A stretch of DNA of 64,000 nucleotides. Source: Owenia fusiformis (lineage: Eukaryota > Annelida > Polychaeta > Sabellida > Oweniidae). The DNA is taken from contig CAIIXF020000009.1 in assembly GCA_903813345.2 (NCBI GenBank), forward strand, positions 15,649,759-15,713,758. The letters run 5' to 3'. Below the pieces are notes generated by a model. The model worked only from the letters and a program-made list of their open reading frames with translations, had not been told where the DNA came from and made no database searches. A program made the translations under genes and the position numbers. Position 1 is the stretch's first letter; each line of letters begins with the position of its first letter. Positions 1 through 64,000 of this stretch are shown one piece after another.

Positions 1-1
1 A

Positions 2-71
2 ATGGCGGACGTAAAATTGTGGAAGTACATGTCATTTCCATTTGTTATCGTTTTATTGTTAAGTAATACAG
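2..71 (+). CDS. Saposin-like gene exon 1 (signal peptide)
   Basis: Starts ATGGCGGACG and encodes MADVKLWKYMSFPFVIVLLL and three more residues before the donor GTATGT at 72. It ends in phase 1. Only one base precedes the ATG in the window, so promoter and 5'UTR lie outside. Confidence 0.8.
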
Positions 72-3000
72 GTATGTTTACGAATCTATAACCATTAATA
101 CGTTTATATAATCTCTATTCTATAATATTTTCATATTATATTTTAATGACATGCTCTTCTTACGTTAGAAAATAATATGGAAGTGTTTGTTTACATTGAC
201 AGTAGCTCTACAGTTTGGACTAGTATTTTGAAATTTGGTTGAAATATTCAGACTATAAGTGTCCTATGTAAATGTTGGTGTCAAACACATTTGTTTACAT
301 GTAAAATGTAATTCTAAATGGTTGATTGATTAAATTAATTTGCATGTTTGTAGGTTCCACTAGTTTTACCCCCACTAGACAATCTGCTGTGTTACTTTTA
401 ATGGCATTTGAAGGCCCACTATACTTAATTTAGAATAAAAAATAAAAAATTAACATTGAAACAATATAGTGATAGATAATGGACTACTCATTTATTTATC
501 TGTGGCGTAGCGTGGGTATTTTGTGAGTGCGTGCCACGAATGAGATTGCGTTTAAAGCCATCTGGGGTGTTTTTAAATACGAAATTTAGATTAATATGGA
601 CTTTTTAAATGTAAATCATTGGCCATATTTCAGAAGATCCAGTATTTTAAAGTGTTCAATATAAAAAAATAACTTTTCTCTAAATTTGAGAGTACGCCAT
701 TGCGTCTTATGCGTATATGACACTACGCCATTGTTTATGGTCCAAACTGTACTAGATTTATAGTACATTCACCTTCTTATAGACTCAAGTAACTCTACAT
801 GATAATGTACATGTACTAAATTTACATTACATTGTAACTATTATTTTGAGTGGAATGTTATTCATTCTTCTTCAATCCCTGTATTTGAGTAACATAAAAA
901 GTTAGTCTGACTTTATGGAGAACATGGATCTGGATCAGCATTCACTTTGATAACATTCATAAATCTTCATAAGTATTTCTTCAAGTTGATGGCAAACATT
1001 TTGAAATACTGACTTGGGTTAATCGATTCAAAAAGGAAAATGAACAATTCTGCAATTTGAGATTGACAAAACTTGCGACCAATGTCGAATGCAGGGAGAA
1101 TGTATACATCCAATGTAGGGAGAAGGGATTTATACAGCTATTGCTTATAGCATAGTTGTTCACTAGAAGAGCTGTAATTATTACTGAACTGAACTTCAAC
1201 TAAGATGATTTGAATATTTACGTACATTTCTGATATTTGCAGGTTCATCATCTTTGATAAATGAGGATATATGCAAAGTATGTAAGGCGAACAAGCAAAC
1301 TACAATAAAAGAATACACTCAACTCATTGTAAGCATTGTCTTTTCTTAACACAGTTGCAGCAGACCAAAACAAAGTTTAATGATATATAGATTCCTTTTG
1401 TCTATAATACATGTAGTTAGAGCATTATTTATCCCAGTGGTGTTTGTGCTGCAGTCAATGATATACTTATTTGCTAACCTGTTATAAGAATCTTATATGA
1501 TTAACACACAAGAAAACAACTATTTGCATTTATGAATTTTAGTGGTCTGACACACTCAAATATAGACCAGTTAATAGATTGCTCTAGCTATTGTGTCAAA
1601 TATCATATTAGAATCTTGTACTTAAGTCTTAACCAAATATTACTATAATAGGCTAGTAATTTCACATGAAACATCTGTATTATTGTATACTTATGTATTA
1701 CAGGCAACACCTCTTCTGTGCAAAGATACAAAAGAGCAAGTAAAATGCAGAAGACTTCAAGAGATCACCAATGATATACTCCTACCTCATTTTAATAAGG
1801 TATACATTAAAGGGGCAACAAGGCCTGTGGAGAGAAAATTTAAACTTTTTCTGAGCTATCAGGGCAACATTTGGCTTAACGTCTTCTTTGACATAGCTAT
1901 TTTCTTAAAACGTATGGATAAACTATCAATTTTAGCATTAAGAAGCGTAAATTCAGTTCAAAGCTTCATGGCAGGATCCTTGCGAAACTTAAAAACATTT
2001 AATAACATGGTGATGGTTGTGCCAGGTATAAGTCTCGCAACAGATAGCATGTGCGTTAAGAGTAGTTTGATTATTTGAGGTTGTGTAAATTGTTTTTTTC
2101 GACAAGTTTATTGAAATGATCGAAATCTAGTCTACTCATGCTGCTTTTGATTCCATTTTCAATTCCTGTGCAATCATATTTTTACCAGGAGTACAACATT
2201 CAGTTGATAAGCTGTGCATTATAATCAACTTTTTGAATCTTGCAGCAAGCCTTAGACTTTTGTGAGAAATGTGAAGAAAATAATTCTGATGAAATCAACT
2301 CTACAGATTATATAGAAATATTAACTTCAAAAAGTGTAACAGTAAGTATATCTTTTGCTACTCAGATCTTTTATTTGTCTCACATTATATACATTGGCGT
2401 CAGAAGGGGGAGGCGGTGTTTGGGCCAACGCCCCCCCCCCCCTTTCTCAGAGTTTTTTAGATTTGAAATTGAGCATGAATTGAAAGCTTTTGATATCTAA
2501 TTAAAGTTGAAGTGTAACTAAACAACAGCAACGCCAAAGCGTAGCAAATCCCATCGAACAGCCATGGCTGGCATTTTTATAAAAAAAATTTAGCAAAAAT
2601 GGCAGCCATTTTTCAAAATGACTACCTTCTACCACAAGTGTCATTAGACAGTGTGCCAGGCTTATAGTATTCACATACCAAATTTGAAGAGAATCGCTCC
2701 ACTACTTTTCGAGTTATAGTAAAATAGGATAAAATGGTGGCCATTTTGAAAAATGGTGGCCAAGCATAGAAGATCTCATTTCTCATATCATACTTAATTC
2801 TGTACCATAGTTTCTCAGGAACCAATACAGTATGTAAATACTTTGAAGAATAAGGGCAAAATGTATATTTTAGTAAAATTCAAAGTTTTTTGGTCAAAGT
2901 CAAGCTAGTTTCCTACAAGTTTTTCTTGTTTTTATTATTGGGAATGTTGTGCTGATGAGATATGTTCAGAATGCACCAGAGAGGGTCTAAATTTGACTGG

Positions 3001-6000
3001 GGGCATGCCCCCCCCCCTCCAATCCACGCTTCACACACGGCCCATCCATATCCAAAAGTCCCTTGGCAAATCCTTCTGACGCCCCTGATATATTATTAGA
3101 AATATAAGAATGAGAAGTGAAATCTACAGGGTGGGCTCAAAACAGCATACTATTTCTTGTTTTTCTGTAGCAGCAATCAAGTCCAAAAACACTCCGCCAC
3201 AAGAAATAAACATACGGTTTCAAAGTACTGACTTCCCTTATTAAGAAAAAAGGTAATGTGACATGTATAAAAATTCTATGATAGTTTAGAAATCTGATGA
3301 TATCCATCCCCATGTTAAGTCAATACATCCTTGCTTAAATCCTCATTTTCTAAGAGAAAGCCCCTGTTACCCGAAAAATGTAACATAGTCCAATGTAGAG
3401 CATATATGGAGGAACATTATGCAGTAGTTGGTTGTCCATGTGTCCGCCACAAAAACCAACTGTCTTGCTTAGGGTCCAGACCTACTGTTTTAATGCAAAT
3501 AAGATTTAATTGTTTGTCTTCCCATTAGTGTTTCTACAATTAATAACAAAGCATGTTTTTAGCCTACCATGTATATACCAATAATTTGGGGGAATTTAAG
3601 CTTAGATTTTGATTTTATATATTTACCTGATATATTATCATACAATTAATTGATATAAATTATAAAAAATACATTTACACAAATCTTTGTTATGTGTTAT
3701 GAATGGTCAAATATGTTTCAGGTAGATGCAGAGTGTGAATTATGTAAATATTTTGTGACCTTGATCCAGAAAAGTGTCAACAAATCAGCAGTATTTGATG
3801 AAATAAAACAATTTATATATGATGGTTGCATGTCAACTGTCAATAATACAATAACGGTGAGTCAAATTAATCATTACATCAGATCATAAAAAGTCATCTG
3901 TAAAAGTAGAATACATTTCTGTAATTGTAAATTAGATAAAGTGGGTATTCTGAGGCAAACCTTTTGTTCACTCTATGTCTGATTTTCAGCCTCTTCGAAT
4001 AATCACCATCAATACCCACAGGGCTATTTTTAAGAGGGGTTGCTGTTATAAACATTGATTATTTCTATACTATTCTCCAATCAAGTTGGAATTTTCAGGG
4101 ATACCATATCGAGTATGATCATAATTGGTCGAGTGGTTGGCACAACACAATTTAACATGTTTAAACCTGGAATGATTTGGATAAATCCACTTATCATTCC
4201 ATAAAAAGCAAATAACTGGTTATCCCTCTTCAACATAAAGTTGATTGGTCAATGTCTATGACTCTGGACTTTATTTCTATTTGGAAACTACCTTTGAATT
4301 TATTTAGTTTCCAATGTCTAGTTATTTTATATTTTTCTTGAAGTGCAAACTAGCAGCCACAACAGCTGAGGGTATTCTGAGGGACCTAATCCAGGAAGGG
4401 CTGTCTCCTGCAAATGCTTGCTTGAAATCTGGCTTCTGTAAAAGTAATTAAATTTAGACATCTTATTCACATGAACTTGATATCATCATTAGCAGATTCA
4501 ATAGCAGTATAAATACTTCCTTATTTATACAAATTATATTAATAATTTCCAAACAATACATGGTGTGCATCGGATTGTTTTATAACAACAATTACATATT
4601 TGAGACATGCATTGTAACAAATTTTATAAAGGTTGTTCATCAATAAGTAAAAGTTCTATTTCTGCTACTAACAGGTGGTGTAAGGCTCGACTTCAGTAAT
4701 ACAAACAAACGTTGCAATGTCTGCATGGATGCTATGGATAAACTTGATGATTACTTAGAGAAGAACTATGTGAGTTTTCTCTGCCCACAAGGCATCTTAC
4801 TACAGGACATTCAATAAGTATTGCTAATTTTGTTATAACTTTTGTTATAACTTTTGCTTTTTTCTTCATGCAACTTTCAAAACAGAAGAAACATTTATCT
4901 GACCTTATGCTATTAAAATTTCCTGACAATCAACTTAGTTTTTGACAAAGTTATTGTTACTATTGTAACTATTGTCATGGGTATGCGGGGCAAAGTTCTG
5001 ACGTCACATTTGGACAACATTTCCAGTGTTTTGAAAGCAGTATCACATATTACTGTTTACTAGGGATATGCAGCAGAGTTTATCCATTCTTGAGTTACTT
5101 TTGATCCATCTTCACATCACAAGCCCACAGGGGGCTGTGAAGGTTGAGGCCAAAAATTCTTACAAGCATATACAGTGGCTACAGGCCTGACTTCATGATG
5201 TGCTCAAATTAGGCACCCTAATTGCATCAATCCACGGTTGCTGTCTGGCGACCCACTGGTGGTACACATTTTTGAAGCCATCCTTGAAGTGTGTGGCAAG
5301 GGAGGTGTTCACTGCAGACATCAGCTAATTGAGATTCTGGTGGGCTATTTCTCTCAGATATATTATTATAAAAATATTGTGATACCACAGCTCTTTGTTA
5401 GTTAATACATAATACAAACTCACAACATCAAAATTTATTCATAAAAAATTGTTTATTTGATGTATAACACAATTCGTCATGTAAACCCTTAAGGTTGCTC
5501 CACATACCCATGACAGTGGTTTCCATAGTAACCAGGTGCATAGCCAGGCATACGCGAGGGTACGCAGTTGCGTATCCTGAATGATGGAGCTAAAAATTAA
5601 TTGTTGTTAAAAAATAAACAAGAACACAAATGTGTACAAAATGTCCCCACCTATGGGTTATCCCGTCAAATGGTTATCCTAAAAATGAGTAGACAACAAA
5701 GACTTTACCGACACAATTTGAGGACGGAATATCCAAAATGGCCACCTTAAAATTTACCCAGAATGCCCAAAAATTAGACAGTTCTAGATTTTCATACTAA
5801 GAACCACCCCTGAAAATTTGAAATTGATCCGTCACAAAGTTAACCAGAAAACAAGTAAACAAAACTGAGGACAGAAAATCCAAAAATGGCTACCTTGACA
5901 TTTATCCAGAATGCCAAAAAACCAATCTGTTCTAGATTTTCATACTAAGAATCATCCCTGAAAATTTGAAATTGATCTACCAAATGGTTCACCTGGAAAT

Positions 6001-9000
6001 GCATAGACAAGACTTTACAGACAAGATTTTAGGACGGAAAATCCAAAATGGCTGCCTTGACATTTACCCAGAATGCCCAAAAACTTATCAGATCTAGATT
6101 TTCATACTAAGAATCATCCCTGAAAATTTGGAATTGATCCACCAAACAGTTCACCTGGAAATGCGTAGACAAGACTTTACAGACAAGATTTTAGGACGGA
6201 AAATCCAAAATGGCTGCCTTGACATTTACCCAGAATGCCCAAAAACTAATCAGATCTAGATTTTCATACTAAGAATCATCCCTGCAAATTTGAAATTGAT
6301 CTACCAAACGGTTCACCTGAAAATGCGTAGACAAGACTTTGCTGACAAGATTTTAGGACGGAAAAATCCAAAACGGCCGACAATAAAAAAGTGATCATGA
6401 GTTTTTGCTGATTTCTTTTTACAAAATTATCACATATAACTACTGTTAACAATGTTAACAAGTACACCTGAAATTATTTATAAAGCTACTAAATAGTTAA
6501 AGTATGAAAACTGAAAAACACCATTCAATATGATACAAAGTATTATCGTGCGCTAACTTTTCTTAAAACATTCAAAATGGCTGACATGACTGAGCTAACA
6601 GGTCCAAAACCTAATCAGATCTAGAATGAAGTGAGCTGAATAAGATGTATAAGTTTCAAAAGCAACTGTGAAGCCGTTTTTCTTAAAGTTTGCAGACAAG
6701 GATTTTAGCATTTGACTTCAAAATGGCCGAACGGAAGTACATGTAGGTATCGAGTTAATTTTTTTTTCATCCAGATCTGTATGCACTCATAAGTTATCCC
6801 TGAAAATTTGAAGGTGATATCTGTAGCAGTTTTGGAGAAAACTGCCGGACGTACGGAAAGACGGACAGACAGACAGACGCGCCTAGGCCGACATTATGGC
6901 CCCACACTATGTGGTGGGGACATAAAAAGGAAAGCAAAATATAATGTATACAATAAATAGTGGCCCATTACAAAGTCTGATAAGGCAGAGTTTTAGGGTG
7001 GATGCCTGGACCCCCTACTTTTGCTCAGCCTTCGGCCTCCCGTATCTGCTATCAAATTCCTTGTTATGCCGCTGGTAACCATAACTTCGTCAATACTTAA
7101 CGGATTGTTAGAAAATTTTTATAGAATAAGGTCAAATATATGTTCCTTATGTTGTGGAAGTTTCATGAAAAAAAGCAAGAAACAAAAGTTACAACAAAAT
7201 TAGACATACTTTTAGACATACTTATTGAACATCTTGTAGTACTAAACTTTAATGTACATACAATTATAGTGAGATATCAAAACAAAGCAGTCCTGAGAAA
7301 ATTAAGGGGTCATAATTTGTACCATTGAGTCCACCTAAAATTCAAACTTTACTCCATGATATTGATGACCTCAAATGTAGCTTTCATTGCCTTTTATAGG
7401 AGTTTGATTGAATCATGAGTGTACACCAAATAAGGTTCTTCTGTAAACATAATTTTAAAATTCAGACCATAAACCTTTTCTTCATGTCTCATTATTTTTT
7501 CAATTCTTTTTCCAGAGCAACATTCGGGAATACTTGACAAAGTTATGTCACTCCACCATTCCGCCATCTGTTGACAAAAAGGTGATAAATCTCTAATAAT
7601 GCTTCATGTATCTTCAGTTAAAAGTTTGTCACAGACAAGTTTTTAGGAATGTTAGATAAAATATTTCGTCTTACACCATAAGACTTCTTCAGTTGTGTGA
7701 TGCTTGTTTTTTTTGGCTTGGAGTTCATCTCAAAAGTTGATGGTAAATTGGATCATAGTTCACCCCTCTGTCCCTATATTCATTGTTGGAGCTAGTTGGT
7801 GGATCTTTTTAGTCTTTTTATGTATTTCGACCTCATTGTCAAGAACTGTAACATTGTCCCAGTCTATATGTTGATCACTAGACCACCATCACCAACAGAT
7901 TTTTAGTTTTCAATGTACAATAGCAAAAATTAGTGTAATAAAAATATTTAGTTCAAAGTTGTTGCCATACAGTAACAAAAATCAGGGGACTTGGGCTCTT
8001 AAAACAATCTTGCTAGAATGACCCCCATTAACCATTTTTAAATACATAATAATCTGTTTATTGTTTTTACGTCACCACGGCAGTCCGTGGTTAGTGGTTG
8101 GCGATCGGCGTCTGTAACAAATTCTTACAACTTCCAATAACTTAACAAATACTGTTAAGACTGACTTCAATTTTCTCAAAATCATCTACAAGTTTTCAGA
8201 AGTTTAAATCTGACTTTATATTTAAGATTTGACCTTCAATGACCTTTTCAAGGTATAAAAAGGTTAGAAAGGTAAAAAAAAGATCTTTTTCAACTTGCTT
8301 CAAATTGACCAATTTCTTTTTCAAAATCATCTACATTAAGTTATCAGAAGTTCAAATCTGACTTGAGATTTGACCTTCTCAAGGTCAAAAAAGGTCAAAA
8401 AAGTCTTTTTTCAACATGCTTGAAATTGACCAATTTTTTTTCAAAATCATCTACAAGTACTCAAAAGTTCAAATCTGGCTATAGATTTGACCTTCAATGA
8501 CATTCTCAAGGTCAAAAAGGTATTTTTTCATCTTGCTTCAAATTGACCAATTCTTTTTTCAAAATCATCTACAAGTTCTCAAAAATTCAAATCTGACTTA
8601 AGATTGACCGCATAATATTTTTTTACGCCTTGTTAACTATTATAATGGTCATGTGAATTGTGTGATGTCACAAGGGATGCTTATTATGTTTCATCAGAAA
8701 TGATGTTAGACTCACCGCTGATTTGCCCAATATACATAGAGAAAAGTTGAATTTTGCACATTTACTTTCTTTCCAGTATGTTTGGACCATACAATGAGAA
8801 TGATTTTGTTGATACCTAACCATGCAGTGAATCCTGTATATCCGAACACCTGGCTAATCCAAACACCTTCCAATTCAAATACTTTTTTCCAGTCCCATGT
8901 TTTCCTCCCATTGAATCCCATGTTAAACAAGGCATTAACATGACAAAATGTCACCACCTAGTTGCTCACAATATAGTCAGTTCAATCTTAATATAAGTCC

Positions 9001-9703
9001 AATATGAATTTCTGAGAACTTGTAGATGATTTTGTAAAAAATGTGATCAATTTGAAGCAAGTTGAAAAGACTTTTTGACCTTGAAATGTCATTGAAGGTC
9101 AAATCCTTTTTGACCTTGAGCAGGTCGTTGAAGGTCAAATCTCAAGTCCGATTTGAACTTCTAAGATATAGTAGATGATTTTGAAAAAAAGAATTTTGTC
9201 AATTTGAAGCAAGTTGAAAAAAGACCTTTTTAGCTCGCATGGTGAGCTTTTTTGACCTTGAGAAGGTCATTGAAGGTGACATTTCAGATTTGAACTTAAG
9301 ATCATGTAGCTGACTTTGAAAAAGAAATTGGTCAATATGAAGCAAGTTGAAAAAAGACCTTTTTGACCTTTCGTACTGCACATTCTGTGATAATCTCATA
9401 AGAATTTTACAAAAAATAAAGAAATGAGGACAATGTTATGAGAACTATACTATTAGTAATGCATGTATTATCATCAGCCGTTAAAAATAAAACTCAAATT
9501 GTCAAGGTTCTTCACAAAATATGCCTTATTAGACTAATCTATCATGCCTGCGCAATTTTTAGATTCTGGATAAGTGCTTATACCTTGCTGTCAACCTCAT
9601 TCCATTCCTACTGAGTAACATCCTGATACCTGGTGTATTCTGCCTCAACACTGGATACTGTCCTGACACAAGCTCCAATATGCTTTCAGACATCTCCTTT
9701 TGA
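2..9703 (+). CDS. Secreted saposin-B-domain protein, nine exons (294 aa)
   Basis: Nine GT/AG-bounded exons (2-71, 1243-1328, 1704-1799, 2246-2341, 3722-3856, 4344-4443, 4675-4769, 7516-7581, 9563-9703) total 885 nt and stay in frame to a TGA. Residues 1-24 look like a signal peptide (hydrophobic FPFVIVLLL core), so ATG at 2 is the likely start. Three saposin-B-like modules follow, each with six cysteines. Module 1 has C34, C37, C58, C67, C90, C93. Module 2 has C121, C124, C152, C162, C187, C193. Module 3 has C208, C211, C237, C253, C275, C281. Modules 2 and 3 have the usual CxxC start and C-x5-C end; module 1 ends in CxxC and is shorter. SapB folds bind lipids or membranes, and precursors are processed in lysosomes or secreted; the exact role here is unknown. 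It could be a prosaposin-like or a pore-forming amoebapore/surfactant-type protein. Its 3' end faces the helicase gene. Confidence 0.85.
490..740. repeat. Possible short MITE in saposin-gene intron 1
   Basis: GTGGCGTAGCG near 501 and CACTACGCCAT near 721 are imperfect inverted copies. They enclose about 230 bp rich in 'acgcca' and 'gcgt' motifs. The rest of intron 1 (72-1242) shows nothing recognisable. Confidence 0.3.
1243..1328 (+). CDS. Saposin-like gene exon 2
   Basis: Acceptor TTTGCAG at 1236-1242 and donor GTAAGC at 1329. It encodes the first CxxC pair (ICKVC, C34/C37) of module 1 and ends in phase 0. Confidence 0.8.
1704..1799 (+). CDS. Saposin-like gene exon 3
   Basis: Acceptor TTACAG, donor GTATAC. 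Encodes 32 residues with C58 and C67, the middle pair of module 1, and the helix ending ILLPHFNK. Phase 0 on both sides. Confidence 0.8.
2246..2341 (+). CDS. Saposin-like gene exon 4
   Basis: Acceptor CTTGCAG, donor GTAAGT at 2342. Encodes 32 residues with the closing FCEKC pair (C90/C93) of module 1 and an acidic linker. Open reading continues into the intron to 2500 but is not coding. Confidence 0.8.
2396..3083. mobile_element. MITE-like element in saposin-gene intron 4
   Basis: The 12-bp ends GGCGTCAGAAGG (2396-2407) and CCTTCTGACGCC (3072-3083) are perfect inverted repeats. C-rich tracts lie just inside both ends. A pearl-like fragment (about 2521-2830) sits in the middle. No transposase ORF, so it is non-autonomous. 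Confidence 0.6.
2521..2830 (+). repeat. Fragment of pearl-like repeat family (CCATCGAAC type)
   Basis: Begins with 'caacgccaaagcgtagcaaa' and 'tcccatcgaac', then runs of AATGGCNGCCATTTT and 'gtgtcattagacagtgtgcc'. The same order is seen at about 18.2, 25.5 and 51.0 kb. This copy lacks the microsatellite end. Confidence 0.6.
3722..3856 (+). CDS. Saposin-like gene exon 5
   Basis: Acceptor TTTCAG, donor GTGAGT. Encodes the start of module 2: ECELCKYFVTLIQKSV with C121/C124, then YDGC (C152), a typical SapB N-half. Phase 0. Confidence 0.85.
4344..4443 (+). CDS. Saposin-like gene exon 6
   Basis: Acceptor CTTGAAG, donor GTAATT. Starts with C162 and ends with ACLKSGFCK (C187/C193), the C-half of module 2 with the C-x5-C spacing usual for SapB. 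Ends in phase 1. Confidence 0.85.
4675..4769 (+). CDS. Saposin-like gene exon 7
   Basis: Acceptor CTAACAG, donor GTGAGT. Encodes a linker and RCNVCMDAMDKLDDYLEKNY, the first helix and CxxC (C208/C211) of module 3. Confidence 0.85.
4973..5515. mobile_element. MITE-like element in saposin-gene intron 7
   Basis: Inverted ends of 21 bp, tgtcatgggtatgcggggcaa at 4973 (first 20 bases TGTCATGGGTATGCGGGGCA) and the complementary segment ending at 5515, differ at two positions. About 540 bp, no coding content. Confidence 0.6.
5641..6923 (+). mobile_element. Pearl-like element with 160-bp tandem core
   Basis: Ends ATGTCCCCAC (5641-5650) and GTGGGGACAT (6914-6923) are inverted. The interior holds at least four tandem units starting at 'gaatgcc' 5761, 5909, 6071 and 6233 (period 148-162). 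An ACGG/ACAG microsatellite follows near 6850-6880, and then the end. This architecture (5' part, tandem core of about 160 bp, ACGG tract) is that of bivalve pearl-type non-autonomous elements; the family match is from memory of that description. Confidence 0.65.
6924..7515. other. Rest of saposin-gene intron 7
   Basis: AT-rich sequence ending in the exon 8 acceptor. No repeat, RNA gene or coding signal seen. Confidence 0.5.
7516..7581 (+). CDS. Saposin-like gene exon 8
   Basis: Acceptor TTTTCCAG, donor GTGATA. Encodes 22 residues, SNIREYLTKLCHSTIPPSVD then KK, with C237, the third cysteine of module 3. Too short to stand out as an ORF; supported by frame and by its place in the fold. Confidence 0.8.
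8070..8690 (-). repeat. Tandem-core repeat ('aaggtc' family) in intron 8
   Basis: About four units carrying 'aaaatcatctacaag', 'ttcaaatctgac', 'ttgaccttcaatgacc' and 'cttcaaattgaccaa', spaced roughly 115-145 bp. Same family in the opposite orientation at 8948-9400 and 20955-21619. Confidence 0.6.
8948..9400 (+). repeat. 'aaggtc'-family repeat, + orientation
   Basis: Starts with 'ggcattaacatgacaaaatg' and ATGTCACCA at 8948. It is followed by units with 'acttgtagatgattttg', 'caatttgaagcaagttg' and 'gaccttgagaaggtcattg'. With the copy at 8070-8690 it forms an inverted pair inside intron 8. Confidence 0.6.
9563..9703 (+). CDS. Saposin-like gene exon 9 (last)
   Basis: Acceptor TTTTTAG at 9556-9562. 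Encodes 46 residues from ILDKC (C253) through GVFCLNTGYC (C275/C281) to TGA at 9701-9703, completing module 3. No AATAAA is seen just downstream; ATTAAA variants occur at 10037 and 10462. Confidence 0.8.
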   Translation: MLDKCLYLAVNLIPFLLSNILIPGVFCLNTGYCPDTSSNMLSDISF

Positions 9704-11454
9704 TCTCACATGGATGCAGGTACAATACATGTAATGCTGTCAGAAATGATATATGCTATAAGATATGAAAACACACACACTATTATACTTCAATATCGCA
9801 ATATGTTAACATTATTGAATAATTGATTTGGTATGCATAAATAATGAAAGAGATCCACATTTCTTTAGTTAGAAAACATATCAGTAAGTGGGATTGTGAA
9901 ACAACATGCCAATAGTTCACTTCACAAAATAATATAATTTTGATTTTGTTTCCAGCAGATTAGAATCATAGGATTGCATGGAATCTTCAACTAATAGACA
10001 ACATTGGCCTAATACTCTATATAAAACAAATATCAAATTAAATTATTTGTTGCATCATTATCAGTGTGAAAGGCACAAAATGACTTCATATTGAAATTAG
10101 ACAGTAGAGATAAGTTATACCCAGGCATGACTGATATTTTTGAACATATGCACTGGTGCATTACCATTCAAAGTGTGGTGGACTGGTGGTTGCTTTTTTC
10201 GAACATTAACATGAACTGGCTGCTTTACATATTTAAATTCTCAATGATCAACTGAGAAATATGAGTGCTTATTTTCCATAAATTATATGTTTGAAATTGT
10301 CCAGTTTGAGCTGTTATTTTAACTAAAATGTAAAGTTGTGACTAAAAATGCAAAAGTGCAAATAGTAAATGCAAATATATTCACTGTTGGTATTCCTTAA
10401 CCTTGTGTTTTTGTATTTTCATCTAATTTCAAATGCCAGGTAATTGTTTTTCTGCTTTTGTATTAAATATTACTCGGTCAGTCTCTTTGAGTGAATGTAT
10501 AAATTACTTGGGTTTACCACATTGAGTAACAAGGCACAGGGTGAACAATATCATACCTAAAACAAAGCAGTGTGAGCTTGAAGACCGTGGAAATTTGAAG
10601 TAAATCCATTGAGAGGTTTTACTGTAATTGTAATGACTTATCTAAAAACTTCCAAGATGGTTGCGGGAATGCAAGATCACCACCAAAAATTTAATCAGCT
10701 CCAGAACTTACAATGAATCATGTGTGAAAATTTTAAATAAATTCATTAAGTGGTTTTCCTGGAATCGCTATGACAAAGATTTATCTAAAAACATCCATTA
10801 GATGGCCACCAGAATGCAAAATGGCTGCCGAAGTTAATCAACTTCTTATCTTGTAATATGTGTGAAAATTTGAAGAAAATCTGTCAAGCAGTTTTTCTGG
10901 AATCGCGATGACAAGATTTATCTAAAAACTTCCACGATGGCCACCAGAATGCAAGATGGACGCCGAAAAGTTAATCAGCTGTAGAACTTCTTATCTTGCA
11001 TCATGTGTGAAATCCATCAAGTTGTTTTCCTAGAATCGCGATGACAAGATTTATCTAAAACTTCCAAGATGGCCACCAGAATGCATGATGGCCATCCAAA
11101 AGTTAATCAGCTCTAGAACTTCTTACCATGTAACATGCGTGAAAATTTGAAGTAAATTCATCAAGTGGTTTTCTTGGAATCGTGATGACAAGAAAGTGAG
11201 ACGCCACCCGTCAAGCTGAAGATAATATCGTACCTTTTTTTAGGTACGATAAAAATGACAACCAATTTCAAAATGGCCAGCATTGTTTAAAATTTTTGTC
11301 AAATACGACAAAATTGAGACAGCTGCCATTTTGAAATCAGTGACCATTCAAAAAATATCAAAGTGATTCACTCAACCTGGTCAAACATTGAAGTTGTTCC
11401 TCCATGCTATTATCAACATTTTGATACAAAACACAGATTTGGAGAATTCAATAA
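9704..11454. other. Intergenic region between convergent genes
   Basis: Separates the two 3' ends. About 10639-11200 is a tandem array (units start with 'ttatctaaaa' at 10639, 10791, 10918 and 11051, period 127-152). The rest is AT-rich without gene signals. Confidence 0.6.
10639..11251 (+). repeat. Tandem array of ~135-bp units closed by a hairpin
   Basis: Four units share 'cttccaagatgg', 'gttaatcagct', 'tgtgtgaaaatttgaag' and 'ggaatcgcgatgacaag'. The array ends in a 10-bp-arm hairpin TATCGTACCT / AGGTACGATA at 11226-11251, like the 3' hairpin of helitron-type non-autonomous elements. Confidence 0.55.
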
Positions 11455-11460
11455 TTTATT
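11455..11460 (-). promoter_or_regulatory. Polyadenylation signal AATAAA for the helicase gene
   Basis: TTTATT on the + strand reads AATAAA on the - strand, 319 nt past the TAG stop at 11779-11781. It is the nearest canonical signal, and its position fits a short 3'UTR. Confidence 0.5.
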
Positions 11461-11778
11461 TTACCGCATTTTCATTCTACTAAAAGCTTGGTTGTACTAA
11501 CCACATATCTTTACACGTGTATGTGTATAACAATTTAAGGTAATTTCAGAACCATTCCTAGTTAGTCGAGTCAATAATATTTTTCCCTGAACCAGTCAGA
11601 TGGGACTATATGAAGGTCAACTCTAAAGAGAAGAATAAAATAGAAGTTCAGCACCTCCATCACTCAGTGTCACTCAAATGGTTCACATTTTGTGCCTTGT
11701 GTGCCCTTTCAATTTCTCAGATTCTTACATGAGGTAGGAAGAACTTGTGCAGTCTATAATTTGAGAATGATGTTGAAA

Positions 11779-12117
11779 CTATTCATCAAATCTCATTTTT
11801 TTATTTGAACTACTTGAGTTATTTGAACCTGCAAAGCTCCTCTTGGTGCCATATCCATTACTTCTGCCTCTGAATCCAGGACTTTGGTTCCTTCCAAAGC
11901 TAGCATTGTTATTTCCACCAAAACTGTTTCTATTTCCACCAAAACTGTTTCTATTTCCACCAAATCCACCACGGTTGCCTCTATTGAAGCTCCCCCTATC
12001 TGCACTCTCAAGAAGCTCTGGTAGCTCATTGGCAACCTCTAGTGTGTCATATTGTCCATCTTGCCACGCGTCTTTAACCTCCTGGTCATGCTCGGAGGGC
12101 AGATCAAACACAGCACC
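11779..12117 (-). CDS. DDX21: Helicase coding exon 15 (C-terminal tail)
   Basis: Acceptor [25 protein letters not shown] finishes GUCT. Then a Gly/Asn/Arg/Phe-rich tail with two NRNSFGG repeats and a basic end [11 protein letters not shown], stop TAG at 11779-11781. Vertebrate homologues end in FRGQR repeats; this tail is shorter in arginine. Confidence 0.88.
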   Translation of the reverse strand, partial: GAVFDLPSEHDQEVKDAWQDGQYDTLEVANELPELLESADRGSFNRGNRGGFGGNRNSFGGNRNSFGGNNNASFGRNQSPGFRGRSNGYGTKRSFAGSNNSSSSNKKMRFDE

Positions 12118-15100
12118 CTGGAAAAATAATTTTGAACATTATGTGATCAAATGATAGAAACTAGAACAAGATCTTTGAGTTCACTGAAGCACTGAAGTCT
12201 TGGAGGTGAATTCATGCAATTTTCTTCATTAATTTCTAAAGAAATAAGGACTTCAGAAGAGACATTTATGTTGACTCCAAGCTCAATTTTTTCTTAATCA
12301 TGCAAACTCTAATTTACTCTGCAACTTGTACCATAAATATTGATTATCACCACAAAAAAATCTTATTCTTCACTCTTTAAAACAATGAGTTGAGGAGATT
12401 CATTAGCATTTCTCACAAGTCAAAACTGGCAAAATGAATGTCTACAACAGCAAAATTGTTTGTGTTTTAAACTCCCTAAATTCCTCAACAGGCATTCTTT
12501 AATAAATGAGCTAAAAACTACAGAAAATTTGCAACTAATAACTTAACCATTTATTGGAAAAGGTCACAAAATTATACCTTTTTGTCTGCAGTTATCCTCA
12601 TTCTCATACATTTTTCCTTTATCTCAAAGGGTATGTACTTTTCCAAGGATCGCCAAACATATCCAATGCGCTCAAATTCTAAGTTAGTCCTGAACAGATA
12701 TGTAGTGTAACCCTAAACAAAAAAAAAAAATATATATATATTACAATGCATTTGCACTCTCCAATGCGATAACATTACAAATACCTATAAACAGTTAATA
12801 TTTAAAATTTTTTCAAAGGAAACATATTTAATTAAATCTAATTTGAAACATTTCATGATACAATAAATATGTTGGAATAATTGTCTCCTTGAGGCAGCGC
12901 AAACTCAGGACATATAAATTTTCAATGAAAATATTACAAACTAGATAACGGCAACTCCGCGGAGTAGCAAATCCCAACGAACAAAATATCAATTAACGAA
13001 TTCCAATCAATTATACTCATTACTTTGGTTAAAATTGAAAAAATTAGATTTTAGAATTGCGAATTCCTGCAAAGCAGCCATTTTGAATTTTCGGAGATAC
13101 AAATCTGAAAAATAATACCATAATTGTGATCTACTCCAAAATTCCTTCAATTTGAGTATAATATAGCCATACTTTGAAGGGATCGAAAAATTATTGCGAA
13201 ATCGTACATTAGACGGCCCTTTTGAATTTTACGAGGCTCGAATCAGAAAAAAGATACAATATTTGCAATCTACTCTTAATTGCCTTTCATTTGAGTATAA
13301 TAAAGCTATACTTCAGAAAGATCTAGAAATTAGCGAAAATTTCTGTTTTCCTGTTCCCCCATACAAGGCCCCTGGGGGTCAGGATGAAAAACACGGAATA
13401 TATGTGAAATAGATAAATGTTGTGAATATACTACCAAAATTTCAAACAATAATATTAATTACTTTGGTTTAGAATGAAAAATTTATGATTTTTGCGAAAA
13501 AGTCCCGTCATTTTTAAAGCGGCGGCCATCTTGAAAATTTTTTTTTTTGCGTAAAACTATTCACCAATATACATCTTTCCACTAAATATGAAGAAAATCC
13601 ATCTACTAGTATTTGAGTTATCTTCCGGACAGACGGACGGACTGACTGACTGACTGACAGACGGACAGACGGACGGACGGAGGGCTTCACTATATCCCTA
13701 CCGAACTTCGTTCGTTGGGATAATTATACACAATCAAAATTCAAACATTTTACAATTTTGACCTCAATGCATACCTCATTTGAGGATAACAACGACCTTG
13801 ACACAATCTTTGTGCACCCAGAGATGACTGCTAGTGCAGCTGCAAGGGCCTTTGCTGCACCTTTCTCTTCTATGAGTTTCTCAGCAGATTCTGTAAAGTG
13901 ATCCAAAGTTGCATCAGGAATTCCCTCCAGAGATCTGGCTGCATCCTCAGCTGATGCCCTGATGATGTCTTTGGTAGTTGGCCCTCCAATACGCTTGAAT
14001 TTTATACCCTGAAAAATATAAGAGGTCAACATATCATACTAGATAACAGCAACTCCACTGAGTAGCAATTCCCGACGAACACTATATATATATCAGAATT
14101 TCTACCAATTTTAAAAGCATTTGGATGACAATTTAAGAGTTTTAAAGGCACAAATAATAAAGACATTTTGAATTTTCTGAGGCACAAATCAGAAAGACAA
14201 TACCATAATAATAATAATGATCTATCCTAAACTTCCTTCAATTTGAGTATAATATAGACATACTTTAAAGGGATCAAAAAATTATTGCGAAATCTTGCAT
14301 AAGGTGGCAATTCTAAATTTAAGAGGCCCGATACAATATTTGCAATCTACTTTGAATTGCCTTTCATTTGAGTATAATAAAGTTATACTTATTTAGAAAG
14401 ATCTCAAAATTAACGCAAATTCCCATTTTCCCGACCCCCCAATACATGGCCCCTGGAGGTCATGGTGAAAAACTCAGAATATATGAAATAGATAGATTTT
14501 GTGAATATACTACCAAAATTTCAAGAAATAATATTTATTACTTTGCTTTGAAATGAAAAACTCAAGATTTTCATGAAAAATTCTGACCATTGTTAAAGTG
14601 GTGGCTATCTTGGAAATATATTTTTTTTTAGAACTAATGACATGTAAATAATCTCCATGTAATCGGCGTAGGGCTACATTTTGAATTGGTACGCCCACTT
14701 CGGTTTGTCTGATTGCTTAGCCAAAGACAGCACACCTTGGTTTCAAAGACGATAATTGATACTATCTACCGGAGTTTCACATCTGAGTTTTTTTTATCAA
14801 TTTTATAGTTCTATTCTGATGAAACTTTATGGTTAATAAATACAGAATCATCAATAAATGTGCAAACAAATTAACAATGCATTTTAACACAGTTTTGACT
14901 TTTCAAATTCATTTGCATATATAAATCTTAGTTTACTCACAGCTCTATTTTCAACAGTTTTCAATTCCCGTTCTTCATTAGGTTTGTAGAAACACACACA
15001 TGTTCCCATCCTTCCTGCACGGCCTGTACGACCAGATCTAAGAAAATCAAAAACATTTTCAATACAAGCTCAATGTTATCACAGTTCAATGTACACATTT

Positions 15101-18100
15101 ATCTCCAGGCAGCCCTCTCACTAACTACTAGAAACTAGAAACTCTCCTCAGGCATCAGCATATAAAATCTTAACCAAATCCATCCACTGGTATTTGAGTT
15201 ATCAAAAATTACATTTTTTAAGAAAAATGGTAGTCATCTTGAAAATGTCTTATCAAAGATTATATTTTTTATGAAAAATGGCGGCCATTTTGAAATTCAG
15301 CGACCATCTTGAAAATCTCTTCTTCAGCCTAGCTCCTTTGTCCTTAGGCATCAACATATAAAATTGAACCAAATCCGTCATCTAGTATTTGAGTTATCAA
15401 AGATAATATTTTTACAAAAAATGGCGGCCATTTTGAATTGAGAAGCCATATTGAAAATTCATTCTCGAGCAGAGGTACTACACCCATAAGGCATAAGCCT
15501 ATAAAATTTGAATCAAATCCTAATGGATATGAATATACGGCTTTCCTATATCCCTCGAACTTCGTTCAGTGGGATAATAACATCCATCTGTTTTATTCAC
15601 ATTCAATTAAAGCTACGTTCACACTAACGGCGCTTTGATGGCGTTAAAGTTGCTTGTAAAGCGGCACCAAAGCGTAACAAAGCTTGATTAAAGCGTCAGG
15701 GTCGTAGAAAAGCTCGGAGTAAAGCGGGATATTCGGCAAAAGCGCCAAACATTTTTAAAGCTACTTTCACACCAACTGCGAATGCCACGCTTTAAATCGG
15801 CGAGCAAAGCGCTGTCATTTATGTTTACTTTTCCAAAAATATCACGATCTGATTACGCTTTGATTTCCCGACTTGTTACGGTTCCTCACGCTATGATCCC
15901 GCTTCGACCAGGCTTTGTTACGCTTAAAATCACGCTTTGATAAGCTTTGGTAAGCATTATTACGCTCTGATGTGATTCTGACGCTTTAATCAGGCTCTGA
16001 TATGATTGCCAAGCTCTGTTGTGCATTTTCGAGATCGCCTTTATCATTACGCTTTTGATCAAATGGCTGTATAAAGATGCAGTAGATCCATAAAACCATT
16101 GCATCTGTGACTCGAGAAGACGATGGCAGAACAACAAGATCCAGTATTTCCAGATGGAGCAGATCATGACCTATCTGAAGAAGACATGATGTTTGTCGCA
16201 CGGCGTGAAAGGGCGTGAGAAAGCGTGAGGAAGCTTGTCAAGCGTAACAATCTTTGATTAAAGTGTCTTGATTCATTAAAAAGCTTGAGAGTCCTTCATG
16301 AAAGCGTAACAAAGAGTGTCAGATATTGATGAAAGCGTCTGAACTCGTGTCAGATCTTCATGCCAGATTGTAGCAAAGCTTGAGACATCTAAACGAAGCG
16401 TGTCAAGTGGTAACAGATCTTGAAGAGACTGGGGTCCCCGCTTTGAACCAAGCTCTGTTAAGCTTTCCTACGCTTTGGGTCAAGCTTTGCTGAGCTTTGT
16501 TAAGCTTTGATACGCTCTCGGCGCTTTAATCAATTCGTAACGGAGCGCCCAAAATTTTTAAACAGTTTAAAAATTTTTGGTGCTCTTGCAGAACATCCCG
16601 CTTTACTTCGAGATTTTCTATGACCCCGACGCTTTAATCAAGCTTTGTTACGCTTTGGTGCCGCTTTACAAGTCCCTTTAAAGCGCCATGCTTTGTTGCC
16701 GCTTTGCTCGCCGATTTAAAACGTGGCATTCGCCGTTGGTGTGAACGTAGCTTAAGGGAAGCACTTGTCCTAACCTCCTAATGAAATACTAATTAAATGG
16801 ATATGGAATTTACCTGTGAATATAAGAGTCAACATCTCTGGGGGGACTGCACTGGACCACGAGATCAATTGCTGGGATGTCAAGACCTCTAGCAGCAACA
16901 TCAGTTGCAACAAGACATTTGTATTTACCATCTTTGAAACCCTACAAACAAATGATTACATTATCACAATGAGTGAGCTGATTCAAAGTGGATCGCAGTT
17001 TACATTTTGCTTATTTTTTAACATTTTCTTGAACTTTAATCTATACACAAGTTTCTCTTTAAGTCAACTGGTACAAATGATGTCAAAAGGAAACACAAGT
17101 TCTCACTTCCATCAGTTATTGGTTATTTTTCCCAATTTATTAGCCAGCTTGTTCCAACACAATGAGCTGATATATGATTAATGAAAATTATGAAATGATT
17201 TGATTTATGAACTGAATGAAGTTAAAAGCATTGAAAAGGAGTTTGGAATTGGTGCCGTAAAGCTTAAGCTTATTTTGCTTAAAATGGCATATAAAATTGG
17301 ACAGGTCCTTTAAGTTTTATTTATCTCTCTTAGTACAGTACCCATGCTGACCTTTAGTTAATTAAGCTTACAATATGCAGAGTTTTATTCATGCTTGAAT
17401 GTACTTGCAGTATACAAATTAGAAGCTAATGTGCAGGTATACAGTTAATTTGTGATGAAGGCATCAGAACAGAGGCACTGAATTATGTTAGAACTTCAGT
17501 TAGATTAGCTAGAGCCAGCAAACAGTCAGCAGCATTGCAAAAACCCACCTACCCAGCCCCTATCACCTCATCAGGTTTAGTATGAATTAACAACTGACCA
17601 GCAATTTATGTAAGTATGTTAAGAATTTACCCTTTATATGACTTACTTTAAGGAATAAGCTATTATAGGCTAATTAAAGTTGCTTTATTAGCTTAATTAG
17701 GTGGATTTGCTTAATTGGCTAATCCAATTATATTTCTTCATTCACTGCTTTTGCGGCACCTTTGCAGGCTCCTTTCACCAAAAATAGTAATATTTGAATG
17801 AAGCAGAATAAACCAAAATATACCTTCAAGACCTGCTCTCTTTTCTGTTGAGGTACATCACCATGCAGTACATGGGATTCCTGCTTTAAATGTGGGCTGG
17901 CTACCAGTTCATCAGCATCTCTCTTCTTTTCACAGAATATAATAGCTCTGCCGTGGTTACCACTGTACACATGCACTATTGAACCTAGAGTTGCAGCTCT
18001 GTCGAAGTAACTACATCTGACAGCCAAATGCTGAAACAGATTATATCTATTAGTTATAAAGACTAATCCAAACATCTTTATATTCCACAAAAGTAGTAAG

Positions 18101-21100
18101 AGAAAACAGTAAAGGTTACAGCTTCTTATTCTTAGAAACTGTGATGCAGCAGTCGATTGAAGAGAGGACCTTCTGCATAACTAATTTTGAAACAAACTGG
18201 ACAGCAGCAACGCCAAAGAGTAGCAAATCCCATCGAACAGCCATGGTTGGCATTTTTACAAACAGTGCATCGCAAAAATCATAAAATTACACACGTAAAA
18301 AATGGCCATTTTCAAAATGGTTGCTCAATAGCCAAATTGTCATCAGAAAGTGTAATATGCTTCTAAGTTAGCACATATAAATTTTCAACAAAATCGCACA
18401 CACATATAATTGGAGACCATTTTTCAAAATGGTCACCTACTAGCCAAAATGTCATAAGACAGTATGCCATGCTTATGAGTGCTCACATATCAAATATGAA
18501 CAAGATAAAATCCCTCTATTACTTTTTGAGTTATAGTAAATAAAAAAATAATAATAAACACGTAAAAATGGTGGCCATTTTTCAAAATGGCAGCCTACTC
18601 CCCAAAATGTCATATCAAATATATGTACAAAATCACTCCACTACGTTTTGATTTATAGTAAAAACTAGATGTTATAGCACCTGTGAAGCCATTTTTCTTA
18701 AAGTTTGCAGACAAGGATTTTAGCATTTGACTTCAAAATGGCCGACAAGAAGTAGGTATCCAGTTAAATTTTTTTCATCCATCCACTCATAAGTTATCCC
18801 TGAAAATTTGAAGGTGTTATCTGTAGCGGTTTTGTAGAAAACTGCCGGACAGACGGACAGACAGATGGACGGACACGCCTAGGCTCCACATTATGTGGTG
18901 GGGACATAACAAAGCATATAGCAAAAATGGCAGCCATTTTTCAAAAAGGCCACCTTCTACCAAAAGTGTCATTAGATAGTGTGCCATGCTTATAGTATTC
19001 ACATACCAAATATGAACAAAATCGCTTGGCAAAAAATTGTTCACTATACGCAGGTCATGTATGAACAAAATCGCTCCACAACTTTTCGAGTTCTAGTAAA
19101 ATATGTTAAAATAGTGGCCATTTTTCAAAATGGCCACCTTCTACCAAAATATGTGTACAAAATATGAACAAAATTGGGCCAACGGTATTTGAGTTATTGC
19201 CCGGACGGATGCGTTCCTTATATATCCCTCCGAACTTTGTTCGATGGGATATAATAATAATCAGAGTTTAAGAGTGAAGAAGAGGGAAGTCTATCTCTTT
19301 TGTAGCTGAATATTTGCCATCACATACCTGGACTGTGGTAGAAGTCTTGTTCTTCTGCTGTCCTATGATGTCTATCTTGAAGAGATCTTCCTTCATGTAC
19401 TTTTCTGCAGTTTGGTACACCCAAGATGGACAAGTTGCTGAGAATAACAATGTCTGTGGTTTCACATCTGAAAACATTAAACATTATACTGAATACTGTA
19501 CAAGATGTAATTATAACGTGTATTTAATTATAACAAAAAATAACGAATTGTCTTTGTCGTTATGTTTTATTCCCGGTATATATTCTGACTTTCGACCAAG
19601 TTAATTATTCTTGTTTGATAAAAATCGGGATAAAAATGGAGCTCGGAAAAAATGAAAACGGACGTCAATTGCTTTACCATTCAGCATAATCAATGTAATA
19701 TTGATTGATAATCAGTTGAACATCGGCACAACTTACCTCATTTGTTATCCTGTTACCATTTAGTATGTTTATTCACCGTTAAACAGCAAAAAATCATACC
19801 AAAATCAACTTTTTCGATCATTTCTATAATGCTTCAACCAGAGGTCAAAGTTCATAATACACACAAATATATACATGATTAAATCCTCAGATATTTTACT
19901 CAGAGTACTCGTAGGTTTCAGAAAAAGTTCCATTTTCTTTAATAACAGTCTTACAGTATCACGATAAGAAAAACACACACACAACATTCACAAAATCATG
20001 AGAGGTGTAGAGTGTTTTCGTTATATTTTAATACCGTTATAATAATATATCCTACAGTATCTACATTCAGAGGCAAATCCCACGAAACAAAACATATTTT
20101 ATCGAATCCCTAGTAATTTTAGACATTACAAACTGATCACCATCAAGGATCTTTTCTCAAGTGGGTGCATAATTCTAATTTTCACAATTCGGACCAAAAT
20201 TGGTCAAATTATACTCATGATTTTTCTCATTTTCAAGTGGGTTCAAATGGATTTTCAGGTGGGTGCAAGGCTATTTTCAAAATCTCAAGTGGGTGATGCA
20301 CCCACTTGGTTTAATGCTGGGGAAGTCACTGTTACATGATAGAAACAAGCATTAACATGCAAAATGGCATCACCTACCATTTGTTGTACAAAAGCCGACC
20401 ACTGAACAGCAACTACCAAACACACTCAAACCCTCATTCTGACTAGACTTAATTAAAATCGTACCTTGATATGATGTATATGGTTACTTTAATGATCAAT
20501 ATTGTGGTTGGCAAACTGATAACATACAAGTGGTACCAACCTTGTTTGTAAGCAAACTGTAGGATCTCATCCACAGTATCAGCAAAGCCCATGTCTAACA
20601 TGCGATCCACCTCATCCAAGATGGCATGCTTGAGGTTGTCAATCTTCAACACTCCCTTCTGCAGGTGGTCTAGAATACGCCCAGGGGTCCCTACCAGTAC
20701 ATCTATACCCTGTCTGATGTCACTCACTAAAACACAATGTCAATGATGTACATGTATTGAAAGTGATGCAAGCCACGAGTATGAAGGAAAAAACACAAAA
20801 ATAAAAAACACACTGAAATACTGACTCAGATTACATAAATCATCATGAAACTGTTTCTTCTAATTTATTTTCTAAAACTCTTTTGAACTAGGTAGTTTTA
20901 TGTGTTCAATGTTTATTTTGTAATATTTTTTTGACAAGGCATTAACATGACAAAATGTCACCACCTAGTTACACACAACATTATTAGTTCAATCTTAGTC
21001 AGTTTTGAATTGAGAACTTGTAGATGATTTTTAAAAATCAAATTGGTCAATTTGAAACAAGTTGAAAAAAGACCTTTTTGACCCTGAGAAGATCATTGAA

Positions 21101-24100
21101 GGTGAAATCTCAAATCTAGTCAGATTTGAAATTCTGAGAAATCGTAGATGATTTTAAAAAAAATTGGTCAATTTGAAGCAAGTTGAAAAATACCTTTTTG
21201 ACCTTGAGAAGGTATTTGAAGGTCAAATCTCTCTTGACCTTTGGAGTATAATTGAAGGTCAAATCTATAGTCAGATTTGAACTTTTGAGAACATGTAGAT
21301 GATTTTGAAAAAAACTGGTCAATTTGAAGCAAGTTGAAAAAAACCTTTTGGACCTTTTTTTACCTTGAAAAGGTCATTGGATGTCAAATCTTAAATCTTA
21401 AGTCAGATTTGAACTTTGGAAAACTTGTAGATTATTTTGAAAGAAATTGACGTCAGTCTAAACAGTATATTGTTAAGTTATTGGAAGTTTTAAGAATTGG
21501 TTACAGACACCAGCCGCCACCTGCCGATCGCCAACCACCAACTGTCGATCACCAGCTACCAACCACCCCACAAAAAATGGAGACCATAACAATATGTCAC
21601 CACTTTTTTATGGTGACATAATTATGCTGTGGTATAAAGGTACAAAATTGACATATAGCATGTGGTAAAATAGGTTCTCGAGTCACATATTAGACCTTTG
21701 GAAAATGGTCTCATAGAAAAACTTAAAGAATGTTTGAATTAAGACTCACTCTGTGGGCCAAAGGGGGTACCCCCATAGAAGCAAGACACTGCAAGCCTAT
21801 CTGAAACAGATTTGAAGTCCTCACTGACCTGGTTGGCTAGTTCTCTTGTGGGTGCCATGACAAGCACCTACAACACAAAGTTAATGAAAGCTTGCTATTA
21901 ATATTATTATATACAAGATGGCATTGATGAGCAGGGTTGATCCGGAAGGGCCAACTTTAAAACCATAGCTTTTAGATTGCAGCCTTGATCAGCCTTGAGC
22001 ATAGGATAAGACAATGCATTAGCATGCAAAATCTCATAACCTGCCATTTGTTACAGACGCTGACTGCTGGATGCTGTTACAGACACCAAACAACACTCAC
22101 AAAAATTGGAGAGTATAATATGTCATCACTTGTGGCGGTGACATAAAAGCTGATCTTAATAATAAAATAAAACTATAACTAAAACTCCACAAGAGTCATA
22201 AATCCCAATGAATATGATTATTGAGGTCTTTCAAAAGATTTTTTCAAGATGAACATTTTAGTTTCAGTAGCAGTAGGCAACATGATGTAAACAGTTATTC
22301 TTGTTTTTTTATATAATTATTTTCGTACAATAATTTTCACTTGTATTAATTTATTTTGACTTCTCAATACAGCCATTCTCCGTTAGCGTGAAAAATGGTG
22401 TAACTGCTTTTCCTAATGATGTTAATCAAAATATATGCATTTTTATGGTATAAATGACATTTTTTTTCAAAAATTATGAATTGGCAGTAAAATTAAATAC
22501 ATATTACAAATGCACCATACTGTGTTACTGGCTGAGAGGTGTCTGAAGTATGCGGGGTACCCAAAATGGCCTGTCACCGAAGTGATAAGTGAACATAGAG
22601 TTGCTGTTCATTGTACACAAATGGCATACAGTCGCTATGTAACATATTATAACATATCTTCAGTACAGTAATATCTACTTTCACTAAAAATACCTAACCT
22701 CACGATCCATCTTTTAGTCTTTCAAAAATTTAACTTTGAATTCTGTCACTCAGTTGTATCTAATTTAAGAGTCAGACACTTCAACGTGGTCTCTTATGTA
22801 AGCTTCTTATCAACAAGTTATTGATCGCAAACTAATCACATATTGATAACTGATCCAACAAACGAGGCTTTTTTATGACAAAGGGTAATCAGAAATTCTA
22901 GTCCAACTTATGGATTCTAGAATGGAAATTTTGGCCCTAAATTATGGGACTGCCATTTTAAAAGAACATGCAGACATATTCTGACAAATCTGATGCAACA
23001 GATATTTAAGCACGTTGGGTCTCTTTTTAAAACCAGCTATATTCAAGATCATGGTTTCATATTTCCGGTGTTATAATTTGTTGAAATTCTTATTTAATTT
23101 ATGAGATTAATTTACGGGACACACGATTTTTGAAAATATGAAAATTTTTATATCAATTTACTTGTTAGGACCATGAGATTGATATGCAACCAAGGAAATA
23201 AGTATGTGATGTACAATATTTGTCATTTTAGCATTTAGAGGTGTCCTGTAAATTAGGTCCATAAATTAAATGTGTGTTACAACAATGCGTCATAACTTCT
23301 CCAATTTTGATACAAGGCTGGTGAAACTTGGCATTTTTCATCCACAGACCATAGGAATCCATGAATTAAGTAGAGCTAGTATTTTGGTTGAGGTCGAAAA
23401 ATTAATATTTTGACACCTCAAAAGTCACACTTAATGGAGAATGAGCGAATAGGCTTACAAGACGAGTCCATATATTGTGAATATTATATCAAGACAAAAT
23501 AGAAAACAGCAAATCCAAGGAGAAGCAAATCCCACTGAATAAAACATATTTTATTAAATAGCTTGTCACTTTGGACATTAAATGATAGAAATAACCATTG
23601 GTTCAAGAGGTAGGGATTTTAATTTGTCTAAATATTGTTGACAGAATTATAGACGGAGAAATGAGTGGGATAGGTTTACCATATGAGACAAAAAATATTG
23701 TTAATTTATACCTTGGGTGATCTTCCTCTTCCATACTTGGCCTCCTTCTGAAGTTTCTCAACAAGAGGTAGGGCAAAAGACAACTGCAAAACAACATATC
23801 AAATCATGAATGTTACATTAAATACAACCATAGCACATTTTAGATGTCTGTTGGGTTGATATATATGATATATCATCTCATAGTTTGACAAATAATGTGA
23901 TAATCAATTCATTTTGAAAAAACAAACTTATTATCACGAGTTGTCATCAAAAGATTTGTCCAGCTTGGGGGAGCATGCTATTTTTCATAAAATAGTACCG
24001 TGGGTACTGGGCTCACATGGTGTTGCTCAAAAGTGAATGATGGCTAAATGACAGAAAATAAAATAAAGGACCCTGTCCTGTGCTCACACTGTTTGGAACC

Positions 24101-27100
24101 TTCAGAGGAATGTATATCCTGACTTTCAAACAAAAATATTGATTTGGATTTGTAGTCTTGAGCTTTGACAAACTTAGATAGCACAGTTGTGTGACCTAGT
24201 TTGATGACCTTTGACCTTGAAAATTTTACTTATTCAGAGCACAGTAAGGTCTTTTGTGATTAAGTTGACCAAAATTTACATCCAAAAAGCAAGTTGAAAA
24301 ATAACTTATTTTTACTGTTTTTTGACGTCAAATATCTCAAAAACGGTAAAAATTTGATACTGACATATATTGAGCAATATGTAGGGAATGCTTAAATCTA
24401 GTAATGATGTAATTCATTGCAAGAAATGATCAAGTATAAGGCAAACTTTGAGAAACTTGTCAATAACAAAACCTGCCATTGATACACGAGAAAGTTTCCT
24501 GAAAATGACAAAGTCCTACTTTTTGTCATATTTTCTGGAGTAATCACCAAAAACTGAAATTCCAAGAGCTTTGAAATCTTCAGAGGACATAAGTTGCATA
24601 TACAGCAACTACTACAAGTTATTTGAAAGTTCTACTTCAACAAAGTGTCTAGTATTTACAGAAAATGTGACTATTTGACGTCAAAATCAGCAATTTCTCA
24701 GAAACTGGGCGAACTTGGGAAATGGCGATGATAGGTCAAATAGGCATTTGATGAATAAATGAATAAAGTGAATGTGGATATGACTCAATCCGAATAGCAG
24801 TCTTAATTCGTGCGGCCAATGTTGAAGGACGGGCCAACGGACGGACGGACCAAGGCACGGAAGTCATTTGTTGCTGCTGCATTAGTCTCTTCATTCATTG
24901 TCTTCTTTCTTTGTCTTGATTTGATTGTGATGTTAGTTATCTTTCTTCAGGGTCCACAGACTTGAGACTGCGCGTAGGTGGGTTAAACGTTTTGATCCGG
25001 CCAGAAAACTCACCCCTTCCCATTGCTGATGTTCTTATGTTGATCTGTCTTCTTAGTTCACCCTCTTTGTGGAGAATATACGGACGGACCAACGGACGGA
25101 CAGACCAACAGACGCCTGGTCGATCCAATAGGCTCACTGTGTGAGCCAAAAAACAAGGTATAACTTTAAATCGATATCTAACAGTCTATAGTGGAAATAT
25201 TGAAGATAATCGCAGAAAACAATTCCTTCACCTCGAGGGGCTCTGCTGGGGAGTTCTTCAATCACTGTCAATATAGTTAGATTCTTGCTTTAGTTTAGCG
25301 ATCTTTACCGTATTCTCTCCAATAACAATACATATCATTATTGTAAATATATGCCGTCACTTTTGTTGCAAATAAGGCATTTTTGGCAAGAAAAAGTCCC
25401 ATACATTAAATTCCCGAGGATTTTTGACTTCTCTCATATATGGGCGCTCTTTGTAATGTGTTACAATGGGAATTTCAATTTCAAAAGCGCCCTGGGCACT
25501 TATTACGGCAAATACAGTAGTATGAACAAAATCGCTCCACTACTTTTCGTGTTATAGTAGAATACATTAAAATTTTTCAAAATGGCCGCCTTCTACCAAA
25601 AGTGTCATTAGACAGTGTGCCATGCTTATAGTATTCACATACCATTATATGATCAAAATCGCTCCATTACTTTTCGAGTTATAGCAAATATCGTAAGATA
25701 ACGAGTAAAGGACGCCATTTTTCAAGATGGCTGCCATGTGCTTCTTAAATATCTACATTTCTAGCTTTAATAATGTCCTATATAATTTCTTCACATTTAA
25801 AACATGTTGCTATTACAGGTTTACATATTGCACCTAAATTACTGTAAAATGGCCACTAAAATAGCCGCCATTTTTGCCTTTCGAGCAGAACTTCTATCCC
25901 CATAGGGTATATGTATACAAAATATGAACAAAATCGGGCCAATGGAATTTGAGTTATTGCCTGAAAGGACAGAGGTGTTCCTTATATCCCTCTGAACTTC
26001 GTTCGATAGGATAAAAATTATTACTTACTGTTTTTCCTGTACCAGTCCCTGAAAGTACAAACAAAATTTGGATCATTACACAATCCTCTTATGTTAAGTT
26101 TGCTCCATTGAAAATGTTTCCCAAAGTATGATTTGAGGCTTGGCAGGGGTAGGGGTGAACAAAGACTTGACATTTGTGTTTATTAGTTCTCTCTGATCTC
26201 AACATTTGAGATTGTTAGAATAATGTTATTCATTTTTTCAGTTTGACTATGTACACGATGCCCATGTAAATCTGCTTGTTTTGTATTTTTCGAAAACGTA
26301 AGCGCTATATGTAAGGCACATATGTGTCTAATAGTAGAACCCCATAATTGAAATACTATGAGAGTCCATCCAGCTATATGAAAAACACCTACACGTGCCT
26401 CTGTAGAAATTCCAATGATAATATGTACGAGAAGTAGTTTTGATAGTTTATGGCTAAAATAGGCACGCAGTTTGTGCTTCATTTCTTTTCAATCTCCTGA
26501 TTATCTATTTTACCTCGAAATATTTTGAATTATACATGATTAATGCGTAAGGAATTAAATATAAAACGAGTCTGAAGTATTTGTCATTTATGTTTAAAGT
26601 GCTAGATCAATTTACATATAAATTTCCGTTAAATCGGTGACGAAAATGCCATTAATCTGCTTATGTTTTAAAACGTAGATCCATTTGTACATAGTTTTTG
26701 CAAAATTTGTATATTCTTCACAGAATGAATGCATTAAACAAGAAAACAATGCATGATAAATGTCTTAAAAAAATTATGTTTCAAAATCCAGACTCCAACT
26801 TGAATGATGCAATTTTGTTAGGCACACAGTTTGTGATCGAAACAAATAGCGTGCCTGTATTCCAAAATGAATAGAATTACTTTGTAGAACCATATTCAAA
26901 GGAACACTATACAGAGAAAGTTGCATGGCTGTGTGTTGGGCAACTTCTTTGGGGAAAAATTGCAACTCTTTTGTCTCTGTATACACGCCCGATGATCGTG
27001 AAAATGGGATGGAGGGGGGGAGCAAGCAATTTCTGGTAGAAAAATTACATGTCCAAAGTGTGATGTGCTGTGTATGATATGCCTACAAATCAGCAAGTAA

Positions 27101-30100
27101 AAACGTTAAGACAGGTAAACATTTATAGATATACAGTCTCCTGGAATATTTTGCCAACCATCGTATTTTGTAAAGTCATTAAGGTCATTAATTTTATGAT
27201 GATAATGTCACTTACAAATATTTATTGCAGGTTGTGTAGACCGTTGATGCTTGATTTAAAGCAAAAACATTGACTTTTGCACATTGGTGGCGTCGCGCCT
27301 TTTCTAATAGATCTTATACCTAAGAAGAGAATCGGCTAAAAAAAATTCGTAGAATATGTGACATATTTTACCATACTGTGCGCCTATTCGTTTAGCAATT
27401 AAATCATAAACCTTTTCTTGAAAAAATAATTTTTGCAGATTTGTTCATTTTTCTACCAGAAATTGCTTGCTCCCCCTCCGTCCCATTTTCACGATCACCG
27501 GGCCTGGTATAATATTGTTCTCCTTTTAGTAGGCTAATAGCAGAATGTATAATCTGCTCTGGTAACTTGAAACTTGTTAATTAGTAGGACAAGTCTTGAG
27601 TTTAATTGTTTATCCTACTGCCCACCTTAATAACAGTGTTCGCTTACTTGCTTGTGCAATTACATTTGTACCCCAACCCACCTTAATAAGAGTGCCCACT
27701 TGCTTGTGCAATTACATTTGTACCTTACCCACCTTAATAACAGTGTCCACTTACTTGCTTGTGCAATTACATTTGTACCCTACCCACCTTAATAAGAGTG
27801 CCCACTTGCTTGTGCAATTACATTTGTACCTTACCCACCTTAAGAACAGTGTCCACTTACTTGCTTGTGCAATTACATTTGTACCCTACCCATCTTAATA
27901 ACAGTGCCCACTTACTTGCCTGTGCAATTAAATCTGTACCCTACACACTTTAATAACAGTGTCCACTAACTTGCTTGTGCAATTACATCTGTACCCAACC
28001 CATATTAATAACAGTATCCACTTACTTGCTTGTGCAATTACATCTCTACCGTCAAACACAGCTTGGAATGTCTTAGCCTGAATGGGGAACAGATATTTTA
28101 CTCCTCTAGCTGAAAAAATTAAAAGATATTACAGCACCATGGAGCATGGATTTGGCACATCATCCATTAATCAGGCATGTCTTTTGTACTCATGTAACTC
28201 CTCCAAGATTTAAAATTGAGTGACCTTTTATATGCTACCCCAAAAATCTTTAGAACTTCCTCTAAAACAGTTGAGAATATCAACCTATTAATGCAGGTAA
28301 TAATTGAGATAGAGCCTGTTGCAAGGGTTCATTTTTTTGGACCACCCTGCATATGGTTTTCAGATCTGATATCAGTTATCTTCTTCATGGTTTCATATAT
28401 GACTTTTACAATTGGGTTATCTGACACTTTCTAGAAATTGCGATAGGGAAAACCAAATTATTTTTACTCCGTGATTCAAATATTTTCAACGGTTAAATTG
28501 GTTGTTCCAGGCTGTTGCATCTTCCTTTTATACTCAGTTTTCACATTTAAGCATATTTCATTGTTGCCTTGAAATGAAATAACTTGATCTTTCAAATTTA
28601 AATAGTAAATGAAATTCCCTGACAATTCAATAATATTACATGAAAAACTTGAACGAGTTCAATTTCAGACTCCAGATCTAGACATTTTTTAAGCCTAGTC
28701 ATCCAAAATAAGCTGAGTCATCTAGAATAAGCCGAGTCATCCAAAAAAAGATGGATGGGTGGATTGAATAGGAAGGAAGAATAGGATAGAATAGGAAGGG
28801 AAAATAGGATAGAATAGGAAAGAAGGATAGGATAGAATAAGAAGGAAGGATAGGATAGGAAAAAAAGATATGAAGGAAGGATAGATAGGAAGGATGGAAG
28901 AATGGATGGATTTTCAACATTTTCTTCACTACTTGACTTTCTAACAGGATACCATCAGATCGATTTTTCTTGAAATTTCAAAACGCCATAACTTTCAATG
29001 AAACCGGAAGTCGGATCGAAATTTGGTTTGCAGACTCGGATTCCTGAGAAAATTCTTCCCTTAATTAATAACTCATATGTTAAATTTGGAGAACTTTTTA
29101 TTTTGACCTACTTTTCGGTCAAAATACTCTCTGACGACAAAAGGCTAACACTATTAGCACACTTTTGGCTACATGTATACACAATTTCGAAGAATATAAT
29201 TAAAGTGTAGTGTCAGAATCGCAAAACTAAGGAAAAACTTTGAATTTGACCTGGGCATTTTGGTGTCCAAATTTTGAAGCTAGATGGCTTTTGAGGTCCC
29301 AATCTTTTAAAAGCTTTCATTATATTTAGCTGAACTCAGTCTATATTTCGTATTTTACACTTCAAAAAAATCTTTTTTCCCATTGACTTAACATGGACAC
29401 CAAATTTAGCGATTTTTGAGCTTTCAAAATGCCATAACTTCCGAACCAGAAGTCCGATCCAAATTTGATTTGCAGATTCGGATTCCTGAGATCATTTTAC
29501 ACTTATTTCATAACTCTCATGTTGAATTTGGAGAACTTTTTGTTCTGACCCAGGGGTTTCAATAAATATTTTTTCAACAGGCCTTTGGCAATTTCAACAG
29601 GCTGAATTTTTTTTGACCATTCGCCGCTCGCTTCGCTCGCATTCTCGTTCATATTTGGAGTTAAATATACCCCTTGCGCTTCCTCACTGTGACATAAAAC
29701 GATAAAATCAGTATTTTCCTGTCACTTTTATACAAACTGTATATGACCAATAGATCTATTTGACTTGTTCATTACTTTATGTGTTTTTTTAATGTTGACT
29801 CGTGTAAATTAATAAACTCAATATTTCTGACACATTATTAATCTCAATGAAATATAAAGATAACATTCAATAGTTTGATATGCATTTTTGACTTGTAATA
29901 TTTTATTTGTTTTCAAATTTTGCCCTTTGTGCTTCCTCACTATGATGTAAGATAATGCCAAGAAGATCAATTGTATTGATTATACTGTTTGTTTTCAAGT
30001 CCATTGAAAGTTGACAGGACAGTGATAAAGGTTTTTTGCTACTGACCCATTAGTCTCAAAGCAATGTTGGTTTGAGAGTAGGTCAATAAAAATGGTGGAC

Positions 30101-33100
30101 GGATTACAGTAAGATAATTATCTCAGTGTTTCTCTAAAACACTGCTGATTATCTGCCTATTATACTTAGATTTTGCCTTCACAAGGTAGGCCAATTTATA
30201 TTCTTTCATTTGATATGTCAAACTAAATTCACTCCCCCAAGTTTTCTGCAAGTTAAAATGCTCAATTCTGCAAGTGAAATTAGTGAATTCTGCAAGAAGA
30301 AAGGGCTAATTCTGCAGAAATTCCGCGGATATTCGCGGCATTTTTTTGCGGTTATTATAAAAAAAATCAAGATTGGTTTAACAAGAAACTTCAAACACGG
30401 AGGATCGGGCGCATAATGGGAATCACGATATATGTAAATCAGGTTTTAAGTGTAATATCTCATTGGAGTTCGAAGTTTTCGATCAATAACTTAATAATAT
30501 AAATAACTGTTATTAATTTATGTCTTTGTTTAACTTTCTGACGAGAACCGAAAGAAAAACTAATGGTTTTCGAACCAGTAAACGGGAAAATATCGTGATA
30601 GTCAGGTAGTCAGTCTCAGTCACTACATACATGCTGCCATCTAACGGCAGAAATCAAACGATGGCGTTTAGAATTTTCACTTCGCATAATTTGGGTTATT
30701 TCTGCAAGGGATTTGACTGAAAACGTGTCAAATTGTTACAGGTAAGACTGACTTTTTAAACTTTTGGAAAATATATGGATTCTGCGGAAAATTCCGCGGA
30801 AATTGACCAAAATAGTTGATTCTGCAATTCCGCGGGCAGAGGCAAATTCCGTCCGCGCTCTGCAAACACGGAATCCTGGGGGCAGTGTAAATTGATTTGT
30901 CTCATGTGTCAGCAAATTCTCTCATCATTTGGACCGGCAATTTTAACCGGCGTAACTGGGATTTGAAGCGGCGTTTTCGCCGCCCGCCGGCTGTTATTGA
31001 AACCCCAGCTGACCTACTTTTCGGACACCATATCTCAAAATCGGTAACAGTAATCAAAAATCTGATGGCACATTTGTGAAAGGGCTGTTTCTAAGCTACA
31101 TGATGAAAAAAAGACAAAGTTGTTTCGATAAATAACGACGAAGATAATAGACAGAAGGTTGAAAATTTAAGATTTGACCTAGTTCTTGACCTTTGACCTA
31201 GATAAAAAATTGACGCAATTTCCGAGAAGCTAAATACTGGATCTAAATTGACCATATACAGGACTTGACTCAATGTCTACATCTGGAGTCTAATAATATT
31301 AACAGGTTGATCTTGAAACAAAAAGAAGATCTACAATATTTTGAGAGTGACTCACCTAAAAGTTTATCCACTGTCTTTTTTGATATGTCAAAATTGTTAA
31401 ATTGTCCGGCCTTCTGGTCAGGTGACAGTTCAGGTTCTGAGTCACTCGCTTCTGACTCATCTTTTACTGTGACACCATTTGATTCAACTTTCACATTTCC
31501 ATTTGTTACACCATTTGTCATAATCTCTGTCTGATCTACCTTAATTTTCTTTTCCTTTTTCTTTTTGGGACTTGATTCAGTCTTTTCAATTTTAATCTTT
31601 TTCTTTTTTGTTTCTGGTTCTTCTTTGTTCACATTTTCTGGTTCTTCTTTGTTGACATATTCTGGTTCTCCTTTGCTTTTTCGTTTTTTCTTTGTATCTT
31701 TGCTGTCACCATTCTTTAATTCAGTTGGTGTATCATCTCCATTGAGCTCTTCCACTTTGTTCTTCTTACTCTTCTTTCCCTACAGAAAGATTGCTTGATA
31801 TAAAATGAAACTCATATGAAAATCAAAAACAAGGTATTAACATGACAAAAACGTTCATTGATTAACACAGCTCCCTAAGGATGTGACCTTTGTGAGAATG
31901 TAAGCCAATGAAGTAACATATGCAGATAATCATCAGTATAGAGAACCACTTCTTGTGGTGACATGAAAAAATGTTAAGGACAGGGTGCATGTTGGGAAAT
32001 TTCTGCATTCCTCAATAGACTAGATGCGAGTAGAAATAATCTTGATTTGCGTTATTAAATATTCAAAATTCAGTCAAAATGATGACATATTTGAAATCTG
32101 CTTGTAAGAGTACATCTAGAAATAAGTTTTCGAAAATTGTCTATCAACTTTGAAAATTTAATTTTTTTTGAAAATGTGACTTCTTGTTCGGGTTGATTCC
32201 TCATAGACCCCATGTTACAAAATCACAAAAAGTGAATAATCTTTTCTTGTATTGGACAGATAGCATTTTCTTTTACTGGACATATTTTAATATGCATAAC
32301 TATTAGATACATGAGGGTTATATGATAATTGAACCACGCAAATAGATGTAATTTAAGTTAAAGGGAACTTTCTACTATACCCGCCATGCTATCTGACCCG
32401 AACGAGCCACCTGGTGGTGAATCTGGTAACTACCTACTCGCATCTGCGTTATTGAGTCACATGTTACTTTTCAAACAAGAATAACTCCTTCTCCACATTG
32501 TCTACATCTTCCAGGTTTGCACAAAGAGTGCACTTATGTGCCTAGAAAAGCCTTGTGAGAAGATTTGTTTTGTAAATTGTATAAAAAAAATGAGAAAATT
32601 CAGTGAAAAAAAATTCTGAAAATTTTCTGAATTTTTTCACTGAATTTTCTTGCTTTTTATACACTTTATCAAAACATCCTCCTCACAAGTCTTTTCTAGG
32701 CACATAAGAGCACTCTTTGTGCAAAACTGGAAGATATAGACAATGTGGGGAAGGAGTGATTCTTGTTTGAAAAATAACATGTGACTCAATTGAGGAGTGC
32801 AGAAAATTTCCCATCATGCACCCTGACCTTAAATCTAAAGTATCCATCTTCCCAAAGATATTAATTTCTACATTCTTTACCTTTTTGGAAACTGGCAGTT
32901 GTTGATCTGTACCCTTCACTATGGTGTCAGTTTCAGGTTCAGTTTCCATATGGACTTCCTTAGCTGCCTTGCTTTTCTTAGTTCCCTGAAATTGAGAAAG
33001 AGCTATTGAAATTTAATGTAGCAACGTACATCACTGGTGATCCACTCGATTACGCTGGTTACCGAAACGGAACCGTTTCACCGTTTCGGTAACAAAATAT

Positions 33101-36100
33101 AGGAATTTTCTTTTTTCCTTATTTCACGTGTTGTAAGCAGAATCCCCATGACATTTTCTCACACATGTTTTAGAAAATGTACATGTTTGCGAAAAAAACA
33201 GCTCAGAAGACTGAGTTCCGCAATTACACATGGTAACATTTCATTATTTTGTTATTTAACCATATGAACTGGTCACTAGAATAATTGTTTTGATTCTAGT
33301 CAAAACAGAGCTGTCAAGTGTCCCGTGAATGGAGGGATTATCCCGCGAATTTGATCAAAATTAGGCTAATTCGCGTGTCCCGCAATCTCCCGCAATGTCC
33401 CGCAAATGTGGCTTTGACCTCCGCGAATTTCCGAAATAGTTGCAATCCCCTATATTGTGATTATCTTATATAAGAAGCTAAGTTTTTGCACTTTTGAGGA
33501 GTAAAGTTTACCTAATCTTAAGTACCTAGCATGCTGTTGTTTGGTATCAAAATAAAGAGGAAGGGTGCAACTTTCATTTTAATTACGATAATAGGGATGT
33601 AGGTCACAAATCGTTCCAACGTTGGCCTTTTTACTACCCGTGTGGCCTTCATCTCAGAACTGAGCAAATGTTAGCAAACGCGAGTTACAATAAATGGACG
33701 CTGATATCTAGAAAGGGTTTGTAGAAAAAAACGGGTACCGGGTAGTAAATCCTCCATGCTGGGTTCAAACTTGGTACCCGGTCAAAAAAACGGGTACCCA
33801 AAAAACGAAAAATACGAATATAATATAACATAATTAGATTATGAGAAAACGTGTAAGATTTGTTTTGAATTTACAAAAATATATGTAACATCCTTCAAAA
33901 TTGAGCTAGAAGCTTCAAATAAAAAGCATATTTTAAGGCTCTTTTCTTCCTCTATCGTCATGGCCATATTTTCATTGGTTATGGGGGGGGGGTGCGATCG
34001 CACCATCGCACCCTCTCCTGGCTACGCCTATGACATTGTAATACATAACAATTTACAATTCAGTGGACATTTTTCGAAAATTGGGATAACTTAAATTATG
34101 ATTAATAATCAAAATCTTACACGTTGCATCATGTAAATTAACAGAATGTACTAAAAACCCTTCGACCCTGCGACATACGACTTTCAGCGTAGAACGTGAC
34201 GTCACTTCCGAATCATAGCATTCAAAATAATTAGCGTTTAATTACTTCCCCCATTCATTAAATCACGGTGGTCTAGAGGTAGAATGCTTGCTTAACGCGC
34301 GGGAGGCCCGGCTAATTAAGTTTTTCAAAAGGATCAAGGGGTGAACATTTGACAATTTTCAAGTGGCCCAGAAATCTTGAAAATGCTCAGAATCGTGAAA
34401 AATTGTACTGATTTTGAGAGAATATTTGGCCAATGGAGTGGTCCACTTGAACCCACGAATGCCCCCCCCCTGAATATATACATTTTAAGGGCATAAAGGT
34501 TATTACAAACACATCTATACAACTATATTTATTAGACATAGATATGAAACATTTCAGAACTAGATAACAGCAACGCGAGGTGGAGCAAATCCCATCGAAC
34601 TTTTGATCTCAAAATCGTTTAGTAAAAAAGTAAAATAAGACTTTAAAATACTGTAGAGGCCACTTTTCAAAATGGCCACCTGGCCAATGTGCCATGCTTA
34701 TGAGTATCAACATACTAGGGGGGTAGGGACGAAAAATTTCGAACGCAATGCGTGACATATACGTAATTCGCGTGAAAAGTCCGAACGAAATGCGTACGTT
34801 TTTTTTCGGCGTTCGTATTTTTGCTGTGTAGACAATCTTTTTTAGAAATTTTTCTACTGAAACATTTTTGCTTGACAATTACCAGGTAAAATGCGTATTT
34901 GCGTGCACAGGGAGCTCAAGTTGGAACTATACGTAATCATTTAGTAAACTGGACTGGGAAATCAGAGGTCCAAGGGTTTTTCAATAAAATATATTCCAAA
35001 AATTCTTGACACCCAGTAAGTTGTAGGGTCGAAGGGTCGTAGGTCGAAGGGTTTTTAGTACATTCCTAAATTAACACACGTCACCTCTCTGCTAAAGCAA
35101 CGATAGCTATTTACAGATTTAAATCATAATCAAAACAATTCATGTACCATCAAACGAACTATTGAAAATAGAGTAAAATTGATTTGTCTTGTTACTCAAA
35201 TCGTCCCCCCCCCCTTCATTACCAATGGAAATATGACCATGATGATAGAGGAAGAAAAGAGCCTTAAAATGCTTTTTATCTGAAGCTTCTAGCTCAATTT
35301 TGAAGGAAGTTACATACATTTTTGTAAATTCAAAACAAATCTTACACGTTTTCTAATGATCTTATTATGTTGTATATTCGTATATTTCGTTTTTTGGGTA
35401 CCCGGTTTTTTCGACCGGGTACCAAGTTTGAACCCAGCATGGAGGATTTACTACCCGGTACCCGTTTTTTTCTACAAACCCTTTCTAGATATCAGCGTCC
35501 ATTTATTGTAACTCGCGTTTGCTAATTCAATTGAAAGCCCATGCCTACAGTATATGAATAGGTACATTATGGGGGTAAGCGTTTCATAGTTGGGCACGAC
35601 GCCAGAAGTGCAAAGTATTGTTCCGAATTTTTTAATTTCGTGTAAGATTACGATACTCACACCTGAAGCATTGTTTTTGTTTTTGATAAATTACAATAAA
35701 GTTTAATAGTATTCCGATGCGTATTTTGTGAAATTATGTTGACGTTTATTTAAGTTACAATGTAACCGTGCATTATATTTGATTAATCAGTATCTGAAAG
35801 TTTGATTTAAGTACTTTTACACGCTTTTACATTAGTCCCAATCACGCAAATCCCTTGAATGTCCCCGGACATCCTGCAAATTTAGGTGGATGTCCCGCGA
35901 AATCCCGCAAAGTTAGGGCACTTTGTCTAAAAAATCTGTCTCTCTATGAAGTTTTTGGTGGTAAACCTGTTAACTGTCCCGCAATTACTACTTTTTTCAA
36001 GGCCTGACTTCGTCGCTAACATGCTAAATATAAGAGTTAGCTGACGTTTGGGAGTCTGACTTACCTTCTAAAGGTTAGAACCCGAATCTTAATGAAACCA

Positions 36101-37797
36101 TATCACCTTTGTTGCGTCGATGATGATGTATAAACATAGCATTTGATAGAAATTAGTGTAAATGCTTTTCCGACTTTTTCATTTTTCATCAATGTTGACT
36201 TCCGGGAAGGCGTTGTAGTTATCACGAAATAACGCATTGACCCATGAACTTTACTTTGTTGACGTGTCAACCAAACATGTCTGGTGTGAAAATTAAAAGA
36301 ATATTAAGCAATGTTCTACATCCGCCATGCTAAGTGAAGTAGCCAATATTTAAAATTACCAATTTCAAGTGAAGTACGCAACGAACGAAACTGCGTGATC
36401 TACACTCCCACTTTTGGTCTGAACGAAATGCTACGTAGAAATATGAGCCGTCTGCTGTATTAGTCAATTAATAGAGTAAGACCTGTTGGTGATGCTTTAT
36501 AATTTAGACCAAAACATTGAAGAACATACGAACCTGTAAATCGTGAAAACAACAAACAAATATTCGGTTTTCATATATGTTCGGTAATTTTTCGTATTGA
36601 AACTTCCGGAACTTACGAGGAAATCATTCATTTTCTCGGTCCATGATTTACCTCTTGGATGTTGTGGCAAATGCTCCATGGTTGACGGAACAAAGGTGAT
36701 ATGGTTTCATTAAGATTCGGGTTCTAACCTTTAGAAGGTAAGTCAGACTCCCAAACGTCAGCTAACTATTATATTTAGCATGTTAGCGACGAAGTCAGGC
36801 CTTGAAAAAAGTAGTAGGGTGTTTGTCCCTCGAATGGTCCCGCGAAATCCCGCGAATTTGATAAAAAAAAATTGGCCTATAAGCGCAATCACGCAAATCC
36901 CTTAAATGTCCCGCGAAATTCCGCGAATTTAGGAGATGTCCCGCAAAATCCCGCGAATTTTGGGCACTGGATCTAAAAAATCTGTCCCGCGAGAAAATCT
37001 TTGGGGGTTGACAGTACTGTCAAAATGGGCTCGATTTTTTCTCTTCGAGAATTTTCAATCCAGCCTCCAAGATGACTTCTGTCAGCTCAGTGGAGTAAGC
37101 TATAGTAATTCTTTATGTTCCCCACTGTAGTATATACAAAATGTAAAATAAACAAAACTTTGGGGATGTGTATCTAGACTTTCCAATAATGTACTATATG
37201 TACTATAAAAAAAGTAGATTTAATCTACTACAGTAAAATTTTAAATGTTTGTGAGTACTTTGAATTTAGAAAATAAGCAATCAATTGACCAAATTGAAAC
37301 AGTTTATGTAAAAATAGAAACATTTTTATTTCCTTTATATTTATCCCAACTTTTGTATATTTTAGTTTGTTTTGTAGTTTGGCTATCATATCTGTGTCCT
37401 CTTATATTTTGATACTTCTCTGCCATGTTATTTTCGGAAAAATTAACATGGCTGAAACTTTCTAAATTACAAAAGGCCACAGCTTTGCTGCATATTAAAC
37501 ATTACTATCTGAAATATACAAAAGTTAGGATAAATATAAATGTTTCTATTTTTACATATACTGTTTCAATTTGGTCATTTGATTGCTTATTTTCTAAATT
37601 CAAAGTACTCACAAACATTTAAAATTTTACTGTAGATCTAGGCCTAGGCCTATATCGTCAATATCCGTATCGTAGAGTGCATAAATTGTCAATATTACCT
37701 TCTCTTTCTTGCCCTTTTTTGATGTTTTTGCTACTGATTCTTGGTTTTCTTGAACACCCATGGTGTTATCTTTAGTGTCTTGTAGTTTTCCAGGCAT
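11779..37797 (-). CDS. DDX21: DDX21/DDX50-type nucleolar RNA helicase, 15 coding exons (795 aa)
   Basis: Fifteen GT/AG exons total 2388 nt in one frame. Residues 1-190 are lysine-rich and acidic (nuclear/nucleolar targeting). The core follows: FPIQ (Q motif, Q220), ARTGTGKT (I, 237-244), APTREL (Ia, 273-278), TPGR (Ib, 321-324), DEVD (II, 345-348), SAT (III, 379-381), IIFCEKK (IV, from 446), [11 protein letters not shown] (V, 496-506), [11 protein letters not shown] (VI, to 537). DEVD instead of DEAD marks the DDX21/DDX50 (Gu) group, as does the GUCT domain at about 561-670. A Gly/Asn/Arg-rich tail with NRNSFGG repeats ends at 795. Length is close to vertebrate DDX21 (about 780). The family is an ATP-dependent RNA helicase acting in rRNA processing and transcription. 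ATG at 37795-37797 is the first Met after an in-frame TAA upstream. Introns are large and full of repeats. Confidence 0.92.
12578..12712 (-). CDS. DDX21: Helicase coding exon 14 (GUCT domain)
   Basis: Acceptor TTTAG, donor GTATAA, phase 0. [20 protein letters not shown] to RITADKK (639-683), the RNA-binding GUCT fold. Confidence 0.85.
12943..13725 (+). mobile_element. Pearl-like element in helicase intron 13
   Basis: Starts 'gataacggcaactccgcgga' and TCCCAACGAA (12972-12981). It ends with a GACGGACGGACTGACTGACT-type microsatellite (13630-13682) and TTCGTTGGGA (13711-13720), a perfect inverted match to the start. Interior has 'tgcaaagcagccattttgaa'-type motifs. Confidence 0.65.
13775..14008 (-). 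CDS. DDX21: Helicase coding exon 13 (start of GUCT domain)
   Basis: Acceptor TTTTCAG, donor GTATGC, phase 0. [20 protein letters not shown] and an alanine-rich helix [16 protein letters not shown] (residues 561-638); matches the linker and GUCT start of DDX21/DDX50. Confidence 0.88.
14038..14640 (+). repeat. Truncated pearl-like copy in helicase intron 12
   Basis: Starts 'ctagataacagcaactccac' and shares its interior with 12943-13725 ('ccattttc', 'catggcccctggaggtca'), but lacks the microsatellite and right end. Confidence 0.55.
14941..15037 (-). CDS. DDX21: Helicase coding exon 12 (motif VI)
   Basis: Acceptor TTCTTAG, donor GTGAGT. Completes HR and continues [20 protein letters not shown] to VENRA (to residue 560). 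Confidence 0.92.
15170..15577 (+). repeat. 3' part of a pearl-like repeat
   Basis: AATGGCGGCCATTTTGAA motifs, then 'tatatccctcgaacttcgtt' and 'cagtgggataat' at 15548-15577, the family's right end without the microsatellite. Confidence 0.5.
15611..16751. mobile_element. TTAA-flanked foldback element rich in AAGCG/CGCTT
   Basis: Bounded by TTAA on both sides (15607-15610, 16752-16755), with inverted ends AGCTACGTTCACAC / GTGTGAACGTAGCT. The ends continue as imperfect inverted repeats for over 100 bp ('cttgtaaagcggcaccaaag' and its complement). A second left-end-like segment lies at about 15761. TTAA duplication suggests a piggyBac-like mobiliser; no full transposase is present. Confidence 0.65.
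16123..16218 (+). pseudogene. 31-codon coding-like remnant inside the foldback
   Basis: ATG in the context GACGATGG opens [20 protein letters not shown] and then [11 protein letters not shown] before TGA. Composition (acidic then RRER) looks protein-like and unlike the surrounding AAGCG repeats. It may be the first exon of the parent transposon's protein, or captured host coding sequence. No family recognised. Confidence 0.3.
16814..16941 (-). CDS. DDX21: Helicase coding exon 11 (motif V)
   Basis: Acceptor TTGTAG, donor [26 protein letters not shown] (motif V) to SYIH plus a split Arg codon. Confidence 0.92.
16942..17823. other. Helicase intron 10
   Basis: AT-rich, with 'gcttaatt' motifs repeated near 17640-17730. 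No element ends or RNA gene recognised. Confidence 0.4.
17824..18030 (-). CDS. DDX21: Helicase coding exon 10 (motif IV)
   Basis: Acceptor TTTCAG, donor [21 protein letters not shown] through [16 protein letters not shown] and [15 protein letters not shown] (residues 417-485). Confidence 0.9.
18197..19254 (+). mobile_element. Pearl-like element in helicase intron 9, with nested fragment
   Basis: Inverted 12-bp ends ATCCCATCGAAC (18227-18238) and GTTCGATGGGAT (19239-19250). The interior has repeated CCATTTTTCAAAATGG palindromic motifs. About 18665-18908 is a nested 3' piece of the 5641-6923 family, with its own GACGGACAGACAG tract and GTGGGGACAT end. Confidence 0.65.
19328..19467 (-). CDS. 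DDX21: Helicase coding exon 9 (motif III)
   Basis: Acceptor TTTCAG, donor [23 protein letters not shown] with SAT at 379-381, ending TSTTVQ. Bridges the two RecA-like lobes. Confidence 0.9.
19468..20540. other. Helicase intron 8
   Basis: Mostly unique AT-rich sequence. Near 20150-20300 'caagtgggtgca'-type motifs recur four times. A fragment starting 'gcattaacatgcaaaatggc' at about 20351 belongs to the 'aaggtc' repeat family. Confidence 0.4.
20541..20726 (-). CDS. DDX21: Helicase coding exon 8 (motifs Ib and II)
   Basis: Acceptor TTTTAG, donor GTTGGT. Encodes [15 protein letters not shown] and [16 protein letters not shown] (residues 308-369), with the Walker B DEVD at 345-348. Confidence 0.92.
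20955..21619 (+). mobile_element. Complete 'aaggtc'-family element in helicase intron 7
   Basis: Ends ATGTCACCA (20955-20963) and TGGTGACAT (21611-21619) are inverted. Between them are three to four tandem units of about 110 bp ('acttgtagatgattttga', 'caatttgaagcaagttgaaa', 'gaccttgagaaggt'). 665 bp, non-coding. Confidence 0.6.
21750..21867 (-). CDS. DDX21: Helicase coding exon 7 (motif Ia)
   Basis: Acceptor TTGTAG, donor [19 protein letters not shown] (motif Ia) through [10 protein letters not shown] (GG motif). Ends in phase 1. Confidence 0.9.
21868..23711. other. Helicase intron 6
   Basis: About 22015-22147 is a short derivative of the 'aaggtc' family ('catgcaaaatctcataacct' to 'gtggcggtgacat'). 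The rest is AT-rich with no recognised feature. Confidence 0.45.
23712..23783 (-). CDS. DDX21: Helicase coding exon 6
   Basis: Acceptor TTTGCAG, donor GTATAA. Encodes 24 residues, [20 protein letters not shown] then RSPK (245-268), between motifs I and Ia. Confidence 0.85.
24066..25148 (+). mobile_element. Repeat element with GGACGG tract and GTGAGCC hairpin end
   Basis: Starts 'cctgtcctgtgctcacac' and runs through about 800 bp shared almost word for word with 59805-62005. It ends in GGACGGACC-type microsatellite and the hairpin GGCTCAC-TGT-GTGAGCC at about 25130-25147. Acts as an 'empty site' reference for insertions in the second copy. Confidence 0.6.
25505..26013 (+). repeat. Pearl-like 3' fragment in helicase intron 5
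   Basis: Shares 'tagtatgaacaaaatcgctc', 'gtgtcattagacagtgtgcc' and the right end 'gaacttcgttcgataggat' with the copies at 18.2-19.3 and 51-52.5 kb. Ends 15 bp from the microexon donor. Confidence 0.55.
26029..26048 (-). CDS. DDX21: Helicase coding microexon 5 (Walker A)
   Basis: Twenty nt between CTTTCAG and GTAAGT, giving codons for TGTGKT plus two bases of the split Arg. Joined to its neighbours it restores motif I, ARTGTGKT. Skipping would remove the ATP-binding loop and shift the frame. Confidence 0.85.
26270..26865 (-). repeat. Second copy of the GCACGCAGTTTG element
   Basis: Reverse-complement match to about 47140-47840 ('aggcacgcagtttgtg', 'gacaaatact' complement, 'acaatgcatgataaatg' and others). 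Lacks the terminal double palindromes. Confidence 0.6.
26994..27496. repeat. Foldback in helicase intron 4
   Basis: Arms GATCGTGAAAATGGGATGGA... (26994-27044) and ...CCCATTTTCACGATC (27446-27496) are about 51 bp and nearly perfect inverted repeats, with a 400-bp AT-rich loop. Confidence 0.65.
27605..28025 (-). repeat. Minisatellite made from the 3' end and donor of helicase exon 4
   Basis: Eight 'tgtgcaatta' marks at 27653, 27705, 27760, 27811, 27866, 27921, 27976 and 28031 give periods of 51-55. The last lies in the real exon. Read on the - strand, each unit repeats the exon's GTAATTGCACAAGCAA end followed by a donor. Units at 27760, 27866 and 27921 keep GTAAGT, 27653 has GTAAGC, 27976 has GTTAGT, and 27705 and 27811 have GTGGGC. 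Confidence 0.85.
28026..28109 (-). CDS. DDX21: Helicase coding exon 4 (Q motif)
   Basis: Acceptor TTTTCAG, donor GTAAGT. Encodes [15 protein letters not shown] through DVIAQA (residues 210-237). Its last ~20 nt and donor are repeated seven times in the following intron (27605-28020). Confidence 0.88.
28735..28915. repeat. Purine-rich GGATA/GGAA microsatellite
   Basis: About 180 bp of 'gaaggatagg', 'aggatagaataggaag' and related units in helicase intron 3. The complementary open frame is low complexity, not a gene. Confidence 0.7.
28960..29550 (+). repeat. Direct repeat pair of ~170 bp
   Basis: 'gccataactt', 'agattcggattcctgaga' and 'aaatttggagaacttttt' recur at about 28980-29120 and 29430-29545. 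A hAT-like element inserted at the end of the second copy. Confidence 0.55.
29551..31008. mobile_element. hAT-like non-autonomous element in helicase intron 3
   Basis: Ends CAGGGGTTTCAATAA (29551-29565) and TTATTGAAACCCCAG (30994-31008) are inverted with one mismatch. CTGACC flanks both sides (29545-29550, 31009-31014), and the sequence continues as 'tacttttcgg', as in the sister repeat at about 29110. No transposase; interior has 'ttccgcgg' motifs near 30310 and 30800. Confidence 0.6.
31356..31779 (-). CDS. DDX21: Helicase coding exon 3
   Basis: Acceptor CTGTAG, donor GTGAGT. Residues 69-209: lysine clusters ([25 protein letters not shown]), a duplicated NKEEPE motif, acidic SEASDSEPE, then [15 protein letters not shown], which begins the helicase core. 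Largest exon; ends in phase 1. Confidence 0.85.
31833..31970 (+). repeat. Short 'aaggtc'-family derivative
   Basis: 'aaggtattaacatgacaaaa' to 'cttgtggtgacatgaa', the two ends of the family with almost no core. Confidence 0.45.
31974..32831. repeat. Foldback filling helicase intron 2, split by a MITE
   Basis: Left arm 31974-32016 plus about 32453-32620 pairs with right arm about 32635-32831 at roughly 90 percent, meeting in an A/T-rich centre ('gaaaattttctgaatttttt'). The left arm is interrupted by a MITE. Confidence 0.75.
32016..32452. mobile_element. AGATGCGAGTAG MITE, copy 1
   Basis: TIRs AGATGCGAGTAG (32022-32033) and CTACTCGCATCT (32434-32445). Other copies at 60149-60570 and 60583-61006 are very similar. 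The uninterrupted right arm of the host foldback reads CTCAATTGAGTC at the matching point, showing the insertion site. Confidence 0.75.
32881..32985 (-). CDS. DDX21: Helicase coding exon 2
   Basis: Acceptor TTTCAG, donor GTAAAG, phase 0. Encodes [10 protein letters not shown] and an acidic stretch ending LPVSKK (residues 34-68). The foldback element in intron 2 ends about 50 bp past its donor. Confidence 0.8.
34264..34311 (+). ncRNA. Truncated tRNA-Gly-like sequence (SINE head or relic)
   Basis: GGTGGTCTAGAGGTAGAATG and GCGCGGGAGGCCCGG match the first two-thirds of a metazoan tRNA-Gly, including box A. The sequence breaks off before the T arm. Not a functional tRNA; it may be a tRNA-derived SINE start. 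Confidence 0.5.
34558..34720 (+). repeat. Pearl-like 5' fragment
   Basis: 'agataacagcaacgcgaggt' and 'aaatcccatcgaac', then CCACTTTTCAAAATGGCCACC. It lies inside the loop of the 33.7-35.5 kb foldback. Confidence 0.5.
35986..36816. repeat. Foldback with ~127-bp nearly perfect arms
   Basis: 35986-36112 pairs with 36690-36816 with about one mismatch ('gctgacgtttgggagtctga' and complement). The loop is about 580 bp. The high identity points to a recent insertion or to gene conversion between arms. Confidence 0.75.
37228..37635. repeat. Foldback 60 bp from helicase exon 1
   Basis: 37228-37362 and 37512-37635 are inverted repeats at about 90 percent ('gtttgtgagtactttgaatt' and complement) with a loop of about 150 bp. 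Confidence 0.7.
37699..37797 (-). CDS. DDX21: Helicase coding exon 1
   Basis: [20 protein letters not shown] and 13 more residues ending KKGKKEK, donor GTAATA. The frame is open upstream to a TAA near 37894 without another ATG, so MPGK is the likely start; the second Met (MGVQ) is an alternative. The 5'UTR and promoter lie above 37797 but are not defined. Confidence 0.75.
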
Positions 37798-38349
37798 GAT
37801 TTCCTTAATATTAACTGGTATTCCAGTGTTATGTTGGAAACTTGGCAGCACTTCCACTTTCACGTGGAATGAAGTCTCGAGAGATCCTTGGAGAGTTTAC
37901 GGTACTGGACGAAACGCCCAAAAGTCGATTACTCCACTCCACTCAAGGGCTTAATACCCGGGGCTTAAGTTGTGTTCCAAACGGAACGACACGACATCGG
38001 AGGCTTTATATGATCTGCATTACACAATGGTGTCTTAGGGGTCAATTTTCTCAGACCTACGTTCCTTTTTCTGTACTGTTTTGCGGTTATTTTACTCTAG
38101 GGCATTGCAATCCGTTCACATTATTAATTTAGAAGAAAAAAATCATTGAAACATGTTACTCACACACTTGCTCAAATATGACACAAAGTTTGATTTGCTT
38201 TAATATTGAACCAAGAAAAAAATAATTCACATAGAAAAAATCATTTGAAGTTCAGAGATCATTAGACATGCATGCACATGTAGCGCATGTTTTAAATTAC
38301 TGTTGATTTAAAAGATGGCGACACTTCTATGAAAATAAATGTATCATGT
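37798..38349. promoter_or_regulatory. Presumed 5'UTR/promoter region of the helicase gene
   Basis: First 550 bp upstream of the start codon. CpG-bearing, with no transposon ends seen. Position is the only evidence; no TATA box or initiator could be fixed. Confidence 0.3.
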
Positions 38350-38737
38350 AATTGGAAGTTAAACGAGCCTTTGGAAAAGGTGAAGTTTGACTGGAATTCT
38401 ACCTGTTACATTGATTCAAGGAGATCATGTGAGAAAGCATTGCGCACGCAACAGACTAATAAGTAATCAGCCTTTAACGATGAATGTGTCTAGATGAATA
38501 AATCAAACGTGAATTCAATTCAATAGTTCTGAAATTATTTTGACTTACGTTTGTGATCTAGAATACTTTAATCATAGGTATATAAAGTATGTTAAAGTTC
38601 ACACCACACACTGGAGTAAGCTTATAATAAAGGGAGGGTAGTCTCTGGGTATGGGCACATGATCTCCTTGAATCAATGTAACAGGTAGAATTCCAGTCAA
38701 ACTTCACCTTTTCCAAAGGCTCGTTTAACTTCCAATT
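38350..38737. repeat. Palindrome abutting the DIRS element, 82-bp perfect arms
   Basis: 38350-38431 and 38656-38737 are exact inverted repeats (82 nt) around a 224-bp spacer. Each arm contains a variant of the DIRS terminal repeat (ATTCTACCTGTTACATTGAT versus ATTCTACCATGTTACATATT). 38431-38470 is an exact 40-nt inverted match to 44121-44160 inside the DIRS right end. Confidence 0.8.
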
Positions 38738-38772
38738 CTACCATGTTACATATTCAAGGAGATCACGTGAGA
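38735..38772 (+). repeat. DIRS left inverted terminal repeat
   Basis: ATTCTACCATGTTACATATT followed by CAAGGAGATCACGTGAGA; exact inverse of 44157-44194. It overlaps the right arm of the adjoining palindrome by 3 bp. Confidence 0.85.
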
Positions 38773-38987
38773 TGTTTAAAGCCCAGATGGACACATTCAT
38801 CAAACAAACTATGTGACAAGACATTTTATAATGTAAATCAATCACTTTCACATAGAACAAGGCATAATATAATGAGGTATTCATTATTTATTAAACAATC
38901 AAATGCAAATAATACAAAAACGTCATAAAATGACGACGCCAATATTGACACAGAGCCTAATAAGTGTTACTATGAAGAATATAATAA

Positions 38988-40202
38988 TCACTTACATGTA
39001 GTAGCCGAGTTTAAAACAGCTAAACCAAATTGACTTTTGTCATTTTTACAATGTAAGGGCTTATTATAGAACTTTGCAAACGTTGCACTGCTGCTCCATC
39101 CTGCAGCATTAAGAATAGAATCTAAACTACTGCCTGCCCTCAGGGCTGCTGAAGTAGAGGCAGAACGTGTTGAATGTGGTTTGAATAATTGTACATTGAC
39201 GCCTGATTTTTCTAATGCACATTTAATCCAACGACTGATAGTATCTAAAGATATTGCAGAAAATGGTTTTTGACAGCTTATGAATAATTGTTTTTCATTA
39301 CCCCGCAGAGTGTCCGTGCGGTCAATGTAATTCTTCAATGCATCACATACACATAATCGTGTATTCCCATATTTAGGCAATGTTAAAACAGGTAAACTTT
39401 TACCACATTTGGATGTCTTAAGACATTTAGATACTAAGAGTTTGTAACAAGTTTTTTCTTCAACACAGTTATGTACTTCAAGTGAATGTAGAGTTTGTCG
39501 ACGTTGTCCTGTGACTAAGGCTAGTAATGTCACTAATTTCATCGCAAGATCTCTAAGTGTTAAAGTTTCATTAGGCGATAGCGTTTCAAGATAATTGAGT
39601 ACAGTAGAAACCTCCCAAGTAGAGTCATATTAAGTTAAAGGAGGTCTATCATTGTATACACCTTTCATGAATCTGGAAACGAGAGGATTGGATCCAAAAG
39701 TCACAGAGTCATACGACATGATCAAAGAGAGTGCTGATCTTGCAGTGTTAATAGCACTATAACTTAGGTTATCTTTGAATAATGACGTAAGGAAATCAAG
39801 TCCCAAACTCAAAGATGCGTGTAAGGGATCGTAATTCCGTCGACGACAGAAGAGTACCCACTTACGTAAGTACACTGAGTACTGTTTCTTGGATGCCGCT
39901 TTCCACGAGAGTAAAATAACGTTTGCAGTGTCCTTCGAAACGCCTTGTCTTTCGATTGATGTCCTGATAAAAGACAACAGATCAAACTCATCTTGTTCCA
40001 AAGTGGATGGACCTTGGTCCGATCGTACGGTAATGTCAGTAATGTTTGACGTTTTGGTAGAATCACCGGGGGGTCGATCAACATTCTTAGAAGTTTTGGC
40101 CACCACGGCTGCGTTGTCCACATCGGAACGATGATGATCACGTGAGTCAGGCCCTCGCATTCTATCTTCTGCAGGACTTTCGTGATTAAACTGAAAGGAC
40201 AA
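38988..40202 (-). pseudogene. DIRS tyrosine recombinase, one nonsense codon
   Basis: The N-terminal SAM-like core-binding part (SWKAASKKQYSVYLRKWVLF, LDFLTSLFKDNLSYSAINTA) ends at a TAA (39630-39632) after NDRPPLT. The same frame resumes YDSTWEVSTVLNYLETL and carries all catalytic residues: Arg in TGQRRQTLHSL, His/Arg in KPHSTRSAS, Trp in AAGWSSSATF, and Tyr in FAKFYNKP. Removing a single stop would leave a full-length YR. The enzyme joins element circles to the genome. Confidence 0.85.
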
Positions 40203-40294
40203 AAAACATAGATTGATTCATTATCCCATTTGATATTTAATGCGTCAACGTTTTCAGCATTTGGATCAGGTCTCCAAGAGACATAGCGTGGCAA
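39990..40294 (-). pseudogene. C-terminal tail of DIRS RT/RNase H
   Basis: PRYVSWRPDPNAENVDALNI, CPFSLITKVLQKIECEG and IIIVPMWTTQPWWPKLL continue the RNase H tail in a third frame. The tail overlaps the recombinase frame by roughly 200 nt, as in other DIRS elements. Confidence 0.7.
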
Positions 40295-40700
40295 GTTGCA
40301 ACTGGTGATTCAACCTAGATGCAAACATATCAATTACTGGTGATGGCCAGTTTGGCAGATTACAAATACGATCAAAGACCGATTTATCAACCATCCACTC
40401 CGTTTCATCATGAAACACTCTGGATTCTGCGTCGGCTTCGACATTTTGACACCCTGGAATGAATGCAGCGCTCAGCCAGATTTTTCTAAAAATACAGAAA
40501 TTCCAAATTTGTTTTGCTAACAAATCACAATCTGGTGATGTCATTCCACCCATCTTGTTAACATAAGCAAGAGCTGTGGTATTGTCCGTTTGTCCACGAA
40601 CGTGGATGTCGGAATGTGCTTTACAAAAGCATTTCAAACCTAAAAATATAGCCAGTAATTCAAGATAGTTGATATGATGTTTAGATTCCTCGTCTGACCA
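40266..40700 (-). pseudogene. DIRS RNase H domain, frameshifted
   Basis: NNWSDEESKHHINYLELLAI (catalytic Glu), GQTDNTTALAYVNKMGG (Asp) and NVEADAESR are RNase H blocks in order. The frame then runs into ASRLNHQL before a second frameshift near 40290. Confidence 0.78.
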
Positions 40701-40701
40701 A

Positions 40702-42069
40702 TTATTGACATAGACATAGACAACGGCCTCCGGTCTTCACATCATTAACAACATCAAATGTACCCCAACCTAGGGTACTACTGTCCGTTCTCAGAAAGAC
40801 AATTGGTTCTGGAATTGAGATTGATCTGAAAGCAGTATCAACATTATTTATCCACCATTGTAAATCAGACTTAGCAGCTTCAGATAAAATCATGCATGCA
40901 TCAAAATTGCCTTTATTTAAGGACAGAGCCAATGTTTTATCTCGTTCAACATTCCTGTAGTGCAATTGACCATATTGAACTCCAGGAAAAGAAGAAACAA
41001 ATTTCCCAATGATTTGTGCAACTTCTCTAATAGTGCAATTATCACGTGATATCATATTTCTACACAATTTTTTGAGTGTCTGAGACTTTTCTGGTGGTAA
41101 TTTTACAGTCATTTCGACAGAGTTCAAAATGAATCCAAGAAACGTTATTACCTGTGTAGGTTCTAGTGTCATCTTCTCAGGGTGGATTATGAAGCCAAGC
41201 TTTCGAAGCAATGTGATCGTGTCAAACAAATTCTGCTTGCATTGTTCATAGGTTTCTGCAAATAAACAGCAATCGTCAATGAATGCTACTGACAAATGAC
41301 CTTCATTTCGCAATTTAGCTTACACAGGCTTCATTATTTTAGTGAATATTCTAGGAGCGGAACTCAGCCCTTGAGCCAAACATGTATACTGATACAATTG
41401 GCCTTTCCATTCAAATTGCAGAAATCTTTGAGAATCATAAGCAATGGGAACACTGTAATAAGCGTCCTTAGCGTCGACGCAGGACATGTACATATTTGGT
41501 GACAAAATGTCAATAGCATGCTGTAGATTCTCCATTTTGAAATGATGATATTCTACGTTTTTATTTAAATCAGATAAGTTGAGGATTTTTCTTTTTGATC
41601 CATCATGTTTGGGCGTAAGAAAGATAGGTGAAACATAACCTCTCTCTGAGTGATTAACCGGGATGATTATACCCTTCTTTAGAAATTTATTGATTTCTAT
41701 ATCCATGTTTTCGTTCTCAGATTTAGAGAATTTTGAATTTCGAGCCCATTGATTTTGTATAATATCATCATTACAAAATTCAATTGTATAGCCATTAATT
41801 GCATTTAAGATTGATTTGTCTGACGTCAACAATTGCCATTCATGCATAAATTGTTTGAGACGACCACCTTGAAATTCTTTGACTGAATTATATAGAATTG
41901 ATCTTACCTTTTCAGGCTCGGTGTCAATCTTGATAGGCTCTTCTACTGTGAAGCAGCTTGGTCCTGGGACGACTTGTTCTGGGACTTGGTCTTTGACCAC
42001 TTGCCTCTCTTGGCGCCATTTCCTTTGTAGGAATTCCGCTGACCGGTGTTTGACTTGTCGCCTTGCCAT
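40702..42069 (-). pseudogene. DIRS reverse transcriptase and RNase H start, one nonsense codon
   Basis: MARRQVKH... opens after the gag region. RT blocks are clear: LNLSDLNKNVEYHHFKME, DAKDAYYSVPI, LAQGLSSAPRIFTKIMKPV, then an in-frame TAA (41320-41322), then AFIDDCCLFAE with the FIDD catalytic motif typical of DIRS (YxDD variant). LRTDSSTLGWG at the end is the first RNase H aspartate block. A frameshift near 40700 (inside repeated 'gtctat') moves the rest of RNase H to another frame. Confidence 0.82.
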
Positions 42070-42379
42070 AAAAAATGTAGTATGTATCCAACAGACTGAC
42101 TAGAAGTCAGTCTGTTATGATGTACTACTTTCCTGTGGAAATTGCAGTGAAATTTTTTGCACAAAATTATCAATTGGAGGAAACATTTTTTCAATAAAAT
42201 AAACATTACAAAATTTCAATTAAATAGTAAGGTAGAATTAAATGCAATAAAAAGTAACACAGCATATTGTCTAGTGGAAATAAAGCTAGTTGAAATAACA
42301 AATGTGCAAATTAATTTTACCCAATCGGCCATTTTGAATAGCACTTCCTATGTAAACAAATATTTGGAATTACCAAACT

Positions 42380-43486
42380 TTAACATAGGTGCCTTATAGT
42401 CTGAATATAATTCAGACTAAATAGGATATAGTCTAATAAAAAATGGTTATTGGCTCCACGTCCACGACCACGGCCTTTATAGCCTCCACGGTAACCACGA
42501 CCTCGGTTACTGAAAACGCCTCTCAGTTGGGTTTTATTCATCTCGGAAATTTCCTTGACTTGTTTCGAGATATCGTCTCCGAATAGCCACTGAGTGATTG
42601 GGACGGATTTTGCGCATAGGTGTTTAAAACCCTGGTTGATTTCGTTTTTGAACAATTCTCGTCTGCGCATATTCAACTTCAGGTTCGCATACGTGCAGAA
42701 AAGTATATTTTCATATACCATTTCGGCGATATTCCCCAGCACGTCGTCGTATTCATCAGTATCTTTAGATAACGATTGTTTTAGGCCGTCCACTTTCTCA
42801 AGAGCACGTGACGAGGCAATTATGCCTTTCACCAGAGGTGATTGAACCTTCTGATATTTTATATCATTGGAGCGTACCTCAGACGTTACCCTTGCCCAAA
42901 TAGGTTCGTTTACCTTGGTAGTGCATAATAAGGGTACATTCTCGGGAGTTTTGTGCTCCTCCATTTTAGCGGTCATATCATCTTCGTCTGGCTTCGATTT
43001 CACAAGCTCCGTAACCATTTCGGCCATAAATTTATTTAACGGAGGGCCCATTTCCTCTTGTAACTTGGCCTTATCATGGATTTTCTTCATGAAAGTGGAC
43101 AGAGCATTAGCCTCGGAGTTTCCTTCATGTGTTTTACCAGAGGTTTCACACGAATCAACATCCATAGCATTATCAGACTGTTCATAATCCTCATCATAAT
43201 CAATTTGATTGGAAATATCCCAGGAGAATTTCATATCCTGAATTGCTTCGGTCATGCTATCTTTAATATTTCCTAGACCGACTGTCAATGCTTGCGTGAT
43301 GTCGTGGACTAATTTCACCGAGAGTCCAGAATCCTCATTTGATACACTTGGTGTATCTGTTACAGAAGACCTCTTAGAGGTGGTAGATTTACTAGTAGAC
43401 TTTGATTTACTAGAACCAGAATCCATGGTTACAGTTGGGGACATAAATAAATGACAGGTGGATTTGCTGAAGTGAGGATTTCCCAT
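42380..43486 (-). CDS. DIRS gag-like ORF1
   Basis: Open for 368 residues. A Ser/Thr/Lys-rich start (MDSGSSKSKSTSKSTTSKRS from about 43424 may be the real start) is followed by an acidic middle and a helical region (VKEISEMNKTQLRGVFSN). An RGG-like basic stretch (RGRGYRGGYKGRGRGRG) precedes a short hydrophobic end. Position upstream of RT and the basic RGG stretch fit the nucleic-acid-binding gag of DIRS elements. The reading ends at 42380; a further basic Lys/Ser/Gln-rich frame at 42069-41943 may belong to gag through splicing or frameshift. Confidence 0.7.
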   Translation of the reverse strand: MGNPHFSKSTCHLFMSPTVTMDSGSSKSKSTSKSTTSKRSSVTDTPSVSNEDSGLSVKLVHDITQALTVGLGNIKDSMTEAIQDMKFSWDISNQIDYDEDYEQSDNAMDVDSCETSGKTHEGNSEANALSTFMKKIHDKAKLQEEMGPPLNKFMAEMVTELVKSKPDEDDMTAKMEEHKTPENVPLLCTTKVNEPIWARVTSEVRSNDIKYQKVQSPLVKGIIASSRALEKVDGLKQSLSKDTDEYDDVLGNIAEMVYENILFCTYANLKLNMRRRELFKNEINQGFKHLCAKSVPITQWLFGDDISKQVKEISEMNKTQLRGVFSNRGRGYRGGYKGRGRGRGANNHFLLDYILFSLNYIQTIRHLC

Positions 43487-43668
43487 GTAAAAAATAAGAC
43501 AATTTACAAGAGGCCATAAATCAGTGGATGAGATTATACAAAATGTAAAATATACAAATTTTAAGGGATATGTATCTAGACAATATTGGAAATTATGGGC
43601 TTTCAGACCACCATAATTAGGAAATGGTGATCGAAAATCGACCTGTCATTTATTTTTGTCCCCAACTG
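43434..43668. repeat. Inverted repeat in the DIRS 5' region
   Basis: 'gttggggacataaataaatg' + 'acaggt' near 43436-43462 pairs with 'acctgtcatttatttttgtc' near 43640-43668. The segment at 43534-43580 resembles 37131-37177 in helicase intron 1. A 40-codon frame starting MMAEAQVSSPKQGKKTPTT reads through it on the - strand from 43728. Confidence 0.5.
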
Positions 43669-44156
43669 TAGTGTAGTTGGCGTTTTCTTTCCCTGTTTGG
43701 GACTAGAAACTTGTGCTTCAGCCATCATAAAAATTCCACGTGGTATAATTTAGCTTGCCACGTAGGTCTATTCAAATAACACACCTGAATAGAATTGACT
43801 CAATTATGAGCTTTGCGTTGTAATTGGTTGACCAAATAGGCTTAGCACAGTATATACGCATTCAATATTGAATGCTTCACTGAACACACGTTACAAATTT
43901 AGAAAATTCTCATAACGTACCAATGAATAAGGTTGTATCAATGTACATGTATACTAGTAAGTTGTAAACTTACTGAGGGAAATGGATTCCTAATATAAAT
44001 ATCCCTGCAATTTTGCAGTTAAGTTCAATTTTGAACTGATGTGAAATAATTATATTTCAAACATGAACATGTGAAGCTGCTTTGAGCCCACGTCTGTTCT
44101 CTTTGCGTGTCTGCAACACACTGATTACTTATTAGTCTGTTGCGTGCGCAATGCTT

Positions 44157-44194
44157 TCTCACGTGATCTCCTTGAATATGTAACATGGTAGAAT
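44157..44194 (-). repeat. DIRS right inverted terminal repeat
   Basis: TCTCACGTGATCTCCTTGAA to GGTAGAAT; exact inverse of the left end. The 36 bases just inside it recur in the palindrome at 38.4 kb. Confidence 0.85.
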
Positions 44195-45936
44195 ACAAAC
44201 AACTTTGCCATCTTTCAATGACATTGATAAAAACTTGATAAATAAAGCTTGACAGATCGAAAATATTTTTTGATAATTTATTGTAAGCTTTGATGCGGTC
44301 CATTTGAGCTGTTGCTTGTGTCAAATGAAAGATAAGATTCTTATCAATACATTGGACATACTATGAAATTTTAATGCAAGTCTTTATTTAGCCCATAAAT
44401 GTTGAAAATTCCCTAAGTGAGCCTTTAAAGTGTCTCACATATATTCGATCAAAGCTTGCCATGCAAACATGTTAGTCTACTTTACTGGCCCCCCTTGCTG
44501 TAACAAGGAACCCAAAACACATTAAAACGTAAACCGATAAACCAATTAGTCACTTCACTATGAAAGTGGGGGTGTTAGCAAATGTGTATTAGCAGAATAC
44601 GCTGTAGTATGTGTGCATGGGCTAACACAATATCAGTGGTCATTTACTGTGTCAACTTAGTAACCCTTGCATATCGTGCTCACTCAAGTATTGAATAATT
44701 TTTTTATGATCTAAATGTTCGTGGTTAACAAAAAAATGTGATATATTTTAGTTAGAAATACATTAATTAATATATTCATTCAAACAGCACTAGAATGCGG
44801 GAAGAAAGAGCAATGGTGACAAAATGCAGACAGAATTTTCCGTAAGGGTTTCAAACATTTCTGAACACAATCATACATGTACTTCATGTGTACTGTTATT
44901 TTTAGTGCTGTATTTATAGATATAATTTCACGTATTAAAATCATATTTTCCAGCAATGACTTCAAATTCGGAACCACACCCATATCACATTTTCTTCAAT
45001 AACTCCAAACATGTGTAAACATTGACCATGTGCATATAAATTCAGATTTCACGAGCTCTTTCCCATTCGAGTACCTCATACACCCCTGCATGGATTTGAG
45101 TTGGATTCGCCTTTTAACTCAAATATATGATATGTAAATAAAGGTTAAATACGAACAGAATAAACGATTGTGTTTTCTGCCAGTCAGTGTTACCCCCCTT
45201 ACCCAGCTCTATAGCACGGTATAGGGTGACCTGATTATACAAATGAGAAGACCCCGTTGGGTTCCCGTCAGAACCATCAAAACTGGCGCGGACAATGTTC
45301 GTTAAGTGTTGTTTCTCAACGTTTCGTGACCAAAATTCACTTAACTATAGGAAATGTGTTAGGCCAAAAAAGACCTTAAGGCCCCAAAAAGTGGGCCTTT
45401 TTGATTATTACTGGGCCTTTAAAGGCTTTATTTTTTAATTTTAGGGTTTTAGGGGCTCAAAATTCACCAGGACTTAAAGCATTTGGAGTTACAAAGTATG
45501 TTATCATCACATAAACAGAATTTCATGTAAAATATAACATTGTATCACGATTAATTTTGCATTGTTAATTTAATTCTGTTTTTTCTATAATTCCTATATA
45601 CAGGGTGTCCGGAAAGTAAAGATACAAATTCTCTAATTTTAAGAAATTTAGGATGTTTGTAATGAAATTGCTACAGGTTGTAGAGGAACACATTATTACA
45701 ATGTGTCTACCAACTCTCATCGCATATGGTCTAAACCGATTAAAGTTACGGTTGTCATGGTTACGGAGATGAGAGGTATTTGGAGCAGTCCCAGAACATT
45801 GCTAAAATCTGATGAATTGTTAAAATATAACCATTTGAAAAAGTGTTCATCATTGTGTTTTCTATCAATGTTTTGCTTTCTTCAATATTGTATTATTGTT
45901 GCTATTATGTTCTCTTATGTATAATGGTGTCATTGA
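44195..45936. other. Unannotated AT-rich stretch
   Basis: No gene found. 'acagggtgtccggaaagtaa' at about 45600 resembles a mariner-type end, but no partner was found nearby. Confidence 0.4.
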
Positions 45937-45938
45937 TA

Positions 45939-46811
45939 CACTCCCCTCCATAAGTTTGGCAACCTTTTTTCTCCATTGAACTACGTGTTAAAGCCTCTTT
46001 ACCTTTGAATTTTTATTTACTTTACCGGCGATGAAATAACTTATGATATTGATGGAAACGTAATTTGACTTTATTTCCAATACCTTCAAATTTTCTCAAT
46101 TTTTTCCTCAATTACAATTGGTCGAAAATTGATGATAAATTTGATGAATTTTTGAAAATCGTCATTCTCATGTAATCCAATGGGAAATGGAGGGTTCGGG
46201 GCAAATCAGAAATCAGGATATCTTTTCAGTAAAAGATTCAGCAAAAAATATTTTATATAGAAAATTGAATTGTCTAACTTTTTTGAACACTAAGTGTTTA
46301 GTTTATTTGATGAATATTAAAGTTACAGCGCTTCAAAGTCATTTTTGAAAATTATTTTTCGCCTCCTGTGTTATTTCAATGGGAGAGGTTTTTTGAAAAA
46401 CAATTTTGACTTTAAAGCCCTATAACTTTGTTGAACCTGAAGAAACATATCAATTTTTTGTTAAATAAAGTTAGCAAATTCAATTACCTGCCTAACTCGT
46501 ATTTTTTGCAAGGACTCGGATGGATGGATATTCTGTCATATGACTTGCGGCAAACCTACCATTTCCCATTGGTTAACATGGGAATGTTGATTTTCAAAAA
46601 TTCATCAAATTCATCATCAATTTTCGACCTATTGTAATTGAGGAAAAAAATTAAGAAAATTTAGAGGTATTGGAATTAAAGTCAAATTACGTTTCCATCA
46701 ATAGTATAAGTATTTTCATCGCAGGTTAAGTAAATAAAATTTCAAAGGTAAAGCGGCTTTAACACGTAGTTCAATGGGGGAAAAAGGTTGCCAAACTTAT
46801 GGAGGGGAGTT
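45939..46811. mobile_element. TA-flanked foldback MITE (Tc1/mariner-like)
   Basis: CACTCCCCTCCATAAGTTTG at 45939 and its complement ending 46811 open arms of about 250 bp. TA flanks both sides (45937-45938, 46812-46813). The 'AAGTTTGG' core resembles Tc1-type ends. A related end (CATTCCTCTCCAAAAGTTTG) starts at 63748. Confidence 0.7.
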
Positions 46812-47102
46812 TACATGTCAGAACTATGTTATGTCACCAGTACAATCAAAGAATAATTATACAAGTGCTTAGAATAATTATAATAGTTCCCTGGGTTAAT
46901 AAGGAAGGTCAATATTCCACCTCCACAATACACCAATTCACAAAGCAAAACCAACAAATCCCAAAATGGAGTGTCTTGACATTAAACCTTTTGTACAACA
47001 CTCAGACCCATAGTACTCCGATGGACATTTTTCACATACTTTAAACTTGAGTTAGCCCGCTCTACGCCAGCTATGGATTTGCATTAGCGCACTAACACGG
47101 TG

Positions 47103-48345
47103 CCCATGTCAAGCTGCGCGCCTAAGTAGGCGCGCAGTTTGTTTCGATCACAAACTGCGTGCCTAACAACATTGCATCATTTAAGTTGGAGTCTGTATTT
47201 TGAAACGTAATTAAAAGACATTTATCCTGCATTGTTTTCTTGTTCATTGCGTTCATTCTGTGGCGAATGTACGAATCTTGCAAATACTAGCAAAAACTAT
47301 GTGCAAATGAATCTAAGTTTTAAAACATAAGCAAATTAATGGCATTTTCGTCACTGATTTAACGGGAATTTATACGTAAATCAATCTAGCACTTTAAACA
47401 TAAATGACAAATACTTTAGACTCGTTTTATATTTAATTCCTTACGCATTTATCATGTATAATTCAAAATATTTCGAGATAAAACAGATAATCAGGAGATT
47501 AAAAAGAAATAAACCACAAACTGCGCGCCTATTTTAGCCAGAAATTACAAATTGTGCGCATACACTATTAAAACTACATATTATCATTGGAATTTCTACA
47601 GAGGCACGTGTAGGTGTTTTTCATATAGCTTTGGAAATTTTGTTTTATCGTCAGATTTTATGACATTTTCATATTGAAAGTCAAAATGTATAATAGAAGT
47701 GAAAATTAAGTTGGGAACGAAAGAATCTTTTATTTTCAGATCACCATCTTGGTGGATGGACTGTCATAGTGTTTCAATTTTGGGGTTCTACTATTAGACA
47801 CATATGTACCTTACATATGGCGCTTACGTTTTCTAATAATACAAAACAAGCTTGGATAGGCAAGCTTGGAAATAATAGGCACGCAGTTTGGGAAATACAT
47901 GTGAATATAGGCGCGCAGTTTGACAAGAAAAATGTTTAAATCACGTTTATGGCGTATTATCTTTTTGAACACAAACTATGCTGCTTTAATCAGATGGAGT
48001 GATCCTATATATTCTAGCATACACAGACACAATGGCTGAATAAACGGCAAATGACGATAAAAAGACATAGATATAACTTTACACTGTAAATTTTGAACAC
48101 AGAAGTTACTTAAGACCCTTATATTGAGATAACTAGGTTTACATCGGGAATAACATTGGGTACTATGAGTAAATTAAGTTCATCTTCACAGAATGGCACT
48201 ATCTTTAGAACGAGACTAACCTTGTATTTTTCGTATTTTGGCTCTTTTTGGGAGTCGTGTCCTCCCTGTCTTCCATTTTAAAATATGCACGCAGTTTGTC
48301 AGAGTTTCAAACTGCGTGCCTAGTAGGCACGCTGCTTGACATGGG
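47103..48345. mobile_element. Element with GCGCGCC double-palindrome ends
   Basis: Ends CCCATGTCAAGCTGCGCGCC + TAAGTAGGCGCGCAGTTTG (47103-47141) and the inverse (48308-48345). Each end is itself a small palindrome. The motif AAACTGCG(C/T)GCCT or its inverse recurs inside near 47155, 47520, 47880, 47905, 48290 and 48310. Non-coding. Confidence 0.7.
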
Positions 48346-49973
48346 ATCGTGACTAAGACGTCTTACACTCAAGAGCTCTCGGCTAAGAGCGCTTAGCTAA
48401 CACGTTTTAGGACCCTAGTCATAGCCAAGACGTCTTAGCGTTAAAACGTTTTACAAGCGAGTGTAAATCCATCGGTTTTAGCTAAGAGCTCTTAGTCCGT
48501 TTTTTGCGTTTCGCCGAACGAAACATTTGAAACTTTCCATTTACATATGTCGCATGATCCTTTATTTTGACTTATCTCTTGTTCCCAATATCATCCCAAA
48601 ATTATTGAGAAGACTTATTTGCCTGGCGATTTATCATAATCCTAATTTATGCTCTCTTTCATGCTTTTAACAATGCTGTCTTTGGGACATATTTTTCTGA
48701 AACCGATGCATTCTTTAGTACAAAGTCGGGTACAAAGCATAAAAGCAGGAAAGGAATAGCTATATTGACTGAACCGTCGTTCAACCAGTATTGAACTGCT
48801 TTTTTCATTTTACATGTATACCTACATATCTCTAAGACGTTTTGGGAAAACAGGTGTAAACTCGATCTTATTTCCTAAGACGTCTTGAAAATGGTAATGT
48901 AAACTCAACTTAATTTTTCTAAAACGTTTTAGCCAAAACGTCTTGGCCGGCCGGGATGCTGCGCGTAGTGTAAATTGGGCTTGAATTCAATGTTCCCTCT
49001 ATGGTTTCTGGCTTCGTCGGATGATCCTTCCACACCCTTTCCCAAAGTTTCATTTCTTGGTAAAAGGAGACTTGATGTGGCATGTCATCCTTATGATATT
49101 CAAAAATAGCCTTGCCTGTTTCATTTGAAATAGGAAATGTTGCGTTGTTTGGTACAGAGACATTATCTATATGTCTCTGTTTGGTATCAAAGAAAGACCC
49201 TTAATAGCTGTATCATTTGTGTCAGATATTTCTCATTTGGAATTGCATGTTGAGGGAATCCATAAATGGGATGAACATTTCCCGTTTAAAGTATTCTTTT
49301 GGGGCATCGCCAGGGATAGGCCTATTGTTTCTCTGCGTCTGTTGGCCACAACGACGGGCCGGGGGGATAGATAAACTGGTGCCAGCTAGATTTAACATAT
49401 CATTTGCTTTTTGGTACAATCTTTTAAAATCTCCGTCGGTGTTATTAACTTGAACACGTGTATTTTCTCAATGTATCGCTTACTGAATTCACAAGCGAAT
49501 ATGCTTGTAAAATATCCACCGAAGATCCCTGTAATTTTGAAGATAAACCTCGCATGTATCAAAAGCATGTTTAAGGCTGTCTAAAATGCCACAATAAAAT
49601 TGGAATCTGTTATGCGTTTAGATGGACCATACTGTGTACTTACAGCTTTCATATCCCATCCTGGTTAAGTACATATTTATCAAGACATGCTAAAATAGGC
49701 TCATATACACAGGCTGGTATCGAAAAATTTGTCCGCTTTGACGGAGCGTGCTATTTTGCATAGAAACACTAAGAAACCCACACTATTTATTTTTCTTTTA
49801 CTCTTTTACTTTTTTTTTAACTTATGTTACGCTATACCGAAGAAAGTTACCTACTCCATACAATGGATATATCATATATAGCCACAGTATCATACTCCAA
49901 AATGTACCATTTCTTTTATTTCTTTTTAATTGTACAATATAGTGAAACGATAATATTTACATTTGTTTTCAGG
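48346..49973. other. Stretch with AAGACGTCTT palindromes
   Basis: AAGACGTCTT at about 48356, 48428 and 48882, plus 'aaaacgttttag'/'aagagctcttag' palindromes at 48380-48510 and 48930-48960. No gene. Confidence 0.5.
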
Positions 49974-51021
49974 ATAACTCTGAAGGTATTAATGAGATCT
50001 TGATGTATTTTTTTTATAAAAAATAATGTTTAAATATTTTGTCCACTGTGACGGAGCAGTTTTAATTGTGAACTACGCAAAGAATTTAAGATTCAAATTA
50101 TATCTTTTAAAAGTACCCTTAGAGGAGAGAACGTCTCAAATCACTTTCCTAAATTATGACAGATAGTCTGGGAGATCTGGGGTAATGTAAATCCGAGATA
50201 TAAAAACGACCACTCATTTTCGGAGGTTTGTACTGAAATCAACATAAATCAACATGGTGTAAACTCATATCATAATATTTCTAATACGTTTTCGCCAAGA
50301 CGTCTTGGACGTAAATAGGGCTAATATGAATTTATTCGAAATAGCGCACAGACACCCTGCATTCAGACAGATGTATACCTTTTACAACATAATATTACTG
50401 TTTTTAAGATGATCCCAATACAGATTTAATTTTCAATTATTTGAAATTCATGCCTCATTGTTTTGCATTGTCTAAAATATAAAAAAGTCTTGGTAAACGT
50501 GCTGCACGGTAAAACATGTATCAATGAACATTGATTTGACTTCTGTTGCCTCTCTGGAGTGAATATCTACCAACTTGGAACATATTTTTTGGGGCTCCAT
50601 ATGTGTTCACTTTAGAACGTAGTGATTGAGCGTGGAAACCGACGATGAGAAGGCACTACGAGATGCAAATACCCTATACTGAAATGAAGTAGACTATCAT
50701 TTTAATGAGCTACCATGCATAAGTTGGATTGCAGTACAAAATGAGAAAAAGCTTAAAGAGTGGTCGTATATCGTATATCTCAGAATTTGAATGGTTTACT
50801 TTTATTACGTTTCATTTTTCAGAATACTTTACAAAAGAGATTTGACACGTTTGCTCCTCTAAAGTGTAGTTGTAAAAGATATATTATTTATCTTTATTTC
50901 TTAACGTATTCAGATTTGAAACTGCTCCGTCACAACGGACACAAAATTTAAACATTACTTTTTATCTAAAAAATTAAAAATACCCAATTCATCAAGATCT
51001 CAATAATACCTTCAGAGTTAT
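49974..51021. repeat. Foldback with ~250-bp arms
   Basis: 49974-50215 pairs with 50758-51021 at moderate identity (ATAACTCTGAAGGTATTA and complement, 'ctgtgacggagcag' and complement, ACGACCACTC and complement). The loop holds another AAGACGTCTT near 50298. Confidence 0.65.
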
Positions 51022-51041
51022 GCTGAGAGCATATGTAAACC

Positions 51042-52489
51042 AGAACAACGGCAACGCCAAAGCAAATCCCATCGAACAGAAATGGCTGGCATTTTTACAA
51101 ACAAAATGTATAGCAAAAATCATTAAATAACACCCATAAGAGAGGCCACCATTTTCAAAATGGTTGCTCACTAGCCAAGTTGTCATCAGAAGAAGTAAAA
51201 TGCTTTGAAGTAGCCACATATAGGATTTTCAAAAAATCCACACACATACATGTAAATGCTGGCAATTTTTTTAAAATGGCCGCCTACTACACAAAATGTC
51301 ATAAGACAGTATGCAATCCTTACGAGTATTCACATATCAAATATGAGAAAATCGCCCTATTTCTTGTTGAATTATAATAAAAATGTAAAATAACACACAT
51401 AAAAATTGTGGTCATTTTTCAAAATGGCCGACTACTCCCCAAAGTTTTTTTAGACAATGTGCCATGCTTAAAGTATTCACATATCAAATATGAACAAAAT
51501 CGCTCCAATTCTTTTCGAGTTAAAGTAAAAAATGTAAAATTGACAGCCATTTTTTAAAATGGCCACCTCCTACGCGAAGTGTCGTGAGACAGTGTGCAAG
51601 GCTCATAAGTATTCACATATCAAATATGAACAAAATCGCTTCACTTCTTTAGTTATACTAAAAAAGTAAAAAATGGTGGCCAATTTCAAAATGGCCGCCT
51701 ACTGCCAAAGTGTCATTAGACAGTGTGCCATGCTTATAGTATTCACATATAAAATATGAACAAAATCGCTCCACTACTTTTCAAGTTGCAGCAAAAATCG
51801 TAATAAAAATGTAAAATAACACACATAAAAATGGCGGCCATTTTTCAAAATGGCCGCCTACAACCAAAAATGTCATTAGACTTTGTGCCATGCTTAAAGT
51901 ATTCACATACCAAATATGAAAAAATCGCTCCACTACTTTTCAAGTTACATCAAAAATCGTAAAATGACGTGCAAAGGCAGCCATTTTTCAAGATGGCTGC
52001 CATGTATTTCTTCTGTATTTACAGCTTAATCAATGTCCTTTATAACTTTTTTACATTTAAAACATATTGCTATTACAGTTTTATATGCAGTACCTAAATT
52101 ACTGTAAAATCGGCACTAAAATGGCCGCCATGTCTAAATGAGCGGCCATTTTGAAAACCGGTTTTTGAGCAGAACTTCTACCCAGTGTATGCCCTAAGGA
52201 TTCCAGAGCTGCTGGTCAAAAAGGCATTACTGACCAGTTGCAATGTTATTTTCCTATACCTAGTGAAAAAATCAACTGGTCAGTATCAAAAGTAACCAGA
52301 TAATGACCAGCTGTCCGACGCTTAAGGCGTGCCCTGCTTCTACCTCCATTAAGTAAGCCTATATGTGTATAAAATATGAACAAAATCGGGCCAACGGTAT
52401 TTGAGTTATTGCCCGGACGGACGTACGTACGGACGGACAGAAGGAGGCGTTCCCTATATCCCTCCGAACTTCGTTCAATGGGATAATAA
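51042..52489 (+). mobile_element. Full-length pearl-like element (CCATCGAAC family)
   Basis: Starts 'aacaacggcaacgccaaagc' and AAATCCCATCGAAC. About six tandem units of AATGGCNGCC..., 'gtcattagacagtgtgccat' and 'caaatatgaacaaaatcgct' (period about 115-165) follow. It ends with a GGACGGACGTACGTACGGAC tract (near 52416) and 'cgaacttcgttcaatgggat'. The longest copy in the window, 1.45 kb. Confidence 0.7.
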
Positions 52490-52952
52490 TATCATGTCAC
52501 TATATTGTACCATTCCCTTAGCAAAACCGCATGCATGCAAAGTCCATGCGATTTTTCCATGCAATACCCATGCAAAACACATGCAGCAGAATTTTAACTC
52601 ATTAAAAAAAACCATGCAACATCCATTCAAATCCATGCAAAGTCCATGCAACATCCATTCAAATCCATGCAAAGTCCATGCGACATCCATTCAAATCCAT
52701 GCAAAGCACGTTAATCCACATGCAAAGTCCATGCAGGCAGCGAAAAATATTGTTAATAAGTTCCATGCAATGTCCATGCAAAATTGCATGCATCTGCATG
52801 GATTTATATGAAAACCATGCAATCCACATGCAATATTGCATGGACTCGCATGATCCATGCAACATCCATTCAAATCCATGCAAAGTCCATGCAAAATCCA
52901 TTCAAATCCATGCAAAGTCCATGCGGCATCCATTCAAATCCATGCAAAGCAC

Positions 52953-54865
52953 TTTTTTTTTTTTTTTTTTATATATTTTTTTTTATTCACAGTAAAACAT
53001 TTTGTTTACAGTATAATTGATTTCTTAGTCACTTATATAAATACATAATACTTATTGATTAGAAATGGTATGGGGGCACCGGTATTATATGAAAAATAAA
53101 AATAGCTTAAAATGTGAGTGGTCTTCAGTTTTCTTCATTTCTTTGTATACATCCTGAGTTTTGTCCATAGAATGTCATGTGTTTTATTTTTTGCGCATGT
53201 ACTTTCTATAAGTTCATCATTTGTTGCATAGTTTCTCCATTCTGTCATGTTGGGGCGGTTCTTTTTCATTTTACACTTGTAGATATATGTTTTTTGTTTC
53301 AGGTGCAGTAAGATGTCTTCAGGTTGGCTGTTTGTTCCAAGAAGAAAACTATCTCGTTTCGGGATATCTTCTTCCAATATATTGCTGCATTGTTTTAGGA
53401 ATTCTTTTACAACTACGCAGTCATATAATCCATGTTCTATCATGTCCAGTTCCTCCTTACACAGATCACAAATTGGGGAAGATACGTTGGGTATCTTCAT
53501 TTCAAATAAGCCTTTGTTGAAGTATATGATTCTCGATATGAGCTTGTATTGGAAACAAATATGTCTGATGTTAACTGTTAGTTTCCTTGTGTTTAGGTAT
53601 ATTTTTTTCCAGGTTATATTCCGGTTTTGTAGCTTTTCTTCCCACTTCTCCTGTGTCGTTATTGCTGGGTTTAGTATATTGTTCTTTTTCAGTAGGTATT
53701 TGTATGTCATCTTGTTTGGTGACTTTGTGAACCATTCCTTAATGCTTGGCTCCGAGTCTTGTGTACTTTTGTCCTTCATTCGATCTTTCCATTCTTTTGG
53801 TATTGCTGATGTCACTTTTATGACATCCAGAAAACATATGGTTTGAAAGTTGTACTTTCTGATGATCTGTTCTCTTGACATTGGTTTATCTTTATCGAAT
53901 ATATCTTGAATGGTGTGAATACCATGTTCTTGCCATGTTTTGAAATTCATCACCTGTCCACCTGATTTTATACAGTCATTGTTCCATATGTTGGATTCTT
54001 TGGGGCATTTGATTTGTCTTGTTGATTCAAACTTTAGGTAACACCAGTTTTTGTAGCAGTGCATTAAGGAATTCAGTTGGAGCCTATTTATCTCTTTGTT
54101 GTCTTCTTTGAGATTATACTCCCATATTTTTTCTTCATTTAAGTTCTTGATATAATTTTTCCATATGTTTTTCCATTTCCCTTTACAGTTTTCATCCATT
54201 AGTTTCTTGATCCATTTAAGGTTTAAGTTGCGTATATATGTTTTAATATGAATCATTTCGAGGCCTCCCTCTTCATATGAGTTCATAAGGACCCTTCTTT
54301 TAATTTTGTCTGGTTTATTGCTCCAAATGAATTTAAAGAGGATATCTTCAATTTCCTTGATAGTGTTTTCTGGTGGGTTGAGTATGGAGGACATGTATGT
54401 AATCTGTGCAATAAGCAGGGCCTTTGTAACAGCTATCTTTCCTATAATGGTTATGTTCCTTGGGGTCCAACTTTTTATAATGTTATTTATTCTCAGAATG
54501 GCTTTTGGAAAATTCAGATCGTTAATATCTCTCCCGTCCAGCGGTAAAGTAATTCCCAGAACATTTATTTCATCTCTCTTGATGGCAAGATTCAAGGTGT
54601 GACAGTCTTCTTCCGTTTTGTCTTGATCTACGTTGCTTCCAATTGTTGCTATTTCTGTTTTGGTGACATTGATGTTAAGTCCGGAACAAGCTCCGAATGT
54701 TTTAAAGATATCTAGTGCTTTTTTTAGTGATTGGGTGTCTTTTAGCAAGAGGCATGTGTCATCCGCATATTGCCATATCTTTGCTTGTTCTCCTGGTATG
54801 TTCACTCCTTCTATGTCCTTGTTAACGCGAATATTTGTTCCTAGAATTTCCACACAAATTAAAAA
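52953..54865 (-). mobile_element. 5'-truncated LINE with target-site duplication
   Basis: GCAAAGCAC at 52944-52952 and 54866-54874 flanks the insertion, with an 18-T tract (poly-A of the - strand) at 52953-52970. Insertion is into the GCATG repeat. The 5' end is cut inside the RT domain. Confidence 0.85.
53135..54865 (-). CDS. LINE ORF2 C-terminal part (RT to Zn-binding tail, partial)
   Basis: 576 residues without a stop. FLICVEILG (RT block 4 region) is followed by QYADDTCLLL with the YADD catalytic pair, then SGLNINVTKTEIATIG, LGITLP and the long thumb/C-terminal region. A CX2CX8HX4C finger (CDLCKEELDMIEHGLYDC) sits near the end, and TGA/TAA-type stop is at 53135. The finger and 'GLNIN..KTEI' suggest the L1/Tx1-like side of LINEs. 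The open frame runs 25 codons further upstream (to 54940), but those residues come from the target repeat. Uninterrupted coding suggests recent insertion. Confidence 0.82.
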   Translation of the reverse strand, partial: FLICVEILGTNIRVNKDIEGVNIPGEQAKIWQYADDTCLLLKDTQSLKKALDIFKTFGACSGLNINVTKTEIATIGSNVDQDKTEEDCHTLNLAIKRDEINVLGITLPLDGRDINDLNFPKAILRINNIIKSWTPRNITIIGKIAVTKALLIAQITYMSSILNPPENTIKEIEDILFKFIWSNKPDKIKRRVLMNSYEEGGLEMIHIKTYIRNLNLKWIKKLMDENCKGKWKNIWKNYIKNLNEEKIWEYNLKEDNKEINRLQLNSLMHCYKNWCYLKFESTRQIKCPKESNIWNNDCIKSGGQVMNFKTWQEHGIHTIQDIFDKDKPMSREQIIRKYNFQTICFLDVIKVTSAIPKEWKDRMKDKSTQDSEPSIKEWFTKSPNKMTYKYLLKKNNILNPAITTQEKWEEKLQNRNITWKKIYLNTRKLTVNIRHICFQYKLISRIIYFNKGLFEMKIPNVSSPICDLCKEELDMIEHGLYDCVVVKEFLKQCSNILEEDIPKRDSFLLGTNSQPEDILLHLKQKTYIYKCKMKKNRPNMTEWRNYATNDELIESTCAKNKTHDILWTKLRMYTKK

Positions 54866-55545
54866 GCAAAGCACGTTTGTGGAAGCCCAACTGTTCTGGG
54901 CTACCCAAGTGGTCTGACTCTTGCCCAACTGTTCTGACAACCCAAGTGTTCCGAGATCGCTTATTTTATCATATCTTATAATTCACAAGAAGGGGTTCAA
55001 AAAATAAAATTTTGCTGAAAAATGCTAGGATGAAAAAGAGAGACCTAAAATGTTGGCTTGTTGAAAGTTCTGACACATTTTTTAAAAATATGGACCCATT
55101 TTTTTTAAATCTAGCACATTTTTTTAAAAGGCCCATTTTCCAAAAATGAGGTATAAGCTTATTCCTAAAATTGAATCCCAGACTAAATATATTGATATGT
55201 TCTGTCTAAATATTCTATTGCTCAGGAGATGCCCATGGTGCAAATGTCGAACAACCGGGGATTTTACATTCCCAATGGGTACCCTCGCTGTTAGTTTATA
55301 TGAATAAAGGGAAAGCCTTTTGTGCACGAGGCAGCCACATTATAAGTGGTTTCATTAGCTTAATTTCAACAGTAATCTATGTAGAAACCTAAAATTGATA
55401 TTAGAAGTTGAAATTCACCGTATATAATGTACTTGATAAAATAAGTAAAAACACAGAATACTTGGGCCAAGTCAGAATACTTCGGCAAGAGTCGGAATAC
55501 TTGGGTAACACGGAACACTTGGAGCTTCACACACGTTAATCCACA
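54866..55545. repeat. 'acttgggcaag' inverted repeat region
   Basis: Decamer-like units 'cagaacagttgggcaagagt' on the - strand (54875-54960) and 'cagaatacttgggccaagtc' on the + strand (55455-55530) face each other across about 500 bp. Confidence 0.5.
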
Positions 55546-55854
55546 TGCAAAATTGAATGCATCTGCATGGGTTTTAACGAAAACCGTGCAATCCTCATGC
55601 AATTTTGCATGGACTTGTATGGTTCATGCTACATCCATGCATCTGCTGTTCTGCCCGTAATATACAATTCGTATACTAGTATCAACCTTACTGTCAATCA
55701 ATCAAGGAGCACCTGTTTTAGATTGTGAGAGTTAATAATAGTACTGCTTCCTCTGCTGCACATTAGGTCAAGGATGCCATGTGATCAGAAGTCTTCTAAA
55801 TGCAACATTACTAATAAGGCATGTTTAAGCTGACAAATGTCACCACCAATTTCA

Positions 55855-56155
55855 TATGCAAATGAGCTAATTTACACTTTAATTTACACTCAGTTTACAC
55901 CTTAGTATACACCCACTTTGCACTTAAGTTTACATCTACTTAACATCCAGTTCACACTTAGTTTTCACTTAAGTTTACACTCAGTTTACACTTACTTTAC
56001 ACCCAGTAAATAGGTGACCAATTTCACATGCAAATGAGCTAATTTACACCTAAGTTTACACTCAGTTTACACTTTAGTATACATCCAATTTACATCAAGA
56101 GCACATTCTGATTGGTCAGATTTTAAACTTAATTTACAGTTAGTTCACATAGTTC
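55855..56155 (+). repeat. Tandem TTTACAC array with two octamer motifs
   Basis: About 20 short units 'agtttacact' / 'aatttacacc'. ATGCAAAT followed by 'gagctaatttacac' occurs twice (about 55856 and 56028), so a block of ~175 bp is itself duplicated. Confidence 0.6.
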
Positions 56156-57089
56156 ACCTAATCCTTAATTGGCGAAATGCTAACTGCTTATCGCAGGGGG
56201 AGAGAATGCAAAGATATTCTGAATTTTGAAGCACTGTGATCAGAGAATAATATTAATGAAGATACAGGGGGTCCAAAGCATAACGAATTGCAAAAAAATT
56301 ACAAAAACAAAAATCCCATGTTAAATCGCCATGGGGATTTTCCTGGAACTTTCTGTCTAAGCCCTTTAAAAAGTATTTGTAGGAGTTATGCTATAGTACA
56401 AATATCACAGAATGATCAGCATTAAAGATCTGCTCAGATTTTTAAATTGAAGTTTTAAACAAAAAATGCTAAAATAATTCTGTCTTGTAAAAAGTTCAAA
56501 TCCGCCATCTTGAATTATGATGTCACAATGACACTCTTTTGCATATTCAATTTTTTCAAGAAAAAACCCCATAAAATATGGGTCTATATAATTTATTGGG
56601 CCTTGCTTCCTTCTCTTGCTTCTATAGATTCTTTTACAAATAACTTTTTTATTTTCTTCATTTTTCCAAAAAGTTTCCAGTCTCCAAGGAGTTAATGAAT
56701 GTATACAAATAAACTGACCCATATTGAATTACAGCCCAGGATATAATGCCATCATGATTCAGATTAGAATGAATTCTAGGTGAAAAGATCAAAACAAACA
56801 GGCAAAGCACAAAAGGTAGAAAGATTCAATGGATATATTGAAATGAAATTTGAAGCTTAAGAAAATGGATAACTAAATGAACAATGATGATGAAACTGAA
56901 ACAAATGCACAACTAATACCTAATGGTAAAGTTGACATCAAAATCAAATAAAGTAAAACTGCATCAGGGCCGATGTTATAGGATTTTGTGAAGACTTACC
57001 AAAACCAAAATGGCTAAGCCAGCTTTGATTGAAAGAGAGGCTGCATGGGCGCTAGTTTTGGAATCAGGATTCAGTCTGATTCAAATTGC
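56156..57089. other. Unannotated interior of the GCATG element
   Basis: AT-rich, no ORF of note, no repeat ends recognised. Confidence 0.4.
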
Positions 57090-58391
57090 ATGGTTCTTGC
57101 ATGGATTTCAGTAGTCCATGCGCATACATGCAAAATTGCATGGTACTTGCATGGATTTTAGTTTTCTATAATAAAACAGTTGCATGGACTTTGCATGGTA
57201 GTTGCATGCTGCATGTGAATTGCATGGTGATTGCATGGAAATATATTTTGGGGAATTTTTAAAGTTTCATTCGCATGGACTTTGCATGGGCATTGCATGG
57301 ATAAGTGCATGGGTTTTCTGTTCAGCCTTCTCTTTCCAAGCGAATTGCATGACTCCCATTGATTTTTTCTGATTGCATGGACTTTGCATGGAAAAAATCC
57401 ATGCGCTTTTGCTAAGGGTTAAGAAGAAATAAAAGAAATGGCACATTTTGGAGTATGATACTCCCGCGCCGTTTTCAATAGCTTTTACTCTTAGCGTTGT
57501 TGGACTTCAAACAGAAATTAAAGTTACTCGCAAATGATATATCCATTGCAATTTTTCGACGGGTTTATTATCTTTCATATACCTAAACAGGCCCGTAGTC
57601 AGGGGGGCTCTGGAGGCTCGTCCGAGCCCCTCCTCTGATATCTCCTAAAAAATGTGGACCTACCTTTTTGCTTCCTTGAAGAAAAACTTGCTCTTCCTAT
57701 TTTTTCAATGTTAGGCCAAGTTTTCAAAAAACGTGCCATAGATTTTCTAATTGATGTTGAACAAAAATAACTCAAGGTGCCATACTTAACAGGAAATGAC
57801 GAAACAGGAAGTGACAAAAAAATTTGCATTTTTAGACATTTTTTGAACAAAGATAACAGAGTTCTGTTTTGACCTCCAGTCAATTCAACTAGTTCCACAT
57901 ACCATTTACAGGTCCAGGATCACAATGTTCATGGTCAGAATGACCCTTAACATGATGAAATAACCTTTTCAGCCCTCTGGAAATGTGACTGAAAAATAGC
58001 TGAAAGTAGGAGGTAGGAAAGGTCACTGAACAGAAAATGTGCCCAATATATTGCTCTAAATGATACAATCTTTGAAAATTTGATACCATTCATAGAAAAA
58101 GAAAAAAAATGAATAAACTGATTTTCCTTTTTATGACCACCATTTTTGTTTCAGACAATTTTCTAAAATTTCAAAGATTGTATCAGTTAGAGCATTGTAT
58201 TGGGCACATTTTCTGAAAAATTTAAAAGATTCTGTTTAGTGACCTTCCCTTCCCTTGTTTTTTGCAAATAAGAATCATCTAGATGAAAATGACAATCACT
58301 ATTTGCCAGACTTTCCAATGAGAACAAAGTCACTGCTGATTTCAGCTCTTGACCCTTCCCTTCTTGTGGGCCCGATGAGATAACAAATAAA

Positions 58392-59600
58392 ATGTTAAAT
58401 GTAACTGCACACTCACTTTCTAAACCACTATCTGAACTTTTCAACAAACTAATGGCAAAAATATTTTTCCTGATACTTGGAAAATTGGCAGTGTATGTCC
58501 TCTACAGACCCATAACATTACTTAATACTTTATCAAAATTATTTAAGAAAATTATAGCTGACCAAATCAAAAAACACTTAATTTCAAATGATCTTTTTCT
58601 AGTATCAATCTGGCTTTCTACCAGGCCATAGCACCCATTCTCAGCTAATGGCAATTGAACATTTTTTACTTACTAATTTTGACCAAGGCAAAGCCTCTGA
58701 AACCATTTTTCTTGACATTGCAGCTGCTTTTGACCGTGTTCCACATAACTTACTTCTACACAAACTAAGGGCCTGCAGTATTCATGGACAACTTCTAAAT
58801 TTATTAAAATCATATCTGACAAATAGGCGGTTTTTTGTAAACATTGCTGGTGAGTCATCAGTTACAACTGAAGCAGGCTTCCTAAACTGTGGCGTGCCAC
58901 AGGGATCAAATCCACTCTTTTTAGGTGAAATTTTTGATAAGTTCTAAAATAAGGGAACACACAATCTGCGAGATAGATCTGACTTTAACTTACCAACCAG
59001 GTGCTCAAAGAGGTTCTTGAATTCATCAGTTCTGTCAGCAATATCAAACTGGTCACGACTACCAAAACGGTTACGAAATATGAAAACTCTCCAATCCTTT
59101 AAAAAACACCAAAAGATTTTGTTTAAAAACCAAGAAAGTTTTATTAGCACCTCCAAACTCAATCTAAAAAGATCTCATATGTTATGTTGAGAATCCAAAC
59201 TGTAAATGTGGAGCCCCCCAGACGGAAAAACACTTTTTCTTTCAGTGTCCCCTTATTGAAGAAAATTAAAAACTGATAATATGAATATAACCGGACTATC
59301 AGACAAACATTTAACTCAGAATGATCTCCTTTACTTAATGAAACACGTCTCTGATAATATTTCCCTTGATCAAAATTCACATCTCCAAACCTTAATCGCT
59401 GAATTCATTGAAATAAACCTATAACGTTTTCCCCTCCCTACATACTTTATTTTATATTATCCACACTTAATATTTCCAACCCATGGCCAACCTCAAGTGC
59501 AGAGTGAACCCCTTGACCTAATCATAATTTTGTAATTTGTGCTATTAATGTACCCTTCTATAATGCCTTCGGGCGACTGAAGGGATTTATATTATGATCT
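58392..59600 (+). pseudogene. Degenerate LINE (CR1/Jockey-like RT) fragment
   Basis: YRPITLLNTLSKLFKKIIAD and KKHLISNDLF (58500-58600), then in another frame MAIEHFLLTNFDQGK, FLDIAAAFDRVPHNLL and CGVPQGS (to 58910). The catalytic xADD block is deleted: sequence jumps to a C-terminal part (NWSRLPKRLRNMKTLQSFKK at about 59050) and a zinc-finger-like CKCGAPQTEKHFFFQC near 59200. It ends in HLQTLIAEFIEINL. Several frameshifts and stops; inactive. Confidence 0.75.
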
Positions 59601-60148
59601 TTTTATGAAGCAATATATATTTTTTAAAAAAGTGACCTTCCCTAGCTCCTACTTTTAGCTATTTTTCAGTCACATTCTCAAAGGACTGAAAAGGTTATTT
59701 CATCATGTTTAGGGTCATTCTGACCATGCACATTGTGATCCTGGTCATGTAAATGATAAGTGGAATCAAAATAGAACTCTGTTATCTTTGTTCAAAAAAT
59801 AGGACCCATGGTCCTGTGCTCACACAGTGTAGAACCTTCAGAGGAATGTATATCCTGACTTTCAAACAAAAATATTGATTTGGATATGTAGTCTTGAACT
59901 TTGAGAAACTTAGATAGCACAGTTGTGTGACCTTGTTTGATGACCTTTAACCTTTAAAATTTTACTTATTCAGAGCTCAGTAAGGTCTTTTGTGATTAAG
60001 CTGACCAAAATTTACATCCAAAAATCAACTTTTTTGACCTTTCGAAGGTCACTGAAGGTCAAGTAAAGTTCAAATCCTAAAACTAATGTCAGATTTGAAC
60101 TCCTGGCAACTTGTAGATGATTTTCAAAAAAAAATGGTCAAATAAGCC

Positions 60149-60570
60149 AGATGCGAGTAGAAATAATCTTGATTTACGTCATAAAAAATTCATAATTCAG
60201 TCAAACTGATGTCATGTTTGGAATCTACATGTAAAACTATATTTAGAAATGTGGTTTTGAAGAGTGTATCAACTTTGAAAATTTAATTTTCTTTGAAAAT
60301 GTGACTTCTAGGTCGGGGAGATTCCCCATAGAGCCCATGTTGTAAAACCACAAAAAGTGAAATATCTTTTCTTGTGTTGGGCAGATAATATTTTCTTTTA
60401 CTGGACATATTTTAATTTGTATAACTATCAGATACATAAAGGTAATATAAAAAGTGAACCATTAAAACTGATGCATATTCAAGTTTAAGGGAATTTTGTA
60501 ATACCCTGCCATGTTAATTCCCCCGAATCAGCCACTTGGTGGCGAAAATGGTAACTACCTACTCGCATCT
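60149..60570. mobile_element. AGATGCGAGTAG MITE, copy 2
   Basis: TIRs at 60149-60160 and 60559-60570. Directly followed by copy 3 after 12 bp. Confidence 0.75.
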
Positions 60571-60582
60571 GAGTAATAGACT

Positions 60583-61006
60583 AGATGCGAGTAGAAAAAA
60601 TCTTGATTTACGCCATTAAATGTTCAAAATTCAGTCAAAGCGATCTTATATTTGAAATCTACATGTAAAAGTACATCTAGAAATATGGTTTCGAAAATTG
60701 TTTATCAAGTTTGAAAATTTGATTATTTTTGAAAGTGTGACTTCTAGTTCGGGTTGATTCTCCATAGAGCCCATGTTACAAAATCACAAAAAGTGAAATA
60801 TCTTTTCTTATATTGGTCAGATAACATTTTCATTTACTGGACATATTTTGATTTGCATAACTATTAGATACATTAGGGTTATGTGAAAATTGAACCACTA
60901 AAACAGATGTAATTTAAGTTAAAGGGAACTTTCTACTATACCCGCCATGCTATCTGACCCGAACGAGCCACCTGGTGGTGAAACTGGTAACTACCTACTC
61001 GCATCT
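60583..61006. mobile_element. AGATGCGAGTAG MITE, copy 3
   Basis: TIRs at 60583-60594 and 60995-61006, the same length (424 bp) as copy 1 at 32022-32445. Direct tandem with copy 2. Confidence 0.75.
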
Positions 61007-61253
61007 GCGTTATTGAAGCAAGTTGAAAAACAACTTATTTTTTGACGTCAAATATATCAAAAACTGTAAAAATTTGATGCTGACATATAGTGAGCAATAT
61101 GTAGGGAATGCTTAAATCTAGTAATGATGTAATTCATTGCAAGAAATGATCAAGTATAAGGCAAACTTTGAGAAACTTGTCAATCACAAAACCTGCCATT
61201 GTCTTTATACATGAGAAAGTTTCCTGAAAATGACAGAAGTCCTACTTTTTGTC

Positions 61254-61649
61254 AAAGGACGATTCTCGGTTTGGAGAACGAAGTTCATCAATCTAAATGA
61301 GCATTATCCCTGCTTCGGACAAATTTGATTTTTTTTACATTATAAAGATTAGAATGTCTTCTTTTGAATTGTCATAATTTAATTTGGGTAATATTTCTAG
61401 ATTTTTCGCAAAAAAATATTAGCGCAGTACACTGATGAACTTCTTTCCCCAAATCGAGACTTGTATTTATATTGAATCGGTCTTTTTTAGCATTATCCCT
61501 GCTTCAGACCAATTTGTTATCTTTACATCTTGTAGATTTAAATGTCCTCTTTTGAATATTCATAGTTTAATTTGGGTAATATTTCTATATTTTTCATGAA
61601 AAAAATTATTAGGCCAGGAGACTGTTCTCCAAACCGAGAATCGTTCTTT
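61254..61649. mobile_element. Small element with 26-bp TIRs
   Basis: AAAGGACGATTCTCGGTTTG (61254) and its inverse ending 61649 match over 26 bp with one mismatch. The interior is a direct duplication ('gcattatccctgcttc' twice, 'gggtaatatttct' twice). The sister repeat at about 24525 lacks it, giving the empty site. Confidence 0.75.
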
Positions 61650-62075
61650 TATAGAGTAAACACCAAAAACTGTAATTCCAAGAGCTTTGAAATCTTCAGA
61701 GGACATAAGTTGCATATACAGCAACTACTACAAGTTGTTTGAAAGTTCTACTTCAACAAAATGTCTAGTATTTACAGAAAATTTGACTTTTTGACGTCAA
61801 AATCAGCAATTTTTAGGAAACTGGGCGAACTTGGGAAATGGCGATGATATGTCAAATAGGCAATATGGATATACATAAAATGAATCTGGATATGACTCAA
61901 TCCGAATAGCAGTTTTAATTTGTGCGGCCAATGTTGACGGACGGACTGACCAACGGACGGACCAACGGACGCCTGGTTGATCCCATAGATTTACTGTGAG
62001 CCAAAAATGTCTAAAAATGCATAATTTTTTGTCACTTCCTGTTTCATTATTTCCTGTTAAGTATCATGGCACCTT

Positions 62076-62730
62076 AAAACGGGAATCCTATTGACAGAGG
62101 TTTTAAGGCAAATGGTCCAAAAGTGGATTTCGCGAGATAGATGGACAAATCAATGTTAACTAAAATGGCTGAAAATAAAAAAAAAACTACTCTTTAGAGT
62201 GACATTGGTTTTTACAATGCAGGACACTTGAAATTATTTGTAAAGCTAGGAAATGGGCCAAAAGTGAATTTCGCGAGACAAATTTGCGACCATTTTGAAA
62301 ATAGGCGAGCTTTTGAACCAGGAGTCATAGGAGAGTTTTTTGTATTGATGTTGAACAAAATTAACTTAAAACGGGAATCCTATCGACAGAGGGTTTAAGG
62401 TAAATGGTTCAAAAGTGTATCATAAGGGAATTTTCTGTATTGATGTTGAACAAATAAACGTCCTTAAAACGGGAATCCTATCGACACAGGTTTTAAAGCA
62501 AATGGTCCAAAAGTGAATTTCGCGAGATAAAAATGGCGGCCATTTTGAAAATAGGCGAGCTTTTGAACCAGGAGTCATAGGTTTTTTTTTTATATTGATG
62601 TTGAACAAAAATAACTTAAAACGGGAATCCTATTGAGGTTTTAAAACTGGCCAATTGTTGACAGACAGACGGACAGACAGACAGACGGACAAGTGAGTGA
62701 TTGCAATAGCTCACCATGTGAGCTAAAACG
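62076..62730 (+). repeat. Pearl-like tandem array with ACGG tract and hairpin
   Basis: 'aaaacgggaatcctat' units at about 62077, 62357, 62463 and 62609, then GACAGACAGACGGACAGACA (near 62655) and the hairpin AGCTCAC-CAT-GTGAGCT at about 62708. Confidence 0.6.
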
Positions 62731-62908
62731 GACCATTGAATAAATATTGATGACTTAAGCTTTAGATTAAAGATCGATAAACATTCTACAATTAATTTAA
62801 CTTCATTGGTAGAGGAATATTTCTCAAAAATATTTCTTGAAAATCTTGTCTGCCTTATCCTGCGTACCCATGCATTTTGCACACCATTGGAAAGCTTACC
62901 TTGTCTTC

Positions 62909-63520
62909 TTAAAGGAATATTCCTTGCCAAACCATCTCTCTCCTCATATGGTAGCTATAACCATATATATGCTTGCCATGTTTAGCAAAACACGCAAAAA
63001 TGTTTTGATATGGTCAAATTTGATCACTTAGAAATGTAATGCTCAATTCCGGTTAGCTGCCATCTTTTAAAATTTCACACAGGAAGTGATGTCATCGACT
63101 CTCAACTTTGCATATAGCATTAGGCGAGGAGCTATTAAGAATTACAAAACCAGCTAAATATTCTTTTTCAAGTTTGTATTTTATTTAATCCTTCTGGAAA
63201 TCTCTTCTTTAATTCTAAGTTGACAAGCCCTGAAAATATTTTTGCACAGAAAGTAATGATCACTTGTCTAGAAGTGATTTTGTGCTACATTCCTATACTG
63301 TTATGGCCAAGGTTATAGAAGTTGAGAGTTGATGACATCACTTCCTGCAAGAAATCGTAAAAGATGGCAGCTCACTGGAAATAAGCACTAGATTTTTAAA
63401 TGATCAATATTGACCATATTAAAACATTTTCCCATGTTTTGCTAAATATGGTCAAACTATATATATGAGTATAGCTAACATATCAAGAGAGAAAGGGTCT
63501 GGCAAGGAATATTCCTTTAA
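62909..63520. repeat. Foldback with ~200-bp arms
   Basis: 62909-63109 pairs with 63319-63520 ('aaggaatattccttgcca' and complement, 'aggaagtgatgtcat' and complement). Confidence 0.7.
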
Positions 63521-63747
63521 ACCTATTTTGTTCAAGAATTATATCATTCAGGGCACGAGGAAATTAAATTGAGCCATGTGTCGAAAGGATTTATTTATTT
63601 GTACATTTTTTTTATCTAAATTTAATTTACATGTACCATAAAAATTAAACAAAAAGAACAGTAAATATATGTACAAATTATTGTATTGATTATCATGTTC
63701 CCCGCTACTATATGCAATATGACACATTATGTAAACACATAAATATA

Positions 63748-64000
63748 CATTCCTCTCCAAAAGTTTGGAAACCTTTCCTCATTGAGAGTTACATGTTATA
63801 TATGGTGCTCGGATTTTAATTTACAACCAGGAAAAATTTTCCCCCGCTTACAAAATGTCATACTTTGATGACACATGAGATTAATTTTCAAAAATAGGTG
63901 TCCCCATGCTATCCCAAGACAAATTGTTGGGTTTGCAGGAAATAAGATTACATATCAATGCATACAATCTATCCAAGCCATTTAACAGTACAATGAGGAA
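63748..64000 (+). mobile_element. Start of a Tc1/mariner-like MITE, cut by window end
   Basis: TA followed by CATTCCTCTCCAAAAGTTTG, similar to the 45939 element end. The partner end is outside the window. Confidence 0.45.

Follow-up and report, generated by a model that had tools for sequence, protein, structure and literature searches.

The 64-kb window analyzed here, a single stretch of the genome of the annelid Owenia fusiformis to which positions refer unless otherwise stated, contains on its minus strand the gene for DDX21/DDX50 (Gu/nucleolar RNA helicase 2). Its coding exons 1-14 lie within 11779..37797 and were assigned from the open spliced coding sequence, Pfam domains, and a structure match. 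The 14 exons join in one frame to give a 2253-nt coding sequence of 750 amino acids with a single terminal stop, which rules out a pseudogene, and the product contains DEAD, Helicase_C, and GUCT domains (Pfam). Its best match among solved structures is Nucleolar RNA helicase 2, another name for DDX21, the matched chains being human. Among the 27 genome matches to DDX21 that were listed, the six with at least 85% identity are exons of DDX21 itself and the others reach no more than 54%; no retrocopy that might serve as a fossil of real splicing was found among these 27. Exon 4 (28026..28109, minus strand) is 84 nt in length, extends from phase 1 to phase 1, encodes a segment ending in DVIAQA, and is followed by the donor CAA/GTAAGT, where the slash marks the splice position. 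Exon 5 (26029..26048, minus strand) is a 20-nt microexon, the frame of which joins exon 4 and exon 6; its codons, the first of them completed by the final base of exon 4, specify RTGTGKT, the Walker A sequence or motif I. In the solved chain of nucleolar RNA helicase 2 (...DLIAQARTGTGKT), the residues specified by exons 4 and 5 are conserved.

Other elements are present within or near this gene. A related short sequence occurs on the minus strand in four DDX21 introns (25969-26017, 19205-19254, 15543-15580, and 13677-13723); it is probably an interspersed element, and its intron 5 copy begins ~11 nt past the exon end. Upstream of DDX21, at 38991-42099 on the minus strand, two reverse-transcriptase pieces, one of them just below the Pfam cut-off, are followed by a phage-integrase-type domain in a DIRS-like retroelement. 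More reverse-transcriptase fragments are located at 53138-54982 (minus strand) and 58603-58944 (plus strand), and the 64-kb window contains no Rfam match at the gathering threshold.

The end of exon 4 belongs to a minus-strand tandem array (27621-28050), for which TRF reports a period of 55 (score 634) and a period of 106 (score 640). The 55-bp unit begins 25 nt before the end of exon 4 and runs through the 6-nt donor to 24 nt further into intron 4, and it is repeated seven times inside the intron, in register with the exon 4 end, at copy-to-copy steps of 55, 55, 55, 55, 51, 55, and 52 nt. The founder unit (copy 0, 27996..28050) includes the authentic donor, with its G at 28025. Proceeding into the intron on the same strand, copy 1 (27941..27995, 55 bp) contains a weak decoy donor, CAA/GTTAGT, at 27970; copy 2 (27886..27940, 55 bp) contains CAA/GTAAGT at 27915 and an in-frame TAA at 27930; copy 3 (27831..27885, 55 bp) contains CAA/GTAAGT at 27860; copy 4 (27780..27830, 51 bp) has a 4-bp deletion at the donor, leaving GTGGGC at 27805; copy 5 (27725..27779, 55 bp) contains CAA/GTAAGT at 27754; copy 6 (27673..27724, 52 bp) has the 4-bp deletion of copy 4 and GTGGGC at 27699; and copy 7, the last (27618..27672), contains CAA/GTAAGC at 27647. 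A second donor-like motif, AAG/GTGGGT, is located at 27838, 27787, 27732, and 27681 in copies 3, 4, 5, and 6, respectively, and has the form AAG/GTGGGC at 27625 in copy 7. The GT dinucleotide is kept in all seven copies, and the 9-mers of decoys 2, 3, and 5 are identical to that of the authentic donor. The original prediction, that the end of exon 4 and its donor recur seven times in the downstream intron, is confirmed by alignment of the copies, TRF, and shuffles, and the hexamers agree with its count of four copies retaining GTAAGT (three) or GTAAGC (one). Its tracing of part of the unit to the exon also holds, with the exon-derived part amounting to 25 nt instead of ~20 nt.

When the terminal 20 nt of exon 4 were compared with the 1000 nt that follow, seven matches scored 17/20 or higher (best 20/20), whereas 100 dinucleotide shuffles never exceeded 15/20; the array is therefore not a product of chance. 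No match at 17/20 was found for the other 12 exon ends of DDX21 or, on the upstream side and without shuffles, for its 13 exon starts, the best of which reached 15/20. At the end of exon 13, a 16/20 match exceeded its shuffles (maximum 14), and was dismissed as a similar repeat because it fails to extend. Origin from a dispersed repeat, a transposon, or an introner was rejected because a search of the 498-Mb genome, in which very common words are skipped, reported no further match to the array, and all six genome matches to a 22-mer, allowed up to two mismatches, fell at the DDX21 locus. Birth of the exon end from an older minisatellite was likewise rejected, the exon residues being conserved with those of the solved nucleolar RNA helicase 2. 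Judged by the conserved helicase residues that it encodes, exon 4 is the source of the repeat.

Relationships among the copies offer insight into how the array arose. Copies 3 and 5 are one substitution apart, and copies 4 and 6, which have the 4-bp donor deletion in common, are separated by one substitution plus a single-base insertion, a pattern of concerted evolution among inner copies with a higher-order period of 106 bp. In contrast, copy 0 (the exon itself) and copies 1 and 2 show seven differences from one another, which indicates that the exon-distal part was amplified recently. The latest amplification step was probably the duplication of a 106-bp dimer, and part of the array is, by this measure of divergence, young. 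Variable columns among the seven decoys are fewer in the exon-derived portion (3/25) than after the donor (10/25; Fisher p = 0.05). This difference could be read as constraint, but the copies are not independent and reflect few independent events, so that little weight is placed on the test.

The strength of each donor was assessed from its computed pairing with U1 snRNA, the canonical 5' end of which was present in all eight of the U1 loci fetched. A tandem U1 snRNA array is located at G000:C9:23745153-23771556 on the minus strand and accounts for 34 of the 42 matches listed, mostly 750 bp apart. The authentic exon 4 donor pairs at -6.7 kcal/mol, a value equaled by decoys 2, 3, and 5 (register-locked), while decoys 1, 4, 6, and 7 are weaker, at -2.8, -3.8, -3.8, and -4.5 (free-register values). 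The strongest computed pairing in the array is found not at the exon copies but at the second motif, where AAG/GTGGGTA at 27838, 27787, and 27732 reaches -11.5 and the site at 27681 reaches -9.9, energies that are inflated by the G.U wobble pairs of GTGGGT. Excluding the authentic donor, 14 sites in intron 4 pair at least as well as it does, 12 of them within the array (nine once overlapping pairs are merged, in ~0.4 kb), and the other 12 introns of DDX21 contain 28 sites at this threshold in 21.8 kb. A small donor matrix, built from the gene's other 12 donors, a number that is few for the purpose, also ranked the four AAG/GTGGGT sites at the top (9.68), followed by the authentic donor and three decoys (8.28); none of the 13 real donors of DDX21 is of the GTGGGT type.

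Masking of the decoys by RNA structure was considered and is unsupported. The probability that the donor 9-mer is unpaired was 0.0085 for the authentic site and 0.0035-0.0335 for the seven decoys in 150-nt windows, in which three of the seven were less open than the authentic site, and 0.0076 and 0.0018-0.0208, respectively, in 240-nt windows, in which five of the seven were less open. Predicted structure thus fails to separate authentic from decoy sites, and no local sequence feature tested accounts for why the decoys would go unused. The donor scoring of each copy that had been proposed at the outset distinguishes three decoys equal to the authentic donor from four weaker ones, and it draws attention to the higher-scoring AAG/GTGGGT sites that were overlooked initially.

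Use of decoys 1-7 would add 55, 110, 165, 220, 271, 326, or 378 nt to the transcript. Decoy 1 would shift the frame and lead to a stop at codon 271; decoys 2-7 would place an in-frame stop at codon 270 (position 27930), and the five GTGGGT/GTGGGC-type sites, if used, would do the same, such that truncation at codon 270-271 is predicted for all of the decoys tested, seven of the exon type and five of the GTGGGT/GTGGGC type. The added lengths had been described as multiples of 55 that mostly break the frame; they are not strictly multiples (271, 326, and 378), and all seven truncate the product, including the two that are divisible by three (165 and 378), which also bring in-frame stops. The array does lie just before the Walker A exon, as had been stated, and the helicase would be lost upon decoy use by virtue of the stop at codon 270 or 271. 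Exon junctions downstream of a stop codon mark a transcript for nonsense-mediated decay (NMD), and since eight to ten junctions lie 3' of the stop in products of the seven exon-type decoys, NMD is expected for them. By computation, skipping of exon 5 would result in a stop at codon 246 and skipping of exon 4 would keep the frame.

A survey of other loci placed this array in the context of the genome. At 68 loci (24 DEAD, 14 homeobox, and 30 kinase), the open frame surrounding each match, extended by 60 nt, was compared with its own flanks; the loci are best family matches and not a random sample, and a few of them overlap or share a gene (e.g., L024/L026 and L020/L027). With E up to 1e-10, eight of the 68 loci had a match, and two of these, L032 and L036, were counted as boundary repeats, their exon boundaries having been inferred from sequence. 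At L032 (G000:C1:25891745-25891984; locus positions 1726-1832), the inferred GTAAGT donor of a DEAD-box exon and its surroundings are duplicated once, 64 bp downstream (43 nt, 93%). L036 (G000:C1:18290537-18290719; locus positions 479-1497) contains a homeobox exon of a gene that we take to be Scr-like, preceded by 13 upstream copies of the inferred acceptor and first exon codons in ~76-bp steps (13.4 TRF copies), with CAG kept in 12 of the 13. Its nearest decoy acceptor (1406), located 75 nt upstream, lies in open frame, and its use could add 25 amino acids.

The remaining six matches were not counted. L061 (G000:C9:7574674-7575420, minus strand; about positions 80-400 when turned) is borderline, in that an upstream ~90-100-bp array extends as far as the acceptor inferred for a kinase exon with copies that have no AG at the acceptor place; the repeats at L012, L016, L066, and L074 are inside long open frames; and L045 (G000:C1:17970457-17970981) consists of two neighboring homeoboxes, posterior-type matches that share a strand and are separated by only ~350 bp. 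Between 1e-10 and 1e-3, L064 (end of the coding sequence and DNA after the stop), L027 (an array beginning just inside the intron), L015, L023, and L062 were also not counted. In a cross-locus control of 4556 ordered pairs, 15 passed the survey threshold; these joined loci from a single family search or a single gene, with the exception of L012-L066, two matches from separate searches that lie in one long open frame. Among the homeobox loci, L034 is a Lox5-type gene containing the KLTGP peptide, and L037 and L038 are genes of the Lox2/Lox4 type, signatures that are lophotrochozoan marks. What we presume to be the Hox cluster lies at ~18 Mb of contig C1, with a presumptive posterior-type homeobox at 56.9 Mb of the same contig. 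In O. fusiformis, the Hox cluster is described on chromosome 1 with Post1 apart (PMC9977687).

These observations are probably best explained by a boundary-spanning "mirage" minisatellite that is most likely near-neutral. A 55-bp segment joining the final 25 nt of exon 4 to the 30 nt that open intron 4 would have been duplicated in tandem and then amplified; the relationships among the copies are evident from their alignment, and slippage or unequal exchange may have been the mechanism. Splicing probably takes place at the authentic, exon-most donor in nearly all cases, as this donor defines the smallest, normal exon. Occasional decoy use would introduce the stop at codon 270-271, and the resulting transcript is predicted to be destroyed by NMD. 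The array would then be length-unstable intron sequence, by which an existing intron grew. Four of the seven exon-type donors are weakened, two of them by the 4-bp deletion common to copies 4 and 6, which does not suggest that they are being maintained, and the two additional boundary repeats among the 68 loci fit a mutational habit rather than a device particular to DDX21. Several considerations count against near-neutrality: three decoys match the 9-mer of the authentic donor, four AAG/GTGGGT sites outscore it on both scales, predicted structure gives no reason for the decoys to be passed over, and the human ABCA7 repeat, by analogy, shows that such an array can matter.

It is possible, as the original prediction proposed, that the array could tune or poison splicing. 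An effect of length similar to that in ABCA7, in which the array would draw U1 or other splicing factors and hinder inclusion of the 20-nt Walker A exon and/or yield a +55-nt retention isoform, such that DDX21 output varies between individuals, would agree with an architecture that corresponds to that of the ABCA7 repeat, including the exon donor (PMC5954066), with the small size of exon 5 and the early stop that its skipping would cause, and with the location in the array of 12 of the 14 intron 4 sites that equal or exceed the authentic donor in U1 pairing. We consider it unlikely, however, given the seven intronic copies (~0.4 kb) here vs. ABCA7 alleles of 298 to 10678 bp, the report that one-unit retention in ABCA7 is unchanged by length (PMC5954066), and the reported harmlessness of the amphioxus mirages. 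A bolder proposal joins two claims, that tandem duplication of boundaries is recurrent at donor and acceptor edges (DDX21, the L032 DEAD-box gene, and the Scr-like Hox gene at L036) and that the DDX21 array is a length-dependent rheostat on Walker A microexon inclusion through which helicase dose varies between individuals; taken together, these appear quite improbable.

A selected switch, in which decoys are maintained to send transcripts to NMD and thereby tune DDX21, seems very unlikely. The consistent truncation by all 12 decoys tested and the lower variability of the exon-derived part would be expected of such a switch, but random intron inclusion usually gives stops too, recent duplication of the dimer accounts for the likeness of most copies, and four of the seven exon-type donors are weakened. 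We give slightly less credence still to the idea that the array is a U1-binding platform, the sites of which enhance the authentic donor from within the intron or suppress premature polyadenylation. The GGG runs in the units and the crowding of 12 sites (nine when merged) into ~0.4 kb, vs. 28 in the 21.8 kb of the other 12 introns, would suit this role, yet site density follows automatically from repetition of one unit, and wobble pairing flatters the GTGGGT energies. That the array is an assembly artefact or represents collapsed haplotypes is hardly credible: tandem arrays are error-prone and copies 3/5 and 4/6 are nearly identical, but distinct substitutions and the shared 4-bp deletion are distributed among the copies in an ordered pattern and the window contains no N, even if copy number could still be off.

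The original prediction regarded the array as an unusual case, but repeats that copy an exon boundary are already a known kind, represented by the amphioxus mirages and the human ABCA7 VNTR, and the DDX21 array is a good new example. In amphioxus, tandem repeats spanning exon-intron boundaries are described in Adh3, the globins BflGb6 and BflGb9, and TnC, with similar repeats in PGBD5; the units are 10-160 bp in length, evolve in concert within an array, affect both donor and acceptor sides, and exhibit haplotype or somatic length variation (PMC3087553, PMC3902484). The Adh3 data and globin RT-PCR are said in these reports to suggest regular splicing without interference (PMC3087553, PMC3902484). 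The DDX21 array shares with the mirages a unit that spans the boundary, a splice signal kept in many but not all units, and concerted evolution. The mirages differ in being cephalochordate and in having splicing and length data, whereas this array is lophotrochozoan and known from the sequence of one assembly. In humans, internal tandem repeats at exon-intron boundaries have been connected with new introns (PMC2812944; also discussed in PMC3087553), and the DDX21 duplication similarly makes spare splice signals, although no new intron is apparent. Among the open-access papers listed on minisatellites and annelid boundary repeats, no annelid case was evident; the available portion of a report on an intronic minisatellite in earthworm metallothionein notes no boundary repeat (PMC12783039).

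The intron-18 VNTR of ABCA7, an Alzheimer's risk gene, has a 25-bp unit that starts with the exon-18 donor GT and is present in about 12-427 copies, giving alleles of 298 to 10678 bp; it is associated with a one-unit-retention isoform that is independent of length and with skipping of exon 19 that correlates with length, and both splicing and disease association were measured (PMC5954066). The DDX21 unit, as in ABCA7, flanks the exon directly and includes its donor, and addition of one unit shifts the frame. Unlike the ABCA7 unit, it is 55 bp in length, incorporates 25 exonic nt, is present in seven intronic copies, and is described here from its sequence. Such arrays are natural experiments on the choice of the spliceosome among near-identical donors, and they offer one plausible origin for new introns and exons as well as a hazard for gene annotation. 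With two further candidates in the same genome, the DDX21 array contributes a clear instance on the donor side, within a conserved helicase gene, of a class that the literature surveyed describes from amphioxus and one human VNTR.
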